Assembly: GCF_024198235.1 (NCBI RefSeq)
Contig: NZ_JAKCFB010000009.1
Span: 1-64,000, forward strand
Length of the DNA stretch: 64,000 nucleotides
Origin: Myxococcus dinghuensis
GTDB lineage: Bacteria; Myxococcota; Myxococcia; Myxococcales; Myxococcaceae
Direction of reading: 5' to 3'
Shown here: in pieces, positions 1-64,000 of the stretch
Layout: the number at the start of each line of letters is the position of its first letter
How positions within the stretch are numbered: position 1 is the first letter of the stretch
Program-made: the position numbers and the translations under genes
Notes under the pieces: model-generated
Told to the model about the DNA's origin: nothing
The model's database searches: none
Seen by the model: only the letters and a program-made list of their open reading frames with translations

Positions 1-197
1 GGGCCCACGATGGCCACCCACTCGCCCTTCTGGATGTCCAGGTGGATGCTGGAGAGCGCGTGCGTCTCCACCTCCTCCGTCTCGAAGACCTTGGTGAGGC
101 CCTCCAGGTGGATGAGGGACTTGCCCGGCTCCGCGCTCGGGGTCGCCATCAGGGGCGCGCTCTCGGGGGTGTGCGTCGCGGTGTTCGCTGTCGTCAT
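1..197 (-). CDS. ABC transporter ATP-binding protein, N-terminal fragment
   Basis: Only about 65 N-terminal residues are in the window, and the gene runs off the left edge. After a low-complexity N-terminus (about 27 residues) the protein reads LIHLEGLTKVFETEEVETHALSS and then KGEWVAIVGP, the beginning of the Walker A region of an ABC ATPase. The 'L-x-K-x-(F/Y)-x-x-x-x-x-x-x-H-A-L' opening resembles the MacB/LolD subfamily, which energises periplasmic-facing FtsX-type permeases. It lies 76 nt downstream of lanM on the same strand, so it may be the last part of the lanthipeptide operon and serve self-protection or export. That role is inference; the permease is outside the window. An internal ATG (MATPSAEPG) is an alternative start. 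Confidence 0.75.
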   Translation of the reverse strand, partial: MTTANTATHTPESAPLMATPSAEPGKSLIHLEGLTKVFETEEVETHALSSIHLDIQKGEWVAIVG

Positions 198-273
198 CAC
201 AGGCTCCTGGGATGCCGGATGCTCGCCTTCCCGAGGCTCCGACACCACCGTTCTTCGAGATTTCTTCGGCAGC

Positions 274-3200
274 TCAGCTCACCCGGCGCCGGGGTGGCTC
301 GAGCACCAGCACCGAGGGCACCCGGGCGGGTTCGGCCAGCCGCAGCAGCGTGTAGCCGGTTCCGGCCAGACCCACCATGAAGCCCGGGGTCTCCACGCCC
401 AGCGGCACGCCGGAGAGCCAACCGTGGCGCTCGCCGCTGGCGACCAGCGTGGCGCCCCAGCGCTCCAGCTCCGGATGGGCGGCACCCCGGCCGGGGCGCT
501 CACGCGAGGCGAGCAGCAGCTCCAGGCTGCCCGCGTCGCCGTGGCAGGGCGAGTGGTCGCGGCCCAGTCCCTGGCTGAGGGTGTCGTGGAGCGCGGCGTC
601 GACCTCCTGGTGGACGAGGGCGTCGTCCAGGTGCGCCAGCGTCGCGAGCCGCGAGAGGCCGATGCCGGTGGACCCATGACACCAGGACGTCTTGAAGCGG
701 GGCTCCACGGGGCGGCCGCGCAGGTCCGGCCAGTTGCTGCGCTCCGGCACGAACAGCGAGCGCTCGTAGTCGACGGCCTTCAGGCCCGCGTCTCGGAAGC
801 GCTGCTCTCCGGTGAGCCCGTGCAGCGTCAGCAGCGCCTGGGCGATGCCCGAGGCGCCGTGGGCGAGGCCCGTCAGCGCCGCGTCCGGCTCCAGCCGCGA
901 GTACCACCCCAGGCCCCGGGCCTGCGGTCGCGCGTGGGTGAGCAGGTGCTCGCCGCACCGGCGCGCCACCGCGAGCACGGCGTCCGACGGCGCGACGTGG
1001 TGCAGCGCGGCGAGCGCGAGGATGCTCCCCGCCGCGCCGTCGAGCAGGTCGAAGTTGCCGTCCTGCGAGAGCCGCTCGTCCAGCTGCGCGGCGCAGCTCG
1101 CCGCGGTGTCCAGCAGGTCCGGCCTGCTCCACAGCGCGCCGAGCCGCGCGTAGGTGTAGACGAGGCCGCCCCAGCCGAGGAACCCGCCCACGGACGCGGG
1201 CTGGTGGCGGGGCTCGCCCTGCTTGCGCAGCATCGTCCGCACCGCGCCCCACGCCCGCTGCGTGTAGCGCGCCTCCCCCGTCAGCTCGCCCAGGTGCGCG
1301 AGGAAGAGGGCCACGCCGGGCAGTCCGCCGTAGAGGTCCAGCCCCAGGGCGCTCAGCCGCCACTGCCGGTTCAGGCCCAGGGTGAGGCCGAACCACGAAC
1401 ACTCCTCCTGGCCGCCCACGGACAGCAGCTCGAGCCGGTCGCCGACGGCGCGCGCCGCGTCGAGCAGCCGCGTCCGGTCGAGCGGCGCGGCGGCCTCCAC
1501 GGGCGCGTGGGTCGCCAGCCGCAGCGGGTCCGCCTCGATGGCCAGCGTGGCGAACGAGGCGCGGATGGCCCACACCTGCTTGTCGCGGTCCCGCTCGCTC
1601 AGCCGGCCCAACTGCTGCTCCAGCCGGTCCAGCCCGCGCTCGTCGAAGACGTCGGGAATCTCCTCGTGGGCCTCGCCCCAGACGCCGCGCCCGTCCGGGC
1701 GGGTGGTGAAGAGCGGCACGTCGCCGCGCTCCAGCGCCCGGCGCTCGGCATGGCCCACCTGCGAGAGGAAGGGGAAGCGGTCCGTGTTGAGCCCCAGCCG
1801 CTCGAAGAAGCGGTCCCGGTCCAGCGCGTTGCGCAGCAGGTCCGGGTGGTGGCTCTCCAGCAGCATCGTCTTGTAGACGAACGTGGGCCGCAGCAGGGTG
1901 CGGACCTCCACGCGCGCGAAGCGTTCCAGGAGCCCCCAGTCGCGCACCAGCGTGTCCCGGTGCGCGCGCAGGAGCTCGTAGACCTCCGTGAAGCCGCGCA
2001 CGACGCTGTCCTGGTAGCGGAACAGGTCCACGTCCATGCCCTGGAGCGTGGGGCGGTTGAGGCCGCGGCGGAACGCGCGGGGCTTGCGCGTGTAGTGCAG
2101 CTGGTCCGTCCCGGCGCCCTCCACCGCGGGGGCGTTGCGGTTGCCGGCCTGTCCCTCCGGGTTGCCCATGCCGCTGATGTCCACGCCCGCGCTGCGCGCG
2201 TCCTCCCAGGCGCGGCCGGGCAAGAGGCCCACCCGCAGCACGGAGGCGAACATCTCCTGCTCGCGCAGGAGCAGGTCGGACTGCTCCGACAGCCGCAGCG
2301 GCGGGTGCAGGAGCGACTCCAGGTCCACGAGGATGGGCTCCTCGCCCCGGGCGATGACGTTCTCGAAGTGGAAGTCCGTCCCTTCCAGCAGGTACAGCAG
2401 CGCGAGGTAGCCGCCCTGGCGCTGGTAGAAGCGCCGCACCTGCGCCTCGTCCGCGCAGGGCAGGGCCTCCACGTACTGCACCCAGCCGTGGCCCTCCCGC
2501 TCGACGTGGGGCACGCGCGGGAAGGGCGCGGAGATGCCCTTCGCGTTGACCCACTCCAGCAGCGCGTGGAAGTGGTGGTCCGTCTGGAGCGAGCGCGGCT
2601 TGTAGATGACGTGCTGGCCGGAGGCGAAGGTGGCGCGCATCACCGAGCGGCCTCCCCGGTGCACGTCCCCCATGCCCGCCTTGAGCTCCGTCAACGGCCC
2701 CGGCTCCGCGGCGCCGAGCAGCGGCCGGACCTCCGTCCAGTCCGCGCACAGCCGCTCCAGGAACTCCAGGCCCGTGTCCACCCACAGGCCCACGCGCGTC
2801 ACCAACTGGCGCGCCAGCACCGGGTACTCGCGGTAGAGCGCCGCGAGCACCTCGGGCGTGCGCAGCCGCCGCACGAAGAACTGGAAGCGCTCCGGTGGCG
2901 TGGCGCCCTCGAGGAGGCCGGACAGCCGCGCCACGTGCAGCTCGAGCACCAGCGTGCGGCTGAGCATGTCCACCATGGGCCCGGGCAGCGAGGCGAAGAG
3001 CACCGCGCCCACGGTGTCCGGGTCGAAGGGCAGCGCGCGCCCGGAGGCCTTCAGCCGGGCGATGCCCTCTTGAAGCCGGGTGTAGCCCAGGTGGAGGAAG
3101 GGCTCGGCGGCCAGCCGCAGCGCCGCGTTGGGCGTGCCCAGGAAGGACTCGGGGTAGGGCAGCGACGTGGTGGGCAGGCCCAGGGCGAGGGCCTCCTCGA

Positions 3201-3486
3201 TGTCCCGCATCCACGCGGGCGGCTGGGGCACCCGGGCGCGCAGCGCCTCGGGGGGCTCGCCCAGCAGGCGCAGCAGCTCACCCTCGTCGATGCCCGCGTC
3301 GCGCAGCCGCCAGGCGAAGCGCGCGTCGTCGGACAGGGGCGGCTTCTCCCGCCAGCGCTCGAGGCGGCGTCGGGCCAGGGCCTCGTCCACGGGGCCCGGG
3401 GTGTCCGGGGAGGCGCGCAGGGTGGCGATGCGCTCGGCGAGCGTGAGGGCCGGATACCAGGCGGGGTCGGGCTGCGACTGGGACAT
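274..3486 (-). CDS. lanM: Class II lanthipeptide synthetase LanM
   Basis: A 1070-aa bifunctional enzyme expected to dehydrate Ser/Thr of the precursor and then close thioether rings. The N-terminal half is a DUF4135 lipid-kinase-like dehydratase domain. It shows the ATP-contacting Lys (VIYKPRSLQ, near residue 290), the D-x-H-x-E-N motif (GTDFHFENV, near 374) and a following VDLE. The C-terminal LanC-like cyclase has the three zinc ligands in TSWCHGSTG (near residue 932) and SPCHGD (near 980). Length fits LanM (about 900-1100 aa). The ATG at 3486 is chosen because it begins the LanM-like MSQSQPDPAWYPA; a much longer in-frame extension would overlap the upstream gene. The upstream gene ends 14 nt before, so they are translated from one message. 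The ribosome site is weak, which suggests coupling. Confidence 0.95.
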   Translation of the reverse strand: MSQSQPDPAWYPALTLAERIATLRASPDTPGPVDEALARRRLERWREKPPLSDDARFAWRLRDAGIDEGELLRLLGEPPEALRARVPQPPAWMRDIEEALALGLPTTSLPYPESFLGTPNAALRLAAEPFLHLGYTRLQEGIARLKASGRALPFDPDTVGAVLFASLPGPMVDMLSRTLVLELHVARLSGLLEGATPPERFQFFVRRLRTPEVLAALYREYPVLARQLVTRVGLWVDTGLEFLERLCADWTEVRPLLGAAEPGPLTELKAGMGDVHRGGRSVMRATFASGQHVIYKPRSLQTDHHFHALLEWVNAKGISAPFPRVPHVEREGHGWVQYVEALPCADEAQVRRFYQRQGGYLALLYLLEGTDFHFENVIARGEEPILVDLESLLHPPLRLSEQSDLLLREQEMFASVLRVGLLPGRAWEDARSAGVDISGMGNPEGQAGNRNAPAVEGAGTDQLHYTRKPRAFRRGLNRPTLQGMDVDLFRYQDSVVRGFTEVYELLRAHRDTLVRDWGLLERFARVEVRTLLRPTFVYKTMLLESHHPDLLRNALDRDRFFERLGLNTDRFPFLSQVGHAERRALERGDVPLFTTRPDGRGVWGEAHEEIPDVFDERGLDRLEQQLGRLSERDRDKQVWAIRASFATLAIEADPLRLATHAPVEAAAPLDRTRLLDAARAVGDRLELLSVGGQEECSWFGLTLGLNRQWRLSALGLDLYGGLPGVALFLAHLGELTGEARYTQRAWGAVRTMLRKQGEPRHQPASVGGFLGWGGLVYTYARLGALWSRPDLLDTAASCAAQLDERLSQDGNFDLLDGAAGSILALAALHHVAPSDAVLAVARRCGEHLLTHARPQARGLGWYSRLEPDAALTGLAHGASGIAQALLTLHGLTGEQRFRDAGLKAVDYERSLFVPERSNWPDLRGRPVEPRFKTSWCHGSTGIGLSRLATLAHLDDALVHQEVDAALHDTLSQGLGRDHSPCHGDAGSLELLLASRERPGRGAAHPELERWGATLVASGERHGWLSGVPLGVETPGFMVGLAGTGYTLLRLAEPARVPSVLVLEPPRRRVS

Positions 3487-3500
3487 GGAGGGGGCGCGCG

Positions 3501-4574
3501 TCAGGCGGTGACCTGGCTGGAGGCGTGGCGGAACCAGAAGTGGCGGAAGGCGAGGTAGGCCTTCACCTGGAGGGGCTGGCCCGGCTGGTGGATGAGCTTG
3601 AGGTGGTTGATGCGGCGGGCGAAGCCGCTGTGCACGCCCGGAAGCTGCTCGCTGGCGCGCAGCAGGTTCTCCGGCCAGCCCCGCGTGTTGAGGGCGGTGA
3701 GCATGCCCGGCCAGGTCAGGAGCGCGTCGCGCTTGGCGGGCGTGCACAGCCCGTCCTCCACGAGCTGGTCCAGCCACCGCTTCCAGCGCGCGGGGCTGGG
3801 GTCCTTGTCCAGGATGCACTCCAGCCCGAGCTTGGGGTGCAGGCCGTCGCCCACGTCGATGTCGAGCGTGACGTCGTCCACGAAGGGCAGGGTGCGCTCC
3901 AGCACCGCGTCCAGCGGCCCGGCCTGTCCCTCCCAGCCCACGTGGCGCAGCGCCTCGCCGAGCCCCCGCAGCGGCACGCCGCGGATGCACAGCCGCAGCG
4001 CGTCCGTCTGGCGGGAGAACATCATGCCCACCTGCTCGACGCGGGGCGCGCCGGGCAGCCGCTCAAGGCAGCGCTGGAGCGCCGGGGGCAGGGCGGCGCG
4101 GTCGGGGCCCCGCAGCAGGGCGAGGCTGTCACAAACCGTGGCGGCGATGTCCGCCACGGGCTGCTCCGGCCCGAAGAAGACGCCGGGGATGGGGACGGGG
4201 CTGTGGAACTGCTCCTGGTCGAACTCCAGCCACATGTCGCGGATGCGCTGGTGCAGCGGGGAGTCGGGCTGGGCCCAGGCGCGGCAGTAGTCGCGCACGC
4301 GTTGCCAGACGGGGCTGTGGAGGAACGCGTCGGGCGGCTGGTGGTCCGGGTGGTGTCCGGCGAAGGCGGCGCGCGAGCCGTCCGCGGGGAGCAGGTTGAC
4401 GAGGAAGTCCGCCACGGGGGCGTCGTCGCCCAGGCGGCACTCGAAGCCGCTGCTCGAGCACGGGGGCAGTCGCCGCGCCAGCGCGAGGATGGGGGCCAGC
4501 GACTCGGCCGAGATGAGCGCGCTCGGCACGGAGGGCACGGCCAGCCTCAGGTAGTCTTCCATGGACCGCGACAT
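3501..4574 (-). CDS. Conserved protein of unknown function in lanthipeptide operon
   Basis: A 357-aa soluble protein sandwiched between lanT (37 nt upstream) and lanM (14 nt downstream) on the same strand. There is no signal peptide or membrane segment. I cannot assign a family by motif. Visible blocks are VTLDIDVGDGLHPKLGLE (centre), a Trp/Lys-rich RWKRWLDQLVEDGLC block, and a C-terminal RRINHLKLIHQPGQ followed by VKAYLAFRHFWF. I recall similar INH-(I/L)-K / KAYL-type endings in uncharacterised proteins beside lanthipeptide genes in other bacteria, but this is memory, not a search. Its position makes it a likely processing or maturation partner. The ATG at 4574 has GAGAGG about 8 nt upstream; MEDYLRL at 4562 is an alternative. 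Confidence 0.8.
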   Translation of the reverse strand: MSRSMEDYLRLAVPSVPSALISAESLAPILALARRLPPCSSSGFECRLGDDAPVADFLVNLLPADGSRAAFAGHHPDHQPPDAFLHSPVWQRVRDYCRAWAQPDSPLHQRIRDMWLEFDQEQFHSPVPIPGVFFGPEQPVADIAATVCDSLALLRGPDRAALPPALQRCLERLPGAPRVEQVGMMFSRQTDALRLCIRGVPLRGLGEALRHVGWEGQAGPLDAVLERTLPFVDDVTLDIDVGDGLHPKLGLECILDKDPSPARWKRWLDQLVEDGLCTPAKRDALLTWPGMLTALNTRGWPENLLRASEQLPGVHSGFARRINHLKLIHQPGQPLQVKAYLAFRHFWFRHASSQVTA

Positions 4575-4611
4575 GGGGCGCCTCTCGTTCGCTCGGGCCG
4601 GGGTGCGTGCT

Positions 4612-6912
4612 TCAGCCGATGAGTCGCTGGGGGCCGGGGGACGCGGGGGCGGTGTCGCCGGCCAGCTGCTTGTGGACCAGTTCCTTGTAGTGGCCGCCGC
4701 GGCTCATCAGCTCCGCGTGGGTGCCGCGCTCCACGAGCTTGCCGTCGACCAGGACGAGGATGAGGTCCGCGTCGCGCACGGTGCTGAGCCGGTGGGCGAT
4801 GAGGATGCGCGTGCAGGACAGGCTCCCCAGGTTCTGGTCCAACTGGCTCTCGGTGAGCACGTCCAACTGGCTCGTCGCCTCGTCGAGCAGCAGCAGCGCG
4901 GGCTTGCGCACCAGGGCGCGGGCCACCGCGAGCCGCTGGCGCTGGCCCCCCGACAGACCGGAGCCGCCCGAGCCGGAGATGAGCGTCTCGTAGCCCATGG
5001 GCATCTTCTCGATGTCGTCATGGATGACGGCCAGCTTCGCCGCCTCGGCCACCTGCTCCAGCGGGAGCGACGGGTCGCTGAAGGTGATGTTCTCCCGCAG
5101 CGAGCCGCTGAAGAGGAACGGCTCCTGGAGCACCGCGCCGAACTGGCCGCGCAAGAGGACGTAGTCCAGCGACTGCATGGGCTGGCCGTCGTAGAGGATT
5201 TCGCCGGAGGACGGCTCGTGCAGGCCGAGCAGCAGCATGGCCAGCGTCGTCTTGCCGGAGCCGCTGCGCCCCACGAGCGCCACCTTCTGGCCCGGCTCGA
5301 TGCTCAGCGAAATCCCGTCCAGCACCGTCGGCCCGTCCGCGGAGTAGCGGAAGGTGACGTCGCGCAGCTCCACGCGGCCGGACAGCGACGCGACGGGCTT
5401 CACCTCCGGCAGCGACTGCTCGGGCGAGGCCTCGAGGATGTCGATGAGGCGGTTGAGGTGCGCGCCCACCATCTGCAACTGCTGGCCGGTGGCGGTCAGC
5501 GACGCGAGCGGCTGGATGCACGAGACGGCCAGCGCGTTGAGCGCGAGCATCGTGCCCAGCGACATCTCCCCGGAGAGCACCTGCCGCGCCCCCAGCCACA
5601 GGAGCAGCAGCGGCGCCAGCGTGCGCAGCGTCAGCAGCGCCGAGTCCAGCACCGACGACAGGTGGTTCTTGCGCACCGTCACGTTCAGGTGCTTCATCAG
5701 CAGGTTGGACCAGTGGTCCAGCACCCGCTGCTCGGCGCCGGAGGCCTTGAGGGTGGCCACGCCGATGAGGGCCTCGGTGAGGTAGTTCTGCGACTCGGAC
5801 TGCGCCGTGAGGCTCTCCTGCGTGAGGCCGTGGATGCGCTGGTTGGTGCCCAGCAGCAGCGCCACCTGGATGGCGCCGATGACGATGGACACCGCGCCGA
5901 ACAGCGGCGCCTGGAACAGGAGGATGGTGAAGTAGACGAGCACCATCAACCCGTCGAGCACCACGGACAACGTGCGGCTGGTGAGCGCCTCGCGGATGGC
6001 CACGTTGCTGCCCAGGCGCGTCAGCAGGTCGCCCGTGGTGCGCTGCTGGAAGAAGCGCAGCGGCAGGGTGAGCAGGTGGCCGAACAGCCCCAGCATCATC
6101 CGCGAGTCGAGCCGGGCGTACAGGTAGATGATGACCGCCGAGCGCAGGTAGCTCGTCACGCCCTGCGCCGCCACGAGCACCAGCATGCCCAGCCCGAGGA
6201 CCGTCATCACCTCCGTGGCGCGGTAGGGGAGGATGCGGTCCACCACCACCTGCGTGAGCAGGGGCAGCGACAGGCCGATGCCCTGCATCAGCAGCGACGC
6301 GGCGAAGATCTGCGCGAGCAGCGCGCCGAAGCGCGGCATGCCCACGACGTAGGCCAGCGCGGTGCGCCAGGAGGACTCGCCGGAGCGCTGGCGCTTCTGG
6401 AAGTGGATGCTGGGCTCGAAGGAGAGCGCCAGGCCGGTGAAGCTCGCGTCGAACTCCGCCCGCGTCAGCCGCCGCCGTCCCCGGGCCGGGTCGACGATGT
6501 CCACCCGGTCCGCGGCGAAGCGCTCCACCACCACGAAGTGGTTGAACTCCCAGAAGGCGATGGCCGGCAGGGGAATCCGGTGGAACTGGGCGAGCGTGAC
6601 GGAGTAGCGCCGCGCGATGAGCCCGTGCGTGCGGGCCGCGCGGACGATGGAGAGCGCGGAGGCGCCGTCGCGGCCGGTGTCCAGGCACTCGCGGCACTCG
6701 GCCGCGGCGGTGCGCCGCCCGAAGTACGACAGCACCATGGCCAGGCACGCGCCGCCGCACTCGCGCGTGCTCAACTGCAGGATGACCGGGACGCGGCGCC
6801 ACCGGAACCACAGCACCAGCGGCCACAGCACGCGCATCACCCGGTCCAGCAGGCGCGGCGGTCTAACGGGCGCGGCGGGGGGCGGCGCGGCGGGCTCCAC
6901 GGGTTCGCTCAT
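4612..6912 (-). CDS. lanT: C39-peptidase ABC exporter (LanT)
   Basis: A 766-aa transporter that should cleave the leader after the double-glycine of the precursor and export the modified core. The N-terminal C39 peptidase has its Cys in QLSTRECGGACL (Cys52), its His in EFNHFVVVE (His125) and its Asp in VDIVDPARG (Asp141). An ABC exporter membrane domain (about residues 170-470) follows. The nucleotide-binding domain has Walker A GRSGSGKTT, signature LSGGQRQRLAVARAL, Walker B ALLLLDEAT and the H-loop IAHRLST. All key residues are present. The start ATG overlaps the stop of the HlyD-like gene by 4 nt (ATGA), showing translational coupling. Confidence 0.96.
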   Translation of the reverse strand: MSEPVEPAAPPPAAPVRPPRLLDRVMRVLWPLVLWFRWRRVPVILQLSTRECGGACLAMVLSYFGRRTAAAECRECLDTGRDGASALSIVRAARTHGLIARRYSVTLAQFHRIPLPAIAFWEFNHFVVVERFAADRVDIVDPARGRRRLTRAEFDASFTGLALSFEPSIHFQKRQRSGESSWRTALAYVVGMPRFGALLAQIFAASLLMQGIGLSLPLLTQVVVDRILPYRATEVMTVLGLGMLVLVAAQGVTSYLRSAVIIYLYARLDSRMMLGLFGHLLTLPLRFFQQRTTGDLLTRLGSNVAIREALTSRTLSVVLDGLMVLVYFTILLFQAPLFGAVSIVIGAIQVALLLGTNQRIHGLTQESLTAQSESQNYLTEALIGVATLKASGAEQRVLDHWSNLLMKHLNVTVRKNHLSSVLDSALLTLRTLAPLLLLWLGARQVLSGEMSLGTMLALNALAVSCIQPLASLTATGQQLQMVGAHLNRLIDILEASPEQSLPEVKPVASLSGRVELRDVTFRYSADGPTVLDGISLSIEPGQKVALVGRSGSGKTTLAMLLLGLHEPSSGEILYDGQPMQSLDYVLLRGQFGAVLQEPFLFSGSLRENITFSDPSLPLEQVAEAAKLAVIHDDIEKMPMGYETLISGSGGSGLSGGQRQRLAVARALVRKPALLLLDEATSQLDVLTESQLDQNLGSLSCTRILIAHRLSTVRDADLILVLVDGKLVERGTHAELMSRGGHYKELVHKQLAGDTAPASPGPQRLIG

Positions 6913-7508
6913 GGGGCGCGGCTCCGCTGGGGCGCCCCGCCGGGCACGAGCAGCTCCAGCAGCCGCTGCGAGCCCACGCGGACGCTCACCGGGAAGCGGG
7001 CGCCCAGGAGCGCCTCGGCGCTCGGCGCTCCGGGCGTGGCCTGCAGCCGCGCGACGAGCACCGCGGACGGGCCCGCCTCCGCGCGCGGCGGCAGGAGCGC
7101 GGCGCCGAAGCGCTCGCGCGCGTCCTGGGGACTGAGCACCCGGGGCTCGACGGCGAGCACGTCCGCGCGCAGGCCCGCCGCGGGAGACGAGGGCTCCACC
7201 ACCAGGGGTTGACCGGGCTGGAGCGACGCGAGCGCGTCAGGGGACAGGAACACGAGCAGCGCGGACTCGTCGGGCCCCACGCCGTCCTGCACGCGCGGTC
7301 CCTTCACGACGACGGCGACCCCGGACTCGAAGCGGGGCAGCCACGCGCTCCAGGCCAGCGCGCCACACGCGAGGAGCGTGCACAGCGTCAGCCACAGGAG
7401 CACCTGCGCGCGCGGCGCGATGAAGGCGGGGAGCACGAGCTGGGCCCGACCCTGGACGAAGCGCTCCAGGGCACCCGTGCGGAAGATGGAGGAAGGGGGA
7501 GCACTCAT
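6909..7508 (-). CDS. Small HlyD/membrane-fusion-like accessory protein
   Basis: About 199 aa from the ATG at 7508. One membrane segment lies near residues 37-57 (LLWLTLCTLLACGALAWSAW), followed by a periplasmic beta-rich region resembling the lipoyl/beta-barrel parts of membrane-fusion adaptors (FESGVAVVVKG, LQPGQPLVVEP). It lacks the long coiled-coil hairpin of full HlyD proteins, as in the short adaptors that accompany peptidase-containing lanthipeptide exporters. It is coupled by a 4-nt overlap to lanT, so it is probably the exporter's partner. An in-frame GTG at 7589 would add 27 residues but would sit 4 nt after a stable hairpin and lacks a good ribosome site; the true start is uncertain. 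Confidence 0.75.
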   Translation of the reverse strand: MSAPPSSIFRTGALERFVQGRAQLVLPAFIAPRAQVLLWLTLCTLLACGALAWSAWLPRFESGVAVVVKGPRVQDGVGPDESALLVFLSPDALASLQPGQPLVVEPSSPAAGLRADVLAVEPRVLSPQDARERFGAALLPPRAEAGPSAVLVARLQATPGAPSAEALLGARFPVSVRVGSQRLLELLVPGGAPQRSRAP

Positions 7509-7593
7509 GGAAGGCTCGTCGCCAGGGAAGCTCCCGCCAGGGGTGTGGGCTCCTGATACATCGTGAAACAGGTTTTCAGCCTGAGCCACGACA

Positions 7594-7613
7594 CCACTGC
7601 CTTTCGGCAGTGG
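7594..7613 (-). terminator. GNRA-tetraloop hairpin after lanA
   Basis: On the transcribed strand the sequence is CCACTGCC, loop GAAA, GGCAGTGG: an 8-bp perfect stem capped by a GAAA tetraloop, 17 nt past the lanA stop. No U-run follows, so it is unlikely to be a full intrinsic terminator. Such a position is typical for partial termination or a 3' stabiliser that keeps precursor mRNA in excess over the downstream export and modification genes. That role is inferred. Confidence 0.65.
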
Positions 7614-7630
7614 GCGCGGTCAGCTTGGAA

Positions 7631-7819
7631 CTAGCAGCTGCACCAGTCACAGCTGGCGGCCTGCAGGCCACCGGCCGCAACCTCGAGGACCTCGTCGGTC
7701 AGCTCGAGGATGCCGGCAGGGTTCGCGGGGATGAGGTCCCGCTCGGCCTGGGACAGCTGGTTGCGGAACTCCTCGTCCTTCCACGCGCGGATGATCTCGG
7801 ACTTGACGGTATCAGACAT
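7631..7819 (-). CDS. lanA: Class II lanthipeptide precursor (mersacidin/lichenicidin-type leader)
   Basis: A 62-aa peptide starting MSDTVKSEIIRAWKDEEFR. The leader has the features of the mersacidin/lichenicidin type-2 lantibiotic family: RAWKDxxFR near residue 12, LIPANPAG (29-36), an acidic ELTDEVLEV (39-47) and a terminal AAGG (48-51) that C39 peptidases cut after. The predicted core is LQAASCDWCSC (11 residues): Ser56, Ser61, Cys57, Cys60, Cys62, Trp59, Asp58 and no Thr. At most two dehydrations and two thioether rings are possible, leaving one Cys unpaired or free for a disulfide. The ATG at 7819 has a strong AAGGAG at good spacing, much better than longer in-frame starts. It is followed by a hairpin and then the export and modification genes. 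Confidence 0.93.
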   Translation of the reverse strand: MSDTVKSEIIRAWKDEEFRNQLSQAERDLIPANPAGILELTDEVLEVAAGGLQAASCDWCSC

Positions 7820-7862
7820 GGGCTTCTCCTTACGACGGGAGTACGGCGTGCCTGTTGAGGCA

Positions 7863-7898
7863 TTCCCGGGATTGGCCTGACGGCCTGCTTCCCGGGAA
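7863..7898. repeat. Paired TTCCCGGGA palindromes in the lanA leader
   Basis: TTCCCGGGA occurs at 7863-7871 and again at 7889-7897, centres 26 bp apart (about 2.5 helical turns). The second copy is a perfect 10-bp palindrome (TTCCCGGGAA). Both lie between the predicted lanA promoter and its ribosome site, so they could be a repressor or activator site, or fold in the leader RNA. Function is inferred. Confidence 0.5.
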
Positions 7899-7903
7899 AC
7901 GTC

Positions 7904-7933
7904 AGTATCAATTGAGTCGCGAAGTATTAGCAA
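7904..7933 (-). promoter_or_regulatory. Candidate sigma-70 promoter of lanA operon
   Basis: On the minus strand TTGCTA (7933-7928; 4 of 6 to TTGACA) is followed after 18 nt by GATACT (7909-7904; 4 of 6 to TATAAT). The surrounding stretch is clearly AT-richer than its neighbours. Transcription would start near 7897, inside the proximal TTCCCGGGA element, giving a leader of about 78 nt. This is a pattern-based call only. Confidence 0.4.
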
Positions 7934-7993
7934 GATGGAGGTATCAAACTTCAGTGGCGCTGTATGGATTCGCGGGAACCCAGCCGCTCCGCG

Positions 7994-9250
7994 TCAAGCC
8001 AGCTTTCGCAGCGGAGCCTCGTTGCGGAGGATCGGCCGGCGTTCGGTGGCGAGCCGCTCGAGGAGGGCCGCGGCGCCGCTGCTGCCCGGGGCGCGGGCGA
8101 AGGCCTGCTGGAGCCGGCGGGCGTGGTGGCGCAGGGGCTCGCTGGTGCGCAGCTCCTCGACCTTCTGGCCGAAGCTCTCGACGGTGACGTCCTCGGGGCG
8201 CAGGTGGACGGCGACGCCCGCGGCGAGGCAGCGCAAGGTGAGGTCGGATTGCTCGCCGCCGCCTCCTCCGGGGATGAGGAACAGGGGCAGGCCGTGCGTG
8301 AGCGCGCCGAGCACGGCGGCGGTCGTGCTGCTGGAGATGATGCCCTGGGCATGGGGGAGGACCGCGGCCTGGGGCACGTGTCCGCGCACGAAGAAGTTGG
8401 CGGGCACGTCGGTCACGGGGCGATCCAACCGGCCGATGGAGACGGCCACGCGGACGGGCTTCTCCCCGAGCGCGCCGCGGAGCTGGTCCCAGAAGCCGGG
8501 CGCGTTGAAGACCCGGCCGGGCTGGGCGTAGAGGATGGGCTCCCCGGAGTCTCGCGCCTCCGCCAGCCATTGCTCGAGCGCGGGGTCCGGCTCGGTGAAG
8601 TCCCAGCCGCAGTTGCCCACCAGGTGCGTCACCTCCGGCAGCACGTCCAGCGGACCCTCCAGCTCCTCGACGCTCTGGAGCAGGTGCAGGTCCCCCAGCA
8701 GGGGCGAGCGCGACGAGGGCACCTGTCGTCGGGGGAGCCAGAACATCTCGCTGCAGATGTCGTGCGACTCCATGAGTCGCGCGTACCGGTCGGAGAGGAA
8801 CGCGTCGTAGGGGAGGGTGCCGGCGAGCCGGTGGACCGGGTAGGCGCGGAACTCCGGCGGCATGCGCTCCAGGAAGGCGTCGGTGGGGAGGATGCTGGCG
8901 GCCAGGCCGATGACGGCGGTGGGGAGGTGGTGCCGGGCGCCCGCGAGCACCGCGCCGAAGGCCATGGCCTGCCCCACGAGCACGTCGGCGGGGAATTGGG
9001 TGAGGGCGTATTCGATGTGCTTCACCTGCCGGGCCTGCTCCAGCGGGTTGGCGGTGAACTCGACGATGAAGCTGGGGCCGTCCTCCTCGCCCCGGGGGAT
9101 GCGTCGCAGGCCCGCGCGGTCGAGCAGCGGCGTCATGGTGGGGCCGGTGACGAAGGCGACCTCGTGACCGCGCTCGCGAAGCTGCTGGGCGATGGAGATG
9201 GCGGGGCCGAGGGAGCCGTAGTTCGTCAGGGACGTGAAGAGAAAGCGCAT
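7994..9250 (-). CDS. GT-B glycosyltransferase, MGT/erythromycin-type
   Basis: A 418-aa GT-B fold enzyme beginning MRFLFTSLTNYGSLGPAISIAQQL, the classic N-terminal Rossmann opening of NDP-sugar transferases acting on natural products. The C-terminal donor domain reads PHAQGIISSSTTAAVLGALTHG-type, then PLFLIPGGGGGEQ. The position is right for the sugar-nucleotide site, but the usual H-x-G-G-(x)-(G/S)-T motif is altered (HAQGIISSSTT), so donor choice may be unusual. It lies 174 nt upstream of lanA on the same strand, with a separate predicted promoter for lanA between them. A role in glycosylating the lanthipeptide (the core has one Trp) is a hypothesis; glycolipid or macrolide substrates are alternatives. 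Start chosen at the ATG before the conserved strand; the ribosome site is weak. Confidence 0.85.
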   Translation of the reverse strand: MRFLFTSLTNYGSLGPAISIAQQLRERGHEVAFVTGPTMTPLLDRAGLRRIPRGEEDGPSFIVEFTANPLEQARQVKHIEYALTQFPADVLVGQAMAFGAVLAGARHHLPTAVIGLAASILPTDAFLERMPPEFRAYPVHRLAGTLPYDAFLSDRYARLMESHDICSEMFWLPRRQVPSSRSPLLGDLHLLQSVEELEGPLDVLPEVTHLVGNCGWDFTEPDPALEQWLAEARDSGEPILYAQPGRVFNAPGFWDQLRGALGEKPVRVAVSIGRLDRPVTDVPANFFVRGHVPQAAVLPHAQGIISSSTTAAVLGALTHGLPLFLIPGGGGGEQSDLTLRCLAAGVAVHLRPEDVTVESFGQKVEELRTSEPLRHHARRLQQAFARAPGSSGAAALLERLATERRPILRNEAPLRKLA

Positions 9251-9434
9251 GGCCTGGCTTTCGCGACGACGAGGGGGAGCCCCGCGCCCCGGGTGCCTCG
9301 GGACGCAGGGCTGCGACTGTAACAGCTTTCTCACGGCGGGCCCGTCACCCTGTGCGTGAGACATGCCATGCTACGGCGCGGGGCCGGGGTGGCTCGCCGC
9401 TCGCGAGCGCAGGCCTCCGTCGGGGTGCGAGAGC

Positions 9435-10799
9435 ATGGTGATGTCCGCGGCAGAGAAGGACGCGCTCGTCCAGGCGCTGGGCGCTGGGGTGCGTCAGCCC
9501 CTCCTGGTCGACGCCCAGGCGCTGGAGCCCTACAGCCACGACTTCGGCGGCACGGCGCGGCGCCTCCCCGCGGTGGTGGTGAAGGCGCGCTGCGAGGAGG
9601 ACGTCGTCCACACCTTCCGCACCGCGCGAGCGCGGGGCGTGTCGGTCAGCGTCCGGGGCTCGGGCCACTCCCTGCGCGCGCAGTCGCTCAGCGACGGAGG
9701 CATCGTCCTGGAGAACGCGCCCGGTGACCCCGACATCGTCGTGGGCGAGGACGGGCGCGTGGAGGTGTCCACGCGCACCCGCTGGGGTGAACTGGAGTCC
9801 GCGCTCAACATGGTGGGGCGCACCGCCCCGGTCCTCACGGACCACATGGCCACGTCGTTGGGGGGGACGTTGTCCGTCGCGGGCTATGGGGCGCGCTCGC
9901 TGGTGTACGGCGCGCACCTGGACCAGGTGGAGCGGCTGCGGCTCATCCTCCCGGATGGCTCCGCGCGCTGGTGTTCGCAGGCGGAGGACGGGGAGCTGTT
10001 CCGCTACGCGCTCGGTGGCTTCGGCCAGGTGGGCTTCATCGAGCGCGTCGTCATGCGCACGCTGCCCTTCCAGCCGGTGGTGCGCGTGCAGCGCAACGGC
10101 TTCGAGTCGTTCGGCGCGCTGGTGGAGTCGCTGTCCTGGACGCAGGGCTGGGACGGGCCCTCGCCGGACCACTTCTTCGGACAGCAGAAGCGCGGCGAGG
10201 TGATGAGCGTCTTCGGCGCGAGCCACCCGGACGAGGCGTCGGCGTCCACCACGCGCATCCCCGGTCCGCTGGAGTCGCTCTCGCATCAGCGCACGCACAT
10301 GCTCGTGCGGCCCGGCTACTTCATCCAGGCGCGCACCCGCGCCGACGCGCCCATGGAGAAGCTGCCCCGCCAGTTCTGGAGCGACTACTGCTTCGACTAC
10401 GAGGGGCTGCGCGCCTTCGTGAAGGCCCTGGAGGAGGGACCGCGCGAGCGCTACTGGGACGACAACTGCCTGGTGCGCATCCTGGCGCTGAAGCGGGGCT
10501 CGGTGCGCTGGCCCTTCGACATCCGCTCCCTGTCGAGCCCCGCGTCCCGGCTCTATGGCATCGGCATCTACTACCGCATCGAGCCCGGGGAGGATGAGAA
10601 GGCCGAGCGGGCCCGGCAGGCCCACGCGGACTTCCTGGCCCGCTGCCTGGAGCTGGGCGGCCGGCCGTACCTCTACGGCTGCAACGCGATGACGCCGGAG
10701 CTGATGGAGCGCTTCTACGGGGACGCCTACGCGCGGCTGCGCGCGCTGCGCCGGGAGCTGGACCCGGACGGGCTGTTCAATCCGGGCGGGCTCCCCTGA
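9435..10799 (+). CDS. FAD-linked oxidase (cytokinin-dehydrogenase / BBE-like)
   Basis: About 454 aa. It has an N-terminal PCMH FAD-binding domain: LPAVVVKARCEEDVV, then RGSGHSLRAQSL, where the His of GHS corresponds to the covalent FAD attachment residue in cytokinin dehydrogenases. SLGGTLSVAGYGARSLVYGA follows the typical second FAD-contact block. A cytokinin-oxidase-like C-terminal domain ends DPDGLFNPGG. There is no Cys in the 6-S-cysteinyl position of bicovalent BBEs that I can recognise. It oxidises an unknown amine or alcohol. It is divergent from the glycosyltransferase (184 bp between) and convergent with the cupin gene, so it could belong to the lanthipeptide locus, but nothing in the sequence proves this. 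Start chosen at the ATG-GTG-ATG cluster. Confidence 0.85.
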   Translation: MVMSAAEKDALVQALGAGVRQPLLVDAQALEPYSHDFGGTARRLPAVVVKARCEEDVVHTFRTARARGVSVSVRGSGHSLRAQSLSDGGIVLENAPGDPDIVVGEDGRVEVSTRTRWGELESALNMVGRTAPVLTDHMATSLGGTLSVAGYGARSLVYGAHLDQVERLRLILPDGSARWCSQAEDGELFRYALGGFGQVGFIERVVMRTLPFQPVVRVQRNGFESFGALVESLSWTQGWDGPSPDHFFGQQKRGEVMSVFGASHPDEASASTTRIPGPLESLSHQRTHMLVRPGYFIQARTRADAPMEKLPRQFWSDYCFDYEGLRAFVKALEEGPRERYWDDNCLVRILALKRGSVRWPFDIRSLSSPASRLYGIGIYYRIEPGEDEKAERARQAHADFLARCLELGGRPYLYGCNAMTPELMERFYGDAYARLRALRRELDPDGLFNPGGLP

Positions 10800-10808
10800 G
10801 GTCGCGCG

Positions 10809-12086
10809 TCACGCGGCGGGTTCGGGGCGAAGCAGGCCCCGGGCCACGAGCACCTTGAGGACCTCGTGGGCCTGGTCCAGGCGCAGGCCCTCGGCCCAGG
10901 CCTCCACGTCGCCCACGCGGAAGCGCTCGCGCCCCGCGATGGCGCGCACCAGGGGCAGCACCTCGCCGGACAGGCCCACCTCCGTGTTGGCGCCGTAGAG
11001 GTACACGGAGGACGCCCCGTTGGGACCTCCAGGGCGGACCGCGTAGACGAGCGGGTAGGGCTCCGTGCGCGCCAGCACCGTGTCGGGCTGGAGGGTCACG
11101 GTGGGGGCCGGCTGTGACGGGGCGAAGAGGGCGCCGGTGGTGCTGGCGCGGCGCCACAGCCGCTCCAGCTCCGTGTCGTCCGAGGAGAGCTTGCCGAGCA
11201 GGTCGCGCAGCTCCGTCAGCCGCGACGCGATGAAGCCGCGCACCTCCGGGGGCATGGTGCCCGTCGTGTCCGGCGTGGTGAGGGAGGCCGGCACGAGGGC
11301 GCGCCAGTCGACGCGCGACTGGAGCAGCCGCTCCAGCTCCGGGCCGAGCACGCCGAAGAAGCCCACCGTCTCGCAGGCCATGTTCATGGCGAGGGAGGAC
11401 TCGTCGCCCGCCTTCGCGTTGTGCCAGCAACCCGGGGGCAGGTAGAGCAGGTCGCCGGGCTCCAGGAGGACCTCCTCGAACTGGCGCTCGTCCGGGGTGG
11501 CGACGTCCTTGATGGGCTTGTTGTCGCTCTGCCGCACGCGGCCGTCCTGCTCGACGATGGCGTTGCGCAGCGGGTAGGGGGTGGCGGGCAGGCGCGAGTA
11601 GCGCCACAGCTTGCGGCCGGCAATCTGGATGACCATCGCGTGCCGCGCGTCGTAGTGCGTGTCCAGGCCCTCGCCCGGCGGCGACAGGTAGCAGTTGAAG
11701 CGCACGGGCGTCGCCAGGTTGAGCTGCCGGCGGATGTGGGCCGCGAAGCGCGCCAGGCCCGCGTCGCCCGCGCCGATGTCGTTGACGCACACGGTGGTGC
11801 GGGAGGTGAGCGCCTCGCGCACCTGGTCGGGGGAGAGGGTGATGGCGGCGTATTCGTCGTGGCGGTTGCGCCAGAAGGCGTGGATGCCGAAGGAGGCGGG
11901 CGCGCGCTTGTCGAAGCCGGCGTGGAGCAGGGCCTGGTCGAAGCGCTGGCGGTCGAACAGCGCCTTGAACTTCTCCGGCGTCCCCCGGACGAAGAGCGCC
12001 TGCTTCTCCCAGTACTCGGAGAGGAACGCCTCCGGCGTGACAGGGTGCAGCAGTTCCGCGAGCTCACGGCCGTTTCCACCGGACAT
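10809..12086 (-). CDS. JmjC/cupin-type Fe(II) oxygenase (uL16 hydroxylase-like family)
   Basis: 425 aa. A cupin core resembles the RoxA/MINA53/NO66 ribosomal oxygenases. The iron-binding H-x-D is seen in DTHYDARHAMVIQIAGRK (near residue 150) and the distal His in LPPGCWHNAKAG (near 225). A helical and winged-helix-like C-terminus (LRLDQAHEVLKVLVARGLL) also fits that family. Known members hydroxylate His or Arg on ribosomal proteins. Because it is next to the lanthipeptide locus it could instead act on the peptide (one Asp in the core), which is speculation. The ATG at 12086 begins MSGGNGRELAELL; a longer in-frame extension is rejected since it would run over the OsmC gene. Confidence 0.82.
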   Translation of the reverse strand: MSGGNGRELAELLHPVTPEAFLSEYWEKQALFVRGTPEKFKALFDRQRFDQALLHAGFDKRAPASFGIHAFWRNRHDEYAAITLSPDQVREALTSRTTVCVNDIGAGDAGLARFAAHIRRQLNLATPVRFNCYLSPPGEGLDTHYDARHAMVIQIAGRKLWRYSRLPATPYPLRNAIVEQDGRVRQSDNKPIKDVATPDERQFEEVLLEPGDLLYLPPGCWHNAKAGDESSLAMNMACETVGFFGVLGPELERLLQSRVDWRALVPASLTTPDTTGTMPPEVRGFIASRLTELRDLLGKLSSDDTELERLWRRASTTGALFAPSQPAPTVTLQPDTVLARTEPYPLVYAVRPGGPNGASSVYLYGANTEVGLSGEVLPLVRAIAGRERFRVGDVEAWAEGLRLDQAHEVLKVLVARGLLRPEPAA

Positions 12087-12184
12087 CCGAAGACCCCTTG
12101 TGCGTGATGTGCGAGCGAGGGGGCTCACGGTAGTCCCGAGCCGTGGCACGCGTCGAGCCAGGGGCGCCACCGACCTCCGTGGAC

Positions 12185-12607
12185 TCAGGGCGTGGGAGGT
12201 GGGGCGAACGTCGTCTCGATGCGCAGCGCCCGGGAGAGGGTGAGCGTCACCGGCGTCTTCGCCGCGATTTCGAGCAGGCGCGCCTTCTGCTCCTCCGTCA
12301 CGGCGGGCCCCACCGACAACGTCCGCTCCACGCGCTCGACGTCCCCCTCCCGGAACAGCTTGAGCTTCACGGTGAAGGGGCTCAGGTCCCACTGCTTGCG
12401 CGCCGCGTACATCTTCAGGGTGATGGCCGTGCACGCGCCCAGCGAGCCCATGAGCAGTTGGTAGGGCGCGGGGCCCTGGTCCGCGCCACCGAGCGCCGCC
12501 GGCTCGTCCGCCATGAAGTGGTGCTTGCCGGTGCGAATCGACTGCGTGTAGCCGTCCTGGCTCTCGACGACGGCGGCCGCCAGCAACGTGGAGTCATGCG
12601 TGGTCAT
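12185..12607 (-). CDS. OsmC family protein
   Basis: 140 aa. It shows the OsmC/Ohr-fold signature: an N-terminal beta sheet with a GKHHFMADEP turn, then PAPYQLLMGSLGACTAITLKMYA, where the Cys of GACT is the conserved active-site Cys on the central helix. LEIAAKTPVTLTLSR ends with the usual 'P-V-x-x-x-L' but lacks the second catalytic Cys of peroxide-reducing OsmC/Ohr (CPVS replaced by TPVT). This suggests a YhfA-like, non-peroxidase member. The start is the ATG at 12607, beginning MTTHDSTLLAA. It is divergent from chrA with 80 bp between. Confidence 0.88.
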   Translation of the reverse strand: MTTHDSTLLAAAVVESQDGYTQSIRTGKHHFMADEPAALGGADQGPAPYQLLMGSLGACTAITLKMYAARKQWDLSPFTVKLKLFREGDVERVERTLSVGPAVTEEQKARLLEIAAKTPVTLTLSRALRIETTFAPPPTP

Positions 12608-12687
12608 GCAGCCATGAATCCAGGGCGCCTCCCGCATGGCAAGGTCCAAGCACCCGCCTCCCTCTTCCGAGGTAGTCTCCCCGCGCG

Positions 12688-13887
12688 ATGTCACTCCAGG
12701 AGTCCGGGACTTCCGAGCCCGTTGCACCACCGTCACCGAGGGGCCAGGCGCTCGGGGAGCTGGCGCTCCTGTTCCTGCGCCTGGGCACCACCGCCTTCGG
12801 AGGACCGGCCGCGCACGTCGCGCTGATGGAGGACGAGGTGGTGCGCCGCCGGCGCTGGCTCACGCACGAGGAGTTCGTGGACCTGCTCGGCGCGGCCAAC
12901 CTCATCCCCGGGCCCAACTCCACGGAGCTGGCCATCCACATCGGTCACCGGCGCGCGGGGTGGCCGGGGCTCCTCGTCGCGGGCACGTGCTTCATCCTGC
13001 CCGCCTTCCTCATCGTCCTCGGCATCGCCTGGGGCTACGCGCGCTTCGGTGCGCTGCCGGACGTGAGCGCGCTGCTCCATGGGGTGAAGGCCGTCATCAT
13101 CGCCGTCGTCCTCCAGGCGCTCTGGGGGCTGACGCGCACGGTGGTGCGCACGCGGCCGGCCGCCGTCGTGGGGCTCGCCGTGGTCGCCGCCGCCTTCCTC
13201 GGCGTGAACGAGCTGTGGCTGCTCCTCGCCTCCGGGCTCGCCGTCCTCGCGTGGCGCGCGGCGGGACGGGCGCGGACCGGCGTGGACGCGAGCGGGCGCT
13301 CGGTCGTGTCTCCCTGGCCGATGATGGTCGGCATGGGGGCCGGCGCGGTGGTGCCCTTCTCCCAGCAGGGGCTGTTCGTCTTCTTCCTGAAGGTGGGCTC
13401 CGTGCTCTACGGCAGCGGCTATGTGCTGCTGGCCTTCCTGCGCGCGGACCTCGTGGAGCGCTTCGGCTGGCTGACCGAAGCCCAGTTGCTGGACGCGGTG
13501 GCGGTGGGGCAGGTGACGCCGGGGCCGGTGTTCACCACGGCGACGTTCATCGGCTACGTGCTCGGTGGTCCCACGGGCGCGGTGGTCGCGACGGTGGGCA
13601 TCTTCCTGCCCGCCTTCTTCTTCGTCGCCGTGAGCGGGCCGCTCGTCCCGCGCCTGCGTCGCTCGTGGGCGGCCGGTGCGTTCCTGGATGGCGTCAACGT
13701 GGCGTCCCTGGCGCTGATGGCCGTGGTGACGTGGCAGTTGGGCCGCGCGGCGCTGGTGGACGTGTGGACGGTGGGACTCGCGGCCCTGTCGGCCGTCCTG
13801 CTCATCCGCTACCGCGTCAACTCCGCCTGGCTGGTGCTGGGGGGCGCGGCGGTGGGGTGGCTCCTGGAGGGGCGCTGGGCCGCGTGA
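12688..13887 (+). CDS. chrA: Chromate transporter (CHR family, two-domain)
   Basis: 399 aa with two homologous halves, each with about five to six membrane segments, as in long-chain CHR proteins. The first half carries FLRLGTTAFGGPAAHVALMEDEVV and LLGAANLIPGPNSTELAIHIG; the second repeats FLKVGSVLYGSGYVLLAFLRADLVE and VGQVTPGPVFTTATFIGYVL. The GGP, PGP and TPGP motifs are the CHR signature. Family members export chromate using the proton gradient; other anions are possible. The start ATG follows GAGG at wide spacing. It stands alone as a transcription unit, divergent from osmC. Confidence 0.93.
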   Translation: MSLQESGTSEPVAPPSPRGQALGELALLFLRLGTTAFGGPAAHVALMEDEVVRRRRWLTHEEFVDLLGAANLIPGPNSTELAIHIGHRRAGWPGLLVAGTCFILPAFLIVLGIAWGYARFGALPDVSALLHGVKAVIIAVVLQALWGLTRTVVRTRPAAVVGLAVVAAAFLGVNELWLLLASGLAVLAWRAAGRARTGVDASGRSVVSPWPMMVGMGAGAVVPFSQQGLFVFFLKVGSVLYGSGYVLLAFLRADLVERFGWLTEAQLLDAVAVGQVTPGPVFTTATFIGYVLGGPTGAVVATVGIFLPAFFFVAVSGPLVPRLRRSWAAGAFLDGVNVASLALMAVVTWQLGRAALVDVWTVGLAALSAVLLIRYRVNSAWLVLGGAAVGWLLEGRWAA

Positions 13888-13907
13888 GGCTGCTGCCGTG
13901 GCGTCTC

Positions 13908-14828
13908 CTATGGCGCCTGTGCGGCGGACTCGAAGTAGTGGCGCTCGGCGAGGTCTGCGAGCAGTCCGGGATGTGTCGGTCGCCAGTTCAGGAGGCCTCG
14001 TGTGAGCTCGCTGGACGTGGGGTTGTCGAGCTGGGCGAAGGTGGCGAGGAAGCCGAGGTGGTTGCTCGCGTCCTCGGCGGAGACGCTCCTCGAGGGGAGT
14101 CCGAGTCCACGACCGATGGCCTCGGCGATGTCGCGGAAGGGGACGCCGACCTCGGCGGTTCCGTGGAGGCGTGAGCCCGCGGGGGCCGCCTCCAGCGCCA
14201 GACGATAGAGCCTCGCGGCGTCGAGGGTGTGCACCGCCGGCCAGCGGTTGGTGCCCTCTCCGACGTAGGCGGCGAAGCCGTTCTTCCGTGCCATCGCGAT
14301 GAGTGAGGGCACGAAGCCTTGATGGTCGAGCGCGCTGTGGACGGTGGGCGCGAGGCGGATGACCGAGGAGCGGACGCCGCGCTTCCCGAGCGCAATCACG
14401 GTGTTCTCCGCGTCGATGCGCGCGCCGCTCGCGAGCACGTCGTTCTCGGTGCCGGCGCGGCCTCGCACGGCCTGGGCGAGCATGAGGGTGCCTCCGGTGC
14501 CCACGAATGGCTTGCCGGAGCCCTCGAGCGCGGCGGACATCGCCTCGATGGCGCGCAGGTCGGCTGCCGCGGCCCCCACGTAGTCGCCGGTGAAGGCGAC
14601 GTCGTGCTTGAACGCGAGGTGGATGACACCCTCCGCCGCGGCGGTGGCCTTCCGCAGGCTGTCGAGGTCGTCGAGGCTGCCTCGGTGCACGGCGGCGCCA
14701 GCGGACTTCAGCGTGGCGGCCGAGGCGTCGGACCGGGCGAGACCGACGACCTCGTGCCGGGCGGAGAGCAGCTCACGCACGACCGCGGAGCCGATGTGCC
14801 CGGAGGCACCCGTGACAAAGACGCGCAT
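13908..14828 (-). CDS. Atypical short-chain dehydrogenase / NAD(P)-dependent epimerase
   Basis: 306 aa. The N-terminus MRVFVTGASGHIGSAVVREL carries the GxxGxxG Rossmann motif of extended or atypical SDRs, followed by VVGLARSD and a GVIHLAF segment (the D/N-x-x-H-x-A strand). The catalytic YxxxK is not evident (the region reads GARIDAENTVIALGKRG), so it may bind NAD(P) without classical SDR chemistry, as in NmrA- or SDR5-type proteins. The remaining sequence (RWPAVHTLDAARLYRLALE) is typical of 'SDR family oxidoreductase' proteins that bacteria often carry next to regulators. Substrate unknown. Convergent with chrA, 20 bp apart. Confidence 0.85.
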   Translation of the reverse strand: MRVFVTGASGHIGSAVVRELLSARHEVVGLARSDASAATLKSAGAAVHRGSLDDLDSLRKATAAAEGVIHLAFKHDVAFTGDYVGAAAADLRAIEAMSAALEGSGKPFVGTGGTLMLAQAVRGRAGTENDVLASGARIDAENTVIALGKRGVRSSVIRLAPTVHSALDHQGFVPSLIAMARKNGFAAYVGEGTNRWPAVHTLDAARLYRLALEAAPAGSRLHGTAEVGVPFRDIAEAIGRGLGLPSRSVSAEDASNHLGFLATFAQLDNPTSSELTRGLLNWRPTHPGLLADLAERHYFESAAQAP

Positions 14829-15141
14829 GCGAACCTCCGACGTCGGAGCCGGACCTGGCTCCTACCATGCGGGTGACCGACCTCGGGACGAGGCATGCTC
14901 CGGGACGTCGGGAACCGGACGCGCGTGTCCTCGTTGGAACTCGGCGCGGACGCCTAAAACCTATTGGGTGCAACTTTGGTTCGTTTGCTGCGACTCTGCA
15001 GGTCGGGACGTCGCGGAGTGTGAGGCCTCTTCTGTCAACGAAGTACCGGTTCACCATGGTGAACTGGGGTCGCGGCTGACCATACATTGGTGCTGAGTGA
15101 CAGATACCTCTGCCTCTTTCCTGGACGACGAGCGAGTACTT
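14829..15141. other. 313-bp intergenic region with a 16-bp perfect palindrome
   Basis: No gene is supported here. The stretch is AT-richer than its surroundings. It holds GTTCACCATGGTGAAC (15049-15064), a perfect palindrome that extends to 22 nt (15046-15067) with one G-T mismatch. It could be an operator or a cruciform/hairpin near the end of the low-GC gene that follows. The upstream part probably holds the promoter of the SDR gene; I see no convincing hexamers. Confidence 0.45.
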
Positions 15142-15807
15142 TCAGTGAGATGGCGACCAGTAGAAGAATGGAACGGTGGAAAACGCCTGAGTGCCATCTT
15201 CAGAGATGAGAGTTGCCTCTCCGCTATTCCATCTGGCTCGGACATGGTCCGCGCCGCCGCAGCGACTCACGAACGCAAGAAAGCGGACCACCCCTAAAGC
15301 GCGCGTATCCGCATGGATGCCGAACGGGATCGGAACTCGTGTGTCTGCCTCAGGTACAAACGAACGTAGCCAGACTGCGCGACCAAAACCTCCAATCTCT
15401 CCAACGACGTCCTCGTCGACTGCTCGGTCCAACCAATCCCAGAGAAGTTGCGTAAGTTGCCCCAGCGTATAGACGTCCATGGGCAAGAATGTGCCTCCTT
15501 GTCTATCTTCTCCTTGTCGAACTGGGTGCTGCTTTGCAAGCATCCAGAGCTTCTTGATTTTGCCGTCCTGAATGGCGTCGGATTCGTGGCGCGCCCAATA
15601 AGCCGCATACGCAGCACGCTGGAGGTCGGCCAGTTCGTCAGATTCGAAATTGATCTCCCGTGCATCTGCGGCGAATCTCGGCTCTAAATAGGATGCTTGC
15701 CTCCCGTTCTTGTCGAACGTGACGTTGTTGCCTTCAGTCAGGCCGGGTTCGGCAAGTAGTAAGAGTTCATTGCTTCCCTTGAGACTGACGACATAGACAG
15801 AGTCCAT
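15142..15807 (-). CDS. Orphan hypothetical protein, low GC
   Basis: 221 aa from the ATG at 15807, chosen because AGGAG lies about 8 nt upstream. No family is recognised. It is a soluble, acidic-looking protein with no signal peptide. The N-terminal third reads MDSVYVVSLKGSNELLLL, the middle is helical (DELADLQRAAYAAYWARHE), and the C-terminus is aromatic (STVPFFYWSPSH). Base composition and codon use are visibly unlike neighbours: many A/T third positions, against almost none in adjacent genes. That, with AT-rich flanks of about 300 bp on both sides, suggests recent acquisition. It could be an immunity-type or phage-derived protein, but nothing shows this. Confidence 0.65.
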   Translation of the reverse strand: MDSVYVVSLKGSNELLLLAEPGLTEGNNVTFDKNGRQASYLEPRFAADAREINFESDELADLQRAAYAAYWARHESDAIQDGKIKKLWMLAKQHPVRQGEDRQGGTFLPMDVYTLGQLTQLLWDWLDRAVDEDVVGEIGGFGRAVWLRSFVPEADTRVPIPFGIHADTRALGVVRFLAFVSRCGGADHVRARWNSGEATLISEDGTQAFSTVPFFYWSPSH

Positions 15808-16091
15808 TGCCACGCTCTCCTGTTGGTAGCATGTTGAGCACGACTCCCCCGCTGGCATCCTGGCGATGATGGCCGTGCATTTGCGGAGCTGCAAGACTAT
15901 GCGTGATCACCAAGAGAGGCTTCGCCGTGTTCCACGTAGTGGACAACCATCGTGTCGGAGAACCTTGCGTGTCGTGAGGGGTACACCAGGGGGCGTGCGT
16001 CTCCTTGTTTACTGGATGCCTCTCCGTTGTCGGAGGGGCGCCGAAGCCGTGGTCTCGACTCGCTACCCGGGGCGCGTGGCGCCAGGGCGCT

Positions 16092-16574
16092 TCACGGAGG
16101 CGTGAGTCGCATCTGGCACGAGGCCAGCTCCTCGCCAGACAGGTCCCCGCGGAAATCGGTGCACTTCAGCAGCAACGTGCCGTTCGGCTCCTTCTGCGCC
16201 TCGCAGTGCCGGTTCACTTGCACCTCGGTCGCGTTGCCCGCGTCGGCCGGAACCGAGCCGCCATCCGCGCCCAGATAGAGGGTGCGGTTCGACTCGTGCA
16301 GGTTCCAGTTGCCGCCCAGCAGGTCCACGTCATCCGAGTTCGATTCACCGTACCGGGGCACGCCGATGGCGTCCGCGTCGTTCACCTCCACGTCGCAGGA
16401 GTCGGTGGCGGAGTGCGCCAGGAGCCCGCCCACCTTGCCGCAGGTGTTCTCCGTGACACTGAAGAGGATGTCCTGCCGGCTGTGCTCGCAGTCGCGCGAC
16501 GAGTCGGCGACGAGCAGCACCGCGGTGGAGGACAGCACGGCGAGAGTGGCGAGGCTCCTCGACAAGCGCTTCAT
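16092..16574 (-). CDS. Exported hypothetical protein
   Basis: 160 aa with a Sec signal peptide (MKRLSRSLATLAVLSSTAVLL, cleavage near residue 24). The mature part is acidic and Asn/Asp-rich and has six Cys (DSSRDCEHS, NTCGKVG, DSCDVEV, NRHCEAQ, LKCTDF, ASCQMRL), so three disulfides are likely in the periplasm or outside. No known domain is seen. The ATG overlaps the stop of the upstream membrane-protein gene by 4 nt, so it is the last gene of a three-gene operon. Function unknown. Confidence 0.8.
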   Translation of the reverse strand: MKRLSRSLATLAVLSSTAVLLVADSSRDCEHSRQDILFSVTENTCGKVGGLLAHSATDSCDVEVNDADAIGVPRYGESNSDDVDLLGGNWNLHESNRTLYLGADGGSVPADAGNATEVQVNRHCEAQKEPNGTLLLKCTDFRGDLSGEELASCQMRLTPP

Positions 16575-17020
16575 GGGTGGACTCCGTTGGGGGTGTGGAG
16601 GGCCTTGGTCCGGTAGGACGCGAGCCCGTAGTGCACCGCCGCTCCGACCAGGGGCAGCGCGATGAGGTCCGTGGGGTCCACCACCGCTCGGAAGCTCTCG
16701 AATCCGAGCAGCGCCCCCACGGGACGCAGCAACTGACAGAACCAGAGCGCCCCCATGGGGGACACCTTGAGCGTGGTGAACAGCGCCGCGGTGAAGACCG
16801 CGCCCACGCCCAGGCGCCTGCGCGGCGACCAGCGCGTCACCAGCGTCAGGAGCGCGGACACGTAGAGCGGCAGGAAGAAGCAGATGGCGACGTCCGACAG
16901 CTTGCCGGTGAGCACGTTGTGGAACGTGGGCTTGAGCCAGCGGTCGTTCACCGCCATCAGCGCCACGGCGCACAGCGGCAGCGGCGCGAGGAACTCCGGC
17001 ATCCGCGGAGGCCCGCGCAT
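16571..17020 (-). CDS. Small integral membrane protein
   Basis: 149 aa with about four membrane segments. Conserved-looking features are NVLTGKLSDVAICFFLPLY near residue 40 and VDPTDLIALPLVGAAVHY near 120, polar Asp/Thr motifs at the ends of membrane helices. I do not recognise an enzymatic family. The start codon overlaps the stop of the spermidine-synthase-like gene (TGATG) and its own stop overlaps the next start (ATGA), so all three genes are translationally coupled. Confidence 0.8.
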   Translation of the reverse strand: MRGPPRMPEFLAPLPLCAVALMAVNDRWLKPTFHNVLTGKLSDVAICFFLPLYVSALLTLVTRWSPRRRLGVGAVFTAALFTTLKVSPMGALWFCQLLRPVGALLGFESFRAVVDPTDLIALPLVGAAVHYGLASYRTKALHTPNGVHP

Positions 17021-18510
17021 CACAGCCGCTCCGAGCGCACCAGCGCCCGCAGGAGGATGGTGTCGGTGAGCAGCTCCACCGGCGCGTGGTCGTCCGTGAG
17101 CGGCTCGCCCGGGGCCACCGCGCGCAGCTCGCCCGCGACCCGCTCCGCCAGGGGGCGCAGGGTGTCCGGCAGGGCCGGAGCCCGACGCGCCAGGCGCTCG
17201 CCCAGGCCCGCGTCGCCCGCGAACAACAGCGTGTTGCTGCGGTTGCGCGCCTCGGCGGAGAAGACGTGCGGGAACACCGACGCCAACGTGCCCCCCACCG
17301 CGTCCACCACCGCGCGCTCGTCCTCGAAGCGGCCCACGTTGAAGCACGCCACGCCGCCCGGGACGAGGTGCGCCGCCACGGCCTGGGCGAACTCGCGCGT
17401 CATCAGGTGGAAGGGCACGTAGGGGAAGCGGAACGCGTCGACGATGATGGCGTCGTACCGGCGCGTGTCCCCGGCGAGGAACATCCGCGCGTCCCCCACG
17501 TGGACCTCCACCTCGGGCGACAGGCCGAAGTGCGTGCGGGCCAGCCGCACCACCTCCGCGTCCAGCTCCACCCCCACCACCTCCGCGCCCGGATACGTCT
17601 CGCGCAGGCCCCGCGCGCTGGTGCCCGCGCCCAGTCCCAGGAGCAGCACCCGCGGCTGCCGGGGCGCGCGCCGCCCCATGGCCGGCGTCAGCAGGTAGTG
17701 CGCGAACACCTCCTCGCGCACGGGCTGGCCCGGCAACCACACGCTCTGCACCGCGAAGCCCTCGTCGAAGACGAGCCGGCGCGTGCCCCCCGGCGCCTCC
17801 AACACCTGGATGAAGGCCAGCGGAGACTCCGCCACCTCCAGCGCGCGGGCGTCGCGGGGCAGGGCCTGTCCCCCCAGCGCCAGCGCGGCCACGGGCACGC
17901 CCACCGCCACGAGCCGCCACCGCCACGACAGCGTCCACGCCGCCGTCAGCCCGAGCACCCCCGCGAAGCAGGCCATGGCCCGCGCGGTGCCCAGCCACGG
18001 CAGCACGACGAAGGCGGCGAGCAGCGTCCCGAGGATGCTCCCCAACGTGGACGCCGCCGACAGCCGCCCCGCATGCGCGCCCGCGCCCGTCACGTCCCCC
18101 AGCCCCACGCGGACGAGGAAGGGCCCCACCGCGCCCAGCACCAGCAGCGGCGGCAGCGCCGCCAGCGTCACCAGCGCCACGCGCGCCATCGCCTCCAGCA
18201 CCCGCCCCGTCATCACCGCCGCCGTCGCGCCCGACAGCAGCGCCCGCGCGAGGAACGGCAGCACCGCGAGCATCACCGACGCGACGCACAGCGCCACGCG
18301 CAGGGGCTCCAGGCCCTTCGTCTGGTCCGCCACGCGGCCTCCCAGGTGCGCGCCCAGGGCGAGCCCGCCCAGCACGAGGGAGATGAGCGCCGCCCAGACC
18401 GGGGTGCTGCTCCCGAAGTAGGGCGCCACCAGTCGCGACGCGGCCATCTCCGACGCCATCACCGTGGCGCCGCAGAGGAAGGACAGCCTCAACAGGGAGG
18501 AAGGGCTCAT
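17020..18510 (-). CDS. Membrane-spanning spermidine-synthase-like fusion protein
   Basis: 496 aa. The first about 220 residues form a transporter-like membrane domain with about seven hydrophobic helices (LCGATVMASEMAASRLVAPYFG at the start is typical of this fusion family). The C-terminal 250 residues are a SpeE-type methyltransferase fold: VLLLGLGAGTSARGLRETYPG is the nucleotide-binding glycine loop, VVGVELDAEVVRLA the acidic strand end, VHVGDARMFL and YDAIIVDAF the following motifs. Soluble SpeE transfers aminopropyl groups to putrescine; membrane-fused forms are common in myxobacteria and their substrate is not established. It heads the operon with the two genes that follow. Start ATG at 18510 with GAGG about 12 nt upstream. 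Confidence 0.87.
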   Translation of the reverse strand: MSPSSLLRLSFLCGATVMASEMAASRLVAPYFGSSTPVWAALISLVLGGLALGAHLGGRVADQTKGLEPLRVALCVASVMLAVLPFLARALLSGATAAVMTGRVLEAMARVALVTLAALPPLLVLGAVGPFLVRVGLGDVTGAGAHAGRLSAASTLGSILGTLLAAFVVLPWLGTARAMACFAGVLGLTAAWTLSWRWRLVAVGVPVAALALGGQALPRDARALEVAESPLAFIQVLEAPGGTRRLVFDEGFAVQSVWLPGQPVREEVFAHYLLTPAMGRRAPRQPRVLLLGLGAGTSARGLRETYPGAEVVGVELDAEVVRLARTHFGLSPEVEVHVGDARMFLAGDTRRYDAIIVDAFRFPYVPFHLMTREFAQAVAAHLVPGGVACFNVGRFEDERAVVDAVGGTLASVFPHVFSAEARNRSNTLLFAGDAGLGERLARRAPALPDTLRPLAERVAGELRAVAPGEPLTDDHAPVELLTDTILLRALVRSERL

Positions 18511-18639
18511 GGGGGCGGGCCTCGCCTCACAGCAAGGCCCGTTCCACCGTCAACACCTTGAAAACGCTCGGGCACGTCTCCCGTGGCGAGCGACCGAACG
18601 ACAGGGATGTCAGGGAGCCGACGCCTCTCTGACAATCGC

Positions 18640-18704
18640 GCCCCCTCCTCGGTGGGCGAGGGGGCACCGTCGAGAGGGCGGGGGGCCTCGCCCCGCCCTC
18701 GACG
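18640..18704 (-). terminator. Two tandem GC hairpins after ygfZ
   Basis: Immediately after the ygfZ stop a strong hairpin occupies 18668-18704: GGGCGGGG / CCCCGCCC extended by CGTCGA / TCGACG with a 2-nt bulge. A second, GCCCCCTC / GAGGGGGC, spans 18640-18665. There is no U-run, so termination would be Rho-assisted or structural. They separate ygfZ from the next gene on the same strand. Confidence 0.5.
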
Positions 18705-18707
18705 CGC

Positions 18708-19778
18708 TCAGCCCTTGAAGGGCAGGGGCGCCACCTTCACCGTGGCCGGCCCGCCCGCCAGCGTCAGCTCTGTGCCCGGCTCCAGCGAGTCCCGGTGCAC
18801 GTACCCCAGCGCGACCTTCTGGCCCTGCGCGGGAGAGCGCACCACGCTGGTGAGCCAGCCCACCTTCTTCTCGCCCCGCCGCAGCTCGGTGCCCGGGGCG
18901 GCGTCGACGTCACCCAGCAGCAGGCCCGTCAGCTTGCGGTTCATGTGGCCGCGGAAGGTGGCCCGGGCGATGACCTCCTGCCCGATGTAGCACCCCTTGT
19001 TGTAGGAGATGGCGCCGGTGAGGTTCGCCTCCATGGGGATGGTGGTGTCCACCATGTCCTGCCCATAGCGGGGGACCCCGGCCTCCACGCGCAGCAGCTC
19101 CAGCGTCTCGAACCCCAGCGGCCGGAGGCCCGCGTCGGCGCCCGCCGCCGTCAGCGCCTTCCACACGGCCTCCAGGGCGGCGCGCGGCACCCAGAGGTCC
19201 ACGCCGTGGGGCTCCACCGCCGTGTTGCCCACCAACCACACCGGCTGCCCGGCGAGCGTCACCTGCCGGGCGGCGTGGTGGCCCAGGGGCTCGGAGGGGG
19301 CGCCCAGGGCGGCGGTCAGCACCTGTGCCGTCCGGGGCCCGAGCAGCCTCAACAGGCCCAGCTCCCCCGTCGCCTCGTGCAGCTCGGCGTCCTCGGAGAT
19401 GAGGTATTTCTCCAGGAACTCCCGCACCTTGGCGCCGGTGCCCGGCTCCAGGTCCAGCAGCAGGTCGGCCCCGCGCTTGAGGATGCGGGCATCCGCCACC
19501 ATGGCCCCCTTCACCGTCACCAGGGCGGCGTACGTGGCCTGACCCTCGGGGAGGTTCTTCACCTCCTGGGTCACCATTCCGTGTAGGAAGGAGGCCCGGT
19601 CCTCGCCGGTGATGCGCAGGGACTCGCGGTAGGAGGCGTCATGGAGCGCCACGGCCTCCCGGGCCGCCCGGTATTCGTCGTCGCCCGTGCCATAGGCGGC
19701 CACGGCCTCCCGGCCGCCCACGGCCATGAAGCGGGCCGCCGCTTCCTCGTGAACAAAATGCAGAGACAGCGGTTCCAT
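18708..19778 (-). CDS. ygfZ: Folate-binding YgfZ/GcvT-like protein (Fe-S cluster assembly)
   Basis: 356 aa. It is a paralogue of the GcvT aminomethyltransferase fold. The YgfZ signature K-G-C-Y-x-G-Q-E is exact (NKGCYIGQEVIAR near residue 255), which separates it from GcvT. YgfZ/IBA57 binds tetrahydrofolate and supports assembly or repair of [4Fe-4S] proteins in the cytoplasm. The N-terminus contains DASYRESLRITGEDRASFLHGM, the usual first motif. The ATG at 19778 starts MEPLSLHFVHEEAA; longer in-frame extensions would cross the divergent cupin gene and are rejected. The 38-bp gap to that gene holds TATATAG, which may act as a -10 element for either side. Confidence 0.93.
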   Translation of the reverse strand: MEPLSLHFVHEEAAARFMAVGGREAVAAYGTGDDEYRAAREAVALHDASYRESLRITGEDRASFLHGMVTQEVKNLPEGQATYAALVTVKGAMVADARILKRGADLLLDLEPGTGAKVREFLEKYLISEDAELHEATGELGLLRLLGPRTAQVLTAALGAPSEPLGHHAARQVTLAGQPVWLVGNTAVEPHGVDLWVPRAALEAVWKALTAAGADAGLRPLGFETLELLRVEAGVPRYGQDMVDTTIPMEANLTGAISYNKGCYIGQEVIARATFRGHMNRKLTGLLLGDVDAAPGTELRRGEKKVGWLTSVVRSPAQGQKVALGYVHRDSLEPGTELTLAGGPATVKVAPLPFKG

Positions 19779-19816
19779 GTCCGTCGCTATATAGAGGCGA
19801 AGGAGCGATTGCCACG

Positions 19817-20143
19817 ATGGATGTGAAGCACCTGTCGTCCTTCCAGGACTTCTCCTTGGAGAAGCTCCGGAAGCACAACGTCTTTCAGTCCGAGCGCTTC
19901 TTCCTGGACGTCTACTGCCTGGCGCCCGGGCAGGCCCAGAAGCCCCACCGCCACGACACGTCCGACAAGGTGTATGTGGTGCTGGAGGGGCGCTGCCGCT
20001 TCCGCGTCGGCGCCGAGGAGGAGGTCCACGGCCCCGGAGCCGCGGTCCTCGCTCCTTCGGGTGCCGAGCATGGCGTCGCCAACGACGGCCCCGACTCCGC
20101 CCGACTGCTCGTCCTGATGACCCCGCCCCCGGAGCATGCATGA
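19817..20143 (+). CDS. Single-domain cupin protein
   Basis: 108 aa. It has both cupin motifs: GQAQKPHRHDTSDKVYVVLEGRC (G-x5-H-x-H-x3-4-E-x6-G, with Asp-Lys at the usual Glu position) and HGPGAAVLAPSGAEHGVAND. The two His of HRH and the His of EHG can bind a metal. Small cupins of this sort have many roles and no substrate can be given. AAGGAG precedes the ATG. The stop overlaps the start of the VKOR-DsbA gene by 4 nt (ATGA), so the two are coupled, which points to a role in redox or metal handling. Confidence 0.87.
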   Translation: MDVKHLSSFQDFSLEKLRKHNVFQSERFFLDVYCLAPGQAQKPHRHDTSDKVYVVLEGRCRFRVGAEEEVHGPGAAVLAPSGAEHGVANDGPDSARLLVLMTPPPEHA

Positions 20144-21549
20144 GTCCGAAGTCCTCCAAGAACGCCCCCGCCGCGGCCCCGGCGGCCCCGCCCGCCACGC
20201 CCACGGCGGTGGTGGCCCTGCTGGTGCTGGGGCTCGTCGAGAGCGCCCTGTCCGCCTTCCAGTGGAAGGAGCTGCTCGTGCTGCGCGGCGGCGGCGAGAC
20301 GGTGTGCGGCATCTCCGAGACGGTGAACTGCGAGACGGTGTGGAACTCCGCGTTCGCCACCCGCATCCACGAGCTGTTCGGCCTGCCGGTGGCGGGCCTG
20401 GGGCTGGTGTGGGGCATTTCCGTGGTCGCCCTGTCCGCGCTGTACCTGGCGCGGGCCCGCTCGGGGAAGCCGCTGACGCCGGTGGCCCACGCGCTGCGGC
20501 TGTCCGTGTTCGCGGGCGTGCTGTCGGTGCTCGTCTTCGCCTCGGCCAGCCTGCGCGCCGGCGCCGTGTGCCCCACGTGCCTGGGCACATACGCGCTGGT
20601 GGCCGTCATGGCGGTGGTGGCGTACCGGGGCCTGCCGGGCCCCCGCGCGCCGGCCTCCGGTGAGTGGGGCCCCGCGCTGACCTGGGCGGGCGTCACCACG
20701 CTGGCCGTGTTCGTCGCCGTGCTGCTGCCCGGACGCTCCCTGTCGACGCCGGAGCCGAAGGCCGGCGCCTGGCTGCCCCCGGCCTCGACGCAGGCCTCTT
20801 CGCCCGACGCCTCGACGCCGCAGCAGAGCGTGGCGCCCCTGTCGTTGGAGGCATACCTGCGCGGCCTGCCCATGCAGCAGCAGCAGCAGGTGTCCAACGC
20901 GCTGGCCCTGTACCGCCGCGACACGCCCAGGGCCGCCGCCGCGCCCGCGCGCCACCGCTACGGGCCGGTGGACGCGCCGGTGAAGATCGTCGAGTGGACC
21001 GACAGCAAGTGCCCCCACTGCAAGGCGCTGGTGGAGGAGCTGGCGGTGCTCAAGAAGCGCATCCCGGAGGGGAAGATGTCGCTGGAGGCGCGCCAGTTCC
21101 CCCTGGACGGCGCCTGCAACCCGGCGATGCAGCGGCGCGGCCCGGACGCGCCCACCGTGCGGTGCGTGGCGGCCCGCGCGCAGATCTGCCTGGAGGGCGC
21201 GCAGGACTTCTGGACGCTGCGCGAGAAGCTCTTCGCCCAGCAGGCCGTCCTGGACACGGAGCGGGTGATGGAGATCGCCTCCTCCGGCTCCGTGCCGCGC
21301 GCGCAGCTGGAGGCGTGCATGGCCAGCCCGGCCACGGCGGCGAAGCTCCAGGAGGACTCCGCCTACGCGCTCCGCTACAACTTCACCGGCACGCCGCTGG
21401 TCGTCGTCAACGGCCGCCAGGCCATGCCGTCCGCGCCGTTCCTCTACGCGCTGGTGATGGCGGACGGCAACCCGGGCGCCCCCGGCTTCGACGTGCTGCC
21501 GCCCCCGCAGGCGATGGCGCAGGACGACCACGCCGGGCACAACCACTGA
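20140..21549 (+). CDS. VKOR-DsbA fusion, disulfide-bond formation protein
   Basis: 469 aa. The N-terminal half is a VKOR membrane domain with about five helices. It has the loop pair Cys...Cys (TVCGISETVNCETVWNS) and the active CPTC (near residue 147) that passes electrons to quinone. A Pro/Ala/Ser linker with QQQQQ follows. The C-terminal half is a DsbA/thioredoxin-like periplasmic domain with CPHC (near 290) and the cis-Pro loop FTGTPLVVVNG. The tail is His-rich (DDHAGHNH). The fusion lets one protein oxidise substrate thiols and be reoxidised by the membrane. The DsbA domain has an additional GACNPAMQRR...CVAARAQICLEG Cys set, common in bacterial VKOR-linked DsbAs. Coupled to the upstream cupin. 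Confidence 0.93.
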   Translation: MSPKSSKNAPAAAPAAPPATPTAVVALLVLGLVESALSAFQWKELLVLRGGGETVCGISETVNCETVWNSAFATRIHELFGLPVAGLGLVWGISVVALSALYLARARSGKPLTPVAHALRLSVFAGVLSVLVFASASLRAGAVCPTCLGTYALVAVMAVVAYRGLPGPRAPASGEWGPALTWAGVTTLAVFVAVLLPGRSLSTPEPKAGAWLPPASTQASSPDASTPQQSVAPLSLEAYLRGLPMQQQQQVSNALALYRRDTPRAAAAPARHRYGPVDAPVKIVEWTDSKCPHCKALVEELAVLKKRIPEGKMSLEARQFPLDGACNPAMQRRGPDAPTVRCVAARAQICLEGAQDFWTLREKLFAQQAVLDTERVMEIASSGSVPRAQLEACMASPATAAKLQEDSAYALRYNFTGTPLVVVNGRQAMPSAPFLYALVMADGNPGAPGFDVLPPPQAMAQDDHAGHNH

Positions 21550-21568
21550 GCGAGGCAGGGCTCCCCTC

Positions 21569-21952
21569 ATGGGCAAGCGTGACAAGAAGGACGAGCCCGC
21601 CGCGCCCCCGGCGCCGTTCCACAACCCCTTCGCCGCGCTGGCGGCGAAGCGCGAGGCGCTGCCCGCCGGCCCCGTCACGCCTCCGCCCGCCGCGCGGACC
21701 GTGGAGCCCAAGGGCCCCGCGCGCGCCGTGGTGCGCATGGAGCGCAAGGGGCGGGGTGGCAAGGAGGTCACCGTCGTCGAGCACCTGGAGCTGCCCGCGC
21801 CCCAGCGCGAGGTCTGGCTCAAGGCGCTGAAGAACGCCCTGGGCTGCGGCGGCGTGGTGGAGGACGACACGCTCGTGCTCCAGGGCGACCAGCGCGAGCG
21901 GCTGCCCGCGCTGCTGGAGTCGCGCGGCGTGCGCAAGGTCACCGTCGGCTGA
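21569..21952 (+). CDS. yciH: SUI1/YciH-family translation factor
   Basis: 127 aa. A disordered Pro/Ala/Lys-rich N-terminus (about 55 residues) is followed by a SUI1 fold: RMERKGRGGKEVTVVEHLEL, then LKNALGCGGVVEDDTLVLQGD and LPALLESRGVRKVTV. The G-C-G-G-x-V-x-(D)-x-x-(L/I)-x-L-Q-G-D block is the eIF1/YciH hallmark. Bacterial YciH can inhibit translation initiation in vitro and its role is not settled. It begins 19 nt after the VKOR-DsbA gene and may be co-transcribed. Confidence 0.9.
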   Translation: MGKRDKKDEPAAPPAPFHNPFAALAAKREALPAGPVTPPPAARTVEPKGPARAVVRMERKGRGGKEVTVVEHLELPAPQREVWLKALKNALGCGGVVEDDTLVLQGDQRERLPALLESRGVRKVTVG

Positions 21953-21992
21953 ACCCTCCCGAGGGTGTCCTGTCCGTCGTCCAGCGGACACG

Positions 21993-22027
21993 AAAAAGCC
22001 CGGGACGCCATGGAGGCGACCCGGGCT
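21993..22027 (-). terminator. Intrinsic terminator of icd
   Basis: On the minus strand the stem is AGCCCGGG-T-CGCC / GGCG-T-CCCGGGCT with a T/T mismatch, loop TCCAT, followed directly by TTTTTC. It is 23 nt past the icd stop. This is a canonical Rho-independent terminator, one of the few in the window. Confidence 0.88.
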
Positions 22028-22049
22028 CCTTGCTGACAGCGTCGTCCGA

Positions 22050-23054
22050 CTACAGCGCCGCGATGATGGCGTCCGTGAAGTCGCGGGTGGTGGCGCCGCC
22101 GCCCAGGTCGCCCGTGCGCACCTTGCCGTCGCCGTACACCTTCTGGATGGCGCCCTCCATGCGGCGGGCCTCCTCGCGCATGTCGAGGTAGTCCAGCATC
22201 ATCACCGCCGACATCATCAGCGCCGTGGGGTTCGCGATGCCCTTGCCCGCGATGTCCGGCGCCGTGCCGTGGACCGCCTCGAAGACCGCGGTGCGCTCGC
22301 CGATGTTGGCGCCCGGCACCACGCCCAGGCCGCCGACGAGGCCCGCGCACAGGTCGCTCACGATGTCGCCGTACAGGTTCTCCAGCACCAGCACGTCGAA
22401 GCGGCTCGGGTCCTTCACCAGCTGCATGCAGAGGTTGTCGATGATGACTTCCTCGTAGTGGATCTCCGGGTACTCACGGCCCACCTTGCGGCAGCAGTCC
22501 AGGAACAGGCCGTCCGACAGCTTCATGATGTTGGCCTTGTGGACGCCGGTCACCTTCTTGCGGCCGTGCTTGCGCGCGTACTCGAAGCCGAAGCGCGCGA
22601 TGCGCGTGGAGGCCTTCTCGGTGATGATCTTCAGCGACTCCACCACACCCGGGACGATGATGTGCTCGATGCCGGCGTAGAGGCTCTCCGTGTTCTCGCG
22701 CACCACCACGAGGTCCACGCCCTCGTAGCGCGTCTTCACGTTGGGCACGCTCTTGACGGGCCGCAGCGACGAGTACAGGTCCAGCCGCTTGCGCAGGCCG
22801 ACGTTCGCGGAGGGCAGGCCGCCGCCCACCACCGTGCCCGTGGGGCCCTTGAGCGCCACGCCGCTGCGCAGCACCGCCTCCACCGTCTCGTGGGGCAGGT
22901 TGGTGCCGTACTTGGCCACGACCTCCGTGCCCGCGTCCTTGTGCTCGAACTCGAGGGGAACCTTGAGGGCCTCGAGAACGCGGATGGTGGCCGCCATCAC
23001 CTCGGGGCCGATGCCGTCGCCATTGATGACCGTGACAGTGCGGGTGTTCGCCAT
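22050..23054 (-). CDS. icd: Isocitrate dehydrogenase, NAD-type (IDH/IMDH family)
   Basis: 334 aa. It belongs to the beta-decarboxylating dehydrogenase family: TVTVINGDGIGPEVM at the start, substrate-binding RKRLDLYSSLRPVKS and VVVRENTESLYAGIEH, the Lys/Asp catalytic blocks VHKANIMKLSDGLF and VLVLENLYGDIVSDLCAG, and VFEAVHGTAPDIAGKGIANPTA. The cofactor loop (APDIAGKGIANP) is of the NAD-preferring kind rather than the long NADP form. Homoisocitrate or isopropylmalate dehydrogenase are less likely given the RENTE-SLYAGIEH block and short length. The ATG at 23054 (MANTRTVTV) fits family length; a 19-residue extension is possible but adds nothing conserved. Followed by a clear terminator, so monocistronic. 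Confidence 0.9.
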   Translation of the reverse strand: MANTRTVTVINGDGIGPEVMAATIRVLEALKVPLEFEHKDAGTEVVAKYGTNLPHETVEAVLRSGVALKGPTGTVVGGGLPSANVGLRKRLDLYSSLRPVKSVPNVKTRYEGVDLVVVRENTESLYAGIEHIIVPGVVESLKIITEKASTRIARFGFEYARKHGRKKVTGVHKANIMKLSDGLFLDCCRKVGREYPEIHYEEVIIDNLCMQLVKDPSRFDVLVLENLYGDIVSDLCAGLVGGLGVVPGANIGERTAVFEAVHGTAPDIAGKGIANPTALMMSAVMMLDYLDMREEARRMEGAIQKVYGDGKVRTGDLGGGATTRDFTDAIIAAL

Positions 23055-23193
23055 GGGTGCGGATTCACAGCACAAAACCCCCGGTACCGAAAGGATGAAA
23101 ACACCCGGCATTCAGCCGGCGGCATGGGGGCCATGAGGCGCGGGCGGGGCTGGGGCGCCCGCTGTCCCTCCGAGGCGGGGAGGGCCCCCACCC

Positions 23194-23970
23194 TCAGTGT
23201 TCCGAGGTCGAGGTCGGCCGGGGGGCCGGCTTGCGGGACGGCCGGTGGCGGCGCCGGATGGCGTAGGGCCGGTAGAACGACTCCCACAGCGCGGCGCGCC
23301 GTCCCCGGGGCCGGGTGCGCAGCTCCCCCAGGGGGGCCCGGATGAAGAACGAGGAGACGAACAGGTAGGTCGCCGCCACGGTGATGAGCGCCAGGATGCC
23401 CATCACCAGGGGCCCCGGGACCCAGGCCACGTGGGCGCGGTCCGCGAACTCCGCGAAGTCCTGGGGCGGGCGCGGGTGGCTGTAGACCTTGAAGAACCAC
23501 GTCACCAACAGGACCATCAGGATGGGGCCGTAGGTCCGGTTGAGCCGGGTGGAGATGGCGGACATCAGGGACAGCTGGAGCTGGGGGCGGGACATCTCCA
23601 CCGCCAGCTCGCGCAGGGCGTCCGGGTCCACCGGCTCGCGGCGCAGCATGGGCACCCACCAGCCGTCCTCCAGCAGGCGCACGCGCCGGTTCCACAGGTC
23701 GTAGTAGCGGTAGCGCCGGGCCTCCACGAGCAGGAAGGACACCACCATCCAGATGCCCACGAGGAAGGTGACGTGGGGGCTCTGGGGGGTGGCGAAGCCG
23801 AAGGAGATGACGGCGGCGGTGGTGGTCAGCGCCCAGTTGGTGGTGGTGTCCAGGCGCGTGCGCCACGTGTCCGAGCGGCTCAGCTCGCCGCGGAACAGCT
23901 GCGACATGGCCTGCTGCGACAGCCATGGCGACTCCAGCAGGTCGCTCTTGTTCGGCTCGTTGAGAGGCAT
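23194..23970 (-). CDS. DUF2270 membrane protein
   Basis: 258 aa. The sequence block LDTTTNWALTTTAAVISFGFA, then EARRYRYYDLWNRRVRLLEDGWWVPML, is the signature of DUF2270 proteins of unknown function. About four membrane segments are seen: a pair near residues 45-80, one near 160 (GPILMVLLVTWFFKVY) and one near 205 (GPLVMGILALITVAATYLFV). A basic tail (RRRHRPSRKPAP) lies in the cytoplasm. The ATG at 23970 follows AGGAA at good spacing. Divergent from the hybrid kinase gene with 130 bp between. Confidence 0.82.
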   Translation of the reverse strand: MPLNEPNKSDLLESPWLSQQAMSQLFRGELSRSDTWRTRLDTTTNWALTTTAAVISFGFATPQSPHVTFLVGIWMVVSFLLVEARRYRYYDLWNRRVRLLEDGWWVPMLRREPVDPDALRELAVEMSRPQLQLSLMSAISTRLNRTYGPILMVLLVTWFFKVYSHPRPPQDFAEFADRAHVAWVPGPLVMGILALITVAATYLFVSSFFIRAPLGELRTRPRGRRAALWESFYRPYAIRRRHRPSRKPAPRPTSTSEH

Positions 23971-24100
23971 CCGTTCCTGGAAGGTGGGCCGGGACACAAG
24001 CGGCGGCAACGCGGGCGGCCGGGCGTCCACGCTCGGCGGGCGGGCGGCCGGGCGCCCGGGTGGCCATGGCGGCCGGGCGTGCGCACCTTGTCCACCGACC

Positions 24101-26164
24101 GTGCCCGCCCGCATCAACGCCATCGAAGCCCTGTCCGAGCTGCTCCAGGACGAGCAGGAGCGCGTGACGCGCCTGTGGGCCAAGCGTCTGCGCGCGGAAG
24201 TCTACGAGGTGGAGATTCCGGGACGGGACTTGCGCGAGCCCCTGCGCCGGATGGTGTCGGAGCTGGCCCGGCTGCTCAAGGACCGGGGCGAGGACGCGGT
24301 GCGCCTGTGGCCGGAGGTGGTGCGCTCGCACGGCGCGGACCGCTACACCCAGAACTTCGAGCCCGAGGACCTCACGCGCGAGTTCAAGTCGCTGGAGGAG
24401 GTGCTGCTGCACGTCTACGCGCGGCACCACGACGGGCTCATCGAGCCGGAGGTGGCGGGGCTCATCGCGGAGCTGGTGTGGGAGGCGGACGCGTCCGCGC
24501 AGGCCGCCTACGCGCGCATCCTGAAGACGGAGGAGGTGCGCTTCCGCGAGGCGGCGGTGATGGAGTCGGTGCTCAACCAGGTGGACGTGGGCATCCTCCT
24601 CGCGGAGCTGGACGGCACGGTGTCCTTCGCCACGCCGCCGGTGAGCCGGTTGATGGGCGTGCCCATGCGCGCGGTGGTGGGCGGGCGCGCGACGAACACG
24701 CTGGCGCCGGTGCTCACGCAGGTCAACGCGCGGCACCTGACGGGCGAGCCCTTCAAGGTCGGCGACATGCCCTTCGTGCGCGCCCTGCGGGAGAAGGGCC
24801 CGGTGCGCGGGGTGATGATGATCATCGAGCGGCCCACCGGGGACAAGGCCACGCTCGAGATGAGCGCCACGCCCGTCTGGGAGGAGGAGGGCGAGCTGGC
24901 GGGCGCCATCCAGACCTTCACCGACCGCACCGAGTCCGCCAACAAGACCAAGGCCCTGGAGAGCGCCTACGGCGAGCTGCGCCGGCTCCAGGGGCGCCTG
25001 CTCCAGCGCACCCGCCAGCAGGCGCTGGGGCAGCTGGCCGGCGGCGCGGCGCACGCGCTCAACAACTTCCTCAACGTGCTGCGCCTGCGCATCACCCTCT
25101 TGCAGCGCGAGTACAAGCCCGAGCACCTGGAGGCGCTGGACCGCACGGTGCAACAGATTGGCGAGCTGGTGTCGCGGCTGCAGGAGTTCAACGTGCAGCG
25201 CACGGAGGAGCGGCCCTCCGACGTGCAGGTGGACCAGACGGTGCGCGAGGCGCTGGAGCTGGCGCGCGGCGAGCTGGAGCAGCGCGAGCACCCCGTGTAC
25301 GTGGACCTGGAGCTGGGTGACCCCGGCGCGGTGCGCGCCGACGCGGCCTTCTTCCGCGAGCTGGTGGTGAACCTGCTGCTCGCCGCGCGAGACCGGATGG
25401 AGGGCGGCGGGCGCCTCAAGGTGACGACGCGCTCGGAGAACCCGGCGTGGCTGACGTTGCGCATCCAGGACGAGGGGCCGCCGTACCCGGTGGAGGAGCT
25501 GACGCACCTGTTCGACCCGCTGCGCCGCGACCCGGGCGCGCCGCAACTGTCGCTCTACCTGGCCGTCGCGCGCGCGCAGGTGCAGCGTTGGGGAGGAGAG
25601 CTGACGGCGGAGAACGCCCCGGACGGGCCCGGCTCGGCCTTCGTGGTGAAGCTGCCGCGCGTGCGCGCCCAGACGCCGGCGCCGCCGCCCCGGCCCTCGG
25701 AGGCCGTCACCCGCCCGGCGGCGCCCCGGCGCTTCCAGCAGACGCGCCGCGTGCTCGTGGTGGACGACGACCTGGACAACGCGCGGATGATGGCCGAGGT
25801 GCTGGGCGAGGAGGGCTACGAGGTGCAGGTGGCCCACGACCCCCACGTCGCGCTGGACATGTGGCGGCGGCGGCGCTTCGACGCGGCGCTCCTGGACGCG
25901 GTGATGCCGGAGATGAGCGGCTGGGAGCTGGCGCGCGAGCTGCGCGCGAAGTCGCCCCAGGCGCTGCTCGCCATCGTCACCGGCATGGACGTGCGCGGGC
26001 AGAACCGCGCCAACCTCGCGCTCGTGGACGCGGTGTTCCGCAAGCCCATCGACGTGGGCGCGCTGGACGACTTCCTCGCCCAGTCGGAGGGGGGCACGGG
26101 CGAGGGCGCCTTGCCTCCTCCCCCCGCCTCCACGCCGGACGAGCCGGACAGCCGCCAGCACTGA
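24101..26164 (+). CDS. Hybrid histidine kinase with degenerate ATPase domain
   Basis: 687 aa from a GTG at 24101. Order of parts: an RsbRD-type N-terminal sensor (residues 1-145, LLQDEQERVTRLWAKRL), a PAS domain (about 155-290), a HisKA helix with GQLAGGAAHALNNFLNVL (His near 318), an HATPase-like domain (about 410-520) and a C-terminal receiver (about 545-665). The ATPase motifs are eroded: the N box reads VVNLLLAARDRM (second Asn is Ala), G1 reads DEGPPYP (no GxG), and the GxGLGL loop is GAPQLSL. The Glu after the phospho-His is also lost (HAL for HE-x). The receiver is intact: VVDDD, phospho-Asp in ALLDAVMP, Thr in VTGM, Lys in FRKP. It therefore looks like a pseudokinase that could act as a receiver scaffold. 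Confidence 0.85.
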   Translation: MPARINAIEALSELLQDEQERVTRLWAKRLRAEVYEVEIPGRDLREPLRRMVSELARLLKDRGEDAVRLWPEVVRSHGADRYTQNFEPEDLTREFKSLEEVLLHVYARHHDGLIEPEVAGLIAELVWEADASAQAAYARILKTEEVRFREAAVMESVLNQVDVGILLAELDGTVSFATPPVSRLMGVPMRAVVGGRATNTLAPVLTQVNARHLTGEPFKVGDMPFVRALREKGPVRGVMMIIERPTGDKATLEMSATPVWEEEGELAGAIQTFTDRTESANKTKALESAYGELRRLQGRLLQRTRQQALGQLAGGAAHALNNFLNVLRLRITLLQREYKPEHLEALDRTVQQIGELVSRLQEFNVQRTEERPSDVQVDQTVREALELARGELEQREHPVYVDLELGDPGAVRADAAFFRELVVNLLLAARDRMEGGGRLKVTTRSENPAWLTLRIQDEGPPYPVEELTHLFDPLRRDPGAPQLSLYLAVARAQVQRWGGELTAENAPDGPGSAFVVKLPRVRAQTPAPPPRPSEAVTRPAAPRRFQQTRRVLVVDDDLDNARMMAEVLGEEGYEVQVAHDPHVALDMWRRRRFDAALLDAVMPEMSGWELARELRAKSPQALLAIVTGMDVRGQNRANLALVDAVFRKPIDVGALDDFLAQSEGGTGEGALPPPPASTPDEPDSRQH

Positions 26165-26260
26165 GCGCGCGCCACGGGGCCCCGGACGGGCACCGCGTCG
26201 AGCGGCGGGGCCCTCTCGCCGTGGGGCATGGCGGAGGGGATTGCGGCTAGAGTCGCGCGC

Positions 26261-27538
26261 GTGAGTGCCTTCCTGGAGCTGGAGCGGGTCCGCCGCAAGG
26301 TGGAGGCGGGTGAGGTGTTGAGCGAGGCGGAGCTGGAGCTCTTGCGCGCGCGCGCCCGGGACTCGGAGGGGCCGACGCTGCGGCTGGCGGTGGCGCACGC
26401 CTTGAGCAACGCGGGCGCGGACCGCGAGGCGCTGCCGCTGCTGGAGACGCTGCGGCGCGAGTTCCCCCAGGACCTGCCGGTGGTGCTGGGGCTCGCGCGC
26501 GTGCTGCTCGGCCTGGAGCGCCACGCGGAGGCGGAGGCGCTCCTGCACGAGGCGCGGAGCCGCTCGCCGGGAGACCCGGAGGTGCTCAAGGTGCTGGCCG
26601 TGCTGGCGCTGCGTCGGGGTGAAGTGGCGCGGGTGCGCGGGTACGTGGAGGACGCGCTGGCCAGGGACCCCTTCGACGCGGAGGCGCGGCTGCTGAAGGA
26701 GGAGCTGGACGCGGCGGAGCTGTCCTCGCTCCCCACCGTGGGCGAGCAGGTGTCTCGCCCGGAATTCACCGCCGCGCTGACGGGCGCGCTGGGCCGCGCG
26801 CGCGTGACGTTCCGCCGGCAGGGCAAGGACCTGTTGGTGAAGCTGGCCACGGGGGGCGTGGGCCGCGTGGACGTCGGCTCGCTGTACGCGGCCTTTGTCG
26901 AGGCGCCCGGGACGCAGGGGCTCCAGGCCCACGTGGAGGCCCTGGCCGCGCGGCTGGGCGGGCTGTCCTCGGGGCTGGAGGGGCAGGACGCCGCGTTGGA
27001 GTCGCGGCTGCGTCCGGTGCTGCGTCCGTCCGACTTCGGCGAGCGGGCCGTGGGGGCCGTGCACCGCGAGGGGCCCGCGGGGCTGGAGGTCTTCTACGTC
27101 CTGGAGGACGCGGAGTTCGTGCGCTACCTGCCGGACTCCGCGCTGCGCCCGGCCGGCCTGACGCTGGAGGCGGTGGACGCGGCGGCGTGGCGCAACCTGG
27201 AGGCGAGCCCCGCGCCGGTGCGGCCCGTCGTGGTCGACCAGGGGGACATCCGGTTGGCGGAGACGCGGTCCAGCGTGTGGGCCGTGGTGGGCGGTGACGG
27301 CCATGACGGCGCGCGCCTGCTCACCGCGGCGCAGCGGGGGGTGCTGGTGGAGGAGGTCGGGGAGGGCGACTGGTGCGTGTCGCTGGTGCGCCGGGAGCTG
27401 GCGCTCGTCGTCCTGGCGTCGGACGCGGAGGCCCGCGGCGTGCTGGCCCGGCTGGCGCCGACCGCGGAGGGAATCCCGGGCGTCTTCCGCCTCTCGTCCC
27501 AGGGGCTCGTCCGGGAGCCGGAGTCGCCCCGGCGCTGA
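26261..27538 (+). CDS. TPR-containing protein
   Basis: About 425 aa. The N-terminal 160 residues form tetratricopeptide-like helices (ALPLLETLRREFPQDLPVVLGLARVLLGL, AEALLHEARSRSPGDPEVLKVLAVLALRRG). The C-terminal 250 residues are an alpha/beta region (FTAALTGALGRARVTFRRQGKDLLVKLA, VFYVLEDAEFVRYLP) that resembles YtpQ/DUF1444-like proteins, a weak impression. It is soluble with no signal peptide. GTG at 26261 (VSAFLELERVRRKV) is preferred; an ATG at 26228 lies in poorly conserved sequence with no ribosome site. It follows the hybrid kinase on the same strand with about 96 nt between. Function unknown. Confidence 0.78.
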   Translation: MSAFLELERVRRKVEAGEVLSEAELELLRARARDSEGPTLRLAVAHALSNAGADREALPLLETLRREFPQDLPVVLGLARVLLGLERHAEAEALLHEARSRSPGDPEVLKVLAVLALRRGEVARVRGYVEDALARDPFDAEARLLKEELDAAELSSLPTVGEQVSRPEFTAALTGALGRARVTFRRQGKDLLVKLATGGVGRVDVGSLYAAFVEAPGTQGLQAHVEALAARLGGLSSGLEGQDAALESRLRPVLRPSDFGERAVGAVHREGPAGLEVFYVLEDAEFVRYLPDSALRPAGLTLEAVDAAAWRNLEASPAPVRPVVVDQGDIRLAETRSSVWAVVGGDGHDGARLLTAAQRGVLVEEVGEGDWCVSLVRRELALVVLASDAEARGVLARLAPTAEGIPGVFRLSSQGLVREPESPRR

Positions 27539-27617
27539 CGCCGACCGGGGAATGAATCGGGGCGACGGCGCCGAGCCGTCCCAGGGCGAGCGCGGCCGTG
27601 GCGTGGCCGAGGTGTCG

Positions 27618-28235
27618 TCAGCCCGCCGTCGCGGTGGCGGGCAGCGCGTCCACGAACACGACCTCGCGGTAGCCCAGCGTGAGCAGCAGGCCCCGCAGGG
27701 CCCGCTCGGCGGAGTCGCGGGCGCGCTGGCGCAGGCGCGCGTCGGCGTTCACGTCGTGCTCGAAGGCGAGGCGCGCCTTCTCCAGGAGCTGCGCCGTCTG
27801 CGCGCTGTCCAGGTTGGAGTCGATGACCTCCGTCTCGCCCGGGCGCAGCACCACCTGCACGCTCAGGGGGGGCAGCACCACGTGGACCTTCGTTCCGGCG
27901 ACGTGGAGGTTCTGGGGGCCGAAGCGCTGGAGGTCGAAGCCGAGCTGCGCGTCCGCGAAGACGATGGCGCGGCCGTGCGGGTCCTGGAGGGTGTAGCGGG
28001 CCCAGTTCACCACGTCCTTCCACAGCGCGTCGGTGGGCTGGGGCTCCGGGGTGAAGGTCACCTTCTTGTAGAGGGCCACCTCCAGCGTCTCCAGCCGCGC
28101 CACCTCGCGCATCTGCTGCACCACGGCCGCGGTGTCCGGGATGGCGGGCTTCGCGGGGCGCAAGAGCAGGCCCGCGACCACGGCGCCCACCAGGGCGCCC
28201 GACAGGACGGTGAGGACTCGCGACAGGTGCGCCAT
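27618..28235 (-). CDS. DUF4230 family protein, membrane-anchored
   Basis: 205 aa. An N-terminal membrane anchor (VLTVLSGALVGAVVAGLLL) is followed by a region with the DUF4230 order: VVQQMREVARLETLEVALYKKVTF, then GRAIVFADAQLGFDLQRF, VHVVLPPLSVQVVLRPGETEVIDSNLD and QRARDSAERALRGLLLTLGYREV. The domain faces the periplasm; its function is not known. The ATG at 28235 is used. Divergent from the oxygenase gene that follows. Confidence 0.8.
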   Translation of the reverse strand: MAHLSRVLTVLSGALVGAVVAGLLLRPAKPAIPDTAAVVQQMREVARLETLEVALYKKVTFTPEPQPTDALWKDVVNWARYTLQDPHGRAIVFADAQLGFDLQRFGPQNLHVAGTKVHVVLPPLSVQVVLRPGETEVIDSNLDSAQTAQLLEKARLAFEHDVNADARLRQRARDSAERALRGLLLTLGYREVVFVDALPATATAG

Positions 28236-28324
28236 GCCACGCAGTGTACCCCCTTCTCTCCACGGGGCGTCTTGAGGCACGGTGCGTGTGGGTGTGGGCG
28301 CCGCGCCGTCTGGAGGGCCGCCGA

Positions 28325-28927
28325 GTGGAGCTGACGGACGTGGAGGTGGAGGCGCTGGGGACGCGGGGGTACTTCACCCGCACGTCGTTCCTGGGCGAGG
28401 CGCGGGCGCTCGCGGCCCGCGCGGACGCGCTGGCGCGGGTGGAGGTCGGGAGCCTGCAGCCCGCGGGCATTCGCCGGGGCGCGGACCGGACGCAGGACAC
28501 GCGCGTGCGCGGAGACCTCATCGGCTGGGTGCAGCCCGAGGCCGGCACGCCCCTGGGCGCGCTGCGCGAGCGCTTCGAGGCGCTGGGCCAGGCGCTGTCC
28601 CGGGGCGCGTACCTGGGGCTGGGCCGCTTCGACCTCCAGCTCGCCTGCTACCCGGGGGGCGGGGCTCACTACGCGCGGCACCTGGACGCCTTCCCCGGTC
28701 AATCCAACCGCCGCGCCACGGCCATCTGGTACGCCAACGCGGGCTGGGTGCCGGAGCACGGCGGCGTGCTGCGGCTGCACCCGGAGGGCGAGGCCCCCGT
28801 GGATGTGGCGCCCGGGCTCGACACGCTGGTCGTCTTCCTCAGCGAGCGCATCGAGCACGAGGTGCTGCCCGCCTTCCACCCGCGGCTGGCCCTCACCGCC
28901 TGGTTCTACGGGCGCGACGCGGGCTGA
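28325..28927 (+). CDS. 2-oxoglutarate/Fe(II) oxygenase, prolyl-4-hydroxylase-like
   Basis: About 200 aa. It has the double-stranded beta-helix with H-x-D in HYARHLDAFPG, the distal His in SERIEHEVLPAFHPRLALTAWFYG, and the Arg of that block for the 2-oxoglutarate carboxylate. GLGRFDLQLACYPGGG precedes the H-x-D as in P4H/EGLN-like bacterial enzymes that hydroxylate proteins. The GTG at 28325 has GGAGG about 9 nt upstream and is preferred; in-frame GTGs at 28244 and 28286 are alternatives. It ends 4 bp before the convergent XRE-cupin gene. Confidence 0.87.
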   Translation: MELTDVEVEALGTRGYFTRTSFLGEARALAARADALARVEVGSLQPAGIRRGADRTQDTRVRGDLIGWVQPEAGTPLGALRERFEALGQALSRGAYLGLGRFDLQLACYPGGGAHYARHLDAFPGQSNRRATAIWYANAGWVPEHGGVLRLHPEGEAPVDVAPGLDTLVVFLSERIEHEVLPAFHPRLALTAWFYGRDAG

Positions 28928-28931
28928 GGCG

Positions 28932-29489
28932 CTACAGCGGCGGCGCGAGCAGGACGACCGAGTAGCCCACCGCGGTGCGCGTCCCCAGGTTCTCGTACGA
29001 GTGCTTCTGGTCGCCCCGGAACACGACGACGTCGCCGGGCTTGAGGACGAAGCGCTCGCCGCTGGCGACCAGGAGCAGCTCCCCGGACTCGCACGCCAGG
29101 TACTCCCGGGTGCCGGGAGTGTGGGGCACGCCGGTGATGCGCACCCCGGGCGGCAGCTCCACGCGGTCGAACTCCATGCCGGGCAGCGGGTCCGGCAGCA
29201 GCTTGCGCAGCTGCCCCGCGCCCCGCATGCGCGTCGTCAGGCTGTCGCGCGGGTAGTGGCGCGCGCTGGCGCGGGGCCGGGCCACCAGCTCCTCGAGCGA
29301 CACCTGGAGCGCCCCGGCGACCCGGTGCAGCACGGCCAGGGTGGGGTTCGCCGTGCCCGACTCCAGGTTGGCCCACGTCGCGCGGGGGACGCCGGCCAGC
29401 TTCGAGAGCTGCGCCTGGGTGGCGCCCCGCGTCTCGCGCAGCGTGCGGATGTTGCGGGCGAGCCTCCCCGCCAGGTCCTCTTCGTTCAT
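28932..29489 (-). CDS. XRE-family regulator with C-terminal cupin
   Basis: 185 aa. N-terminal helix-turn-helix (NIRTLRETRGATQAQLSKLAGV, then RATWANLESGTANPTLAVLHRVAGAL) and a C-terminal cupin sensor (about residues 105-180: VELPPGVRITGVPHTPGTREYLACESGELLL, FVLKPGDVVVFRGDQKHSYENLG). Such HTH-cupin proteins usually regulate a neighbouring metabolic gene in response to a small ligand. The likely target is the divergent SDR/QueA-like operon; an inverted repeat lies directly upstream of its own start. The ATG at 29489 is clear. Confidence 0.9.
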   Translation of the reverse strand: MNEEDLAGRLARNIRTLRETRGATQAQLSKLAGVPRATWANLESGTANPTLAVLHRVAGALQVSLEELVARPRASARHYPRDSLTTRMRGAGQLRKLLPDPLPGMEFDRVELPPGVRITGVPHTPGTREYLACESGELLLVASGERFVLKPGDVVVFRGDQKHSYENLGTRTAVGYSVVLLAPPL

Positions 29490-29493
29490 GGAA

Positions 29494-29506
29494 TGGCAAT
29501 CTGCCA
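29494..29506. promoter_or_regulatory. Candidate operator, inverted repeat TGGCA-N3-TGCCA
   Basis: TGGCA-ATC-TGCCA lies 4 bp upstream of the XRE-cupin start, with further half-sites (GGCAAT, ATGCCAAT) in the following 25 bp of the divergent intergenic region. A short symmetric site at this place fits autoregulation by the XRE protein. Inference from position and symmetry only. Confidence 0.4.
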
Positions 29507-29573
29507 AGGCAATGGCCGCGATGCCAATCCCTCGTCGCGCCCTCCGTACTTGTGTCCCGAGGAGGAGACACAC

Positions 29574-30305
29574 ATGGACTTGGTTGGAAGAGCCGTCCTG
29601 GTGACGGGGGCGAGCCGGGGCCTGGGCCTCGCGCTGATGGCGGACTTCGCCCGGGCCGGCGCGCGGGTGGTCGGCGTGGCCCGCCACGCTCGGGAGATGG
29701 AGGCCGCCGTCGAACCGCTGCGCGCCGAGGGGCTGTCCGTCCACGCGTTGGCCTACGACGTCGGCGACAAGGAGGACGTCTACCCGCTGGTGGGCGCGGC
29801 CACGTCGCTGGTGGGGCCGCTGGACGTCCTCGTCCACAACGCCAGCACGTTGGGGCCCACGCCGTTGCCGCTCCTGCTGGACCTGGCGTGCGAGGAGCTG
29901 CAGCGCGCGTTGGAGGTGAACCTGGTGGGGCCGTTCCGGCTCTCCAAGGCCGTCGTCGGCAACATGGTGGTGCGGGGGCAGGGCGGGCTGGTGCTGCACC
30001 TCACCTCGGACGCGGCGGTGTCCGCCTATCCGCGCTGGGGGGCCTACAGCCTGGGGAAGGGCGCGCTGGACCACCTGGCGCGCCTGTGGGCGGCGGAGCT
30101 GGAGGGCACGGGCGTGCGCTTCCTCTCCGTGGACCCGGGGGAGATGGACACGCGCATGTACCGGGACGCGGTGCCCGAGGCCGACTTCGCCGCGCTGGCC
30201 CGACCGGAGGCGGTGGCGGCCCGCATCCTCCGGTGGTTGGAAGGTGGCGCGGACGCGCTGCCCTCCGGCGCGCGCGTGGAAGCCGCGAAGCTGGAGGCCG
30301 CATGA
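29574..30305 (+). CDS. SDR family oxidoreductase
   Basis: 243 aa classical SDR. Cofactor motif VLVTGASRGLGLALM (TGxxxGxG), VLVHNAST (NAG-like strand), the catalytic Ser in LHLTSDAAVSAYPRWG and Y-x-x-x-K in YSLGKGAL, then VDPGEMDTRM. The substrate cannot be told. AGGAGG precedes the ATG. It is divergent from the XRE-cupin regulator and its stop overlaps the QueA-like start by 4 nt (ATGA), so these two are one operon. Confidence 0.92.
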   Translation: MDLVGRAVLVTGASRGLGLALMADFARAGARVVGVARHAREMEAAVEPLRAEGLSVHALAYDVGDKEDVYPLVGAATSLVGPLDVLVHNASTLGPTPLPLLLDLACEELQRALEVNLVGPFRLSKAVVGNMVVRGQGGLVLHLTSDAAVSAYPRWGAYSLGKGALDHLARLWAAELEGTGVRFLSVDPGEMDTRMYRDAVPEADFAALARPEAVAARILRWLEGGADALPSGARVEAAKLEAA

Positions 30306-31339
30306 AGCCGGCGACCTGGCCCGCGGACCACCCGGAGGAGGGACGCCTGCTGCACGTGGAGCCCCGCGCCCGCCGCTACACCGACTCGCGCGTGGCGGAC
30401 CTCCCGGCCCTCCTGCGCGCGGGAGACCTGCTCGTCCTCAACGACGCGGCCACGCTGCCCGCCTCGCTGCCCGGGCGCACGGAGACGGGGGAGCGCGTCG
30501 AGCTGCGGCTCGTCTCGCGGGAGGCGGACGACACCTGGACGGCGGTCCTCTTCGGCGTGGGGGATTGGCGCAAGCGCACGGAGGACCGGCCGCCGCCGCC
30601 CGCGCTGCCGGTGGGTGCGGGGCTCATGGTTGCGGGGCTGAGGGCGCGGGTGGTGGAGGTGCTGGCGCCGTCGCCGCGCCTCGTGCGCGTCGCGTTCTCC
30701 GAGTCGGGCGCCGCGCTCTGGTCCTCGCTCTACCAGGGCGGCCGGCCGGTGCAGTACGCGCACCTGGGGGCGCCGTTGTCGCTGTGGCACGTGCAGACGG
30801 GCTATGGCGCGAGGCCCTGGGCGGTGGAGCCTCCCTCCGCGGGGCTCCCCCTCACCTGGAACCTGCTGCTCACCCTGCGGCGCCAGGGCGTGCGGTTGGC
30901 CTCGCTCACGCACGCCGCGGGGCTGTCCTCGACGGGGGATGCGGACCTCGACGCGGCGCTGCCCCGGCCGGAGCGTTCGGACATCCCGGCCGCCACGGTG
31001 GAGCGGGTGAACGCCACGCGCGCGGTGGGCGGCCGGGTGGTGGCCGTGGGCACCACGGTGGTGCGCGCGCTGGAGGGCCGCGCGGAGATGAGCGGGGGCC
31101 GGTTGGTGGCGGGGGAGGCGGTGACGGACCTGCTCCTGGGGCCGGGCTTCGTCCCCCGCGTCGTCCACGGCCTGCTGACGGGCATGCACGAGCCCGGCAG
31201 CAGCCACTTCGCGCTGCTCCAGGCCTTCGCGCCGGCGTCGCTGCTGAAGGAGGCGGCCGCGCACGCGGAGGCGCGCGGCTACCTGGGGCACGAGTTCGGG
31301 GACTCGTGCCTCGTCCTGGACTCGGACTCGGACCCGTGA
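30302..31339 (+). CDS. QueA-like S-adenosylmethionine:tRNA ribosyltransferase-isomerase homologue
   Basis: 345 aa. It shows the QueA fold: DLLVLNDAATLPASLPGR near residue 45 (normally N-(D/N)-T-(R/K)-V-xPARL), PVQYAHLGAPLSLWHVQTGYGARPWAVEPPSAGLPLT (normally the E-x-YQTVYA...AAPTAGLHFT block), ATVERVNATRAVGGRVVAVGTTVVRALE and LLTGMHEPGSSHFALLQAF. Several core residues differ: YAHL for the usual YI, PPSAGLPLT for APTAGLHF, and the N-terminal ELIA-x-x-P motif is missing. It therefore looks like a divergent paralogue rather than the housekeeping QueA, which would make epoxyqueuosine on tRNA. Coupled to the SDR gene. queF lies 7 kb away but not in this operon. Confidence 0.82.
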   Translation: MKPATWPADHPEEGRLLHVEPRARRYTDSRVADLPALLRAGDLLVLNDAATLPASLPGRTETGERVELRLVSREADDTWTAVLFGVGDWRKRTEDRPPPPALPVGAGLMVAGLRARVVEVLAPSPRLVRVAFSESGAALWSSLYQGGRPVQYAHLGAPLSLWHVQTGYGARPWAVEPPSAGLPLTWNLLLTLRRQGVRLASLTHAAGLSSTGDADLDAALPRPERSDIPAATVERVNATRAVGGRVVAVGTTVVRALEGRAEMSGGRLVAGEAVTDLLLGPGFVPRVVHGLLTGMHEPGSSHFALLQAFAPASLLKEAAAHAEARGYLGHEFGDSCLVLDSDSDP

Positions 31340-31343
31340 GGGG

Positions 31344-32564
31344 TCACTGGAGCTGCGCCGGCTCCAGCTCCACCTTCACCCAGCCCGGCTTGCGCAGGTC
31401 GAACTGGCGGTAGGCGTCGATGGCGCTGCCCATGGGCTCCACGTGCGACAGGATGGCCGTGGGGTCCACCTCGCCGGTGCGCACCAGCTCCAGCAGCCTG
31501 GGGATGTACTTGCGGTGGTTGCAGTTGCCCATCTTCAGGGTGAGGTTCTTGTTCATCGCCAGGCCGATGGGGAACGTGCGCACCTGCTGCGGGTAGACGC
31601 CGATGATGGACAGCGTGCCCGCCTTGGCCAGCGCCTCCACCGCCCACGTCACCGCCTGGGCGGGCGCGTCCCCCGGCACCCAGTTGTCCCCCTGGGGATT
31701 CGTCTTGGGGGCGACCTCCTTCACCTCGCGCTTGAACTCCGCCTTGTCCTTCGCCGCCTGCTTCGCCGCCGGGCCCGAGTGCGCATGCATGGAGTCCACG
31801 CCCACCGCGTCGATGGCGCGGTCCACGCCGATGCCGTTCGTCAGGCGCAGCAGCGTCTCGACGGGGTCCTCCTCGTCGAAGTCGACGACCTCCGCGCCCT
31901 GGGAGCGCGCCAGCTCCAGCCGGTCCTCGTGGCAGTCGATGGCGAAGATGCGGCCGGCTCCGAGGAGCTTCGCGCCGACGATGGCGAACAGCCCCACGGG
32001 GCCGCAGCCGAACACCGCCACCGTGTCCCCGGGTTTTATCTCCGCCAGCTCCGCGCCGAAGTAGCCCGTGGGGAAGATGTCGGAGACGAGGATGGCCTGC
32101 TCGTCGGAGACGCCGTCCGGAATCCGCACCAGCCCCGCGTTCGCGAAGGGAACGCGCACCTTCTCCGCCTGCATGCCGTGGAAGGGGCCGGTGGCCTCCG
32201 GTCCGCCGAAGAAGGCCGTGCCCGCGCGCGGGCCGTTGGGGTTCGCCACGTCGCACTGCGCATGGTAACCGGCGCGGCAGTAGACGCAGTTGCCACAGGC
32301 GATGCTGGAGGGCACGACGACGCGGTCCCCGACGTTGAAGTTGCGCACGTCGTCGCCCAACGCCTCGATGTAGCCCACGCCCTCGTGCCCGAGGATGGTG
32401 CCCGGCTTCATCCCCGGCATCGTCCCGCGAATCATGTGCAGGTCCGTGCCGCAGATGGCGCTGGCCGACAGCTTGACGATGGCGTCCGTCGGCTGCTCGA
32501 TGCGCGGCTCCGCGACCTCCTCGAGCCGGATGTCCCCAATCCCATGGAATACGACCGCCTTCAT
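31344..32564 (-). CDS. Zinc-dependent alcohol dehydrogenase (formaldehyde-dehydrogenase-like)
   Basis: 406 aa MDR enzyme. Catalytic zinc ligands are in SAICGTDLHM and GTILGHEGVGYIE, plus the Asp/Cys block further on. The structural zinc Cys cluster is IACGNCVYCRAGYHAQC. The cofactor loop is VAVFGCGPVGLFAIVGA, with DCHEDRLELA ending in an acidic residue that favours NAD. The long middle insertion (GPAAKQAAKDKAEFKREVKE) fits the group of 'zinc-dependent' glutathione-independent formaldehyde-dehydrogenase-like proteins. It is divergent from the tetR gene across a 231-bp region with two operator repeats. The ATG at 32564 is used. Confidence 0.9.
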   Translation of the reverse strand: MKAVVFHGIGDIRLEEVAEPRIEQPTDAIVKLSASAICGTDLHMIRGTMPGMKPGTILGHEGVGYIEALGDDVRNFNVGDRVVVPSSIACGNCVYCRAGYHAQCDVANPNGPRAGTAFFGGPEATGPFHGMQAEKVRVPFANAGLVRIPDGVSDEQAILVSDIFPTGYFGAELAEIKPGDTVAVFGCGPVGLFAIVGAKLLGAGRIFAIDCHEDRLELARSQGAEVVDFDEEDPVETLLRLTNGIGVDRAIDAVGVDSMHAHSGPAAKQAAKDKAEFKREVKEVAPKTNPQGDNWVPGDAPAQAVTWAVEALAKAGTLSIIGVYPQQVRTFPIGLAMNKNLTLKMGNCNHRKYIPRLLELVRTGEVDPTAILSHVEPMGSAIDAYRQFDLRKPGWVKVELEPAQLQ

Positions 32565-32737
32565 CGCGCGCTCCCGCCCCGCCTCCGGGGCCGCTCGAGT
32601 TGCAAGGGCGAGGGGCCCGCCGCGGACGACAAGCCCCCTCGCCCGGAGCGTGGGCATCTCCCAGGGGGTGGGCAAAGCGCGGCGCCTCCCCTGCCGCTGG
32701 GCAGCCAGGACGCCGGGGCTCGCTCGGGAACAGCCTC

Positions 32738-32774
32738 TAGACGACCGGTCGAATTCGAATAGACGACCGGTCGA
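32738..32774. promoter_or_regulatory. Two direct TetR-type operators upstream of tetR
   Basis: TAGACGACCGGTCGA is perfectly repeated at 32738-32752 and 32760-32774, 22 bp apart (two helical turns). Each contains the 10-bp palindrome CGACCGGTCG. The sequence resembles the TAGAC-CGGTC class of sites bound by NemR-like TetR regulators. The last base is 21 bp before the tetR ATG, so autoregulation is likely, and control of the divergent dehydrogenase is possible. Confidence 0.8.
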
Positions 32775-32795
32775 CTCGCCGTTGGCTCCTGGGCC

Positions 32796-33401
32796 ATGGG
32801 CGCTACCGCCGCCACGGGGGCTGACGTCCGCCGGCACATCCTGGAAGCGGCCCATCCGCTGGTGTCGAGCAAGGGCTTCACCGCGGTCGGCTTGTCCGAA
32901 ATCCTGGCGGTGGCGCGGATGCCGAAGGGCTCGTCCTATTACTACTTCGACTCCAAGGAGGCCTTCGGCGAGGCGGTACTGGAGGCCTCCTTCACCGACT
33001 ACCTGTCGCGCATGGACGACCTGCTGGCGAGGCCCGGCACGGCCGCGCAGCGGCTGCCCGAGTACTTCCAGGGGGGGCTCGAGTCGCAGGTGGACGACGC
33101 GGCGAGCGGCCGGTGTCTCGTCGTCAAGCTCGGCGCGGAGGTGTGCGACCTCGCCGAGCGCATGCGCGCGGCGTTGGAGCGGGGCACCCAGGGCACCATC
33201 GACCGGCTGGCGCGCTGCCTCGAGGAGGGGAGGGGGGATGGCTCCGTGCCGGCCTTGCCGGATGCTCGCGCGGTCGCCGCCTCGCTCTACCAGAGCTGGC
33301 TGGGCGCGGGCCTGAGGGCCCGCATCTCCCGGAGTCGCGCGCCGCTCGACACGGCGATGACCGCCACGCGCCTGTGGCTGGGCCTCACGCCCTCGACCTG
33401 A
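32796..33401 (+). CDS. TetR-family regulator
   Basis: 201 aa. N-terminal HTH: RRHILEAAHPLVSSKGFTAVGLSEIL, then ARMPKGSSYYYFDSKEAFGEAVLE, the strongest TetR signature. The C-terminal part (RCLVVKLGAEVCDLAERMRAAL) resembles the group that includes NemR, which senses electrophiles through Cys; two Cys fall in this block. Members commonly sit next to an MDR oxidoreductase, and the remains of one lie directly downstream. Two perfect operator repeats lie just upstream. Confidence 0.93.
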   Translation: MGATAATGADVRRHILEAAHPLVSSKGFTAVGLSEILAVARMPKGSSYYYFDSKEAFGEAVLEASFTDYLSRMDDLLARPGTAAQRLPEYFQGGLESQVDDAASGRCLVVKLGAEVCDLAERMRAALERGTQGTIDRLARCLEEGRGDGSVPALPDARAVAASLYQSWLGAGLRARISRSRAPLDTAMTATRLWLGLTPST

Positions 33402-33545
33402 GGCGCGAGGCGTGAGCCTCGCCTGTCGCCAGCCCGACGCCGCACCCCTCGCGCCCGCGAAGCGCCACGCCACGCGTCCGCGCGGAGTCGGGCGCCGTTC
33501 CCTCACGCCACACCCCACGAGCAGCCCAGGTCCCGCATCGATGCC

Positions 33546-33971
33546 GTCAACCAACGAATCGTCCTCGCCGCGCGTCCGCGTGGCGCACCCACGCTCCAGG
33601 ACTTCCGACTCGAGGAGGTCGCCATCCCCACGCCGGGAGAGGGCCAGGTGCTGCTGCGCACGCTGTACCTCTCGGTGGACCCGTACATGCGCAACGTGAT
33701 GGACGAGGTCCCCCGGGCGTATTCGCCCTCGGTGGCGCTGGGGGCGCCCATGGTGGGGGGCACGGTGAATCGCGTCGTCGTCTCCCGGCACCCGCGCTTC
33801 CGCGAGGGCGACCTGGTGCTCGGCGGCGCGGGCTGGCGGGACGACGTGGTGTCGGACGGGCAGGAGCTGGTCCCGCTCGGGGAGATGCCCCGGCCGTCGC
33901 TGGCGCTGGGGGGCATGCTCGAGGGCCGCAACTTCGGCAAGCTCGTACGGCGCCGCGCTCGGAGCGGGTGG
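33546..33971 (+). pseudogene. Remnant of NADP-dependent MDR oxidoreductase (CurA/YncB type) with internal deletion
   Basis: Reading from VNQRIVLAARPRGAPT the sequence follows the start of this family closely: TPGEGQVLLRTLYLSVDPYMR, then GAPMVGGTVNRVVVSRHP and FREGDLVLGGAGWRDDVVSDGQ, through LVPLGEMPRPSLALG (about 122 residues). The next residues, GMLEGRNFGKLVRR, match the extreme C-terminus of the family (LLEGRNFGKLVVRV). About 200 or more residues, including the whole cofactor domain, are therefore missing, apparently by a clean in-frame deletion. No start codon with a ribosome site is visible directly before the first conserved residues, and no stop occurs before the convergent ppx gene. 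It is a dead gene that once followed its tetR regulator. Confidence 0.8.
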
Positions 33972-33974
33972 GCC

Positions 33975-35492
33975 TCAGCGCCCCGCGTGGTGCACGTGCA
34001 GGGTGAGCTTCTTGCCGAAGACGCGGCGGAAGTTCACCAGCTCGCGCTCGGCGTTCCACAGCTCCAGGTCCACGGGCTGGCGCGCGTGCAGGTGCAGGGC
34101 GATGCCGCCGTCGCGCGAGCGCGTGGCCTTGAAGTCCTTGATGGGCTGGTGGTGGCTGTGGTCGAGCGCGTTGGCCACGCGCAGCAGGGTGGCCAGCTTG
34201 CGCACGGTGCGGGCCTCGGTGGGCGTCAACCCCGTCATGCCGGAGTGCTTCAGCTCCGGAGGGCTGCGCCGGTGGTAGCGGGCGATGCGCGCCACCAGCT
34301 CCCGCTCCCGGTCCGCCAGGCCCGGGAGGTCCGCGTGCCGCACCAGGTAGTAGGTGTGCTTGTGGTGGCGCTCGTAGTTGACCGCGTGGCCGATGTCGTG
34401 GAGCAGCGCGGCCACCTCCAGGTACTGGCGGACGGACAGGGGGAGCTGGTGCAGCGACGCCAGGTCGTCGAACAGGGTCAACGACAGCCGGGCCACCTGC
34501 CGCGCGTGCTTCTCGTCGAAGTAGAAGCGCTGGCCCATGGCGACGGCCGCGTCGGCGAGGCTGTGGTCGTCCTGGTGGTGCGCGTCCTGCCGGTAGAGCA
34601 GGTCCACGAGGATGCCGTCGCGCAGGCCGCGGTTGACCACGCTGACGGACTCGATCCCCAGGTACTTCGCCACGCCCTCCAGGATGACGGCTCCGGAGAC
34701 GATGATGTCCGCGCGCCGGGGGTCGAAGCGCTTGCGGCGCCGGTCCGGCGGCATGGACGCCAGCGTCTCCACCGTCTGGGTCAACTGCCGCACGGTGGCG
34801 TTGCCGCTGCTCTCGCTGGCCGCGAACGACACCACGGCGTTGATGGTGCCGGACGACCCGAGCGCCACCCGGGGCAGGTTGGGCAGCTTCTCCGGCAGCG
34901 TCTTGCTCAGCACCTCCTGCACGAAGCTGCGCATGATGCGCAGCTGCTTGCCGGACACGACGCGCGAGGCCTCGAAGACCTCCGTGAGGCGCACCGAGCC
35001 CAGCCCCAGGCTCCACAGGTTGTCGGGCCGCTCGCCCACGGCGGTGGCCACCTCCGTGCTGCCCCCGCCGATGTCGATGAGCAGCGAGCGCGCGCCGGGC
35101 GGCTTCCTGTGCAGCACCCCCAGGCAGATGAGGCGGGCCTCCTCCTTGCCGCTGACGACCTCCAGGTTGAGCCCGGCCTCCTTCTGCACGCGGCGGACGA
35201 TGTCCGGGCTGTTGCGCGCCTCGCGCAGGGCGCTGGTGGCCACCGCGCGCACCTGGGCCTTGTGGCGGCGGCAGAGGGCGGCGTAGCGGCGCAGCGTGGA
35301 CAGCAGGCGCTCGGCCGTGGCCTCGGGCATGGAGCCGGTGGCGAAGACGCCCTCGCCGGGGCGGATGGGGTCCCGTTCCTGGTGCAGCGTCTCGAGCGCG
35401 CCGTCGGCGTCCGGCCGGGCGAGCTCCAGACGTACCGCGTTGGTCCCCACGTCGATGGCTGCGAGTACGGGCTGGAGGGGGTGACTGGGCAT
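33975..35492 (-). CDS. ppx: Exopolyphosphatase / GppA-type phosphatase with HD domain
   Basis: 505 aa. N-terminal actin-like ATPase fold: LAAIDVGTNAVRLELA (phosphate 1), VRAVATSALREARN, SLLIDIGGGSTEVA (phosphate 2) and VALGSSGTINAVV. The C-terminal third is an HD-type helical domain with LEVAALLHDIGHAVNYERHHKHTYYLV. The enzyme removes phosphate from polyphosphate or converts pppGpp to ppGpp; the two activities cannot be separated by sequence. The ATG at 35492 gives MPSHPLQPVLAAIDVG; longer extensions are unlike the family. It is convergent with the oxidoreductase remnant, only a few bases apart. Confidence 0.93.
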   Translation of the reverse strand: MPSHPLQPVLAAIDVGTNAVRLELARPDADGALETLHQERDPIRPGEGVFATGSMPEATAERLLSTLRRYAALCRRHKAQVRAVATSALREARNSPDIVRRVQKEAGLNLEVVSGKEEARLICLGVLHRKPPGARSLLIDIGGGSTEVATAVGERPDNLWSLGLGSVRLTEVFEASRVVSGKQLRIMRSFVQEVLSKTLPEKLPNLPRVALGSSGTINAVVSFAASESSGNATVRQLTQTVETLASMPPDRRRKRFDPRRADIIVSGAVILEGVAKYLGIESVSVVNRGLRDGILVDLLYRQDAHHQDDHSLADAAVAMGQRFYFDEKHARQVARLSLTLFDDLASLHQLPLSVRQYLEVAALLHDIGHAVNYERHHKHTYYLVRHADLPGLADRERELVARIARYHRRSPPELKHSGMTGLTPTEARTVRKLATLLRVANALDHSHHQPIKDFKATRSRDGGIALHLHARQPVDLELWNAERELVNFRRVFGKKLTLHVHHAGR

Positions 35493-35614
35493 GGATGGGT
35501 GCTGGGAGTCTAGAGCGCGTCGCCGGCTCGCGCAGCACGCCTGGAGGGGGACGGCGACCGGGCAGGGGCTCCTGCTCGTGCCCGGGTGACAGGAAGGTGA
35601 CGGCCCGCCAGGCG

Positions 35615-36763
35615 TCAGCGCCGCTTGCGGCGCCGGCCCATGAAGCTGGCGAAGCGCTCCGCGAAGCGCGCCACCGCCAGCCCCACCACGTCCAGGAGCC
35701 ACCGCTGCACGGGCGAGCGCGCGCACTGGTCCAGCAACACGGGCCGTGACAGCGCCACGTGCCGGTCCAGCCACAGCGCCGCCTGCGCCGCCACGCCCGG
35801 CTCGCGCACCTCCACCAGCGTCTCCAGGTTCACCAGCGAGAGCGGGTCGAGGTTGAAGCTGCCCACCAGCAGGTGCCGCCCGTCCACCACCGCCGCCTTG
35901 GCGTGCAGCGTGGACTCCGTCCACTCGTGGATGTGCACGCCCGCGCGCAGGAAGTTGCCGTACAGCCGCATCGTCGCCGCGCGCGCGAAGACCACGTCGC
36001 TGCGCCCGGCCAGGAGCAGCGACACCTTCACGCCCCGCCGCGCCGCCCGCGTCAGCGCCCGCACGAAGCCGGCGTCCGGCAGGAAGTACGCGTGCGCCAG
36101 CAGCACCGCGTGCTTCGCCCCGTCGATGGCCGCCAGGTACTGGCGGCGCAGCCGGTGGCCTCCGCCGAAGCCGGACAGGAAGACGCTCACGGGGCCCGCC
36201 TTCAGCGCCGCCGCGCCCGCCGTCAGCTTCGCGCCCAGCTGCCGGCAGATGTCGCCCCGCAGCTCCAGCGCCAGGTCCGCCCAGCCCGGGTCGTCACCGT
36301 GCGCCGCGTACTCGTCGCCGATGTTGATGCCCCCGAGGAACGCCACCTCGTCGTCCACCAGGAGGATCTTCCGGTGGTTGCGCCAGGAGCGCCCCATGAA
36401 CAGCGAGGTGAGCGGGTTGTACACGCGCACCTTCGCGCCCGCCTCGCGCAGCGCCTGCGTCAGGTAGCGGCTCGTGGTGATGCTGCCCCAGCCGTCCACC
36501 GTCACCTTCACCCGCACGCCCCGCCGCGCCGCGGCCACCAGCGCGTCCAGGAAGCGCGCGCCCACGCCCTCGCGCTCGAAGGTGTAGACCTCCAGGTGGA
36601 CGTGGTGCCGCGCCCGCGCGATGGCCTCCAGCATCCGCGGGTAGGCCTCCGTCCCCCCATCCAGCAGGAGGCACGACTCCACGTCCCCCGACGACGCGAC
36701 GGGGAGCGAGGGCGTGGGAGCACCCGCCAGGGGCTGTGGGACGAGGGCGGCTTCGGTGCGCAT
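35615..36763 (-). CDS. Phospholipase D-family protein, cardiolipin synthase-like
   Basis: 382 aa with two HKD motifs: NHRKILLVDDEVAFLGGINIG (near residue 130) and LHAKAAVVDGRHLLVGSFNLD (near 290), each H-x-K-x4-D followed by G-(G/S)-x-N. It lacks the N-terminal membrane helices of classical Cls, like ClsB-type enzymes. Likely reaction: phosphatidyl transfer between phosphatidylglycerol molecules (or with phosphatidylethanolamine) at the inner membrane. The C-terminal tail is strongly basic (FMGRRRKRR), suited to bind acidic lipid. The start at 36763 (MRTEAALVPQPL) is followed by a loosely conserved leader, so the true start may be slightly downstream. Confidence 0.9.
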   Translation of the reverse strand: MRTEAALVPQPLAGAPTPSLPVASSGDVESCLLLDGGTEAYPRMLEAIARARHHVHLEVYTFEREGVGARFLDALVAAARRGVRVKVTVDGWGSITTSRYLTQALREAGAKVRVYNPLTSLFMGRSWRNHRKILLVDDEVAFLGGINIGDEYAAHGDDPGWADLALELRGDICRQLGAKLTAGAAALKAGPVSVFLSGFGGGHRLRRQYLAAIDGAKHAVLLAHAYFLPDAGFVRALTRAARRGVKVSLLLAGRSDVVFARAATMRLYGNFLRAGVHIHEWTESTLHAKAAVVDGRHLLVGSFNLDPLSLVNLETLVEVREPGVAAQAALWLDRHVALSRPVLLDQCARSPVQRWLLDVVGLAVARFAERFASFMGRRRKRR

Positions 36764-36845
36764 GAGCCGCCCACCCTACAACCCTCCGGTCGGAGACGGC
36801 ACGGGCTCGGGGTGTCACCGCGCCTCCCTGGCCGCAGGGAGGGCT

Positions 36846-37052
36846 TCACCCGTCGTGCTTGCGCGCGCCCTTCCCCTTGCCCTTGTGCCGGCATGCGCCG
36901 TCGACGAAGTACTCGCTGGGGTCACAATCCCTGCTGCTGTTCTTGGACTTCTTCGACTTGGACGGACGCGAGTCGTGTCGGTCGTGGTGGTGGACGATGC
37001 AGCCGCCGAGCAGGCAGACCGAGAGGAGGGGGACGAGGAGACGGAGCGTCAT
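36846..37052 (-). CDS. Small lipoprotein
   Basis: 68 aa. Signal peptide MTLRLLVPLLSVCLLGGC with the lipobox LLGGC (Cys18). The mature part is His/Lys/Ser-rich (VHHHDRHDSRPSKSKKSKNSS), then has two Cys (RDCDPSEYFVDGACRHK) that can form a disulfide, and a GKGKGARKHDG tail. Probably an outer- or inner-membrane lipoprotein of unknown function. The ATG at 37052 is the first in the signal-peptide frame. Confidence 0.8.
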   Translation of the reverse strand: MTLRLLVPLLSVCLLGGCIVHHHDRHDSRPSKSKKSKNSSRDCDPSEYFVDGACRHKGKGKGARKHDG

Positions 37053-37162
37053 GTGCGAGCGGGGGGAGGGCTCCTTGGGAGCGTGTTTCGACGACCCTCT
37101 CATCCGGTGGATGGCCACACCAGCCATCGACGGTGTGCGTCCGCTTCTGTACCCTTCGCCCC

Positions 37163-38245
<1,083 letters not shown>

Positions 38246-38264
38246 CGGCGGGAGGAGGATGTCC

Positions 38265-38459
38265 ATGGGTCGCATCGTCACCTTCGTGTTGGGCCTCGGC
38301 GTCGTGCTCGCGGGCGTGTGGTACGTGATGTACCGCCCGGCCAAGACGGACCCGCAGGCGGCCGCCGCCCGGCGCCTGGAGAACGTGCACAAGGCCGCCG
38401 ACCGCCTGGAGAAGGACCTCAACACCAAGGCCGACGACATCTTCAACAAGGCGGAGTGA
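38265..38459 (+). CDS. Small single-pass membrane protein
   Basis: 64 aa: one membrane helix (IVTFVLGLGVVLAGVWYVMY) then a charged helical tail (AARRLENVHKAADRLEKDL) likely to form a coiled coil. GGAGGAGG at 38251-38258 sets the start; two ATGs (38259, 38265) follow in frame and the second has the better spacing. It is right behind the Ser/Thr kinase gene and probably in its operon. Function unknown. Confidence 0.75.
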   Translation: MGRIVTFVLGLGVVLAGVWYVMYRPAKTDPQAAAARRLENVHKAADRLEKDLNTKADDIFNKAE

Positions 38460-38504
38460 GCGCCTCGCCACGCGGGGCGGCGCTCGCCGTCGCCTCGCGG
38501 GCCG

Positions 38505-38861
38505 CTACTTCTTGGTGTGCGTCACCGTGACGATGGTGCCGATGCCGCCGCGCACGAAGAAGTCCCCCACCACGGTGAGCTTGCGCGGCTGGATGGCCTT
38601 GATGATGTCGTCCGCGATGGTGTTGGTGACCTTCTCGTGGAAGGCGCCCTCGTTGCGGTACGACCACATGTAGAGCTTGAGGCTCTTCAGCTCCACGCAG
38701 AGCTGGTCGGGCACGTACGAAATCTTGAAGCGGGCGAAGTCCGGCTGGCCCGTCATGGGGCACAGGCAGGTGAACTCCGGGCAGTCGAACGCGATCTCGT
38801 AGTCGCGCTCCGGGGCGGGGTTCGGGAAGGTCTGGATGTCCTTGGACGGCTGCGAAGGCAT
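38505..38861 (-). CDS. queF: NADPH-dependent 7-cyano-7-deazaguanine (preQ0) reductase QueF
   Basis: 118 aa, the short unimodular (YkvM) type. The catalytic Cys and substrate loop [14 protein letters not shown] lies near residue 30-45. The NADPH/substrate motif [19 protein letters not shown] has the conserved Glu and His. QueF reduces the nitrile of preQ0 to the amine preQ1 in queuosine biosynthesis. The ATG at 38861 is followed by [15 protein letters not shown], the usual start. No preQ1 riboswitch is recognised upstream. Confidence 0.95.
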
Positions 38862-39044
38862 GCGCTGTCGTCTACCACACCATCGCTACGTGTCATCCAC
38901 GACGTGGCCCCTCGCCCGTCCGGTGGGGGACCGGGCCCATGTGTCCGCCCCTCAACGCGAGGGTCGTCCACCCGTGGGGATTGCGGGGGGCGGGGCAATA
39001 ATCCCCAGTCCCGCCCAGGCCCCGCCCCTCGCCCCGCCGAGCCC

Positions 39045-40967
39045 ATGCCTCTTCCCTTCGACGTCGAAGACGCCCTCTCGTGCCTTCCCCAGGCCCTGGT
39101 CCGCGTGGGCCCGGACCTGGTGGTGCAGTGGTGCGAGCAGGACTTCGCCCGGAAGGCGGGCGTGGCGCTGCGCCCGGGCGGCAGCCTCCTGGAGGCGCTG
39201 GAGCCGGGCCCGGGCCTGGACGCGGTGGCGCTCGCCGTCCGCGAGCGGCGTCCCCACACCGGCCCCGTCATCACCCGCGCGCTGCACCAGGTCCGCGTCC
39301 ACGTGAAGCCCGGGCCCGGTGAAGCGGAACCGCCCGGCGCGTGGCTGGTGGTGGAGTCCTCCGGCGTCGACGACGAGGGGGCCTTCTCCCTGGCCGTCCG
39401 CGAGATTGCCCGGGCGGTGGGCGAGTCGCTGGAGGTGGACAGCGTGTGCGCCGCGGCGGTGGTGGCGCTGGTGCGCTGCGCCCAGGTGCGGCGCGCGGAG
39501 GTCTACCTGTGCGACGAGGAGGGCGTGGAGCTGCGCCGCTCCGCGGTGTCGGACCTGGCCGGGGGCGAGTCCCCCGAGGACGCCTTCGACCCGGAGGAGG
39601 ACCCGTTCCGCCAGGCCCTGGCGATGCGGCAGGCCCAGCTCGGCATCCAGCGCGGGTACGGGGACTCGCTGGGCTCCATCTTCGCGGCGGTGCCCCTGTG
39701 CGCGCCCCGCCGCACGGTGGGGCTCCTGCTGCTCTACAAGGAGCAGGGCACCTCGTTCTCCGCCCGGGAGCTGGAGCTGTGGACGGCGGCGGCCAACCAG
39801 CTCGCGGTGGCGGTGGAGAACGCGCGCCTCCTGCGCGAGGCGAAGTCGGCGCTCCAGGTGCGCGAGGAGTTCATGTCCATCGCCAGCCACGAGCTGAAGA
39901 CGCCGCTGACGCCGCTCAAGCTGGGCCTGTACACCATGGAGCGCAAGCTGGCCCAGGGGCAGTCGGTGGAGCTGTCCTCGGTGCTCAAGTCCAAGCGCCA
40001 GGTGGACCGGCTGGTGGGGCTGGTGGACGACCTGCTGGACGCCTCGCGGCTGGACATGGGGCGGCTGGCGCTGGCCCTGGCCCCGCTGGAGGTGGGGCAG
40101 TTGGTGGCGGAGGTGGTGGACCACTTCCGCGCCGCCTTCGACCGGCCCTTCGCGGTGGACGTGCCGCGCGAGCGCGTCTGGGTGCGCGGCGACCGGGACC
40201 GGCTGGAGCAGGTGCTGGTGAACCTGCTGGAGAACGCGCACAAGTACAGCCCCCCCGGCGAGCCCATCTCCGTGCGCGTGGAGCGGCTGACGGGCGAGGC
40301 GCGCATCCACGTGCAGGACCACGGCATCGGCATCCCCGGCGCGGACCAGTCGCAGGTGTTCCAGCGCTTCTACCGGGCCCGCAACGTGTCGCACCGCAAC
40401 TTCGGGGGGCTGGGGCTGGGGCTGTTCATCAGCCACTCCATCGCGCGGCTGCACGGGGGCGCCTTGTCCCTGGCCAGCGCGGAGGGGCAGGGCAGCACCT
40501 TCACCGTGGGCCTGCCGCGCATGCCCGCGCACGAGGTGAAGAAGCTGCCCCGGCGGGTGCTGCTCCTGGACGAGGACTCCACCCTGGAGGCCATGGCGGA
40601 GCGCGTGCTGTGCTCGGAGGGCTACGAGGTGCTCACCGCGCGCGACGGCGCGGAGGCGCTGCGCCGCGCCACGCACCTGCCGGTGGACCTCATCGTCCTG
40701 TCCACCACCGCCACCCACGGCCAGGCCGGCGTCTTCCTGGAGACCTTCGCCACGCTGCCCCGCGCGCGGCCGGTGCCCATCCTCCTGGCGGGCGACGCGC
40801 GCCCCTGGTGGGCCCAGGAGGAGTCGTCCCTGTGCACGCGGCCCTACGTCGCGGACGAGCTGGTGGCCCGGGTGCGCAACGTGCTCACGCAGGAGCGTCG
40901 CCGGCCGGCGGAGGTGTCCCCCTCGGGCGGGGAGTCGCCGCTGGGGACGCTCGCCCCTCGCGCGTGA
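39045..40967 (+). CDS. GAF-domain histidine kinase with degenerate receiver
   Basis: 640 aa. An N-terminal PAS-like part (1-100), a GAF domain (about 115-265), then HisKA FMSIASHELKTPLTPLKLG (His near 284). A full ATPase domain follows: N box QVLVNLLENAHKYSPPG, G1 DHGIGIPG and G2 GGLGLGLFISHS. The C-terminal segment (about 505-615) has the receiver fold with the acidic pair (LLLDEDS), but the phospho-Asp is replaced by Ser (LIVLSTTATHGQAG) and the conserved Lys by Arg (CTRPYV). The kinase should therefore work but not phosphorylate its own receiver, so it probably signals to a separate regulator. The 3' end overlaps the convergent deacetylase gene by 83 nt. Confidence 0.88.
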   Translation: MPLPFDVEDALSCLPQALVRVGPDLVVQWCEQDFARKAGVALRPGGSLLEALEPGPGLDAVALAVRERRPHTGPVITRALHQVRVHVKPGPGEAEPPGAWLVVESSGVDDEGAFSLAVREIARAVGESLEVDSVCAAAVVALVRCAQVRRAEVYLCDEEGVELRRSAVSDLAGGESPEDAFDPEEDPFRQALAMRQAQLGIQRGYGDSLGSIFAAVPLCAPRRTVGLLLLYKEQGTSFSARELELWTAAANQLAVAVENARLLREAKSALQVREEFMSIASHELKTPLTPLKLGLYTMERKLAQGQSVELSSVLKSKRQVDRLVGLVDDLLDASRLDMGRLALALAPLEVGQLVAEVVDHFRAAFDRPFAVDVPRERVWVRGDRDRLEQVLVNLLENAHKYSPPGEPISVRVERLTGEARIHVQDHGIGIPGADQSQVFQRFYRARNVSHRNFGGLGLGLFISHSIARLHGGALSLASAEGQGSTFTVGLPRMPAHEVKKLPRRVLLLDEDSTLEAMAERVLCSEGYEVLTARDGAEALRRATHLPVDLIVLSTTATHGQAGVFLETFATLPRARPVPILLAGDARPWWAQEESSLCTRPYVADELVARVRNVLTQERRRPAEVSPSGGESPLGTLAPRA

Positions 40968-41700
40968 GGGCGCGGTAGTCCGTGGGGACGATGCCCATGC
41001 GCGACAGCGCCTCGCGGGCCCGGGGATGGATGAAGGTGGCCAGCTCCACCTCGCGCTGGGCCGCGTAGCCCCCCTTCACCGTCTGGGGGCGGTAGCCCGG
41101 GTGGCACATCAGCTCGATGATGCCCGCGCGCGGCAGCGTGGCCACCTCCGCCTCGAAGCGCTCCAGCGTCCAGTAGGCCTCGTCGCCCGAGTCCCCCAGG
41201 AAGTGCGTGTTGGTGGGCACGCCCCGCTTCTCCAGCGCGTGGCGCATCATCGCGTCGATGGAGCGCACCGGCAGCTTCGCGTCGAGCACGACGCGGATGA
41301 GGCCCTCCAGCACGTTGGCGTGCAGGTGCAGGTGCTTGTGGACGTCCACGTGGGTGGCGGCGCTGCCCGTCAGCGCCTCCAGCCGCGCCAACTGGGCGCG
41401 CACCTCGGCCTCCACCACCTCCGTGGGCAGGGCCGCCGCGCGCGACTCCACGAACGTCCCCTCGCTGCCCAGCAGCTCGCGAGGGAAGTCCTCCCACACC
41501 GGCGTGAAGCGGGCGAGGTTCAGGTGCAGCCCCAGCGCCAGGCCCTTCGCCTCGTGCGCGGCGGCCTCGGAGAAGGGCGTGTTCACCAGGAGGGTGGCGG
41601 AGGTGACGACGCCCCCGCGCATGGCCTCCAGGAGGCCGCGGGTGATGGCCGGGTCGTAGCCCAGGTCGTCGGCGTTGATGATGAGGACGCGTGGGCTCAT
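40885..41700 (-). CDS. YdjC/ChbG-family carbohydrate deacetylase
   Basis: 271 aa. It begins VLIINADDLGYDPAITRGLLEA with the metal-binding Asp pair of the family. LALGLHLNLARFTPVWEDFP has the His ligand, THVDVHKHLHLHANVL contains the H-x-x-x-H cluster, and IIELMCHPGYRP the last metal/active motif. ChbG removes acetyl from chitobiose and relatives are HpnK-type sugar deacetylases. The C-terminal 28 residues are Pro/Arg-rich and overlap the 3' end of the convergent kinase gene. The start is the ATG at 41700, with MSPRVLII the usual beginning. Confidence 0.9.
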   Translation of the reverse strand: MSPRVLIINADDLGYDPAITRGLLEAMRGGVVTSATLLVNTPFSEAAAHEAKGLALGLHLNLARFTPVWEDFPRELLGSEGTFVESRAAALPTEVVEAEVRAQLARLEALTGSAATHVDVHKHLHLHANVLEGLIRVVLDAKLPVRSIDAMMRHALEKRGVPTNTHFLGDSGDEAYWTLERFEAEVATLPRAGIIELMCHPGYRPQTVKGGYAAQREVELATFIHPRAREALSRMGIVPTDYRALTREGRASPAATPRPRGTPPPAGDAPA

Positions 41701-41723
41701 GGTGGCCTTTCTCCTGTCAGCGT

Positions 41724-42728
41724 TCAGGGACGCGGATGGGCCTGGAAGAAGCGCCACGCCTCGCGGGTGGCGTCCAGGCCGGTGTTGGAAGGGGTGGAGG
41801 CTTCCGGCCAGACGTGGCCCGCGCCCTCCGCGCTGCACAGCGTGGCGGTGGCGCCCTCCGGCGTGCACCCGGTGTGCTCCACGCAGGCGCTGCCGCCCTG
41901 GCGCCACGTCTCCCGGGTGGCGGTGCAGCCCGCGCGCCGGGCGAAGCGCAGGACGGACTCCTCGGCGGACGGGTAGGGGTGGCCGAACGGGATGTTCTCT
42001 CCGCCGCCGTACAGGATGACGGGGTCGGCGGTGCCGTGGAAGTGCAGCACGGGCACCGGGCGCGACGGCGCGCAGGGGCTGACGCCCTCCATCCCCGCCA
42101 CTGGGACGATGGCCGCGAAGCGCCCCGCGCGCTCGCACGCGAGCCGGTAGGCGAAGAAGCCGCCATTGGAGAAGCCCGTGGCGAAGGTGCGCCGCGGGTC
42201 CACGCACACGCGCGTGTCCAGGTCCGCGAGCAGCGCGTCCACGAAGCCCACGTCGTCCACGCCGGACACCTGGGGCAGGCCGCAGCAGGCGCCCGCGTTC
42301 CAGCCGTAGCCGCCCTCCTTCGCGGACTCGCCGGAGAGCTGTCGCGCGCCCAGCCCCTGGGGGTAGACGGCGAGGAAGCCCTCCGTGTCCGCCAGCGCGG
42401 ACAGCTGGATGCGGGACTCGAGCTGCCGCCCCGTGGAGCCGAAGCCGTGGAAGGCGAGCACCACCGGGGTCGGCCGGGTGGCGTCGTAGCCGGGCGGCAC
42501 GTGGACCCGGTACTGCCGCTCGCGGCCCGCGTGGCGCACCGTCCAGTCGTGGGTGCCCGGGCCCACGGTGAGGCCCGAGCAGGCGGCCCGCTCCGGTACG
42601 GGCGGCTCGCCCGCGGTGGCCGGCCCGGGGCTCTCGTCACCCGGCCCTTCGGGACGGGTCGCGCTGGACGACGAACACGCGACGAGTCCGGACAGGAGCG
42701 TGGCGAGGAGGGCGGGCGGAAGGCGCAT
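41724..42728 (-). CDS. Lipoprotein polyhydroxybutyrate-depolymerase/feruloyl-esterase-like (LpqC family)
   Basis: 334 aa. Lipoprotein signal MRLPPALLATLLSGLVACSS (lipobox LVAC). The alpha/beta hydrolase has TPVVLAFHGFGSTGRQLESRIQ (oxyanion H-G), the nucleophile in ATGFSNGGFFAYRLAC (G-x-S-x-G), the Asp in LHFHGTADPVILYGG and the His in SAEGAGHVWPEAS. The many Cys (AGACCGLP, RVCVDP) are typical of secreted PHB depolymerase/esterase members with disulfides. It would cut ester bonds of polymers or feruloylated sugars at the cell surface. Separated by 11 nt from the upstream kinase-TPR gene and 23 nt from the deacetylase, so probably one transcription unit. Confidence 0.9.
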   Translation of the reverse strand: MRLPPALLATLLSGLVACSSSSATRPEGPGDESPGPATAGEPPVPERAACSGLTVGPGTHDWTVRHAGRERQYRVHVPPGYDATRPTPVVLAFHGFGSTGRQLESRIQLSALADTEGFLAVYPQGLGARQLSGESAKEGGYGWNAGACCGLPQVSGVDDVGFVDALLADLDTRVCVDPRRTFATGFSNGGFFAYRLACERAGRFAAIVPVAGMEGVSPCAPSRPVPVLHFHGTADPVILYGGGENIPFGHPYPSAEESVLRFARRAGCTATRETWRQGGSACVEHTGCTPEGATATLCSAEGAGHVWPEASTPSNTGLDATREAWRFFQAHPRP

Positions 42729-42739
42729 GCCGGAGGAAT

Positions 42740-44950
42740 CTAGTTCCCCGACTTGCACTCCGCCGCGAGCACGCCCGCCTGGCTGGGGAATCGTTCCTCC
42801 AGCGCACGCTTCACCTCGGCGACGGCCGTCGCGTTGCCGCCGTGGGCGTGGAGCTGGCACCGCGCCGCCAGCGCCCGAGGGTCCTCCGGCTTCAGCTTGT
42901 CCGCCTCCCGGTAGGCGCGCTCGGCGCCCGCGCTGTCGCCTTGTCGGAAGAGCACGGCCCCCAGGTAGTAGTGGGCCACGGAGAGCTTGCCGTCCTTGCG
43001 CAGCGCGCGCTTGAGGAGGCTCGCGGCCTCGTCCACGCGCTCCTGGCGGAAGCGCACGAAGCCCAGCTCGGCCAGGCTGGCCGCGTCGTCGTGCTCGCGC
43101 GTCCAGGCCGTCAGCACCGCGTTGGCCTCGTCCAGCCGGCCGCTCTGCGACAGCAGGCGTCCGTAGCGCGGCGTCACCTTCGAGGAGCCGGGCTGCTGCG
43201 CGTGGGCCCTCGCCAGCGCCGCCAGCGCGCCGGGCAGGTCGCCCTGGCGCTCGCGCAGGTCCGTCAGGGCCAGCGCCGGCCGCAGGTCCTTGGGGGCCAG
43301 CGCGGCGGCCTCGTCCAGGGCGCGCTCGGCGCGCTTGCCCCGGTTGAGCTCCGTGGCCGCGCGCGCCGCCAGCAGGTGCGCCTCCAGGTCCTTGGGGAAG
43401 CGCTGCACGGCGGCCTCGGCCAGCTCCAGCGCCTGCGCGTTCGCGCCCGCCTCCAGGAGCCGCTTCCCGGCGCGCGCCAGCTCCTCGGCGGTGGCGCGCG
43501 CGTCCGCGCCCAGGCCGGAGAGCGCCGCGACCTGGTCCGCCGCGTCGGTGGCGGCCTCGGCCCGGGCCAGCCTTTCGGCGGGGGTCGGCTCCGGCCGGCG
43601 CAGGTGCCACGCGCCTCCACCGCCGAGCGCCGCGAGCACCAGCACGCCCATCACGACCCACCCCACGCGCGAGCGCCGCCGGCCGGGCTCGCCCTCGCGG
43701 ATGCCGGAGATGTTGCTGGGCGTGGGCGGCGTGGAGTCGGTGGGCAGCGGCTCGCGGCGCACGGGCACCACCGTGCCGGGCGCGCTGCCCCGGAAGCCCG
43801 CCACGGTGGCCGAGTTGGGGAGGGCGCCCGTGTTGCCCACGGCTTGGAGGGGCTCGGGCTCCGGCGTCGGCGGGGGCAGCGGGGCCCACGCGGCGGGCAG
43901 CGTCATGGCCGCGTGGGGCGCGGCGTTCGGGTCGAAGACGCGCGGGGCCGGCGGCGTGCCGCCATGGGACGGGTCCGCCATGCGCGCGCGGCGCAGCGCC
44001 TGGCGCTTGGGGTCGCGGTCCGGCGGGAAGAGCGTGTCGACGTAGGAGGCGACCTGCTCGGCGGAGGCGACCTCGGCCGGCCCGCCGATGGCCTCGATGG
44101 CGTCGATGAAGGACTCGAGGCTGTCGAAGCGCGCGGCCGGGTCCCGCTGCAGCGCGGTGAGGCACACCAGCTCCAGCGCCGCGGGCACGGACGGGTCGAA
44201 CGTGGTGGGCGGCTTGGCGCGCCCCTCGGCGATGCGGCCCAGCACCTCCTCCGCCGTCATGCCGGTGAAGGGGCGGCGTCCGCACAACTGCTCGTAGAGC
44301 ATGACGCCCGCGGCGAAGAGGTCCGCGCGGTGGTCCACGGGCTTGCCGGCGATCATCTCCGGCGACATGTAGAAGAACTTGCCCTTGAGCACCCCGGGCT
44401 CCGTGCCCGAGCCGAGCGCGTCCGCCTTGGCGATGCCGAAGTCGATGACCTTCACCGCGCCGTTGACGCCGACGTGGATGTTGTCCGGCGTGAAGTCGCG
44501 GTGGACGATGCGCAGCGGCCGGCCCGCCTCGTCCACCGCGCGGTGCGCGGCGTCCAGGCCCCGGCACGCGTCCACCAGCACGCGCAGGGTGATGCCCAGC
44601 GGCACGCGCTGGCCCCGCTCGGCCGCCCCCTGCCGCAGCTCCGCGAACGAGCGCCCCTCCAGCAGCTCCATCGCGATGAACGGCTCGGTGCCCTCCATCC
44701 CCAGCTCGAGGATGGAGACGACGTTGGGGTGGCGCACCTGCGCGGTGATGCGGGCCTCGTTGAGGAACATCTGCACCACGCGGCGGTCCGTGGCCAGGTG
44801 CGGCATCAGCCGCTTCACCGCCACCGCGGGTCCCCGCTCGCCGTTGTCCTCGAAGCGCCGCCCCAGGTACACCTCCGCCATGCCGCCCGTCGCGATGCGC
44901 GCGGACAGCCGGTAGCGGCCGACCCAGTAGGTGTTGGGACCCGACTCCAA
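42740..44950 (-). CDS. Ser/Thr protein kinase with TPR C-terminus
   Basis: 736 aa. Kinase domain (residues 12-285) with ARIATGGMAEVYLG, the Lys in AVAVKRLMPH, IVHRDFTPDNIHV, KVIDFGIAKA (DFG) and FFYMSPEM. The catalytic loop is HRDFTPDN: the usual Lys of HRDLKPxN is Thr, a change common in myxobacterial kinases (HRDVSPxN type). A Pro-rich linker (about 320-430), a membrane helix (VGWVVMGVLVLAALGGGG, near 440) and about seven TPR units (460-730) follow. The repeats are probably periplasmic and would gather partner proteins. The downstream esterase and deacetylase may be co-transcribed. Confidence 0.93.
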   Translation of the reverse strand: MESGPNTYWVGRYRLSARIATGGMAEVYLGRRFEDNGERGPAVAVKRLMPHLATDRRVVQMFLNEARITAQVRHPNVVSILELGMEGTEPFIAMELLEGRSFAELRQGAAERGQRVPLGITLRVLVDACRGLDAAHRAVDEAGRPLRIVHRDFTPDNIHVGVNGAVKVIDFGIAKADALGSGTEPGVLKGKFFYMSPEMIAGKPVDHRADLFAAGVMLYEQLCGRRPFTGMTAEEVLGRIAEGRAKPPTTFDPSVPAALELVCLTALQRDPAARFDSLESFIDAIEAIGGPAEVASAEQVASYVDTLFPPDRDPKRQALRRARMADPSHGGTPPAPRVFDPNAAPHAAMTLPAAWAPLPPPTPEPEPLQAVGNTGALPNSATVAGFRGSAPGTVVPVRREPLPTDSTPPTPSNISGIREGEPGRRRSRVGWVVMGVLVLAALGGGGAWHLRRPEPTPAERLARAEAATDAADQVAALSGLGADARATAEELARAGKRLLEAGANAQALELAEAAVQRFPKDLEAHLLAARAATELNRGKRAERALDEAAALAPKDLRPALALTDLRERQGDLPGALAALARAHAQQPGSSKVTPRYGRLLSQSGRLDEANAVLTAWTREHDDAASLAELGFVRFRQERVDEAASLLKRALRKDGKLSVAHYYLGAVLFRQGDSAGAERAYREADKLKPEDPRALAARCQLHAHGGNATAVAEVKRALEERFPSQAGVLAAECKSGN

Positions 44951-45279
44951 GATGGCCGCAGTCTATGTGTAGGAGGCCACCCGCGTGCACTCTCAGAAGT
45001 CCGAGGGGGACGCCTGCCTGGATGCCAATGTGATGCCACCGTGATGTGGGACCTTGGCGGCGCGCGTCGAAGGAGGGGCCCGTCCTCTCGCGGACAGTCC
45101 GGGGCCCCGTCGACCCCGCAGCGTGATGTCGACGGGCGAGGGGGGCGGGCGCGGCGCACGCGCGTGCGGGCGTTTCACGCGGCGTGGACGCGCTGCTGCC
45201 TGCTCGCGCGAGGGGGCGAGGGGAGTGTTAACGTCGGCGGCCGCTGACCCGCCACGCGCGTCGTTCTTCGTTCGGAGGG
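44951..45279. other. 329-bp divergent intergenic region
   Basis: The region lies between the kinase-TPR gene and the amidohydrolase gene, both of which start outward from it. It should contain two promoters. I see no clear -35/-10 pair. A weak repeat pattern of GATGCCA/GATGTGG around 45020-45055 is noted (ATGCCAATGTGATGCCACCGTGATG). No open reading frame is supported. Confidence 0.3.
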
Positions 45280-46569
45280 ATGTTGGGCACCGTCCTCAAG
45301 GGTGGTTTCGTCGTCGAGCTGGAGCCCGCGGTGGTGGAGCGTGTCGACCTGCGCATCGAGGGTGAGCGCATCGTCGCCCGCGGCCCCGACCTGGCGCCCG
45401 TGGGGGATGACGAGGTGGTGGCGCTGTCGGGCAAGCTGGTCTTCCCGGGGCTGGTGAGCGCCCACCACCGGCTGCACGCGGTGCTGGGGCGCGGGATGCC
45501 CCACCCCCAGATGGACGGCTACCAGGACCTGTTGGAGAAGGTGCTCTGGCCCTACGAGGACGCGTTCGACCTGGACGCGGTGCAGGTGGTGGGGACCGCC
45601 GGGGGCCTGGAGGCGCTCCAGTGCGGCACCACCACCGTGTGCAACCTCCACTCGTCGCCCCGCGCCGTCTCCGGCTCGCTGGTGCGCCTGGCCCGGGGGC
45701 TCCACGAGGTGGGTGTCCGGGGGGTGCTCTCCTACGCCGTGTCGGACCGCTCGGGCGCCATGGTGCGCGAGGAGGGGCTCGAGGAGACGGTGGGCTTCGC
45801 CCAGAAGGCCCAGGGGCGCTTCCGGGGACAGGTGGGCGCGGGGCCCTGCTTCACGCTGGGGGCGGACGCGCTCCAGGGGCTGGCGGAGGCCCTGAAGACG
45901 ACGAACACCGGCCTCCACCTGCCGCTGGCGGAGGACCCGCTGGACGAGCGGCTGTCCAACGAGCGCCACGGCGCCTCGCCGGTGCCGCGCCTGCTGGACG
46001 CGGGGCTCTTGTCGCCGCGCAGCCAGTTGGCCCACGTGGGGCACCTGGCGTGGGCGGACCTGGCGCAGGTCATCGCGACGGGGTCGTGGATCGTCCACAC
46101 CCCGCGCGCCAACCAGGGGTTGGAGGTGGGCTACGCGCCCGCGCTGAAGTTCGGGGCGCGCGCGACGCTGGGGGCGGACGGCGTGTCGGCGGACCTGTTC
46201 GCGGAGGCGCAGGCGGCGTACCTGCGCTCGCGCGAGGCGGGGCAGCCCATCGACGTGCTGCGCTACCTGGCCAACGGCCACCGGCTGGTGTCGCAGGTGT
46301 TCGGGGCGCAGGTGGGCCCCATGCGCGAGGGGGCGTTGGCGGACCTGCTCGTGCTCGACTACCTGCCGGCCACGCCGCTGACGGCGGAGAACCTGGCCTG
46401 GCACGTGGTGTTCGGCCTGGGCAGCCGGCACGTGGAGGCGGTGATGGTGGACGGTGTGTGGCGGATGTGGGCGCGCAGGCCCCTGTCGGTGAACCCCTCC
46501 GTGGTGGCCGAGCAGGCGCGCGAGGCGGCGGCCGCCGTGTGGGCGCGGATGGCGGAATCGAAGTCGTAG
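45280..46569 (+). CDS. Amidohydrolase-superfamily protein (SsnA/chlorohydrolase-like)
   Basis: 429 aa. TIM-barrel amidohydrolase with the beta-sandwich ends of the SsnA/TrzN/guanine-deaminase group: [38 protein letters not shown], then a [14 protein letters not shown] block, [32 protein letters not shown] and [11 protein letters not shown], ending [11 protein letters not shown]. The first metal motif, usually H-x-H, reads H-H-R, so the second His ligand is lost; the H-x-H on the next strand reads H-L-P. The Asp of GADG and the His of AHVGH are present. Metal binding or catalysis could be altered. The family deaminates or dechlorinates nitrogen heterocycles; no substrate can be named. Confidence 0.83.
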
Positions 46570-46615
46570 CCCGCGCGGCTTGCCTGTCCCGGTGGGGGCG
46601 GGTGAAATCGCCGCC

Positions 46616-47185
46616 ATGCTCGCTCCCGTACTCGTCGCAGGGCTGCTGGTCGGCGCCATCCCCCAGGTCGGAGACACCGCTCCGGATTTCACGGTGAAGG
46701 ACACCGACGGCAAGGTCTACATCCTGTCGGAGCTGGTGAAGCAGGGGCCCGTCATCGTGGCCTTCTTCCCCAAGGCCTTCACCAGAGGCTGCACCAAGGA
46801 GTTGAAGGCGTACACGGCGCGGCACGCCGAAATCGAGCAGCTCCAGGGCCGCGTGCTGGCCTTCAGCACGGACGACGCTCCCACGCTCACGCGCTTCAAG
46901 GCGGACCTGAAGGCGCCGTTCCCCTTCATCCCCGACCCCGAGGGCAAGGTGGTGGACGCCTACGACGTGAAGATGCCGCTGGTGACGGTGTCCAAGCGCT
47001 ACACCTTCGTCGTGGGCGCGGACCGCAAGGTGCTCAAGGTGGACTCGGGCGGCGACGCCGTCGACCCCACGGGCGCCATCACCTCGTGCTCGCAGGGCAA
47101 GGCCGCGGCGCCCACCGCCCCGGTGGCGACTCCCGGGAAGGACGCCGCGCCCGCGAAGGACGCCGCGGCGAAGCCGGTGAAGTAG
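46616..47185 (+). CDS. Exported Bcp-type peroxiredoxin
   Basis: 189 aa. N-terminal hydrophobic segment ([19 protein letters not shown]) acts as a signal or anchor. The thioredoxin-fold domain has [20 protein letters not shown], where the Cys is the peroxidatic residue in the P-x3-T-x2-C motif. The resolving Cys of two-Cys Bcp (five residues later) is missing, so it is a 1-Cys form or uses the distal Cys in ITSCSQ. The tail is a low-complexity Ala/Lys/Pro repeat. It would reduce peroxides in the periplasm. It is 46 nt behind the amidohydrolase gene and may share its message. Confidence 0.87.
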
Positions 47186-47236
47186 CCGTTCCGCTCCACC
47201 AGGACCGGGGATGAGCGGACGTCCGCGCGAGCGCGC

Positions 47237-47764
47237 TCATCCCTGGGGCGGGAGCGCGCGGTTGTCGAAGACCTGCGCCGGGAAGTTCTCCACGTAGGTG
47301 TCCTCGAAGCGCCCGCCGGTGTACTCGCGGATGACCTTGCGCCAGAAGGCGATGGCGGCGCCGTTGCCGGGCAACTGGCTGACCTCCCAGGCGCCGCGGA
47401 AGTGGTCGAAGACGGCGCGGGCCGCCAGCCGTCCCAGGCCCCGGCCGCGCTCGCCGCGCAGGATGAAGAACTCGCTCATCCGGAAGTCGCGCCCGCGCGT
47501 CATGTAGGGGAAGGGCGCCTGCGCGACGAAGGCGAAGCCCACCGTGCGCCCGTCGTCCCGCAGGAGCAGCGGGTGCACCTCCGGCGAGGGCGCGAGCCAC
47601 GTGGGCAGGAAGTCCGGCTCCCAGCGCCCCTCCGCGTCCAGGTGGTACTCCACCCCGAACTCGCTCAAGTCGTGCAGGTAGAGCGGGTACAGGTTGCGCA
47701 ACAGCGGGTGCTCGGCCGGCGTCGCACGGAGTATCTCCACCAGGTCCCTCCCGCGACCCAGCAT
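47237..47764 (-). CDS. GNAT-family N-acetyltransferase
   Basis: 175 aa. The acetyl-CoA motif A is RMSEFFILRGERGRGLGRLAARAVFDHF (R/Q-G-x-G-x-G/A shape: RGRGLG), followed by GAWEVSQLPGNGAAIAFWRKV, the usual N-x-x-A-x-x-F-(W/Y) end. The N-terminal half contains YPLYLHDLSEFGVEY, common in this subgroup. Substrate unknown. ATG at 47764 (MLGRGRDLVEIL). Confidence 0.88.
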   Translation of the reverse strand: MLGRGRDLVEILRATPAEHPLLRNLYPLYLHDLSEFGVEYHLDAEGRWEPDFLPTWLAPSPEVHPLLLRDDGRTVGFAFVAQAPFPYMTRGRDFRMSEFFILRGERGRGLGRLAARAVFDHFRGAWEVSQLPGNGAAIAFWRKVIREYTGGRFEDTYVENFPAQVFDNRALPPQG

Positions 47765-47849
47765 GACCAATCCCGCGCGCGCCCACCAGCGTCCGTGCCC
47801 GCCCTCGGCATGGGGCAGGACGGACCCTGGAGGGCGGGCGTGGCGCGGG

Positions 47850-49955
47850 TCAGTGCGTGACTTCGGTGGCGCTCATCGGCGGGGTGCCGCGGGCGTGCGC
47901 CTGGGCGTGCTGCGCGAAGAGGAAGCGCCGGATGGCGGTGCGCGTGAGCAGCCCGCAGGTGGCGATGCCCTGGGGCGCGGCGACGGGGAGCGCGTCCACG
48001 TCCTCCTGGTCCATCACCCGCACCGCGTGGGCCAGGTCCGCGTCCGGTGACAGCAGGGGCAGCTTGCGCGCCAGGTCGCTGGCCACCAGCAGCGGGTAGA
48101 CGGCCTCGTCGCGCCACACCTCGCGCAACTGCTGCACCTGGACGATGCCGTACACCTGTCCGGAGGTGTCCAGCACGGGCAGGGTGCCCGTCTCGGAGGT
48201 GAGCAGCAGGTCCGCCAGCGGCCGCAGCGGCAGGCCCGCGGGCACCGGCGGCAGGTGCTCCATCAGCGCGCGCACGGGCGTGGCCTCCAGCAGGTCCGCG
48301 TCGCTCTGCACCTTCGGCGACTTGCGCTCGATGAGGTAGTGGCACAGCGCGGAGGCGATGGTGCACGTCACCATCAGCGGCAGGATGATGTCGTGGTTCC
48401 CGCTCAGCTCGTAGATCATCATCATCCCGGTGAGGGGGCCGCGGTTGAGCGCCGCCACCGCGCCGCCCATGCCCACCAGGGCGTACGCGCCGCTGGGCCC
48501 GGTGCTCGCCGGGAAGAAGTAGTGCACCAGCGTGCCGAAGGCCCCACCCGCCATGGCGCCGATGACGGCCGCGGGGAAGAAGGTCCCACCCGAGCCGCCG
48601 CTGCCGATGGTGAGCGCGGTGCCCACCAGCTTCAGCACGCACGCGGTGACGAGGAAGAAGAACGGCAGTTGTCCCACCGCGGCCAGGTTGATGTAGTCGT
48701 GCCCGCTGCCCCACACCGTGGGGCTGACGAAGGCCAGCAGGCCCGCGCACAGGCCACCCAGGCCCGCGCGGAAGTGCAGCGGCTTCTTCGCGAGCCACGG
48801 CGACAGCTTCCCGCCCCCGCCGCCCCGGAAGAAGTGCTCCACCCCGTGGAGCAGCCGCACGAAGCCGAAGGCCAGCAGCCCGCAGCCGATGCCCAGCACC
48901 GCGTACGCCAGCACCTCCGAGCCGCTCACCAGGTCGTACGACACCTGGCGCAGCAGGGGCGCCTCACCCAGCACGCCCTGGCTCACCAGCGTGCCCGCCA
49001 CGCTGGCGAGGATGATGGGCGAGAAGACGCGCAGCTCGAACTCGCGCAGGATGATCTCCATCGCGAACACGGCGCCCGCGATGGGGGCGTTGAACGACGC
49101 GGAGATGCCCGCGCCCGCGCCGCACGCCAGGAGGATGGACAGCTCCCGGCGGCTGAAGCCCAGCACCCGGCCCACCGTCGACGCGAAGGCCGCGCCGCCG
49201 TACACGATGGGGCCCTCGCGCCCGGCCGAACCCCCGCTGCCGATGGTGATGGCCGACGCCACCAGCTTCAACAGGCCCCGGTCCGCGGGCACCACGTTGG
49301 CGCCGCTCTTCACCGCGCGCACCACCTCCGGGACCCCGTGCCCGTGGGTCTCCGGCCGGTCGCGCAGGAGCCGTCCCACCAGCACGCCACCCAGCGTCGG
49401 CGCCAGCAACATCAACCACCAGGGAAGCTGCGGCACCACGTCCGACAGCGCGTGCGCGTGGCCGAAGACGCTGTTGAGCGCGGACAACGCCACCAGCGGG
49501 TAGTAGAGCGACAGCGCGCCCAGCGTCAGCAGCGCCAGCAGCCGCAGCCGCCGCTTCACCTCGTCCCGAGGACCCCCTGGCTCGATGACCCGCGCCAGCA
49601 GCAGCGCGCCCAGCGCCAGCGGCGCCCCCACGAAGGCGTACTCCAGATGCCACCGCGCGGACGCGAACGCCTCCACCAGCGTCTGGAGCTGGCCGCGGCG
49701 CAGCGTGTGCGCCAGCTCCGCCGTGCCGAAGGTGATGCCGGTGAACAGGCCGATGAGGTTGGAGAAGATGCCCGCGGCCAGCCCGCTGTAGAGCCCCACC
49801 ACCGCGCCCGCGATGGGCAGCACGGACGGACCGGGCAGCCGCAGCCGGTTGGACGCCTGGAGCGTCAGGTAGAGCAGCCGGCTGAGCCGCTCGCGCAGCC
49901 TCGTCCACACCGGGGTCGGGGTCGAAGTGCCTGGCGGAGGTTCGTCGAGATTCAT
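47850..49955 (-). CDS. ClC-family chloride channel/transporter with CBS domains
   Basis: 701 aa. About 11 membrane helices with the family motifs: HGHGVPEVV (G-x-G-(I/V)-P), IGSGGSAGREGPIVY (the gating Glu in GREGP), FNAPIAGAVFAMEIILREF and IGSGGSGGTFFPA (GxFxP), plus the Tyr region GPSGAYALVGMGG. The second Glu of the FIIEE proton-glutamate site of E. coli ClC is Ile (AMEIIL), so a channel or non-proton-coupled mode is possible. Two C-terminal CBS domains (about 560-680) likely sense nucleotides. The ATG at 49955 is chosen as GGAGG lies 4-8 nt upstream. It stands alone. Confidence 0.93.
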   Translation of the reverse strand: MNLDEPPPGTSTPTPVWTRLRERLSRLLYLTLQASNRLRLPGPSVLPIAGAVVGLYSGLAAGIFSNLIGLFTGITFGTAELAHTLRRGQLQTLVEAFASARWHLEYAFVGAPLALGALLLARVIEPGGPRDEVKRRLRLLALLTLGALSLYYPLVALSALNSVFGHAHALSDVVPQLPWWLMLLAPTLGGVLVGRLLRDRPETHGHGVPEVVRAVKSGANVVPADRGLLKLVASAITIGSGGSAGREGPIVYGGAAFASTVGRVLGFSRRELSILLACGAGAGISASFNAPIAGAVFAMEIILREFELRVFSPIILASVAGTLVSQGVLGEAPLLRQVSYDLVSGSEVLAYAVLGIGCGLLAFGFVRLLHGVEHFFRGGGGGKLSPWLAKKPLHFRAGLGGLCAGLLAFVSPTVWGSGHDYINLAAVGQLPFFFLVTACVLKLVGTALTIGSGGSGGTFFPAAVIGAMAGGAFGTLVHYFFPASTGPSGAYALVGMGGAVAALNRGPLTGMMMIYELSGNHDIILPLMVTCTIASALCHYLIERKSPKVQSDADLLEATPVRALMEHLPPVPAGLPLRPLADLLLTSETGTLPVLDTSGQVYGIVQVQQLREVWRDEAVYPLLVASDLARKLPLLSPDADLAHAVRVMDQEDVDALPVAAPQGIATCGLLTRTAIRRFLFAQHAQAHARGTPPMSATEVTH

Positions 49956-50080
49956 TGGTCCTCCCACTAACCCAAACCGCGCGTGGAAGCTTCAACCTTT
50001 GTGCGGGGCCGTCGGCCGGGCGCCGTGTGCCCCGGGGGGCGGACGCGGGGACCGTCAGGGGGCGAGGTGTTGGCCAGGCC

Positions 50081-50872
50081 TCAGGGGGCGTGGCTGCGCG
50101 TGGGCAGCCGCGAGCGCAGCAGCACCGCGAGCCCCGCCAGCGCCAGCCAGGGTGCCAGGTGGCCGGTGAGCAGGTGCCCGGCCGTCCCGTCCGAGCAGTG
50201 GACGTGAATCACCAGCAGGCTGACGCCCCCCGCGGAGAGCCCCGCCGCCACCGCGCGCACCGGTTGGAAGGCGGACCGGCACAGGAGGACGAGGACGCAG
50301 GCCAGGGGGACCACCGACAGGAGCACCTCGGAGGCCATGCAGCCCAGGCCGCCCATGGGGGGTGGGCGCATCCGCTGTCCGGTACCGCCCGCCAACTGCG
50401 CCACGGCCACGACCGTGGCTCCCAGCAGCAAGGCGCCCCACGAGGGCACCTTCCGTCGCTGGGGCGCGAGCGCCAGATAGGTGCCCGCGCCGACCAGCGC
50501 GAGGATGAGCAACCCCACGCCCGCCACGACCCACGGCGCGGCCTGGTTTCCCACCCAGCTCCCCCGTCCCAGGAGCGCCAGCCCCAGCGCCATCACCCCC
50601 ACGTCCACGCCCAGCAGCACCAGCAGCTCGCGCCACCACGGCGTGGCCCGTGGGCGCGCCGTCAGCTCCTCGAGCGCGAGGCGGTGCGCGGTCTCCAGGC
50701 CCGTCCCAGGTGCCCCGGCGCCCGCGTCCCCACCCGAGGGGGCGATGCTCTCCAGCGCCTCGAAGCCCCCCGCGAGCGCGCGGCAGTCCTCGCACCCCGC
50801 GACGTGGGCGGCCAGGTCGGGGGGCAGCGGCGTCCCCAGGGCGTCCATCACCTTCAGGCACGCGGGCGTCAT
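50081..50872 (-). CDS. Membrane anti-sigma factor with zinc-binding N-terminus
   Basis: 263 aa. The N-terminus has HVAGCEDCRAL (His23-x3-Cys27-x2-Cys30), the zinc anti-sigma (ZAS) motif. About six membrane helices follow (e.g. LLVLLGVDVGVMALGLALL, WVVAGVGLLILALVGAG, GALLLGATVVAVAQLAGG), which resembles NrsF-type anti-sigma factors. The start codon overlaps the stop of the ECF sigma gene by 4 nt. It should hold the sigma factor inactive until a membrane signal frees it. Confidence 0.87.
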   Translation of the reverse strand: MTPACLKVMDALGTPLPPDLAAHVAGCEDCRALAGGFEALESIAPSGGDAGAGAPGTGLETAHRLALEELTARPRATPWWRELLVLLGVDVGVMALGLALLGRGSWVGNQAAPWVVAGVGLLILALVGAGTYLALAPQRRKVPSWGALLLGATVVAVAQLAGGTGQRMRPPPMGGLGCMASEVLLSVVPLACVLVLLCRSAFQPVRAVAAGLSAGGVSLLVIHVHCSDGTAGHLLTGHLAPWLALAGLAVLLRSRLPTRSHAP

Positions 50873-51492
50873 CCCGTCGCCTCCTCGCGCAGGGCGGCGA
50901 GCAGCTCGCGCAGCCGCGCGTAGCCCCGGTGCGCGCGCACCTTCACCGCGCTCTCCGTCAGGCCCAGCGTGTCGGCGATCTCCGCGAAGCCCATGCCCTC
51001 GAAGCGGTGCAGGAGGATGGGGACGCGCTGGCCCTCGGGCAATTGGTCGAGCGCCTGGCGCACGGCCCGCTCCAGGCCCACGTCGCGGGGGCCGGCGACC
51101 TCGGCGGGGACGTCCACCGGCAGGTGGCCCTCGGCCGTCAGCTCCTCCGGCCGGTGGCCCCGGCGCAGCTGGTCCCGCGCGGCGTTGGTGGCGATGGCGT
51201 ACAGCCAGGGGCGGAAGCGGGAGCCGGCCTGGAAGCGCCCCCGGGAGCGCACCAGGGACAGGAACGTGAGCTGCACCAGGTCCTCGGCGGTGGCGGGGCT
51301 GCCCGTCAGGCGGGTGAGGTACCCGCGCACCGCAGGGGCGTGCCGCTGGAAGAGCGCGTCGAACGCCGGGGCTTCACCTGCGCAGAACCGGGCCATCAAC
51401 ACCTCGTCCGTCTCGGTGGCGACGGACGCGCGCACCGGCTCTCCTCCGGTACGCGGGGGCGCGGTGGGCGGTTTCAACGGCGAGGGGGACAC
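50869..51492 (-). CDS. ECF RNA polymerase sigma factor
   Basis: 207 aa, GTG start. Region 2: LMARFCAGEAPAFDALFQRHAPAVRGYL, ATAEDLVQLTFLSLVRSRGRF and RPWLYAIATNAARDQLRR (the -10 binding helix). Region 4: ALDQLPEGQRVPILLHRFEGMGFAEIADTLGLTESAVKVRAHRGYARLRELL, with the -35 HTH. It is coupled to its anti-sigma gene by ATGA overlap. No target promoter can be named from the window. An in-frame ATG, MARFCAGE, is an internal alternative but cuts region 2. Confidence 0.94.
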   Translation of the reverse strand: MSPSPLKPPTAPPRTGGEPVRASVATETDEVLMARFCAGEAPAFDALFQRHAPAVRGYLTRLTGSPATAEDLVQLTFLSLVRSRGRFQAGSRFRPWLYAIATNAARDQLRRGHRPEELTAEGHLPVDVPAEVAGPRDVGLERAVRQALDQLPEGQRVPILLHRFEGMGFAEIADTLGLTESAVKVRAHRGYARLRELLAALREEATG

Positions 51493-51553
51493 GCGCCTGG
51501 CACTGTAGCCGGTTGCTCCCGGCCCGGGTGAAGCGCGTGCCTTCCGCGCGGGG

Positions 51554-52621
51554 TTATAGCTGCGCCTGCGGGGGCGGCGTGGGGGAGGGGAGCTGGTCCG
51601 CGGCGGCGGCCAGCGCCTCGCGCATCTTGCCCTCGGCGGCGGCCTTCGCGGCCACCAGCTGCGCCCGCGCGCCGCCCGCGCCGAAGTAGCGGGTCGGCGT
51701 CGCCAGGGCCGCGCGCTCCTCCGGCGTGTACTTCAGGTAGGAGAACTTCACCGCGTCCGACGGCAGCCGCAGCCCCTCCACCACCTTGAACCAGGAGAGC
51801 ACCTTCAGCGTGTAGTAGCTGAAGTCCACCTCCCACCAGAACCAGCCCTGGTTGGCGGTGTTCTGGTGGTAGTGGTGGTTGTTGTGCCACCCCTCGCCCA
51901 GGGTGACGAGCGCCAGCAGCCAGTTGTTCCGGCTGGTGTCCGTCGTCTTGTAGCGGCGCTTGCCGAAGATGTGGCTGAGCGAGTTGATGGTGAACGTCCC
52001 GTGCCACAGCAGCACCGTGCTCACGAAGAGGCCCCACACCAGCATGGGGAAGCCGCCGATGAAGAACAGCGCCACGCCCAGGAGCGTCGGCGGCACCAGG
52101 TGGAAGCGGTTGAGCCACACCAGCTCCGGGAAGCGCGCGAAGTCCTTGATGGCGTCCATCCGCGTCTCGCCGTACTTGTCGCAGAGGATCCATCCCACGT
52201 GGCTGAACCAGAAGCCCTTCTGCACCGGCGAGTGGATGTCCTCCGCCTGGTCCGAATAGCGGTGGTGGTGCCGGTGGTGCGCCGCCCACCAGAGCACGCC
52301 CTTCTGCGCGGACAGCGTGCCCACCAGCGCCAGGATGAACTGGAAGACGCGGCCCGTCTTGAACGCCCGGTGGGAGAAGTAGCGGTGGAAGCCCGCCGTG
52401 ATTCCCCACATCCGGACGATGTAGAGGCCCACGCAGACGGCCAGGTCCACCGGCCTCGCGCCCACCCAGAAGACGAACAGGCACATCAGGTGGATGACGA
52501 AGAAGGGGATGGACGACAGCCAGTTCAAGCGCTCGTTGTCCGCGGACAGAACAGGAGAGGGTGTCTGCAAGGGCGCCTCGTGAGCTGGATGGTGCGCGGG
52601 TCCGAAGGTGCGCAGTCCCAC
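51554..52621 (-). CDS. Acyl-CoA/acyl-lipid delta-9 fatty acid desaturase
   Basis: 355 aa. The three His boxes of membrane di-iron desaturases are intact: GFHRYFSHRAF, HHRHHHRYSD and WHNNHHYHQN. Four membrane helices are arranged in pairs around the first and third boxes. The closing box E-G-W-H-N-N-H-H is of the stearoyl-CoA delta-9 type. It introduces a cis double bond in membrane acyl chains. A C-terminal low-complexity helical extension (about 55 residues) follows the catalytic domain. The start codon is GTG at 52621; AGGAGG lies about 10 nt upstream, and the in-frame leader to LSADNERLNW is not conserved. Confidence 0.9.
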   Translation of the reverse strand: MGLRTFGPAHHPAHEAPLQTPSPVLSADNERLNWLSSIPFFVIHLMCLFVFWVGARPVDLAVCVGLYIVRMWGITAGFHRYFSHRAFKTGRVFQFILALVGTLSAQKGVLWWAAHHRHHHRYSDQAEDIHSPVQKGFWFSHVGWILCDKYGETRMDAIKDFARFPELVWLNRFHLVPPTLLGVALFFIGGFPMLVWGLFVSTVLLWHGTFTINSLSHIFGKRRYKTTDTSRNNWLLALVTLGEGWHNNHHYHQNTANQGWFWWEVDFSYYTLKVLSWFKVVEGLRLPSDAVKFSYLKYTPEERAALATPTRYFGAGGARAQLVAAKAAAEGKMREALAAAADQLPSPTPPPQAQL

Positions 52622-52654
52622 CCGGCATCAACACCCCCTCCTGTCATGGCTCTG

Positions 52655-54088
52655 TCAGGAGGCGGCGGATTGCCGCAGCTCCGTCAGCCACTCCTCGAAT
52701 GCGGAGTGACCGTGCAGCGACGCAAGGTCTGCGTCGGACGCGGCGTACTCCCCATCCTTGAAGCCCAGCTCGCTGGCGCGCCGCAACAGGCGCATCGCGT
52801 CGGACACATTGCGCGCCCGGGCATGGGCGCACGCCGCGTCGTAGGCGATGCTCGCGCTCGGCACGTACTCCAACGCCTGCTCGCCCACGGCCGCGGCCTC
52901 GGAGTAGACGCCGCGGATGAACAGCACGCGCTCGGCGCACGCGAACGCGGACGCCGCGTCCACGCCCGGCAGCTTGAGCGCCTCCGGGGCGCGGCCCAGC
53001 CGGATGAGCGTGCCGGCGAACTCGTGCATCACCGTCCGGTCACCGGACGCGTGCCAGGCCTGCTTCCACCAATCCAGCGCCCGGGCGTCGTCGCCGACGA
53101 GGGAGTACGACGCGGCCACCGCGTGCGCCTCCACCTGCAGCCCCTGCACCTGGGAGAAGTGGTCCAGCGCCGCGCGGCCCTGTCCTTCCTTCAACGCCAC
53201 CCAGCCCAGCAGGTGGTGGGCGTGCGCCGCCAGCTCCACCGTCAGGTCGTCGCCCCCCTCCAGCACCTGCGCCCCCAGCCGCCGCGCCTCGTCCAGCCGG
53301 CCGGCCCCCAGCGCCGTCTTCGCCTCGCGCAGTTTTTGCGCCAGCGGGTTCTTCATCGCGTCCAGCACGCGCCCCGGCTTGCCGCCGTTGAGCACGTCCG
53401 CCACCGTGCGGAAGGCCTGCATGCCGTACATGGCGAACAGGAAGGTGAGGAAGAGCTGCCCGGTGCGCAGGCCGTAGACGACGGCCGCCACGCACACCAG
53501 CAGTCCCAGCCCCTGGGACAACAGCGGGCCATGGCGCGGGCCGAACAGGCGCGTGGCCAGGGTGATGGCGATGCGGCCCCCGTCCAGCGGCAGCACCGGC
53601 AGCAGGTTCAGCACCGCCCAGATGAAGTTGGCCAGGGCGAAGGTGCGCAGGAAGAAGTCGAGCGCGGGCGTGTGCCCCGACAGCAGGATGTGCCCGAAGA
53701 GGCTCGCCACGCCCAGCATCAGCCCGAAGAAGGGCCCCGCGCAGGTGATGAGCAGGTCCCGCTTCCAGGGCAGGGGGCCGGGCGCGTCCGTGGGCACCGT
53801 GTGGCCCCCCAGCCAGACGAGCGCGATGCTCGGCCGGTAGCCGAACAGCCGGCTGGCCAGCGCGTGCCCCAGCTCGTGGACGAGCACGGACACGAAGACG
53901 ATGAGCATCCACGACAGGATGTAGACCACCACCGCGCTCGTGTAGCCCAGCGCCGGCGCGTCAGCGACCTGACGGAAGGGCCAGTCGTCCTGGGCCCAGC
54001 GCACGGAGTTGTAGGCGAACAGGGCGGAGACCAGCAGGTGGCTGGGGTGGACTTCGACGGGAATGCTCCCGAGACGAAAGCGGAACAT
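52655..54088 (-). CDS. Site-2-protease-type M50 metallopeptidase with TPR C-terminus
   Basis: 477 aa. The N-terminal membrane protease has the zinc motif FVSVLVHELGHALASRLFGY (HExxH) and the third ligand in VLNLLPVLPLDGGRIAI (N-x-x-P-x-x-P-x-D-G-G). The C-terminal 230 residues form TPR-like repeats (ALGAGRLDEARRLGAQVLEG, GWVALKEGQGRAALDHFSQ) that may recruit the substrate. Members cut single-pass membrane regulators. The ATG at 54088 starts MFRFRLGSIPVEVHPSH, the standard beginning of this family. It faces the dus gene on the opposite strand. Confidence 0.9.
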   Translation of the reverse strand: MFRFRLGSIPVEVHPSHLLVSALFAYNSVRWAQDDWPFRQVADAPALGYTSAVVVYILSWMLIVFVSVLVHELGHALASRLFGYRPSIALVWLGGHTVPTDAPGPLPWKRDLLITCAGPFFGLMLGVASLFGHILLSGHTPALDFFLRTFALANFIWAVLNLLPVLPLDGGRIAITLATRLFGPRHGPLLSQGLGLLVCVAAVVYGLRTGQLFLTFLFAMYGMQAFRTVADVLNGGKPGRVLDAMKNPLAQKLREAKTALGAGRLDEARRLGAQVLEGGDDLTVELAAHAHHLLGWVALKEGQGRAALDHFSQVQGLQVEAHAVAASYSLVGDDARALDWWKQAWHASGDRTVMHEFAGTLIRLGRAPEALKLPGVDAASAFACAERVLFIRGVYSEAAAVGEQALEYVPSASIAYDAACAHARARNVSDAMRLLRRASELGFKDGEYAASDADLASLHGHSAFEEWLTELRQSAAS

Positions 54089-54180
54089 GGAGACCGACCT
54101 TAACCGTTGAGGGGCCGGTGCGCAGTCCGGAGCGCACCCCCTGCAACCGCTTTTGCGTTCCGCTAGGTTCCCCGGCCTTC

Positions 54181-55194
54181 ATGCTGCGACTCGGCCCCTT
54201 CACCCTCCCGAACCCCTACGTCCTCGCCCCCATGGCCGGGGTCTCCGAGATGCCGTTCCGCGTCCTGGCCTTCCGCCTGGGCGCCGCCCTGTGCCCCACC
54301 GAGCTCGTCAGCTCCCAGGGCCTGATGCGCGCCAACCAGCGCACCCTCCTGTACCTGCGCTTCGACCCCCAGGTGGAGCGGCCCTACTCGCTCCAGCTCT
54401 ATGGAGGGGACCCGGACGCCATGGCCCTGGCCGCCCGGGTGGGCCGGGAGAAGGGCGCGCAGCTGCTCGACATCAACATGGGCTGTCCCGTGAAGAAGGT
54501 GACGAAGAACGGCGCCGGCAGCGCGCTGTTGTGCGACCCCGCCCGGGCCGCCGCCATCGTCCGCGCCATGCGCGAGGCCTCCGGCCTGCCCATCACCTGC
54601 AAGATTCGCTCGGGCTGGGACGCGCGCAGCCGCAACTACCTCCAGATGGCCGCCGCCCTCCAGGAGGCCGGCTGCGCGGGGCTCGCCATCCACCCCCGCA
54701 CCCGCGAGCAGGGCTACTCCGGCCAGGCGGACTGGAGCGTCATCGCCGACCTGAAGCGCCACTTCCCGGAGCTGCCCCTGTTCGGCAACGGGGACGTGAA
54801 GACGCCCGCGGACGCCCGCCGCATGCTGGACTCCACCGGCTGCGACTTCGTGATGATTGGCCGCGGGGCCCTGGGCAACCCCTGGATATTCCGCGAGCTG
54901 GCCGGCGGGCCGCCGCCCTCGCCCGAGGAGCGCTGCGCCCTGGTGCTCGAGCACTTCCAGGCCCACGTCGACTTCGTGGGGGACCCGCTCGGCGCGGTGC
55001 GCTCCTTCCGCCGGCACCTGGCCTGGTACGCCCACGGCCTCGCGGGCGCCGCCGCCTTCCGCGCCCGGGTGAACACGCTCGACGCGCCGGAGGCGGTGGC
55101 GGACGCGGTGCGCCGCTTCTTCGCCTCCGCCGACACGGACCGCTCCGCCCCCGAGGAGGAGCAGGACGTCGACTACCGCGCGGCGCTGGGTTGA
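54181..55194 (+). CDS. dusB: tRNA-dihydrouridine synthase
   Basis: 337 aa. The Dus flavoenzyme motifs are complete: YVLAPMAGVSEMPFRVLAF, DINMGCPVKKVTKNGAGSAL (catalytic Cys in GCP), ITCKIRSGWD, LAIHPRTREQGYSGQADW, LPLFGNGDVKTPADA and FVMIGRGALGNPWIF. It reduces uridine to dihydrouridine in tRNA D-loops. DusB is the best guess among DusA/B/C. The ATG at 54181 gives MLRLGPFTLPNPYVLAPMAG as usual; the upstream in-frame ATG adds non-conserved residues. Confidence 0.93.
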   Translation: MLRLGPFTLPNPYVLAPMAGVSEMPFRVLAFRLGAALCPTELVSSQGLMRANQRTLLYLRFDPQVERPYSLQLYGGDPDAMALAARVGREKGAQLLDINMGCPVKKVTKNGAGSALLCDPARAAAIVRAMREASGLPITCKIRSGWDARSRNYLQMAAALQEAGCAGLAIHPRTREQGYSGQADWSVIADLKRHFPELPLFGNGDVKTPADARRMLDSTGCDFVMIGRGALGNPWIFRELAGGPPPSPEERCALVLEHFQAHVDFVGDPLGAVRSFRRHLAWYAHGLAGAAAFRARVNTLDAPEAVADAVRRFFASADTDRSAPEEEQDVDYRAALG

Positions 55195-55213
55195 CGACGC
55201 GCGGCCCGGGCCC

Positions 55214-56509
55214 TCACCTCGCGGAGGCCGGCGCCACCAGCTTGCGGCCGGTGGCCACCGTCCGGAAGTAGTCGCAGGCCGGGGTGGGGCGGCGCTCCAG
55301 CGTCTCGAAGTCCACGTGGTACAGGCCGAAGCGCGGGCCCCAGCCCTCCAGCCACTCGAAGTTGTCGAGCAGGCTCCAATAGAGGTACCCGCGCACGTCC
55401 ACGCCCTCCGCCCGCGCCGCCAGCACCTGCGCCAGGTGCGTGTGGAGGTAGTGGGGGCGCCGGGTGCCGGCCCGGTCGTCGATGCCGTTCTCCGTCACCC
55501 ACACTGGCTTTCCGTAGCGCCGCACGTCGCGCAGCGTCTGGAGGAAGCCCTCCGGCCAGTCCTCCCACCCGATGTCGGTGAGCCCCCGGCCCCGGGTGTC
55601 CCGGTACTTGAACTCGATGAAGGGCGGGCGCGGCACGAAGCGCAGGTGCGCGCGGCTGTAGTAGTTCACCCCGATGAACTCCACCGAGTCCCGCGCCGCC
55701 GGGATGTCCACCTTCGTGGAGGCCACGCCCGGCATGTTCACCCGGAGCTTCCCCGTGGACAGCGCCTCGTGGAAGGCGTGGTTGTAGGCCTGTGCCCCCA
55801 GCCGCACCAGCGCGCGGTCCAGCGGATGCCACGCCCGGTCCGGCGAGAAGGCCAGCATGTTCTGGGAGATGCCCAGCTCCACCCGCCCCAGCCGCTCCTG
55901 GAGCACCTCGCGCGCCGCCACGTGCGAGCGCACCAGGTTCTCCATCGCTCGCATGGTCAGCGCCCCGTTGGCCAGGCCCGGGGGGATGGCGCCCTGCAGG
56001 TAGCCGCCCAGCAGCAGCACCATGGGCTCGTTGAAGGAGATGACGAGCGCGTCCAGGCCCTCCAGCAGCGGGGCGCATTTCTGGACGTACCGCCGGAACA
56101 CCTCCACGCTCTCCGCCGAGTGCCAGGGCGTCTGTCGGTGGAACCACGCGGGATGGGTGAAGTGGTGGAGCGTCACCACGGGCCGCAGGCCGTGGGCCTT
56201 CATCCGCAGCAGCCGCTCCCGGTACGCCTCCAGGGCCGCGCCGTCGAAGCGCCCCGGCTCCGGCTCGATGCGCGCCCACTCCAGCGACACGCGGAACGCC
56301 GTCGCGCCCACCGCCCTCGCCAGGGCGTAGTCCTCCTCGTAGCGGCTCCAGTGGTCCACCGCCCGGCCGCAGCGCATGTGCGGCTCCTTCAACTTCCCGG
56401 CGCGCTCCCACTCGGCCCAGTCGTTCTCGATGCCGCCCTCCACCTGGTACGCCGCCGTCGCGACGCCGAAGGTGAAGTCCGCGGGGAAGGTCTCTTCGGA
56501 GGTCCTCAT
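55214..56509 (-). CDS. Glycoside hydrolase family 1 (beta-glucosidase-like)
   Basis: 431 aa. N-terminal GH1 signature FPADFTFGVATAAYQVEGG, acid/base Glu in VISFNEPMVL (NEP, near residue 165), nucleophile in VWVTENGIDD (TENG, near 335), and RGYLYWSLLDNFEWLEGWGPRFGLYHVDFET at the end. Both catalytic Glu are present. No signal peptide, so it is cytoplasmic. It is a little shorter than the usual 440-480 aa. Substrate could be beta-glucosides or galactosides. The ATG at 56509 begins MRTSEETFPADF. Convergent with dusB. Confidence 0.93.
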   Translation of the reverse strand: MRTSEETFPADFTFGVATAAYQVEGGIENDWAEWERAGKLKEPHMRCGRAVDHWSRYEEDYALARAVGATAFRVSLEWARIEPEPGRFDGAALEAYRERLLRMKAHGLRPVVTLHHFTHPAWFHRQTPWHSAESVEVFRRYVQKCAPLLEGLDALVISFNEPMVLLLGGYLQGAIPPGLANGALTMRAMENLVRSHVAAREVLQERLGRVELGISQNMLAFSPDRAWHPLDRALVRLGAQAYNHAFHEALSTGKLRVNMPGVASTKVDIPAARDSVEFIGVNYYSRAHLRFVPRPPFIEFKYRDTRGRGLTDIGWEDWPEGFLQTLRDVRRYGKPVWVTENGIDDRAGTRRPHYLHTHLAQVLAARAEGVDVRGYLYWSLLDNFEWLEGWGPRFGLYHVDFETLERRPTPACDYFRTVATGRKLVAPASAR

Positions 56510-56874
56510 CGTGGCCGCGCACCGTAGACGCCGACCTCCACGGCGAAAAGCGCCGCGTGCCGCGAGCGCCAGTGCGCGGCAGCGGACAGTGCGCCCGCGC
56601 GCTCCGCTCCCGGATGGTGCCCGTCGCGTCCGGAGCCGAGTTTTCGGCCTCGCGCGCGTTTTCGCGCGTCGCCTCCGAAGCGTCCGCGGCGCACCATTCG
56701 CGCCGTTCGAACCCGCCCGACGCCGAAAAATCGGCCTCGCCGCGCGATGCAATACATCACCATGCGTTGACACACTGGTGTGTCGCCCGTACCATTCACT
56801 TCAAGCACTCACTTCCATCAAGAAGAGTGCAGGGCCTCGGTTGACTGGGGCCAAAAATCACATGGAGGGTTCCG
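56510..56874. other. 365-bp intergenic region upstream of the histone H1-like gene
   Basis: The GH1 end (56510-56600) should hold that gene's promoter, which I cannot define. The middle is GC-rich without a supported gene. From about 56730 the sequence becomes AT-richer and holds a strong sigma-70 promoter (listed separately) and an 80-nt untranslated leader ending in a GGAGGG ribosome site. Confidence 0.5.
56767..56795 (+). promoter_or_regulatory. Sigma-70 promoter of the histone H1-like gene
   Basis: TTGACA (56767-56772, exact consensus), a 17-nt spacer, then TACCAT (56790-56795, 4 of 6 to TATAAT). Start would be near 56802, about 73 nt before the ATG. Best promoter seen in the window. Confidence 0.75.
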
Positions 56875-57069
56875 ATGGCCGCTAAGAAGAAGTCCGCCGC
56901 GAAGTCCGCGAAGGCGAAGAAGACGACCACCCGCAAGACGGCTGGCAAGACCGCGAAGAAGGCGGCGGCGAAGAAGACCACCGCTCGCAAGACGGCCCGC
57001 AAGGCCCCTGCCCGCAAGCGCGCGAGCAAGGCCAAGACGGCGGCGGCCCCGGCGACCCCGGAGTCCTGA
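56875..57069 (+). CDS. Histone H1-like Lys/Ala-rich DNA-binding protein
   Basis: 64 aa made almost entirely of Lys, Ala, Thr, Arg and Ser (MAAKKKSAAKSAKAKK, then repeats of RKTA/KK-type units such as AAKKTTARKTARKAPARK), with only two acidic residues apart from the last Ser. It lacks a globular domain and resembles the C-terminal tail of eukaryotic H1 and chlamydial HctB / AlgP-type tails. It probably binds and compacts DNA without sequence preference. GGAGGG sits at good distance before the ATG. It has its own promoter and a strong terminator, so it is a monocistronic, likely highly expressed gene. Confidence 0.85.
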   Translation: MAAKKKSAAKSAKAKKTTTRKTAGKTAKKAAAKKTTARKTARKAPARKRASKAKTAAAPATPES

Positions 57070-57111
57070 GCTACACCCCGTCATTCGCGGACGGTGGTTG
57101 ACGTCCGGTGA

Positions 57112-57147
57112 ACGGCTCGGCGAGACCCGCCGGGCCGTTTTTCTTTT
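57112..57147 (+). terminator. Intrinsic terminator after the histone H1-like gene
   Basis: Stem ACGGCTCGGCG / CGCCGGGCCGT (11 bp with one G-U), loop AGACC, followed by TTTTTCTTTT. It begins 43 nt after the stop codon and ends 18 nt before the next start. A textbook Rho-independent terminator. Confidence 0.92.
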
Positions 57148-57164
57148 CCGGACAGGAGGTTGCC

Positions 57165-58622
57165 ATGTCGCTGCGCCCCGTGGAGCTGGAGCAGGTGGTG
57201 GCGGAGGTGGGGACGAAGCTGGTGGGCGCGGTGGCCCAGAAGGCCTGGTGTCCCCTCCCACGACTGGCCTACCTGGAGCTGCGCGTGCCCGGGCGCTCGG
57301 TCCTCCTGTGTCTGTGCGCGGAAGGGGACCTGGCCCGCGTCTCCGTGGCCCCCACGCGCTTCCCCACTCCGGGCGAACCCGCTCCCTTCCAGCGCTGGCT
57401 GCGCCACGAGCTGACCGGCGCGAAGCTCCAGGCCGCCCGCTACCGCGAGGCCGAGCGCGTGGTGGAGCTGGACTTCGAGCGCGAGCAGATGCGCCGCCGC
57501 CTCGTGGTGGAGCTGGGCGCCCCCGGCGGCCTCGTCCTCCTCAGCGACAACGGCCGGGTGCTGATGCTCTCCGGCGAGGGCTTCGGTCCGCGCCGCAACC
57601 TCTACCCGGGCGCCGCCTGGACGCCGCCGGAGGCCGCGTCCTCCGAAGCACTCCAGAAGGCGCGCGCGGTGCCCTCGCGCCTCGCGCCCCAGGAGGAGGA
57701 CGTCCTGCCCCTGGCCCAGGCCGCCGAGCGCCTGCTCGGCGCGAAGGACCAGTCCAGCCGCGCCGAGTCCATCCGCCGCCGGCTGGCCCAGCCCTACCGC
57801 GCGCGCCTCAAGCGCTCCTCGCGCACGCTGGAGAAGGTGCGCGCGGAGGCGGGGCGCGGACCGGAGGCCGAGCGCCACCGGCAGTTGGGCGAGCTGCTCG
57901 CGCAGAACCTCCACCGCATCAAGCGCGGCGCCAGGGAGGTGACCCTCACCGCCTATACGGAGGAGGGCGAGCACGAGGTGGCGGTGGTCCTGGACCCCAA
58001 GCGCACGCCCAAGGAGGAGGCGGACTGGCACTTCCACCAGTACCGGCGCCTCCTGCGCGGCGTGGAGCAGGCGCGCCACCGCGAGGCGGAGCTGGCACGC
58101 GAGGTGTCCCAGGCCGAGGCGGCGCTCGCGCAGATCGACCGCATGGACGAAGCCATGCTCCTGGCGCAGGCGGAGGTGCTGCACGTGCCCACGGGCGGGG
58201 ACGGCCCCGCGGAGGGCAAGCCCTTCAAGGAGTACGTGGGCCACGCGGGCGCGCGCATCTGGGTGGGGCGCGGCTCCGAGGACAACGACACGCTCACCTT
58301 CAAGGTGGCGCGGCCCTGGCACCTGTGGCTGCACGCGCGCGGCGTGCCCGGCAGCCACGTGGTGCTCCCGCTGGAGAAGGGACAGGAGCCCACGCAGGAG
58401 GCGCTCCTCGACGCGGCGCACCTGGCGCTGCACCACTCGGGCGCGAAGGGCGAGCCGCGCGGCGAGGTGAGCTACGTGCCGGCGAAGTTCGTGCGCAAGG
58501 TGAAGGGCGGCGCGCACGGTCAGGTGACGTACACGCGGGAGAAGACCTTCGTCGTGCGCATGGAGCCGGAGCGCCTGGAGCGGCTGCTCAAGTCCCGTCA
58601 CGCCGAGGTGCCCGCTCCGTGA
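57165..58622 (+). CDS. NFACT-family RNA-binding protein (Rqc2/FbpA homologue)
   Basis: 485 aa. N-terminal NFACT-N domain (LRPVELEQVVAEVGTKLVGAVAQKAWCPLPRLAYLELR) and a coiled-coil middle (AEAERHRQLGELLAQNL, ELAREVSQAEAALAQID). The NFACT-R domain closes: RPWHLWLHARGVPGSHVVL then AHLALHHSGAKGEPRGEVSYVPAKFVRKV (D/S-x-W-x-H-x-x-x-x-P-G-S/A-H-V shape). In bacteria such proteins (RqcH) bind obstructed large ribosomal subunits and add alanine tails. It is shorter than the usual 550-590 aa. GGAGG precedes the ATG. A strong terminator lies just upstream, so it must have its own promoter or depend on read-through. Confidence 0.87.
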   Translation: MSLRPVELEQVVAEVGTKLVGAVAQKAWCPLPRLAYLELRVPGRSVLLCLCAEGDLARVSVAPTRFPTPGEPAPFQRWLRHELTGAKLQAARYREAERVVELDFEREQMRRRLVVELGAPGGLVLLSDNGRVLMLSGEGFGPRRNLYPGAAWTPPEAASSEALQKARAVPSRLAPQEEDVLPLAQAAERLLGAKDQSSRAESIRRRLAQPYRARLKRSSRTLEKVRAEAGRGPEAERHRQLGELLAQNLHRIKRGAREVTLTAYTEEGEHEVAVVLDPKRTPKEEADWHFHQYRRLLRGVEQARHREAELAREVSQAEAALAQIDRMDEAMLLAQAEVLHVPTGGDGPAEGKPFKEYVGHAGARIWVGRGSEDNDTLTFKVARPWHLWLHARGVPGSHVVLPLEKGQEPTQEALLDAAHLALHHSGAKGEPRGEVSYVPAKFVRKVKGGAHGQVTYTREKTFVVRMEPERLERLLKSRHAEVPAP

Positions 58623-58741
58623 CGAATCCTCCCCCCGGAGTGTGATTCAAGTCGGAGCGTGTGGGGGACGCGGTTGACGGGCTGACGGAGGGCAGGCGGG
58701 CGGAGGTCGGCGGCCTTGAGTCCTCGGGGTTGCTGGGTACG

Positions 58742-59632
58742 ATGCGCGCTCGAGTGACCTCCGAGCTCCTCCGCCAGATGTCCCTGTTCCCTCGCGGCCT
58801 CTCCGCGGCCAGCCGGGCCTCGGAGGTGTCCTCGGAGCCCCGCGCCCCGCAGATGTCCACCCAGCCCGTGTCCGAGCAGCCCCGACCTCCCCCTCCACGC
58901 CACCGCGTCCCGGAGGAAGCCCCTCGCATGCTCCACGCGCCCACGCCGCGCGAGGAGATGTGGACGCGCGCCGAGTCCCTGGCCTGGAGGTTGAGCGCGG
59001 AGCTGGGGATGCCCGTGCGCCTGGCGGTGACGGACAACCGCTCCACCATGGTGTCCTTCCGTCGCGGGGGCAACGCGCTGCAACTGCGCCTGCACCACAT
59101 GTTCCTCGACGCGCCCGAGCCCGTCGTGCGCGCGGTCGCGGACTACGCGGGGCGCGGCCATCGTACCGCGGGCGTATTGCTCGACGAGTACATCCGCGGG
59201 CAGCAGCCGCGCATCCGCCAGGTGCGCCGCGAGACGGACGCGGACCTCAACCCGCGCGGCCGGTGTTTCGACCTCCTGGCGCTTTACAACAACGTCAACA
59301 CGACTTTTTTCGAAGACCTCATCCAGGCGCGCATCGGCTGGGGCCGCATGCCGCCCCGCCGCCGGCGCAAGTCCATCCGCCTGGGCGTCTACGACCACCA
59401 GACGCGCGAGATTCGCATCCACCCCGCGCTCGACAGGCCGGAGGTGCCGGCCTTCTTCGTGGAGTTCATCGTCTTCCACGAGATGCTCCATCAGCTCTTC
59501 CCGAGCACGGGGCGCGGCGGCCGTCGCGTCCACCACCCGCGCGCCTTCCGGGAGCGCGAGCGGACCTATCCCCACTACGCCGCCGCGCTGCGCTGGGAGC
59601 GCGAGAACCTGGGCGTGCTGTTGCGCGGTTGA
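58742..59632 (+). CDS. SprT-like zinc metallopeptidase-type protein
   Basis: 296 aa. The central H-E-x-x-H is in VEFIVFHEMLHQLFPSTGR (near residue 240), with a following His/Arg-rich region RRVHHPRAFRERER that could supply the third ligand. The first 75 residues are Pro/Arg-rich and likely disordered. The middle carries YNNVNTTFFEDLIQARIGWGR, a motif typical of SprT/YgjP-type proteins. Probably a cytoplasmic protease or DNA-protein repair factor; substrate unknown. ATG at 58742 chosen; GTG at 58661 is an alternative. Confidence 0.82.
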   Translation: MRARVTSELLRQMSLFPRGLSAASRASEVSSEPRAPQMSTQPVSEQPRPPPPRHRVPEEAPRMLHAPTPREEMWTRAESLAWRLSAELGMPVRLAVTDNRSTMVSFRRGGNALQLRLHHMFLDAPEPVVRAVADYAGRGHRTAGVLLDEYIRGQQPRIRQVRRETDADLNPRGRCFDLLALYNNVNTTFFEDLIQARIGWGRMPPRRRRKSIRLGVYDHQTREIRIHPALDRPEVPAFFVEFIVFHEMLHQLFPSTGRGGRRVHHPRAFRERERTYPHYAAALRWERENLGVLLRG

Positions 59633-59733
59633 AGGCTCTACTGCTCGCTGGCTCATTTACCGTTTTACCGAGCGAAACCGCCCGTGGTGCGTGCTTGACG
59701 CCTCCGTGAGGGACACCCATCCTCGTAAGTCCT

Positions 59734-61164
59734 ATGCGACGAGCGAAGATTGTCTGCACCCTGGGGCCGGCCAGTCAGAGCCAGGAGATGTTGGAGGCGC
59801 TGCTGGAGAACGGCATGGACGTGGCGAGGTTGAACTTCTCGCACGGCAGCCACGAGCAGCACGCGGAGAACATCGCGAAGCTGCGCGCGGCCTCGCTGAA
59901 GGTGCGCAAGGCGGTGGGCATCCTCGGTGACCTGCAGGGCCCGAAGATCCGCACCGGGCGCTTCACCAAGGGAAGCACGGAGCTGAAGGAGGGGGGCACC
60001 TTCCACATCACCACGGACGAGACGGTACCGGGCACGGACGACATCGTGTCCACCACCTATCCCTTCCTGGCGGCGGACGTGAACCCGGGCGACCGCATCC
60101 TCCTGGACGACGGCCTGCTCGAGCTGAAGGTCGTGCACACGGACAAGCAGAAGCTCATCAAGACGGAGGTCATCCACGGCGGCACGCTGAAGAACAACAA
60201 GGGCATCAACCTGCCCGGCGTGGCCGTGCGCGCGGAGGCGCTGACGCCCAAGGACCGCGAGGACCTGGTCTTCGGCATCAAGGCGGGCGTGGACTACATC
60301 GCGCTCTCGTTCGTGCGCCAGCCGTCGGACCTGGACACGGCCCGGCAGGCGATGGCCGAGGTGGGCCGCACGGTGCCCATCATCGCCAAGCTGGAGAAGC
60401 CGGAGGCCATCGCCCGGCTGGACGCCATCCTGGACAAGACGGACGGCGTGATGGTCGCCCGTGGAGACCTGGGCGTGGAGATTCCGCCGGAGGAGGTGCC
60501 GGCCGTCCAGAAGGACATCATCCGGCGCTCCAACCTGCGCGGCCTGCCGGTCATCGTGGCCACGCAGATGCTCAACTCGATGATCGACAACCCGCGTCCC
60601 ACGCGCGCCGAGGCGAGCGACGTGGCCAACGCGGTGTTCGACGGCGCGGACGCGGTGATGCTGTCGGGCGAGACGGCGAGCGGCAAGTTCCCCATCGAGT
60701 CCGTGCAGATGATGGAGCGCATCATCCTGGCGGCGGAGTCCTCGTCGCGGGTGCAGCCGGTGTCGCGCACGATTGATGCCCCGCTGGGGATGCCCACGCA
60801 CTTCCCGGACGTGATTGCCCGCGTGGCGTGCGAGGCGGCCCGGGCGGCCAACGCGACGCTCATCGCGGCCTTCACCCTGTCCGGCGTGACGGCGCGGCTG
60901 CTGTCGCACTACCGGCCGCCGGTGCCCATCGTGGCGTTCAGCCCGAACCAGGAGGTCCGCCGCCGGCTGTCGCTCCTGTGGGGCGTGGTGCCGCGCGTGC
61001 TGGAGCCCATCCAGGACACGGAGGCCATGGTGCGCCGCGTGGAGGAGGAGCTGCTGGCGCGGGGCCTGGGCCGCAAGGGCGACCGCATCGTCATCGTCTA
61101 CGGCGCGCCGGTGGGCCAGCCCGGGAAGATCAACAGCCTGCGGCTGCACACCATCGACGGCTGA
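59734..61164 (+). CDS. pyk: Pyruvate kinase
   Basis: 476 aa. It begins RRAKIVCTLGPASQSQEMLEAL and contains VARLNFSHGSHEQH, GDLQGPKIRTGRF, IIAKLEKPEAIARLDAIL, the signature MVARGDLGVEI, LPVIVATQMLNSMI, RPTRAEASDVANAVFDGADAVMLSGETASG, and the C-terminal allosteric domain (TLIAAFTLSGVTARLLSHYRP). It makes pyruvate and ATP from phosphoenolpyruvate. TTGACG at 59695 with a weak CATCCT 17 nt later could be the promoter, giving a very short leader. A small hairpin (CGTCCG-GGAA-CGGACG, 61173-61188) follows the stop. Confidence 0.97.
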   Translation: MRRAKIVCTLGPASQSQEMLEALLENGMDVARLNFSHGSHEQHAENIAKLRAASLKVRKAVGILGDLQGPKIRTGRFTKGSTELKEGGTFHITTDETVPGTDDIVSTTYPFLAADVNPGDRILLDDGLLELKVVHTDKQKLIKTEVIHGGTLKNNKGINLPGVAVRAEALTPKDREDLVFGIKAGVDYIALSFVRQPSDLDTARQAMAEVGRTVPIIAKLEKPEAIARLDAILDKTDGVMVARGDLGVEIPPEEVPAVQKDIIRRSNLRGLPVIVATQMLNSMIDNPRPTRAEASDVANAVFDGADAVMLSGETASGKFPIESVQMMERIILAAESSSRVQPVSRTIDAPLGMPTHFPDVIARVACEAARAANATLIAAFTLSGVTARLLSHYRPPVPIVAFSPNQEVRRRLSLLWGVVPRVLEPIQDTEAMVRRVEEELLARGLGRKGDRIVIVYGAPVGQPGKINSLRLHTIDG

Positions 61165-61245
61165 GCGGGACGCGTCCGGGAACGGACGTCCATTCCAACG
61201 CGCGGTCCTGGGGCGACCTGGGGCCGCGCGTCGTCGTTTCGGGGG

Positions 61246-62820
61246 CTACTTCGGGGGCTGGAGGGCGCGGCGGGGAATCTCGGCCTCGACGAAGACGCGG
61301 AACAGGTCCTTGTCGAGCTGGCCGGAGTCGGCCTCGCGCTTGAGGATGTCCAGGGCGAGCGTGTGGGGGACGGCCTTCTTGTAGGGCCGGTCGCTGGCGG
61401 TGAGGGCGTCGTAGATGTCGGAGATGGACATCATGCGCGACTGGACGGGGATGGTGCGGTCGGGGATGGCGCGCGGGTAGCCGGTGCCGTCGAGCTTCTC
61501 GTGGTGCGCGTAGGCGATTTCGGGCACGCGGCGCAGGGCGCGCGTCCACGGAATCTGGGTGAGGAAGCGGTAGGTGTGGTCCACGTGGCTCTCGATTTCG
61601 CGGCGCTCCTCGGGGGAGAGGGTGCCGCGGGGGATGGAGAGCGACTGGATTTCGCGCGACAGGAGCAGCGGCTGGGCGGCGTCGCGGTCGTCCACGTAGC
61701 GCAGCTGGGCCAGCTCGGTGAGCCGCTCGAAGCCGCCCTGGGCGAGCACGGTGGGGCGGTTGCAGGTGAGGACGAACTCGAACACCTCGTCCAGGTGCTT
61801 CAGCTCGGCGCCCAGGCGCTCGGACTCCTCCGCCTCGATGGCCGCCACGTGGTGGGCGCCCCGGTGCTTCACCGCCTCGAAGCGGCGGCGGTAGCTCTGC
61901 AGCTGGAGGTCCTTGCGCGCCAGCTGGAAGCGCGCGCGCATCACCTCCAGCTCGTGGGGGTAGAGCTTCTCCGCCTTGACGAGCACGGGCTCGCGCACGC
62001 CCACCTTGCCGAAGTCGTGCAGGAGCGACGCGTAGCGCAGCTCCTGGATTTCGGTGGAGGAGAAGCGCACGCGGGCGTAGGGGCCGGTGGACAGGTGCTC
62101 CAGGGACTGGGCGAGCGACACGGTGAGCGACGCGACGCGGCCGGAGTGGCCGGCGGTGGTCGGGTCGCGCGCCTCGATGGCGACGACGGAGGCGGAGACG
62201 AAGCCCTCGAAGAGGTTGTTGATCTCCTCGTGGAGCAGGGCGTTCTCAATCGCGCCGGCGGCCTGGGCGCCCAGGGCCAGGAGCAGCTCCTCGTCCTCGG
62301 AGTTGAAGCCCTGGCCGTCGAGCTTGTTGAGGGCCTGGATGACGCCCGTCACGTCGCCGTTGGCGTCGCGCATGGGGACGCAGAGGATGGTCTTGGTCTG
62401 GTAGCCGCTGGAGATGTCGAACGAGCGGTTGAAGCGCGCGTCGGCGTAGGCGTCCGGGATGTTGATGATGGCGCCCGTCTGCGCGACCTGGCCGGCGATG
62501 CCGCTGCCCACCGGGAGGCGGATTTCGCTCTTGGAGCCCTGGGCCACCTTGCTCCACAGCTCGTTGCGCTCGCGGTCGAGGATGAAGAGCGAGCAGCGGT
62601 CCGCTTCGACGACCTTGGTGGCCTCGAAGAGGATGAGCGGGAGCAGCAGGTCCAGGTCTCGCTCGGCGCTCATCGCCTTGGCGACGTCGAGGATGGACGT
62701 CAGCTTCGCCAGACGGCGATTGAGGTCGGGCTGGACCGAGGAGGTGGGTGAGAGCACCGGGCGGCTCCGAGCGATGTTGCCCTGCGGCCGTGCAGGACCC
62801 CGGAGTTGTAACACGTCCAT
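61246..62820 (-). CDS. GAF domain HD-GYP-type phosphodiesterase with insertion
   Basis: 524 aa. A GAF domain (about residues 45-200: LFEATKVVEADRCSLFILDR, GSGIAGQVAQTGAIINIPDAY, ILCVPM) is followed by an HD-GYP domain. The HD part is AGHSGRVASLTVSLAQSLE and LLHDFGKVGVREPVLVKAEKL. The second metal motif reads AYAHHEKLDGTGYPRAIPDRTIPVQSRMMSISDIYDALTASDRPYK, i.e. HHE and the GYP motif intact. Between these halves lie about 130 extra residues (VMRARFQLARKDLQLQS through LSREIQSLSIPRGTL), absent from normal HD-GYP domains. It should cleave cyclic di-GMP if the fold is kept. ATG at 62820 preferred; an upstream extension is not conserved. Confidence 0.88.
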   Translation of the reverse strand: MDVLQLRGPARPQGNIARSRPVLSPTSSVQPDLNRRLAKLTSILDVAKAMSAERDLDLLLPLILFEATKVVEADRCSLFILDRERNELWSKVAQGSKSEIRLPVGSGIAGQVAQTGAIINIPDAYADARFNRSFDISSGYQTKTILCVPMRDANGDVTGVIQALNKLDGQGFNSEDEELLLALGAQAAGAIENALLHEEINNLFEGFVSASVVAIEARDPTTAGHSGRVASLTVSLAQSLEHLSTGPYARVRFSSTEIQELRYASLLHDFGKVGVREPVLVKAEKLYPHELEVMRARFQLARKDLQLQSYRRRFEAVKHRGAHHVAAIEAEESERLGAELKHLDEVFEFVLTCNRPTVLAQGGFERLTELAQLRYVDDRDAAQPLLLSREIQSLSIPRGTLSPEERREIESHVDHTYRFLTQIPWTRALRRVPEIAYAHHEKLDGTGYPRAIPDRTIPVQSRMMSISDIYDALTASDRPYKKAVPHTLALDILKREADSGQLDKDLFRVFVEAEIPRRALQPPK

Positions 62821-62930
62821 CCAGGTGACCGCCCGGGGCCACGACCTGCTTGGTTTCCTGCTTTGGAGTGGACGTCCTGGAATACCTTCCGTGCCCATGC
62901 GGGTGGGAAATGGGTATGTAGGGCCCCCAT

Positions 62931-63587
62931 ATGAGCCGTCGCCCCGTGCGTATCTCTCCCTCGCTCCTCTCCTCTGACTTCGGCCGGCTGGCCGAGGAGG
63001 TCCGCGACATCGAAGCGGCGGGAGCGGACTGGATTCACGTCGATGTGATGGATGGGCGGTTCGTGCCGAACATCACGATTGGCCCGGTGGTGGTGGAGGC
63101 CATCAAGAAGGCGGCGACGAAGCCGCTGGACGTGCACCTGATGATCGTCGAGCCGGAGAAGTACGTGGAGGCCTTCGTGAAGGCGGGGGCGGACGTGCTG
63201 ACGGTGCACGTGGAGGCGAGCCCGCACCTGCACCGGACGTTGCAACACATTCGTCACCTGGGGGCGAAGGCGTCGGTGGTGTTGAATCCGGGCACGTCCC
63301 TGTCCTCCATCGAGGAGGTGTTGGGGGACGTGGACATGGTGTTGTTGATGAGCGTGAACCCGGGGTTCGGGGGGCAGGCGTTCATCGAGGCCACGGTGGA
63401 CAAGGTGCGCCGGCTGCGCGCGATGTTCGACGCGCGGGGGCTGGACACGGACATCGAGGTGGACGGCGGCATCAACGCCGACACGGCGAAGAAGGTGGTG
63501 GCGGCGGGGGCGACGGTGCTGGTGGCGGGCAGCTACGTCTTCGGGGCGAAGGACCGGGCGGCGGCCATCCGTTCGCTGCGGCCGTGA
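62931..63587 (+). CDS. rpe: Ribulose-phosphate 3-epimerase
   Basis: 218 aa. All family motifs: [37 protein letters not shown] (metal Asp/His), [51 protein letters not shown] and [12 protein letters not shown]. It interconverts ribulose-5-P and xylulose-5-P in the pentose phosphate pathway. The ATG at 62931 is the standard start. Divergent from the HD-GYP gene. Confidence 0.97.
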
Positions 63588-63605
63588 CGGGCGTGTGACG
63601 CGGGG

Positions 63606-63986
63606 TCAGACGCGGGCGCGGTCCACGGCGGTGGCGAGCCGGGCGACGCGGGTCATGAAGGTGGGGTCGAAGGGCTTCACCTCGTAGTCGTCCGCGCCGA
63701 GCTCGAAGCAGACGTGTCGGGTGAACTGGTCCTCGACGCCGCTGAGGATGATGACCTTGCAGTCGCGGGTGGACGGGTCCTGCTTGAGCTGGGCGAGCAG
63801 GTCGCGTCCGTCCTGGTGCTGGTTGATGTCCAGGATGATGACGGCGGGGCGGTGGACGCGGGCCAGCTCGAGGACGCGCTCCGACGTGGTGTCCGAGATG
63901 CACGTCAGGCCGGACCGCTTCGCCTCCCGGGCGAGGGCCGACACGATGAGCGGTTCATCATCGGAGATGAGGACGACGGGGGGCAT
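63606..63986 (-). CDS. Single-domain response regulator
   Basis: 126 aa, a stand-alone receiver. Acidic pair VLISDDEP, phospho-Asp in VIILDINQ, Ser in IILSGVED and Lys in YEVKPFD are all present. No output domain, so it works CheY/Spo0F-like by protein contact. Convergent with rpe, 18 bp apart. Partner kinase unknown. Confidence 0.93.
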   Translation of the reverse strand: MPPVVLISDDEPLIVSALAREAKRSGLTCISDTTSERVLELARVHRPAVIILDINQHQDGRDLLAQLKQDPSTRDCKVIILSGVEDQFTRHVCFELGADDYEVKPFDPTFMTRVARLATAVDRARV

Positions 63987-64000
63987 GGTCGATTCGAGCT

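Follow-up and report, generated by a model that had tools for sequence, protein, structure and literature searches.

The window, by which we mean the whole 64,000-nucleotide stretch of Myxococcus dinghuensis DNA analysed here, carries a gene cluster for a class II lanthipeptide. Its precursor gene, lanA (7631-7819, reverse strand), encodes 62 amino acids followed by a stop codon, and the translation reads MSDTVKSEIIRAWKDEEFRNQLSQAERDLIPANPAGILELTDEVLEVAAGG for the leader and LQAASCDWCSC for the core. The leader (7667-7819, reverse strand) is 51 residues long, ends in a double glycine and matches the mersacidin/lichenicidin model TIGR03898 at 67.1 bits (cut-off 23.5) from residue 8 to residue 51, where the match stops with the GG. 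The core, taken to start after that GG, occupies 7634-7666 on the same strand and has a single Trp (codon 7643-7645, reverse strand), the putative site of prenylation. Ser and Cys follow a GG-type leader, as in precursors of class II lanthipeptides. Full-length LanA copies with 89-90% identity occur in three of 40 other relatives, and G110, a genome of another genus, has the core VIAASCDWCSC; because lanA is conserved in these five genomes, we rejected its reading as a chance open reading frame. All five orthologues keep the GG, and the last nine core residues, AASCDWCSC, are identical in all of them. Relative to the window, each of the four other genomes has two synonymous changes in the core codons and one or two amino-acid replacements, all within the first two residues (LQ, VV, VI or LA across the orthologues). 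Reading frame, profile score and orthologues all bear out the original prediction of a precursor with a leader of this type, and its masses were correct on recomputation, at 1185.425 Da for the unmodified core and 1149.404 Da after two dehydrations.

The modification enzyme is encoded by lanM (274-3486, reverse strand, with a likely ATG start at 3486). Its product scores 893 bits against TIGR03897 and also exceeds the cut-offs for DUF4135 (PF13575) and LANC_like (PF05147), giving it the dehydratase and LANC cyclase domains of a class II synthetase; residues 169-1069 of the submitted stretch align with LicM2 (6st5) at E 1.1e-114. The gene lies close to lanA in the window and in three orthologous loci. 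We rejected a ProcM-type CCG zinc site, since the motifs that we take to be the zinc-site signature read WCHG and CHG. The exporter gene, lanT (4612-6912, reverse strand), combines Peptidase_C39, ABC_membrane and ABC_tran domains, all over cut-off. Beside it, a putative export adaptor (6909-7589, reverse strand) is syntenic in all three orthologous loci and has a conserved Met near 7508; it had no match in Pfam or NCBIfam, and its predicted model (pLDDT 58.7) was too poor for naming or for a structure search. The cluster had been described as a complete and intact export and modification set. The genes for LanM and the C39 transporter, like those around them, are indeed open reading frames; the adaptor, with no family match and a poor model, stays putative. 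At the contig end, only the start of a gene for an ABC transporter ATPase is present (3-248, reverse strand). It is syntenic in three loci (L031-L033), in one of which (L031) an 801-aa open reading frame follows the counterpart, and it is a possible, putative export or immunity partner.

Between lanM and lanT lies the gene that we regard as our main find and as the most informative of the cluster (3501-4574, reverse strand); it had been overlooked in the original prediction. Its product had no family match in Pfam or NCBIfam, and neither it nor the putative adaptor had a match in PADLOC. When nine members of its family were searched against Pfam, two families each matched a single member (E 0.066 and 0.092), which we took as chance, and a sequence-profile search of solved structures with the family gave five matches, the best at E 0.3. 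The AF2 model of the protein has a pLDDT of 92 and consists of repeating strand pairs and helices. All 23 of its Foldseek matches at E<=0.001 were prenyltransferases. In VIA-align it matched the indole prenyltransferase MpnD with Z 17.0 (rmsd 4.2, 295 aligned) and CymD with Z 16.8 (rmsd 3.9, 284 aligned), and the 50 matches listed were all prenyltransferases, mainly Trp/indole enzymes, with FunA (histidine) and NphB-type enzymes also among them. These solved proteins are members of the ABBA family, and the model, a barrel in which strand pairs alternate with helices, matches them along nearly the entire chain. With the fold being that of a prenyltransferase, we rejected the idea that the protein is a LanM fragment. 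From the model, the fold matches and homology, we infer that 3501-4574 encodes an ABBA aromatic prenyltransferase that would prenylate the core Trp.

The choice of Trp draws on analogy with MppC of Moorena producens, a prenyltransferase whose fold is called alpha-beta-beta-alpha and which geranylates Trp82 of the MppE core, requires the leader and rejected free L-Trp (PMC12715784). The published MppE precursor has a 77-residue leader and a 7-residue core, ACWRWSG (PMC11791876). We located this core in one of 386 genomes searched, at a cyanobacterial locus that encodes a LanM and an 84-aa precursor ending in GGACWRWSG, the latter followed by a protein of 397 aa. This protein is identical to the 3501-4574 product in 127 of 362 columns (35%; 198 bits, E=1e-64, our residues 10-351) and scores 352 bits against the profile of the prenyltransferase family. 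It is presumably MppC, as judged from the published core and leader length and not from a gene name.

How unusual is the core? Among 115 distinct Myxococcota precursors (118 tabulated rows minus three that were mis-projected, from a search of the best 34 or fewer candidates per genome in which at least one weak place, in L210, yielded no row), none had a shorter core than the 11 residues of LQAASCDWCSC; the prediction of a class II lanthipeptide with so short a core is supported. By the projected cut site, five of the 115 had cores of 12 residues or fewer, against a median of 29; the fifth of these, in G123, would also be 11 residues long if the cut falls after both Gly. The claim that the core is unusually short is therefore right for the mersacidin-type leader family in Myxococcota and too strong if read as unprecedented in class II, since the MppE core has only 7 residues (PMC11791876). 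A motif enclosing the Trp, S-C-x3-S-(G)-C, was present in all nine distinct Myxococcota precursors linked to the prenyltransferase (by an enzyme search over the best 10 or fewer candidates per genome) and in two of 106 others, with the reservation that the motif was defined after the cores had been seen and that the counts are not independent, because the genomes are related. In all 11 motif-bearing precursors three elements are constant: the outer Ser-Cys, the enclosed Trp and a second Ser-(Gly)-Cys. The third Cys is absent from two of them, with cores SCGWDSC and SCGWSSC that retain the Trp, and is shifted in others. Hence the arithmetic of the original prediction, at most two rings with one Cys left over, is sound, and it is not the leftover Cys that makes this core unusual.

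The enzyme and the motif also occur elsewhere, and unstudied relatives of the peptide family are present in several other myxobacteria. In the second cluster of the window's own genome (L126), which also has a weak squalene-hopene-cyclase match, and in L128 and L134, the core reads SCTWGANCGK. The enzyme is likewise accompanied by Trp-bearing precursors in cyanobacteria (five loci) and acidobacteria (one locus). Simple precursor scans recognised no convincing precursor at six other Myxococcota loci (L127, L129-L133), and only doubtful open reading frames or none at L140-L143, L145, L146, L148, L149, L151 and L155. The motif may also occur without the prenyltransferase: one motif precursor, NASCGWSSC in G122 (L207), has a LanM and a glycosyltransferase, with no match to the prenyltransferase or the FAD oxidase within about 9 kb. 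The G110 contig stops inside lanT, ahead of the position of the prenyltransferase.

Three further genes may tailor the product. The first (7994-9250 from its likely ATG, reverse strand) encodes a glycosyltransferase resembling the macrolide (MGT) family (TIGR01426, 99.9 bits, below the cut-off of 260), with YjiC and CalG4 as its best solved relatives. The other two lie beyond 9250, where the originally described cluster ended, and were absent from that description. One (9435-10799, forward strand, in a reading frame that opens at 9363) encodes an FAD oxidase with a FAD_binding_4 domain; cytokinin dehydrogenases, which act on prenylated adenine, fill the first 14 places among its solved relatives (lowest E 6.7e-22), and the protein also resembles EncM and other oxidases. 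Its GHS and TD motifs align with those of cytokinin dehydrogenases, the alignment covering the N-terminal FAD-binding part (residues 16-234 of the stretch given), and we assume from those enzymes the roles of the His and the Asp. The last gene (10809-12086, reverse strand) encodes a JmjC/cupin protein (JmjC_2, 72.6 bits), a putative hydroxylase related to YxbC and NO66, whose HxD...H motif aligns with that of YxbC.

Taken together, sequence and predicted structure lead us to propose, with a probability of about 0.8, that a very small class II lanthipeptide, prenylated on its only Trp, is the product of this locus. LanM would dehydrate both core Ser and close thioether rings in the constant part of the core, S-C-x-W-x-S-C (SCDWCSC). 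If the rings are built from the four residues that are invariant across the eleven precursors, and adjacent pairs are excluded, they would be C2-S6 and S1-C7, a nested bicycle around the Trp in which C2-S6 has the spacing of Cys79-Ser83 in MppE, where such an i/i+4 link with Cys before Ser has been shown. Rings might instead use non-conserved extra residues, such as C5 in the window core or the Ser that precedes the motif in G108 and G123. The ABBA enzyme, probably relying on the leader like MppC, would add an isoprenoid to the Trp; the products of the three tailoring genes would modify the prenyl-Trp or the ring further; and LanT would cleave after the GG and export the product. More tentatively, and on balance we would not yet bet on it, there may be a myxobacterial family of nested-bicyclic, Trp-prenylated mini-lanthipeptides in which the oxidase oxidises or oxidatively cyclises the prenyl-Trp, with glycosylation and JmjC hydroxylation following in this lineage.

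The fold of a prenyltransferase does not reveal its substrate, and the enzyme might instead act on a small molecule or on another part of the peptide, such as its N-terminus or the leftover Cys thiol, leaving a plain small lanthipeptide. One Cys of the window core indeed cannot be in a thioether, and two distant enzyme relatives lie near Trp-free precursors: in L153, a Bacteroidales MAG, directly before an enzyme 24% identical (core YNGGGGMPSPDSVGINAPGFKC), and in L150, a Bacillota MAG, about 5 kb away. Yet the two cores with only two Cys keep the Trp; so do the Cys-free cores, ending in TQAW(E/Q), that are encoded with this enzyme at six myxobacterial loci lacking LanM (L118-L120, L122, L123, L125); and MppC, the homologue of known activity, modifies Trp in its peptide and rejected the free amino acid (PMC12715784). 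We judge this alternative improbable. Better placed, and still doubtful, is a product shorter than 11 residues, in which cleavage by LanT at the GG is followed by trimming, by another protease, to AASCDWCSC or SCDWCSC. Such trimming would suit a variable residue pair ahead of an invariant AASCDWCSC, and cores in G095 and others have residues beyond the last Cys, either kept or trimmed; but the variable N-terminus may be merely unconstrained, and no protease family besides the C39 domain was found among the window proteins searched. We rejected the reading of LanA as a metal-binding CxxCxC peptide with an idle LanM, which we consider very improbable: CDWCSC presumably resembles a set of thiol metal ligands, but the wider family does not conserve the middle Cys and keeps both Ser, and LanM is encoded close by, in the window as in the three orthologous loci.

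The three tailoring genes, for their part, might be chance neighbours acting elsewhere. Of the eight myxobacterial loci with the prenyltransferase and a complete LanM, six have the glycosyltransferase and four the JmjC gene. Beyond Myxococcota most loci lack the FAD oxidase: seven encode both the enzyme and LanM (L137, L139, L145, L146, L149, L156, L231), and one of them, L149, has a match. Against this, at E<=1e-30 the distribution of each of the three genes among 41 genomes coincides exactly with that of the precursor and its cluster, which four genomes have, and all three again adjoin the precursor in G110; and the FAD oxidase is found at all eight of those myxobacterial loci, compared with none of eight other Myxococcus mersacidin-type loci (L034-L041). 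We therefore regard coincidence as unlikely. The co-inheritance of the three genes also supports the earlier hint of sugar and +O variants. Our literature search found no report joining a class II lanthipeptide, a glycosyltransferase and a JmjC protein.

Prenylated lanthipeptides are a recent discovery, represented in the literature searched only by the MppC study and one entry in a review table. If our proposal is true, they extend from cyanobacteria and Nif11-type leaders to Myxococcota and mersacidin-type leaders, and a prenyltransferase family that had no Pfam or NCBIfam match here acquires a function. The seven-residue motif could then be used to study how LanM and a prenyltransferase share a tiny substrate. 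The pairing of the prenyltransferase with a flavin oxidase in Myxococcota would point to new tailoring chemistry, because the closest solved relatives of the oxidase act on prenylated adenine.

Among known systems, mersacidin- and lichenicidin-type class II lantibiotics share the leader family (TIGR03898), the LanM family (LicM2) and the C39 exporter, and differ in core length (11 residues here against the Myxococcota median of 29) and in lacking the added prenyltransferase and tailoring genes. MpnD, CymD, PriB and IptA, indole/Trp ABBA prenyltransferases that act on small molecules, share the fold at 6-15% identity among the matches listed, whereas the enzyme studied here is encoded within a gene cluster for a peptide and has the presumed MppC as a homologue. 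A further comparison is with ribosomal peptides bearing polycyclic isoprenoids (Hubrich 2024, Chem, as cited in PMC12715784, and so far as described there). They likewise involve lanthipeptide prenylation, which follows macrocyclisation, and recall the weak cyclase match of L126; unlike that system, the window cluster had no cyclase-like match among the proteins searched. Closest is Mpp of Moorena producens (MppE/MppM/MppC; PMC11791876 and PMC12715784), with a class II LanM, a very short Trp-bearing core after a GG, Cys and Ser at i/i+4 with Trp between, and a homologous ABBA prenyltransferase. Its leader is Nif11-type and 77 residues long, against a mersacidin-type leader of 51 residues here; its core, ACWRWSG, has one Cys and one Ser, against SCDWCSC; and where Mpp has a halogenase, a terpene synthase and arginases, the window cluster has a C39 LanT, a cytokinin-dehydrogenase-like oxidase, a glycosyltransferase and a JmjC gene.

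The precursor gene lanA, at 7631-7819 on the reverse strand, reads as originally predicted, and the mersacidin/lichenicidin-type leader ascribed to it is borne out by a TIGR03898 match of 67.1 bits (cut-off 23.5) that stops at the double glycine. Among the matches listed, this is the sole TIGR03898 match in the 10.4 Mb genome; the window opens a contig of 294,623 bases. On recomputation, the predicted core masses (1185.43 Da unmodified; 1149.40 Da after two dehydrations) proved correct. Full-length relatives of lanA occur in three of the 40 other related genomes (G002, G004 and G013) and in G110, a different genus. All five precursors end in AASCDWCSC, with replacements in the core confined to its first two residues; the core of each of the four relatives carries two synonymous changes. 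The order of genes in the window (ABC ATPase, lanM, the gene at 3501-4574, lanT, adaptor, lanA, glycosyltransferase, FAD oxidase, JmjC) is identical around lanA in G002, G013 and G004, and is kept in G110 from JmjC to lanT, where that contig stops. The assignment of the locus to the making of a class II lanthipeptide is well supported. Elsewhere, in G095 (locus L115, 12186-12383), a precursor extends the SCDWCSC core by eight residues, VAAEEAAE, and two glycosyltransferase matches lie nearby.

To place the 11-residue core, precursors were listed for 195 Myxococcota genomes, where DNA was retrieved, and leader ends were projected with a profile built from six leaders; removal of three mis-projected rows left 115 distinct precursors. 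Among the matches listed, core length ranges between 11 and 52 residues, with a median of 29, and only five cores have 12 or fewer, four of these being the window core and its close variants. The window core is therefore extreme for the TIGR03898 leader family in Myxococcota. To that extent the original description of it as unusually short stands; among known class II cores, however, a shorter one exists, that of Moorena MppE, with seven residues (PMC11791876).

The original prediction overlooked a gene, at 3501-4574 on the reverse strand. Its product has no Pfam or NCBIfam match, and eight relatives have no Pfam match apart from two weak ones. We built a structure model from 22 sequences (the window's and those of related loci), which has repeating strand pairs and helices (mean pLDDT 92.0, pTM 0.91). 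Foldseek returned 23 matches at E<=0.001, every one a prenyltransferase; the best was an enzyme of Streptomyces CL190, many others were Trp or indole enzymes, and KgpF, a cyanobactin Trp prenyltransferase, came further down the list (E=0.11). VIA-align superposed the model on MpnD (Z 17.0, rmsd 4.2, 295 residues) and CymD (Z 16.8, rmsd 3.9, 284 residues), and all of the best 50 matches listed were prenyltransferases. Because a common fold does not by itself establish function, we sought a characterised homologue.

MppC of Moorena producens is an alpha-beta-beta-alpha (ABBA) prenyltransferase that geranylates Trp82 of the LanM-cyclised MppE core; it depends on the leader, and free Trp is not a substrate (PMC12715784). 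When 386 cyanobacterial genomes were searched for a coding sequence of G-ACWRWSG, one match emerged, locus L231, whose 84-residue precursor has the C-terminus GGACWRWSG. The L231 LanM is 30% identical to that of the window (274-3486, reverse strand). Two ORFs with alike beginnings lie between precursor and LanM, two arginase genes being listed for the Mpp cluster (PMC12715784), and one ORF resembles, by eye, a flavin halogenase. After the precursor comes a 397-residue protein, 35% identical to the 3501-4574 product (E=1e-64) and scoring 352 bits against the prenyltransferase family profile, which, given the published core and leader length of MppE, we take to be MppC or its equivalent. Predicted fold and homology together make it close to certain that 3501-4574 encodes an ABBA-fold prenyltransferase, and its likely target is the Trp of the core.

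We scored mersacidin-type clusters for the motif SC(.W.|..W)SG?C, picked after the cores had been seen, counting a precursor as linked to the enzyme when its locus had an enzyme match in a search that scored at most 10 candidates per genome. The motif occurs in 9/9 enzyme-linked distinct precursors versus 2/106 others (Fisher p 8e-12), and any Trp in 9/9 versus 14/106 (Fisher p 1e-7), both values being uncorrected for relatedness or for the post hoc choice of motif. The two unlinked motif cores belong to G110, whose contig stops inside lanT, and to genome G122. The G122 core, NASCGWSSC (NASCGWSSCNRTN), has a LanM and a glycosyltransferase nearby (L207/L218, contig C66 near 531600), and near it we found no match for the prenyltransferase, LanT or FAD oxidase. 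The locus is either a genuine counter-example or a decayed cluster; decay or action in trans is possible.

The association extends, with exceptions, beyond mersacidin-type clusters. In six LanM-free loci (L118-L120, L122, L123, L125), a precursor ending in TQAW(E/Q) adjoins the enzyme, and the products may form a distinct class of prenylated peptide. The precursor end in these myxobacterial loci is ELxDEALDDLISG(G/E)AQELSxTQAW(E/Q); they also carry an uncharacterised ORF of 222-228 aa, and some have an ORF that is cyclase-like by eye. Three of nine further Myxococcota loci scanned (L126-L134) encode the core SCTWGANCGK (L126, in the window's genome, L128 and L134), and the other six have no recognisable precursor. 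Outside Myxococcota, Trp-bearing precursors occur in Hyella (three), Scytonematopsis, Anabaena, Nodularia, the L231 genome and an acidobacterium, those of Anabaena and Nodularia lying at a distance of 4-5 kb from the enzyme, with no LanM match; a candidate precursor ending in MPGW is present in a Synergistaceae MAG (L152). Two precursors lack Trp: one in a Bacteroidales MAG (L153, 9346-10697; core YNGGGGMPSPDSVGINAPGFKC), immediately preceding an enzyme relative of 24% identity, and one in a Bacillota MAG (L150), about 5 kb from a relative. No precursor was found in the remaining loci scanned outside Myxococcota. On the L153 evidence, the family may have targets other than Trp; both counter-examples involve distant relatives of the 3501-4574 enzyme.

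The glycosyltransferase (7994-9250, reverse), FAD oxidase (9435-10799, forward) and JmjC (10809-12086, reverse) genes are each found at E<=1e-30 in exactly 4 of 41 genomes, those with the precursor; G004 has a second glycosyltransferase, 46% identical, elsewhere on the same contig. Eight myxobacterial loci contain the enzyme and a complete LanM (the window, its orthologues L031-L033, L115, L116, L121 and L124; L117 was too short and left out). All eight have the FAD oxidase, at 27-47% identity outside the orthologues and in two loci over part of its length, six the glycosyltransferase and four the JmjC gene. Eight other Myxococcus mersacidin-type loci (L034-L041) have none of these tailoring genes and no prenyltransferase. 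Outside Myxococcota, an FAD oxidase match is present in only one of seven loci with the enzyme and LanM (L149), so its pairing with the enzyme characterises myxobacteria and not the enzyme family at large. In L149, a contig of Pedobacter alluvionis (Bacteroidota), the genes for LanM, a JmjC protein, a relative of the prenyltransferase and the FAD oxidase adjoin at 5516-12141; no precursor was recognised on scanning it.

The 14 best solved relatives of the FAD oxidase are cytokinin dehydrogenases, with which its GHS and TD motifs align in the FAD-binding part; the two motifs contain the His that links the flavin and the catalytic Asp. Prenylated adenine is the substrate of cytokinin dehydrogenases, an analogy that suggests the prenylated side chain as the substrate here.

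The window's genome has a second prenyltransferase cluster (L126, G000:C34:92000-111500, at 8741-19480). It encodes two proteins related to the 3501-4574 enzyme, PhyH, two JmjC proteins, a protein that matches SQHop_cyclase_N weakly and below the cut-off, a stretch resembling LanM and a short precursor with the C-terminus AEGSCTWGANCGK; the cluster may be an isoprenoid-cyclised counterpart of that in the window. Other Myxococcus mersacidin-type clusters (L034-L038) have up to three tandem precursors each, their cores sharing a CTPCPPxxC block. In the literature searched, which included few subscription papers, the natural lanthipeptide prenylation described concerns cyanobacteria (PMC12715784), a review having one table entry on the subject (PMC11048544), and relatives of the window cluster may already be among the further predicted clusters in the supplement of PMC12715784.

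Finally, the proposed limit of two thioether rings holds, two Ser permitting no more. S1, C2, S6 and a Cys at motif position 7 or 8 are kept in 11/11 motif precursors. If the thioethers join only these kept residues, and never neighbours, S1 would join C7 and C2 would join S6; alternative partners are C5 in the window core, a Ser before the motif in genomes G108 and G123, and S5 in G122 and G131. The C2-S6 pair has the same spacing as the Cys-first i/i+4 ring shown for Cys79-Ser83 of MppE (PMC11791876). Such pairing, with the spacing seen in MppE, would make the product a nested bicycle enclosing the Trp. In the SCVCWSGC cores of G132, the C2-S6 spacing is kept and the Trp stands one place later, as does Trp82 in MppE.
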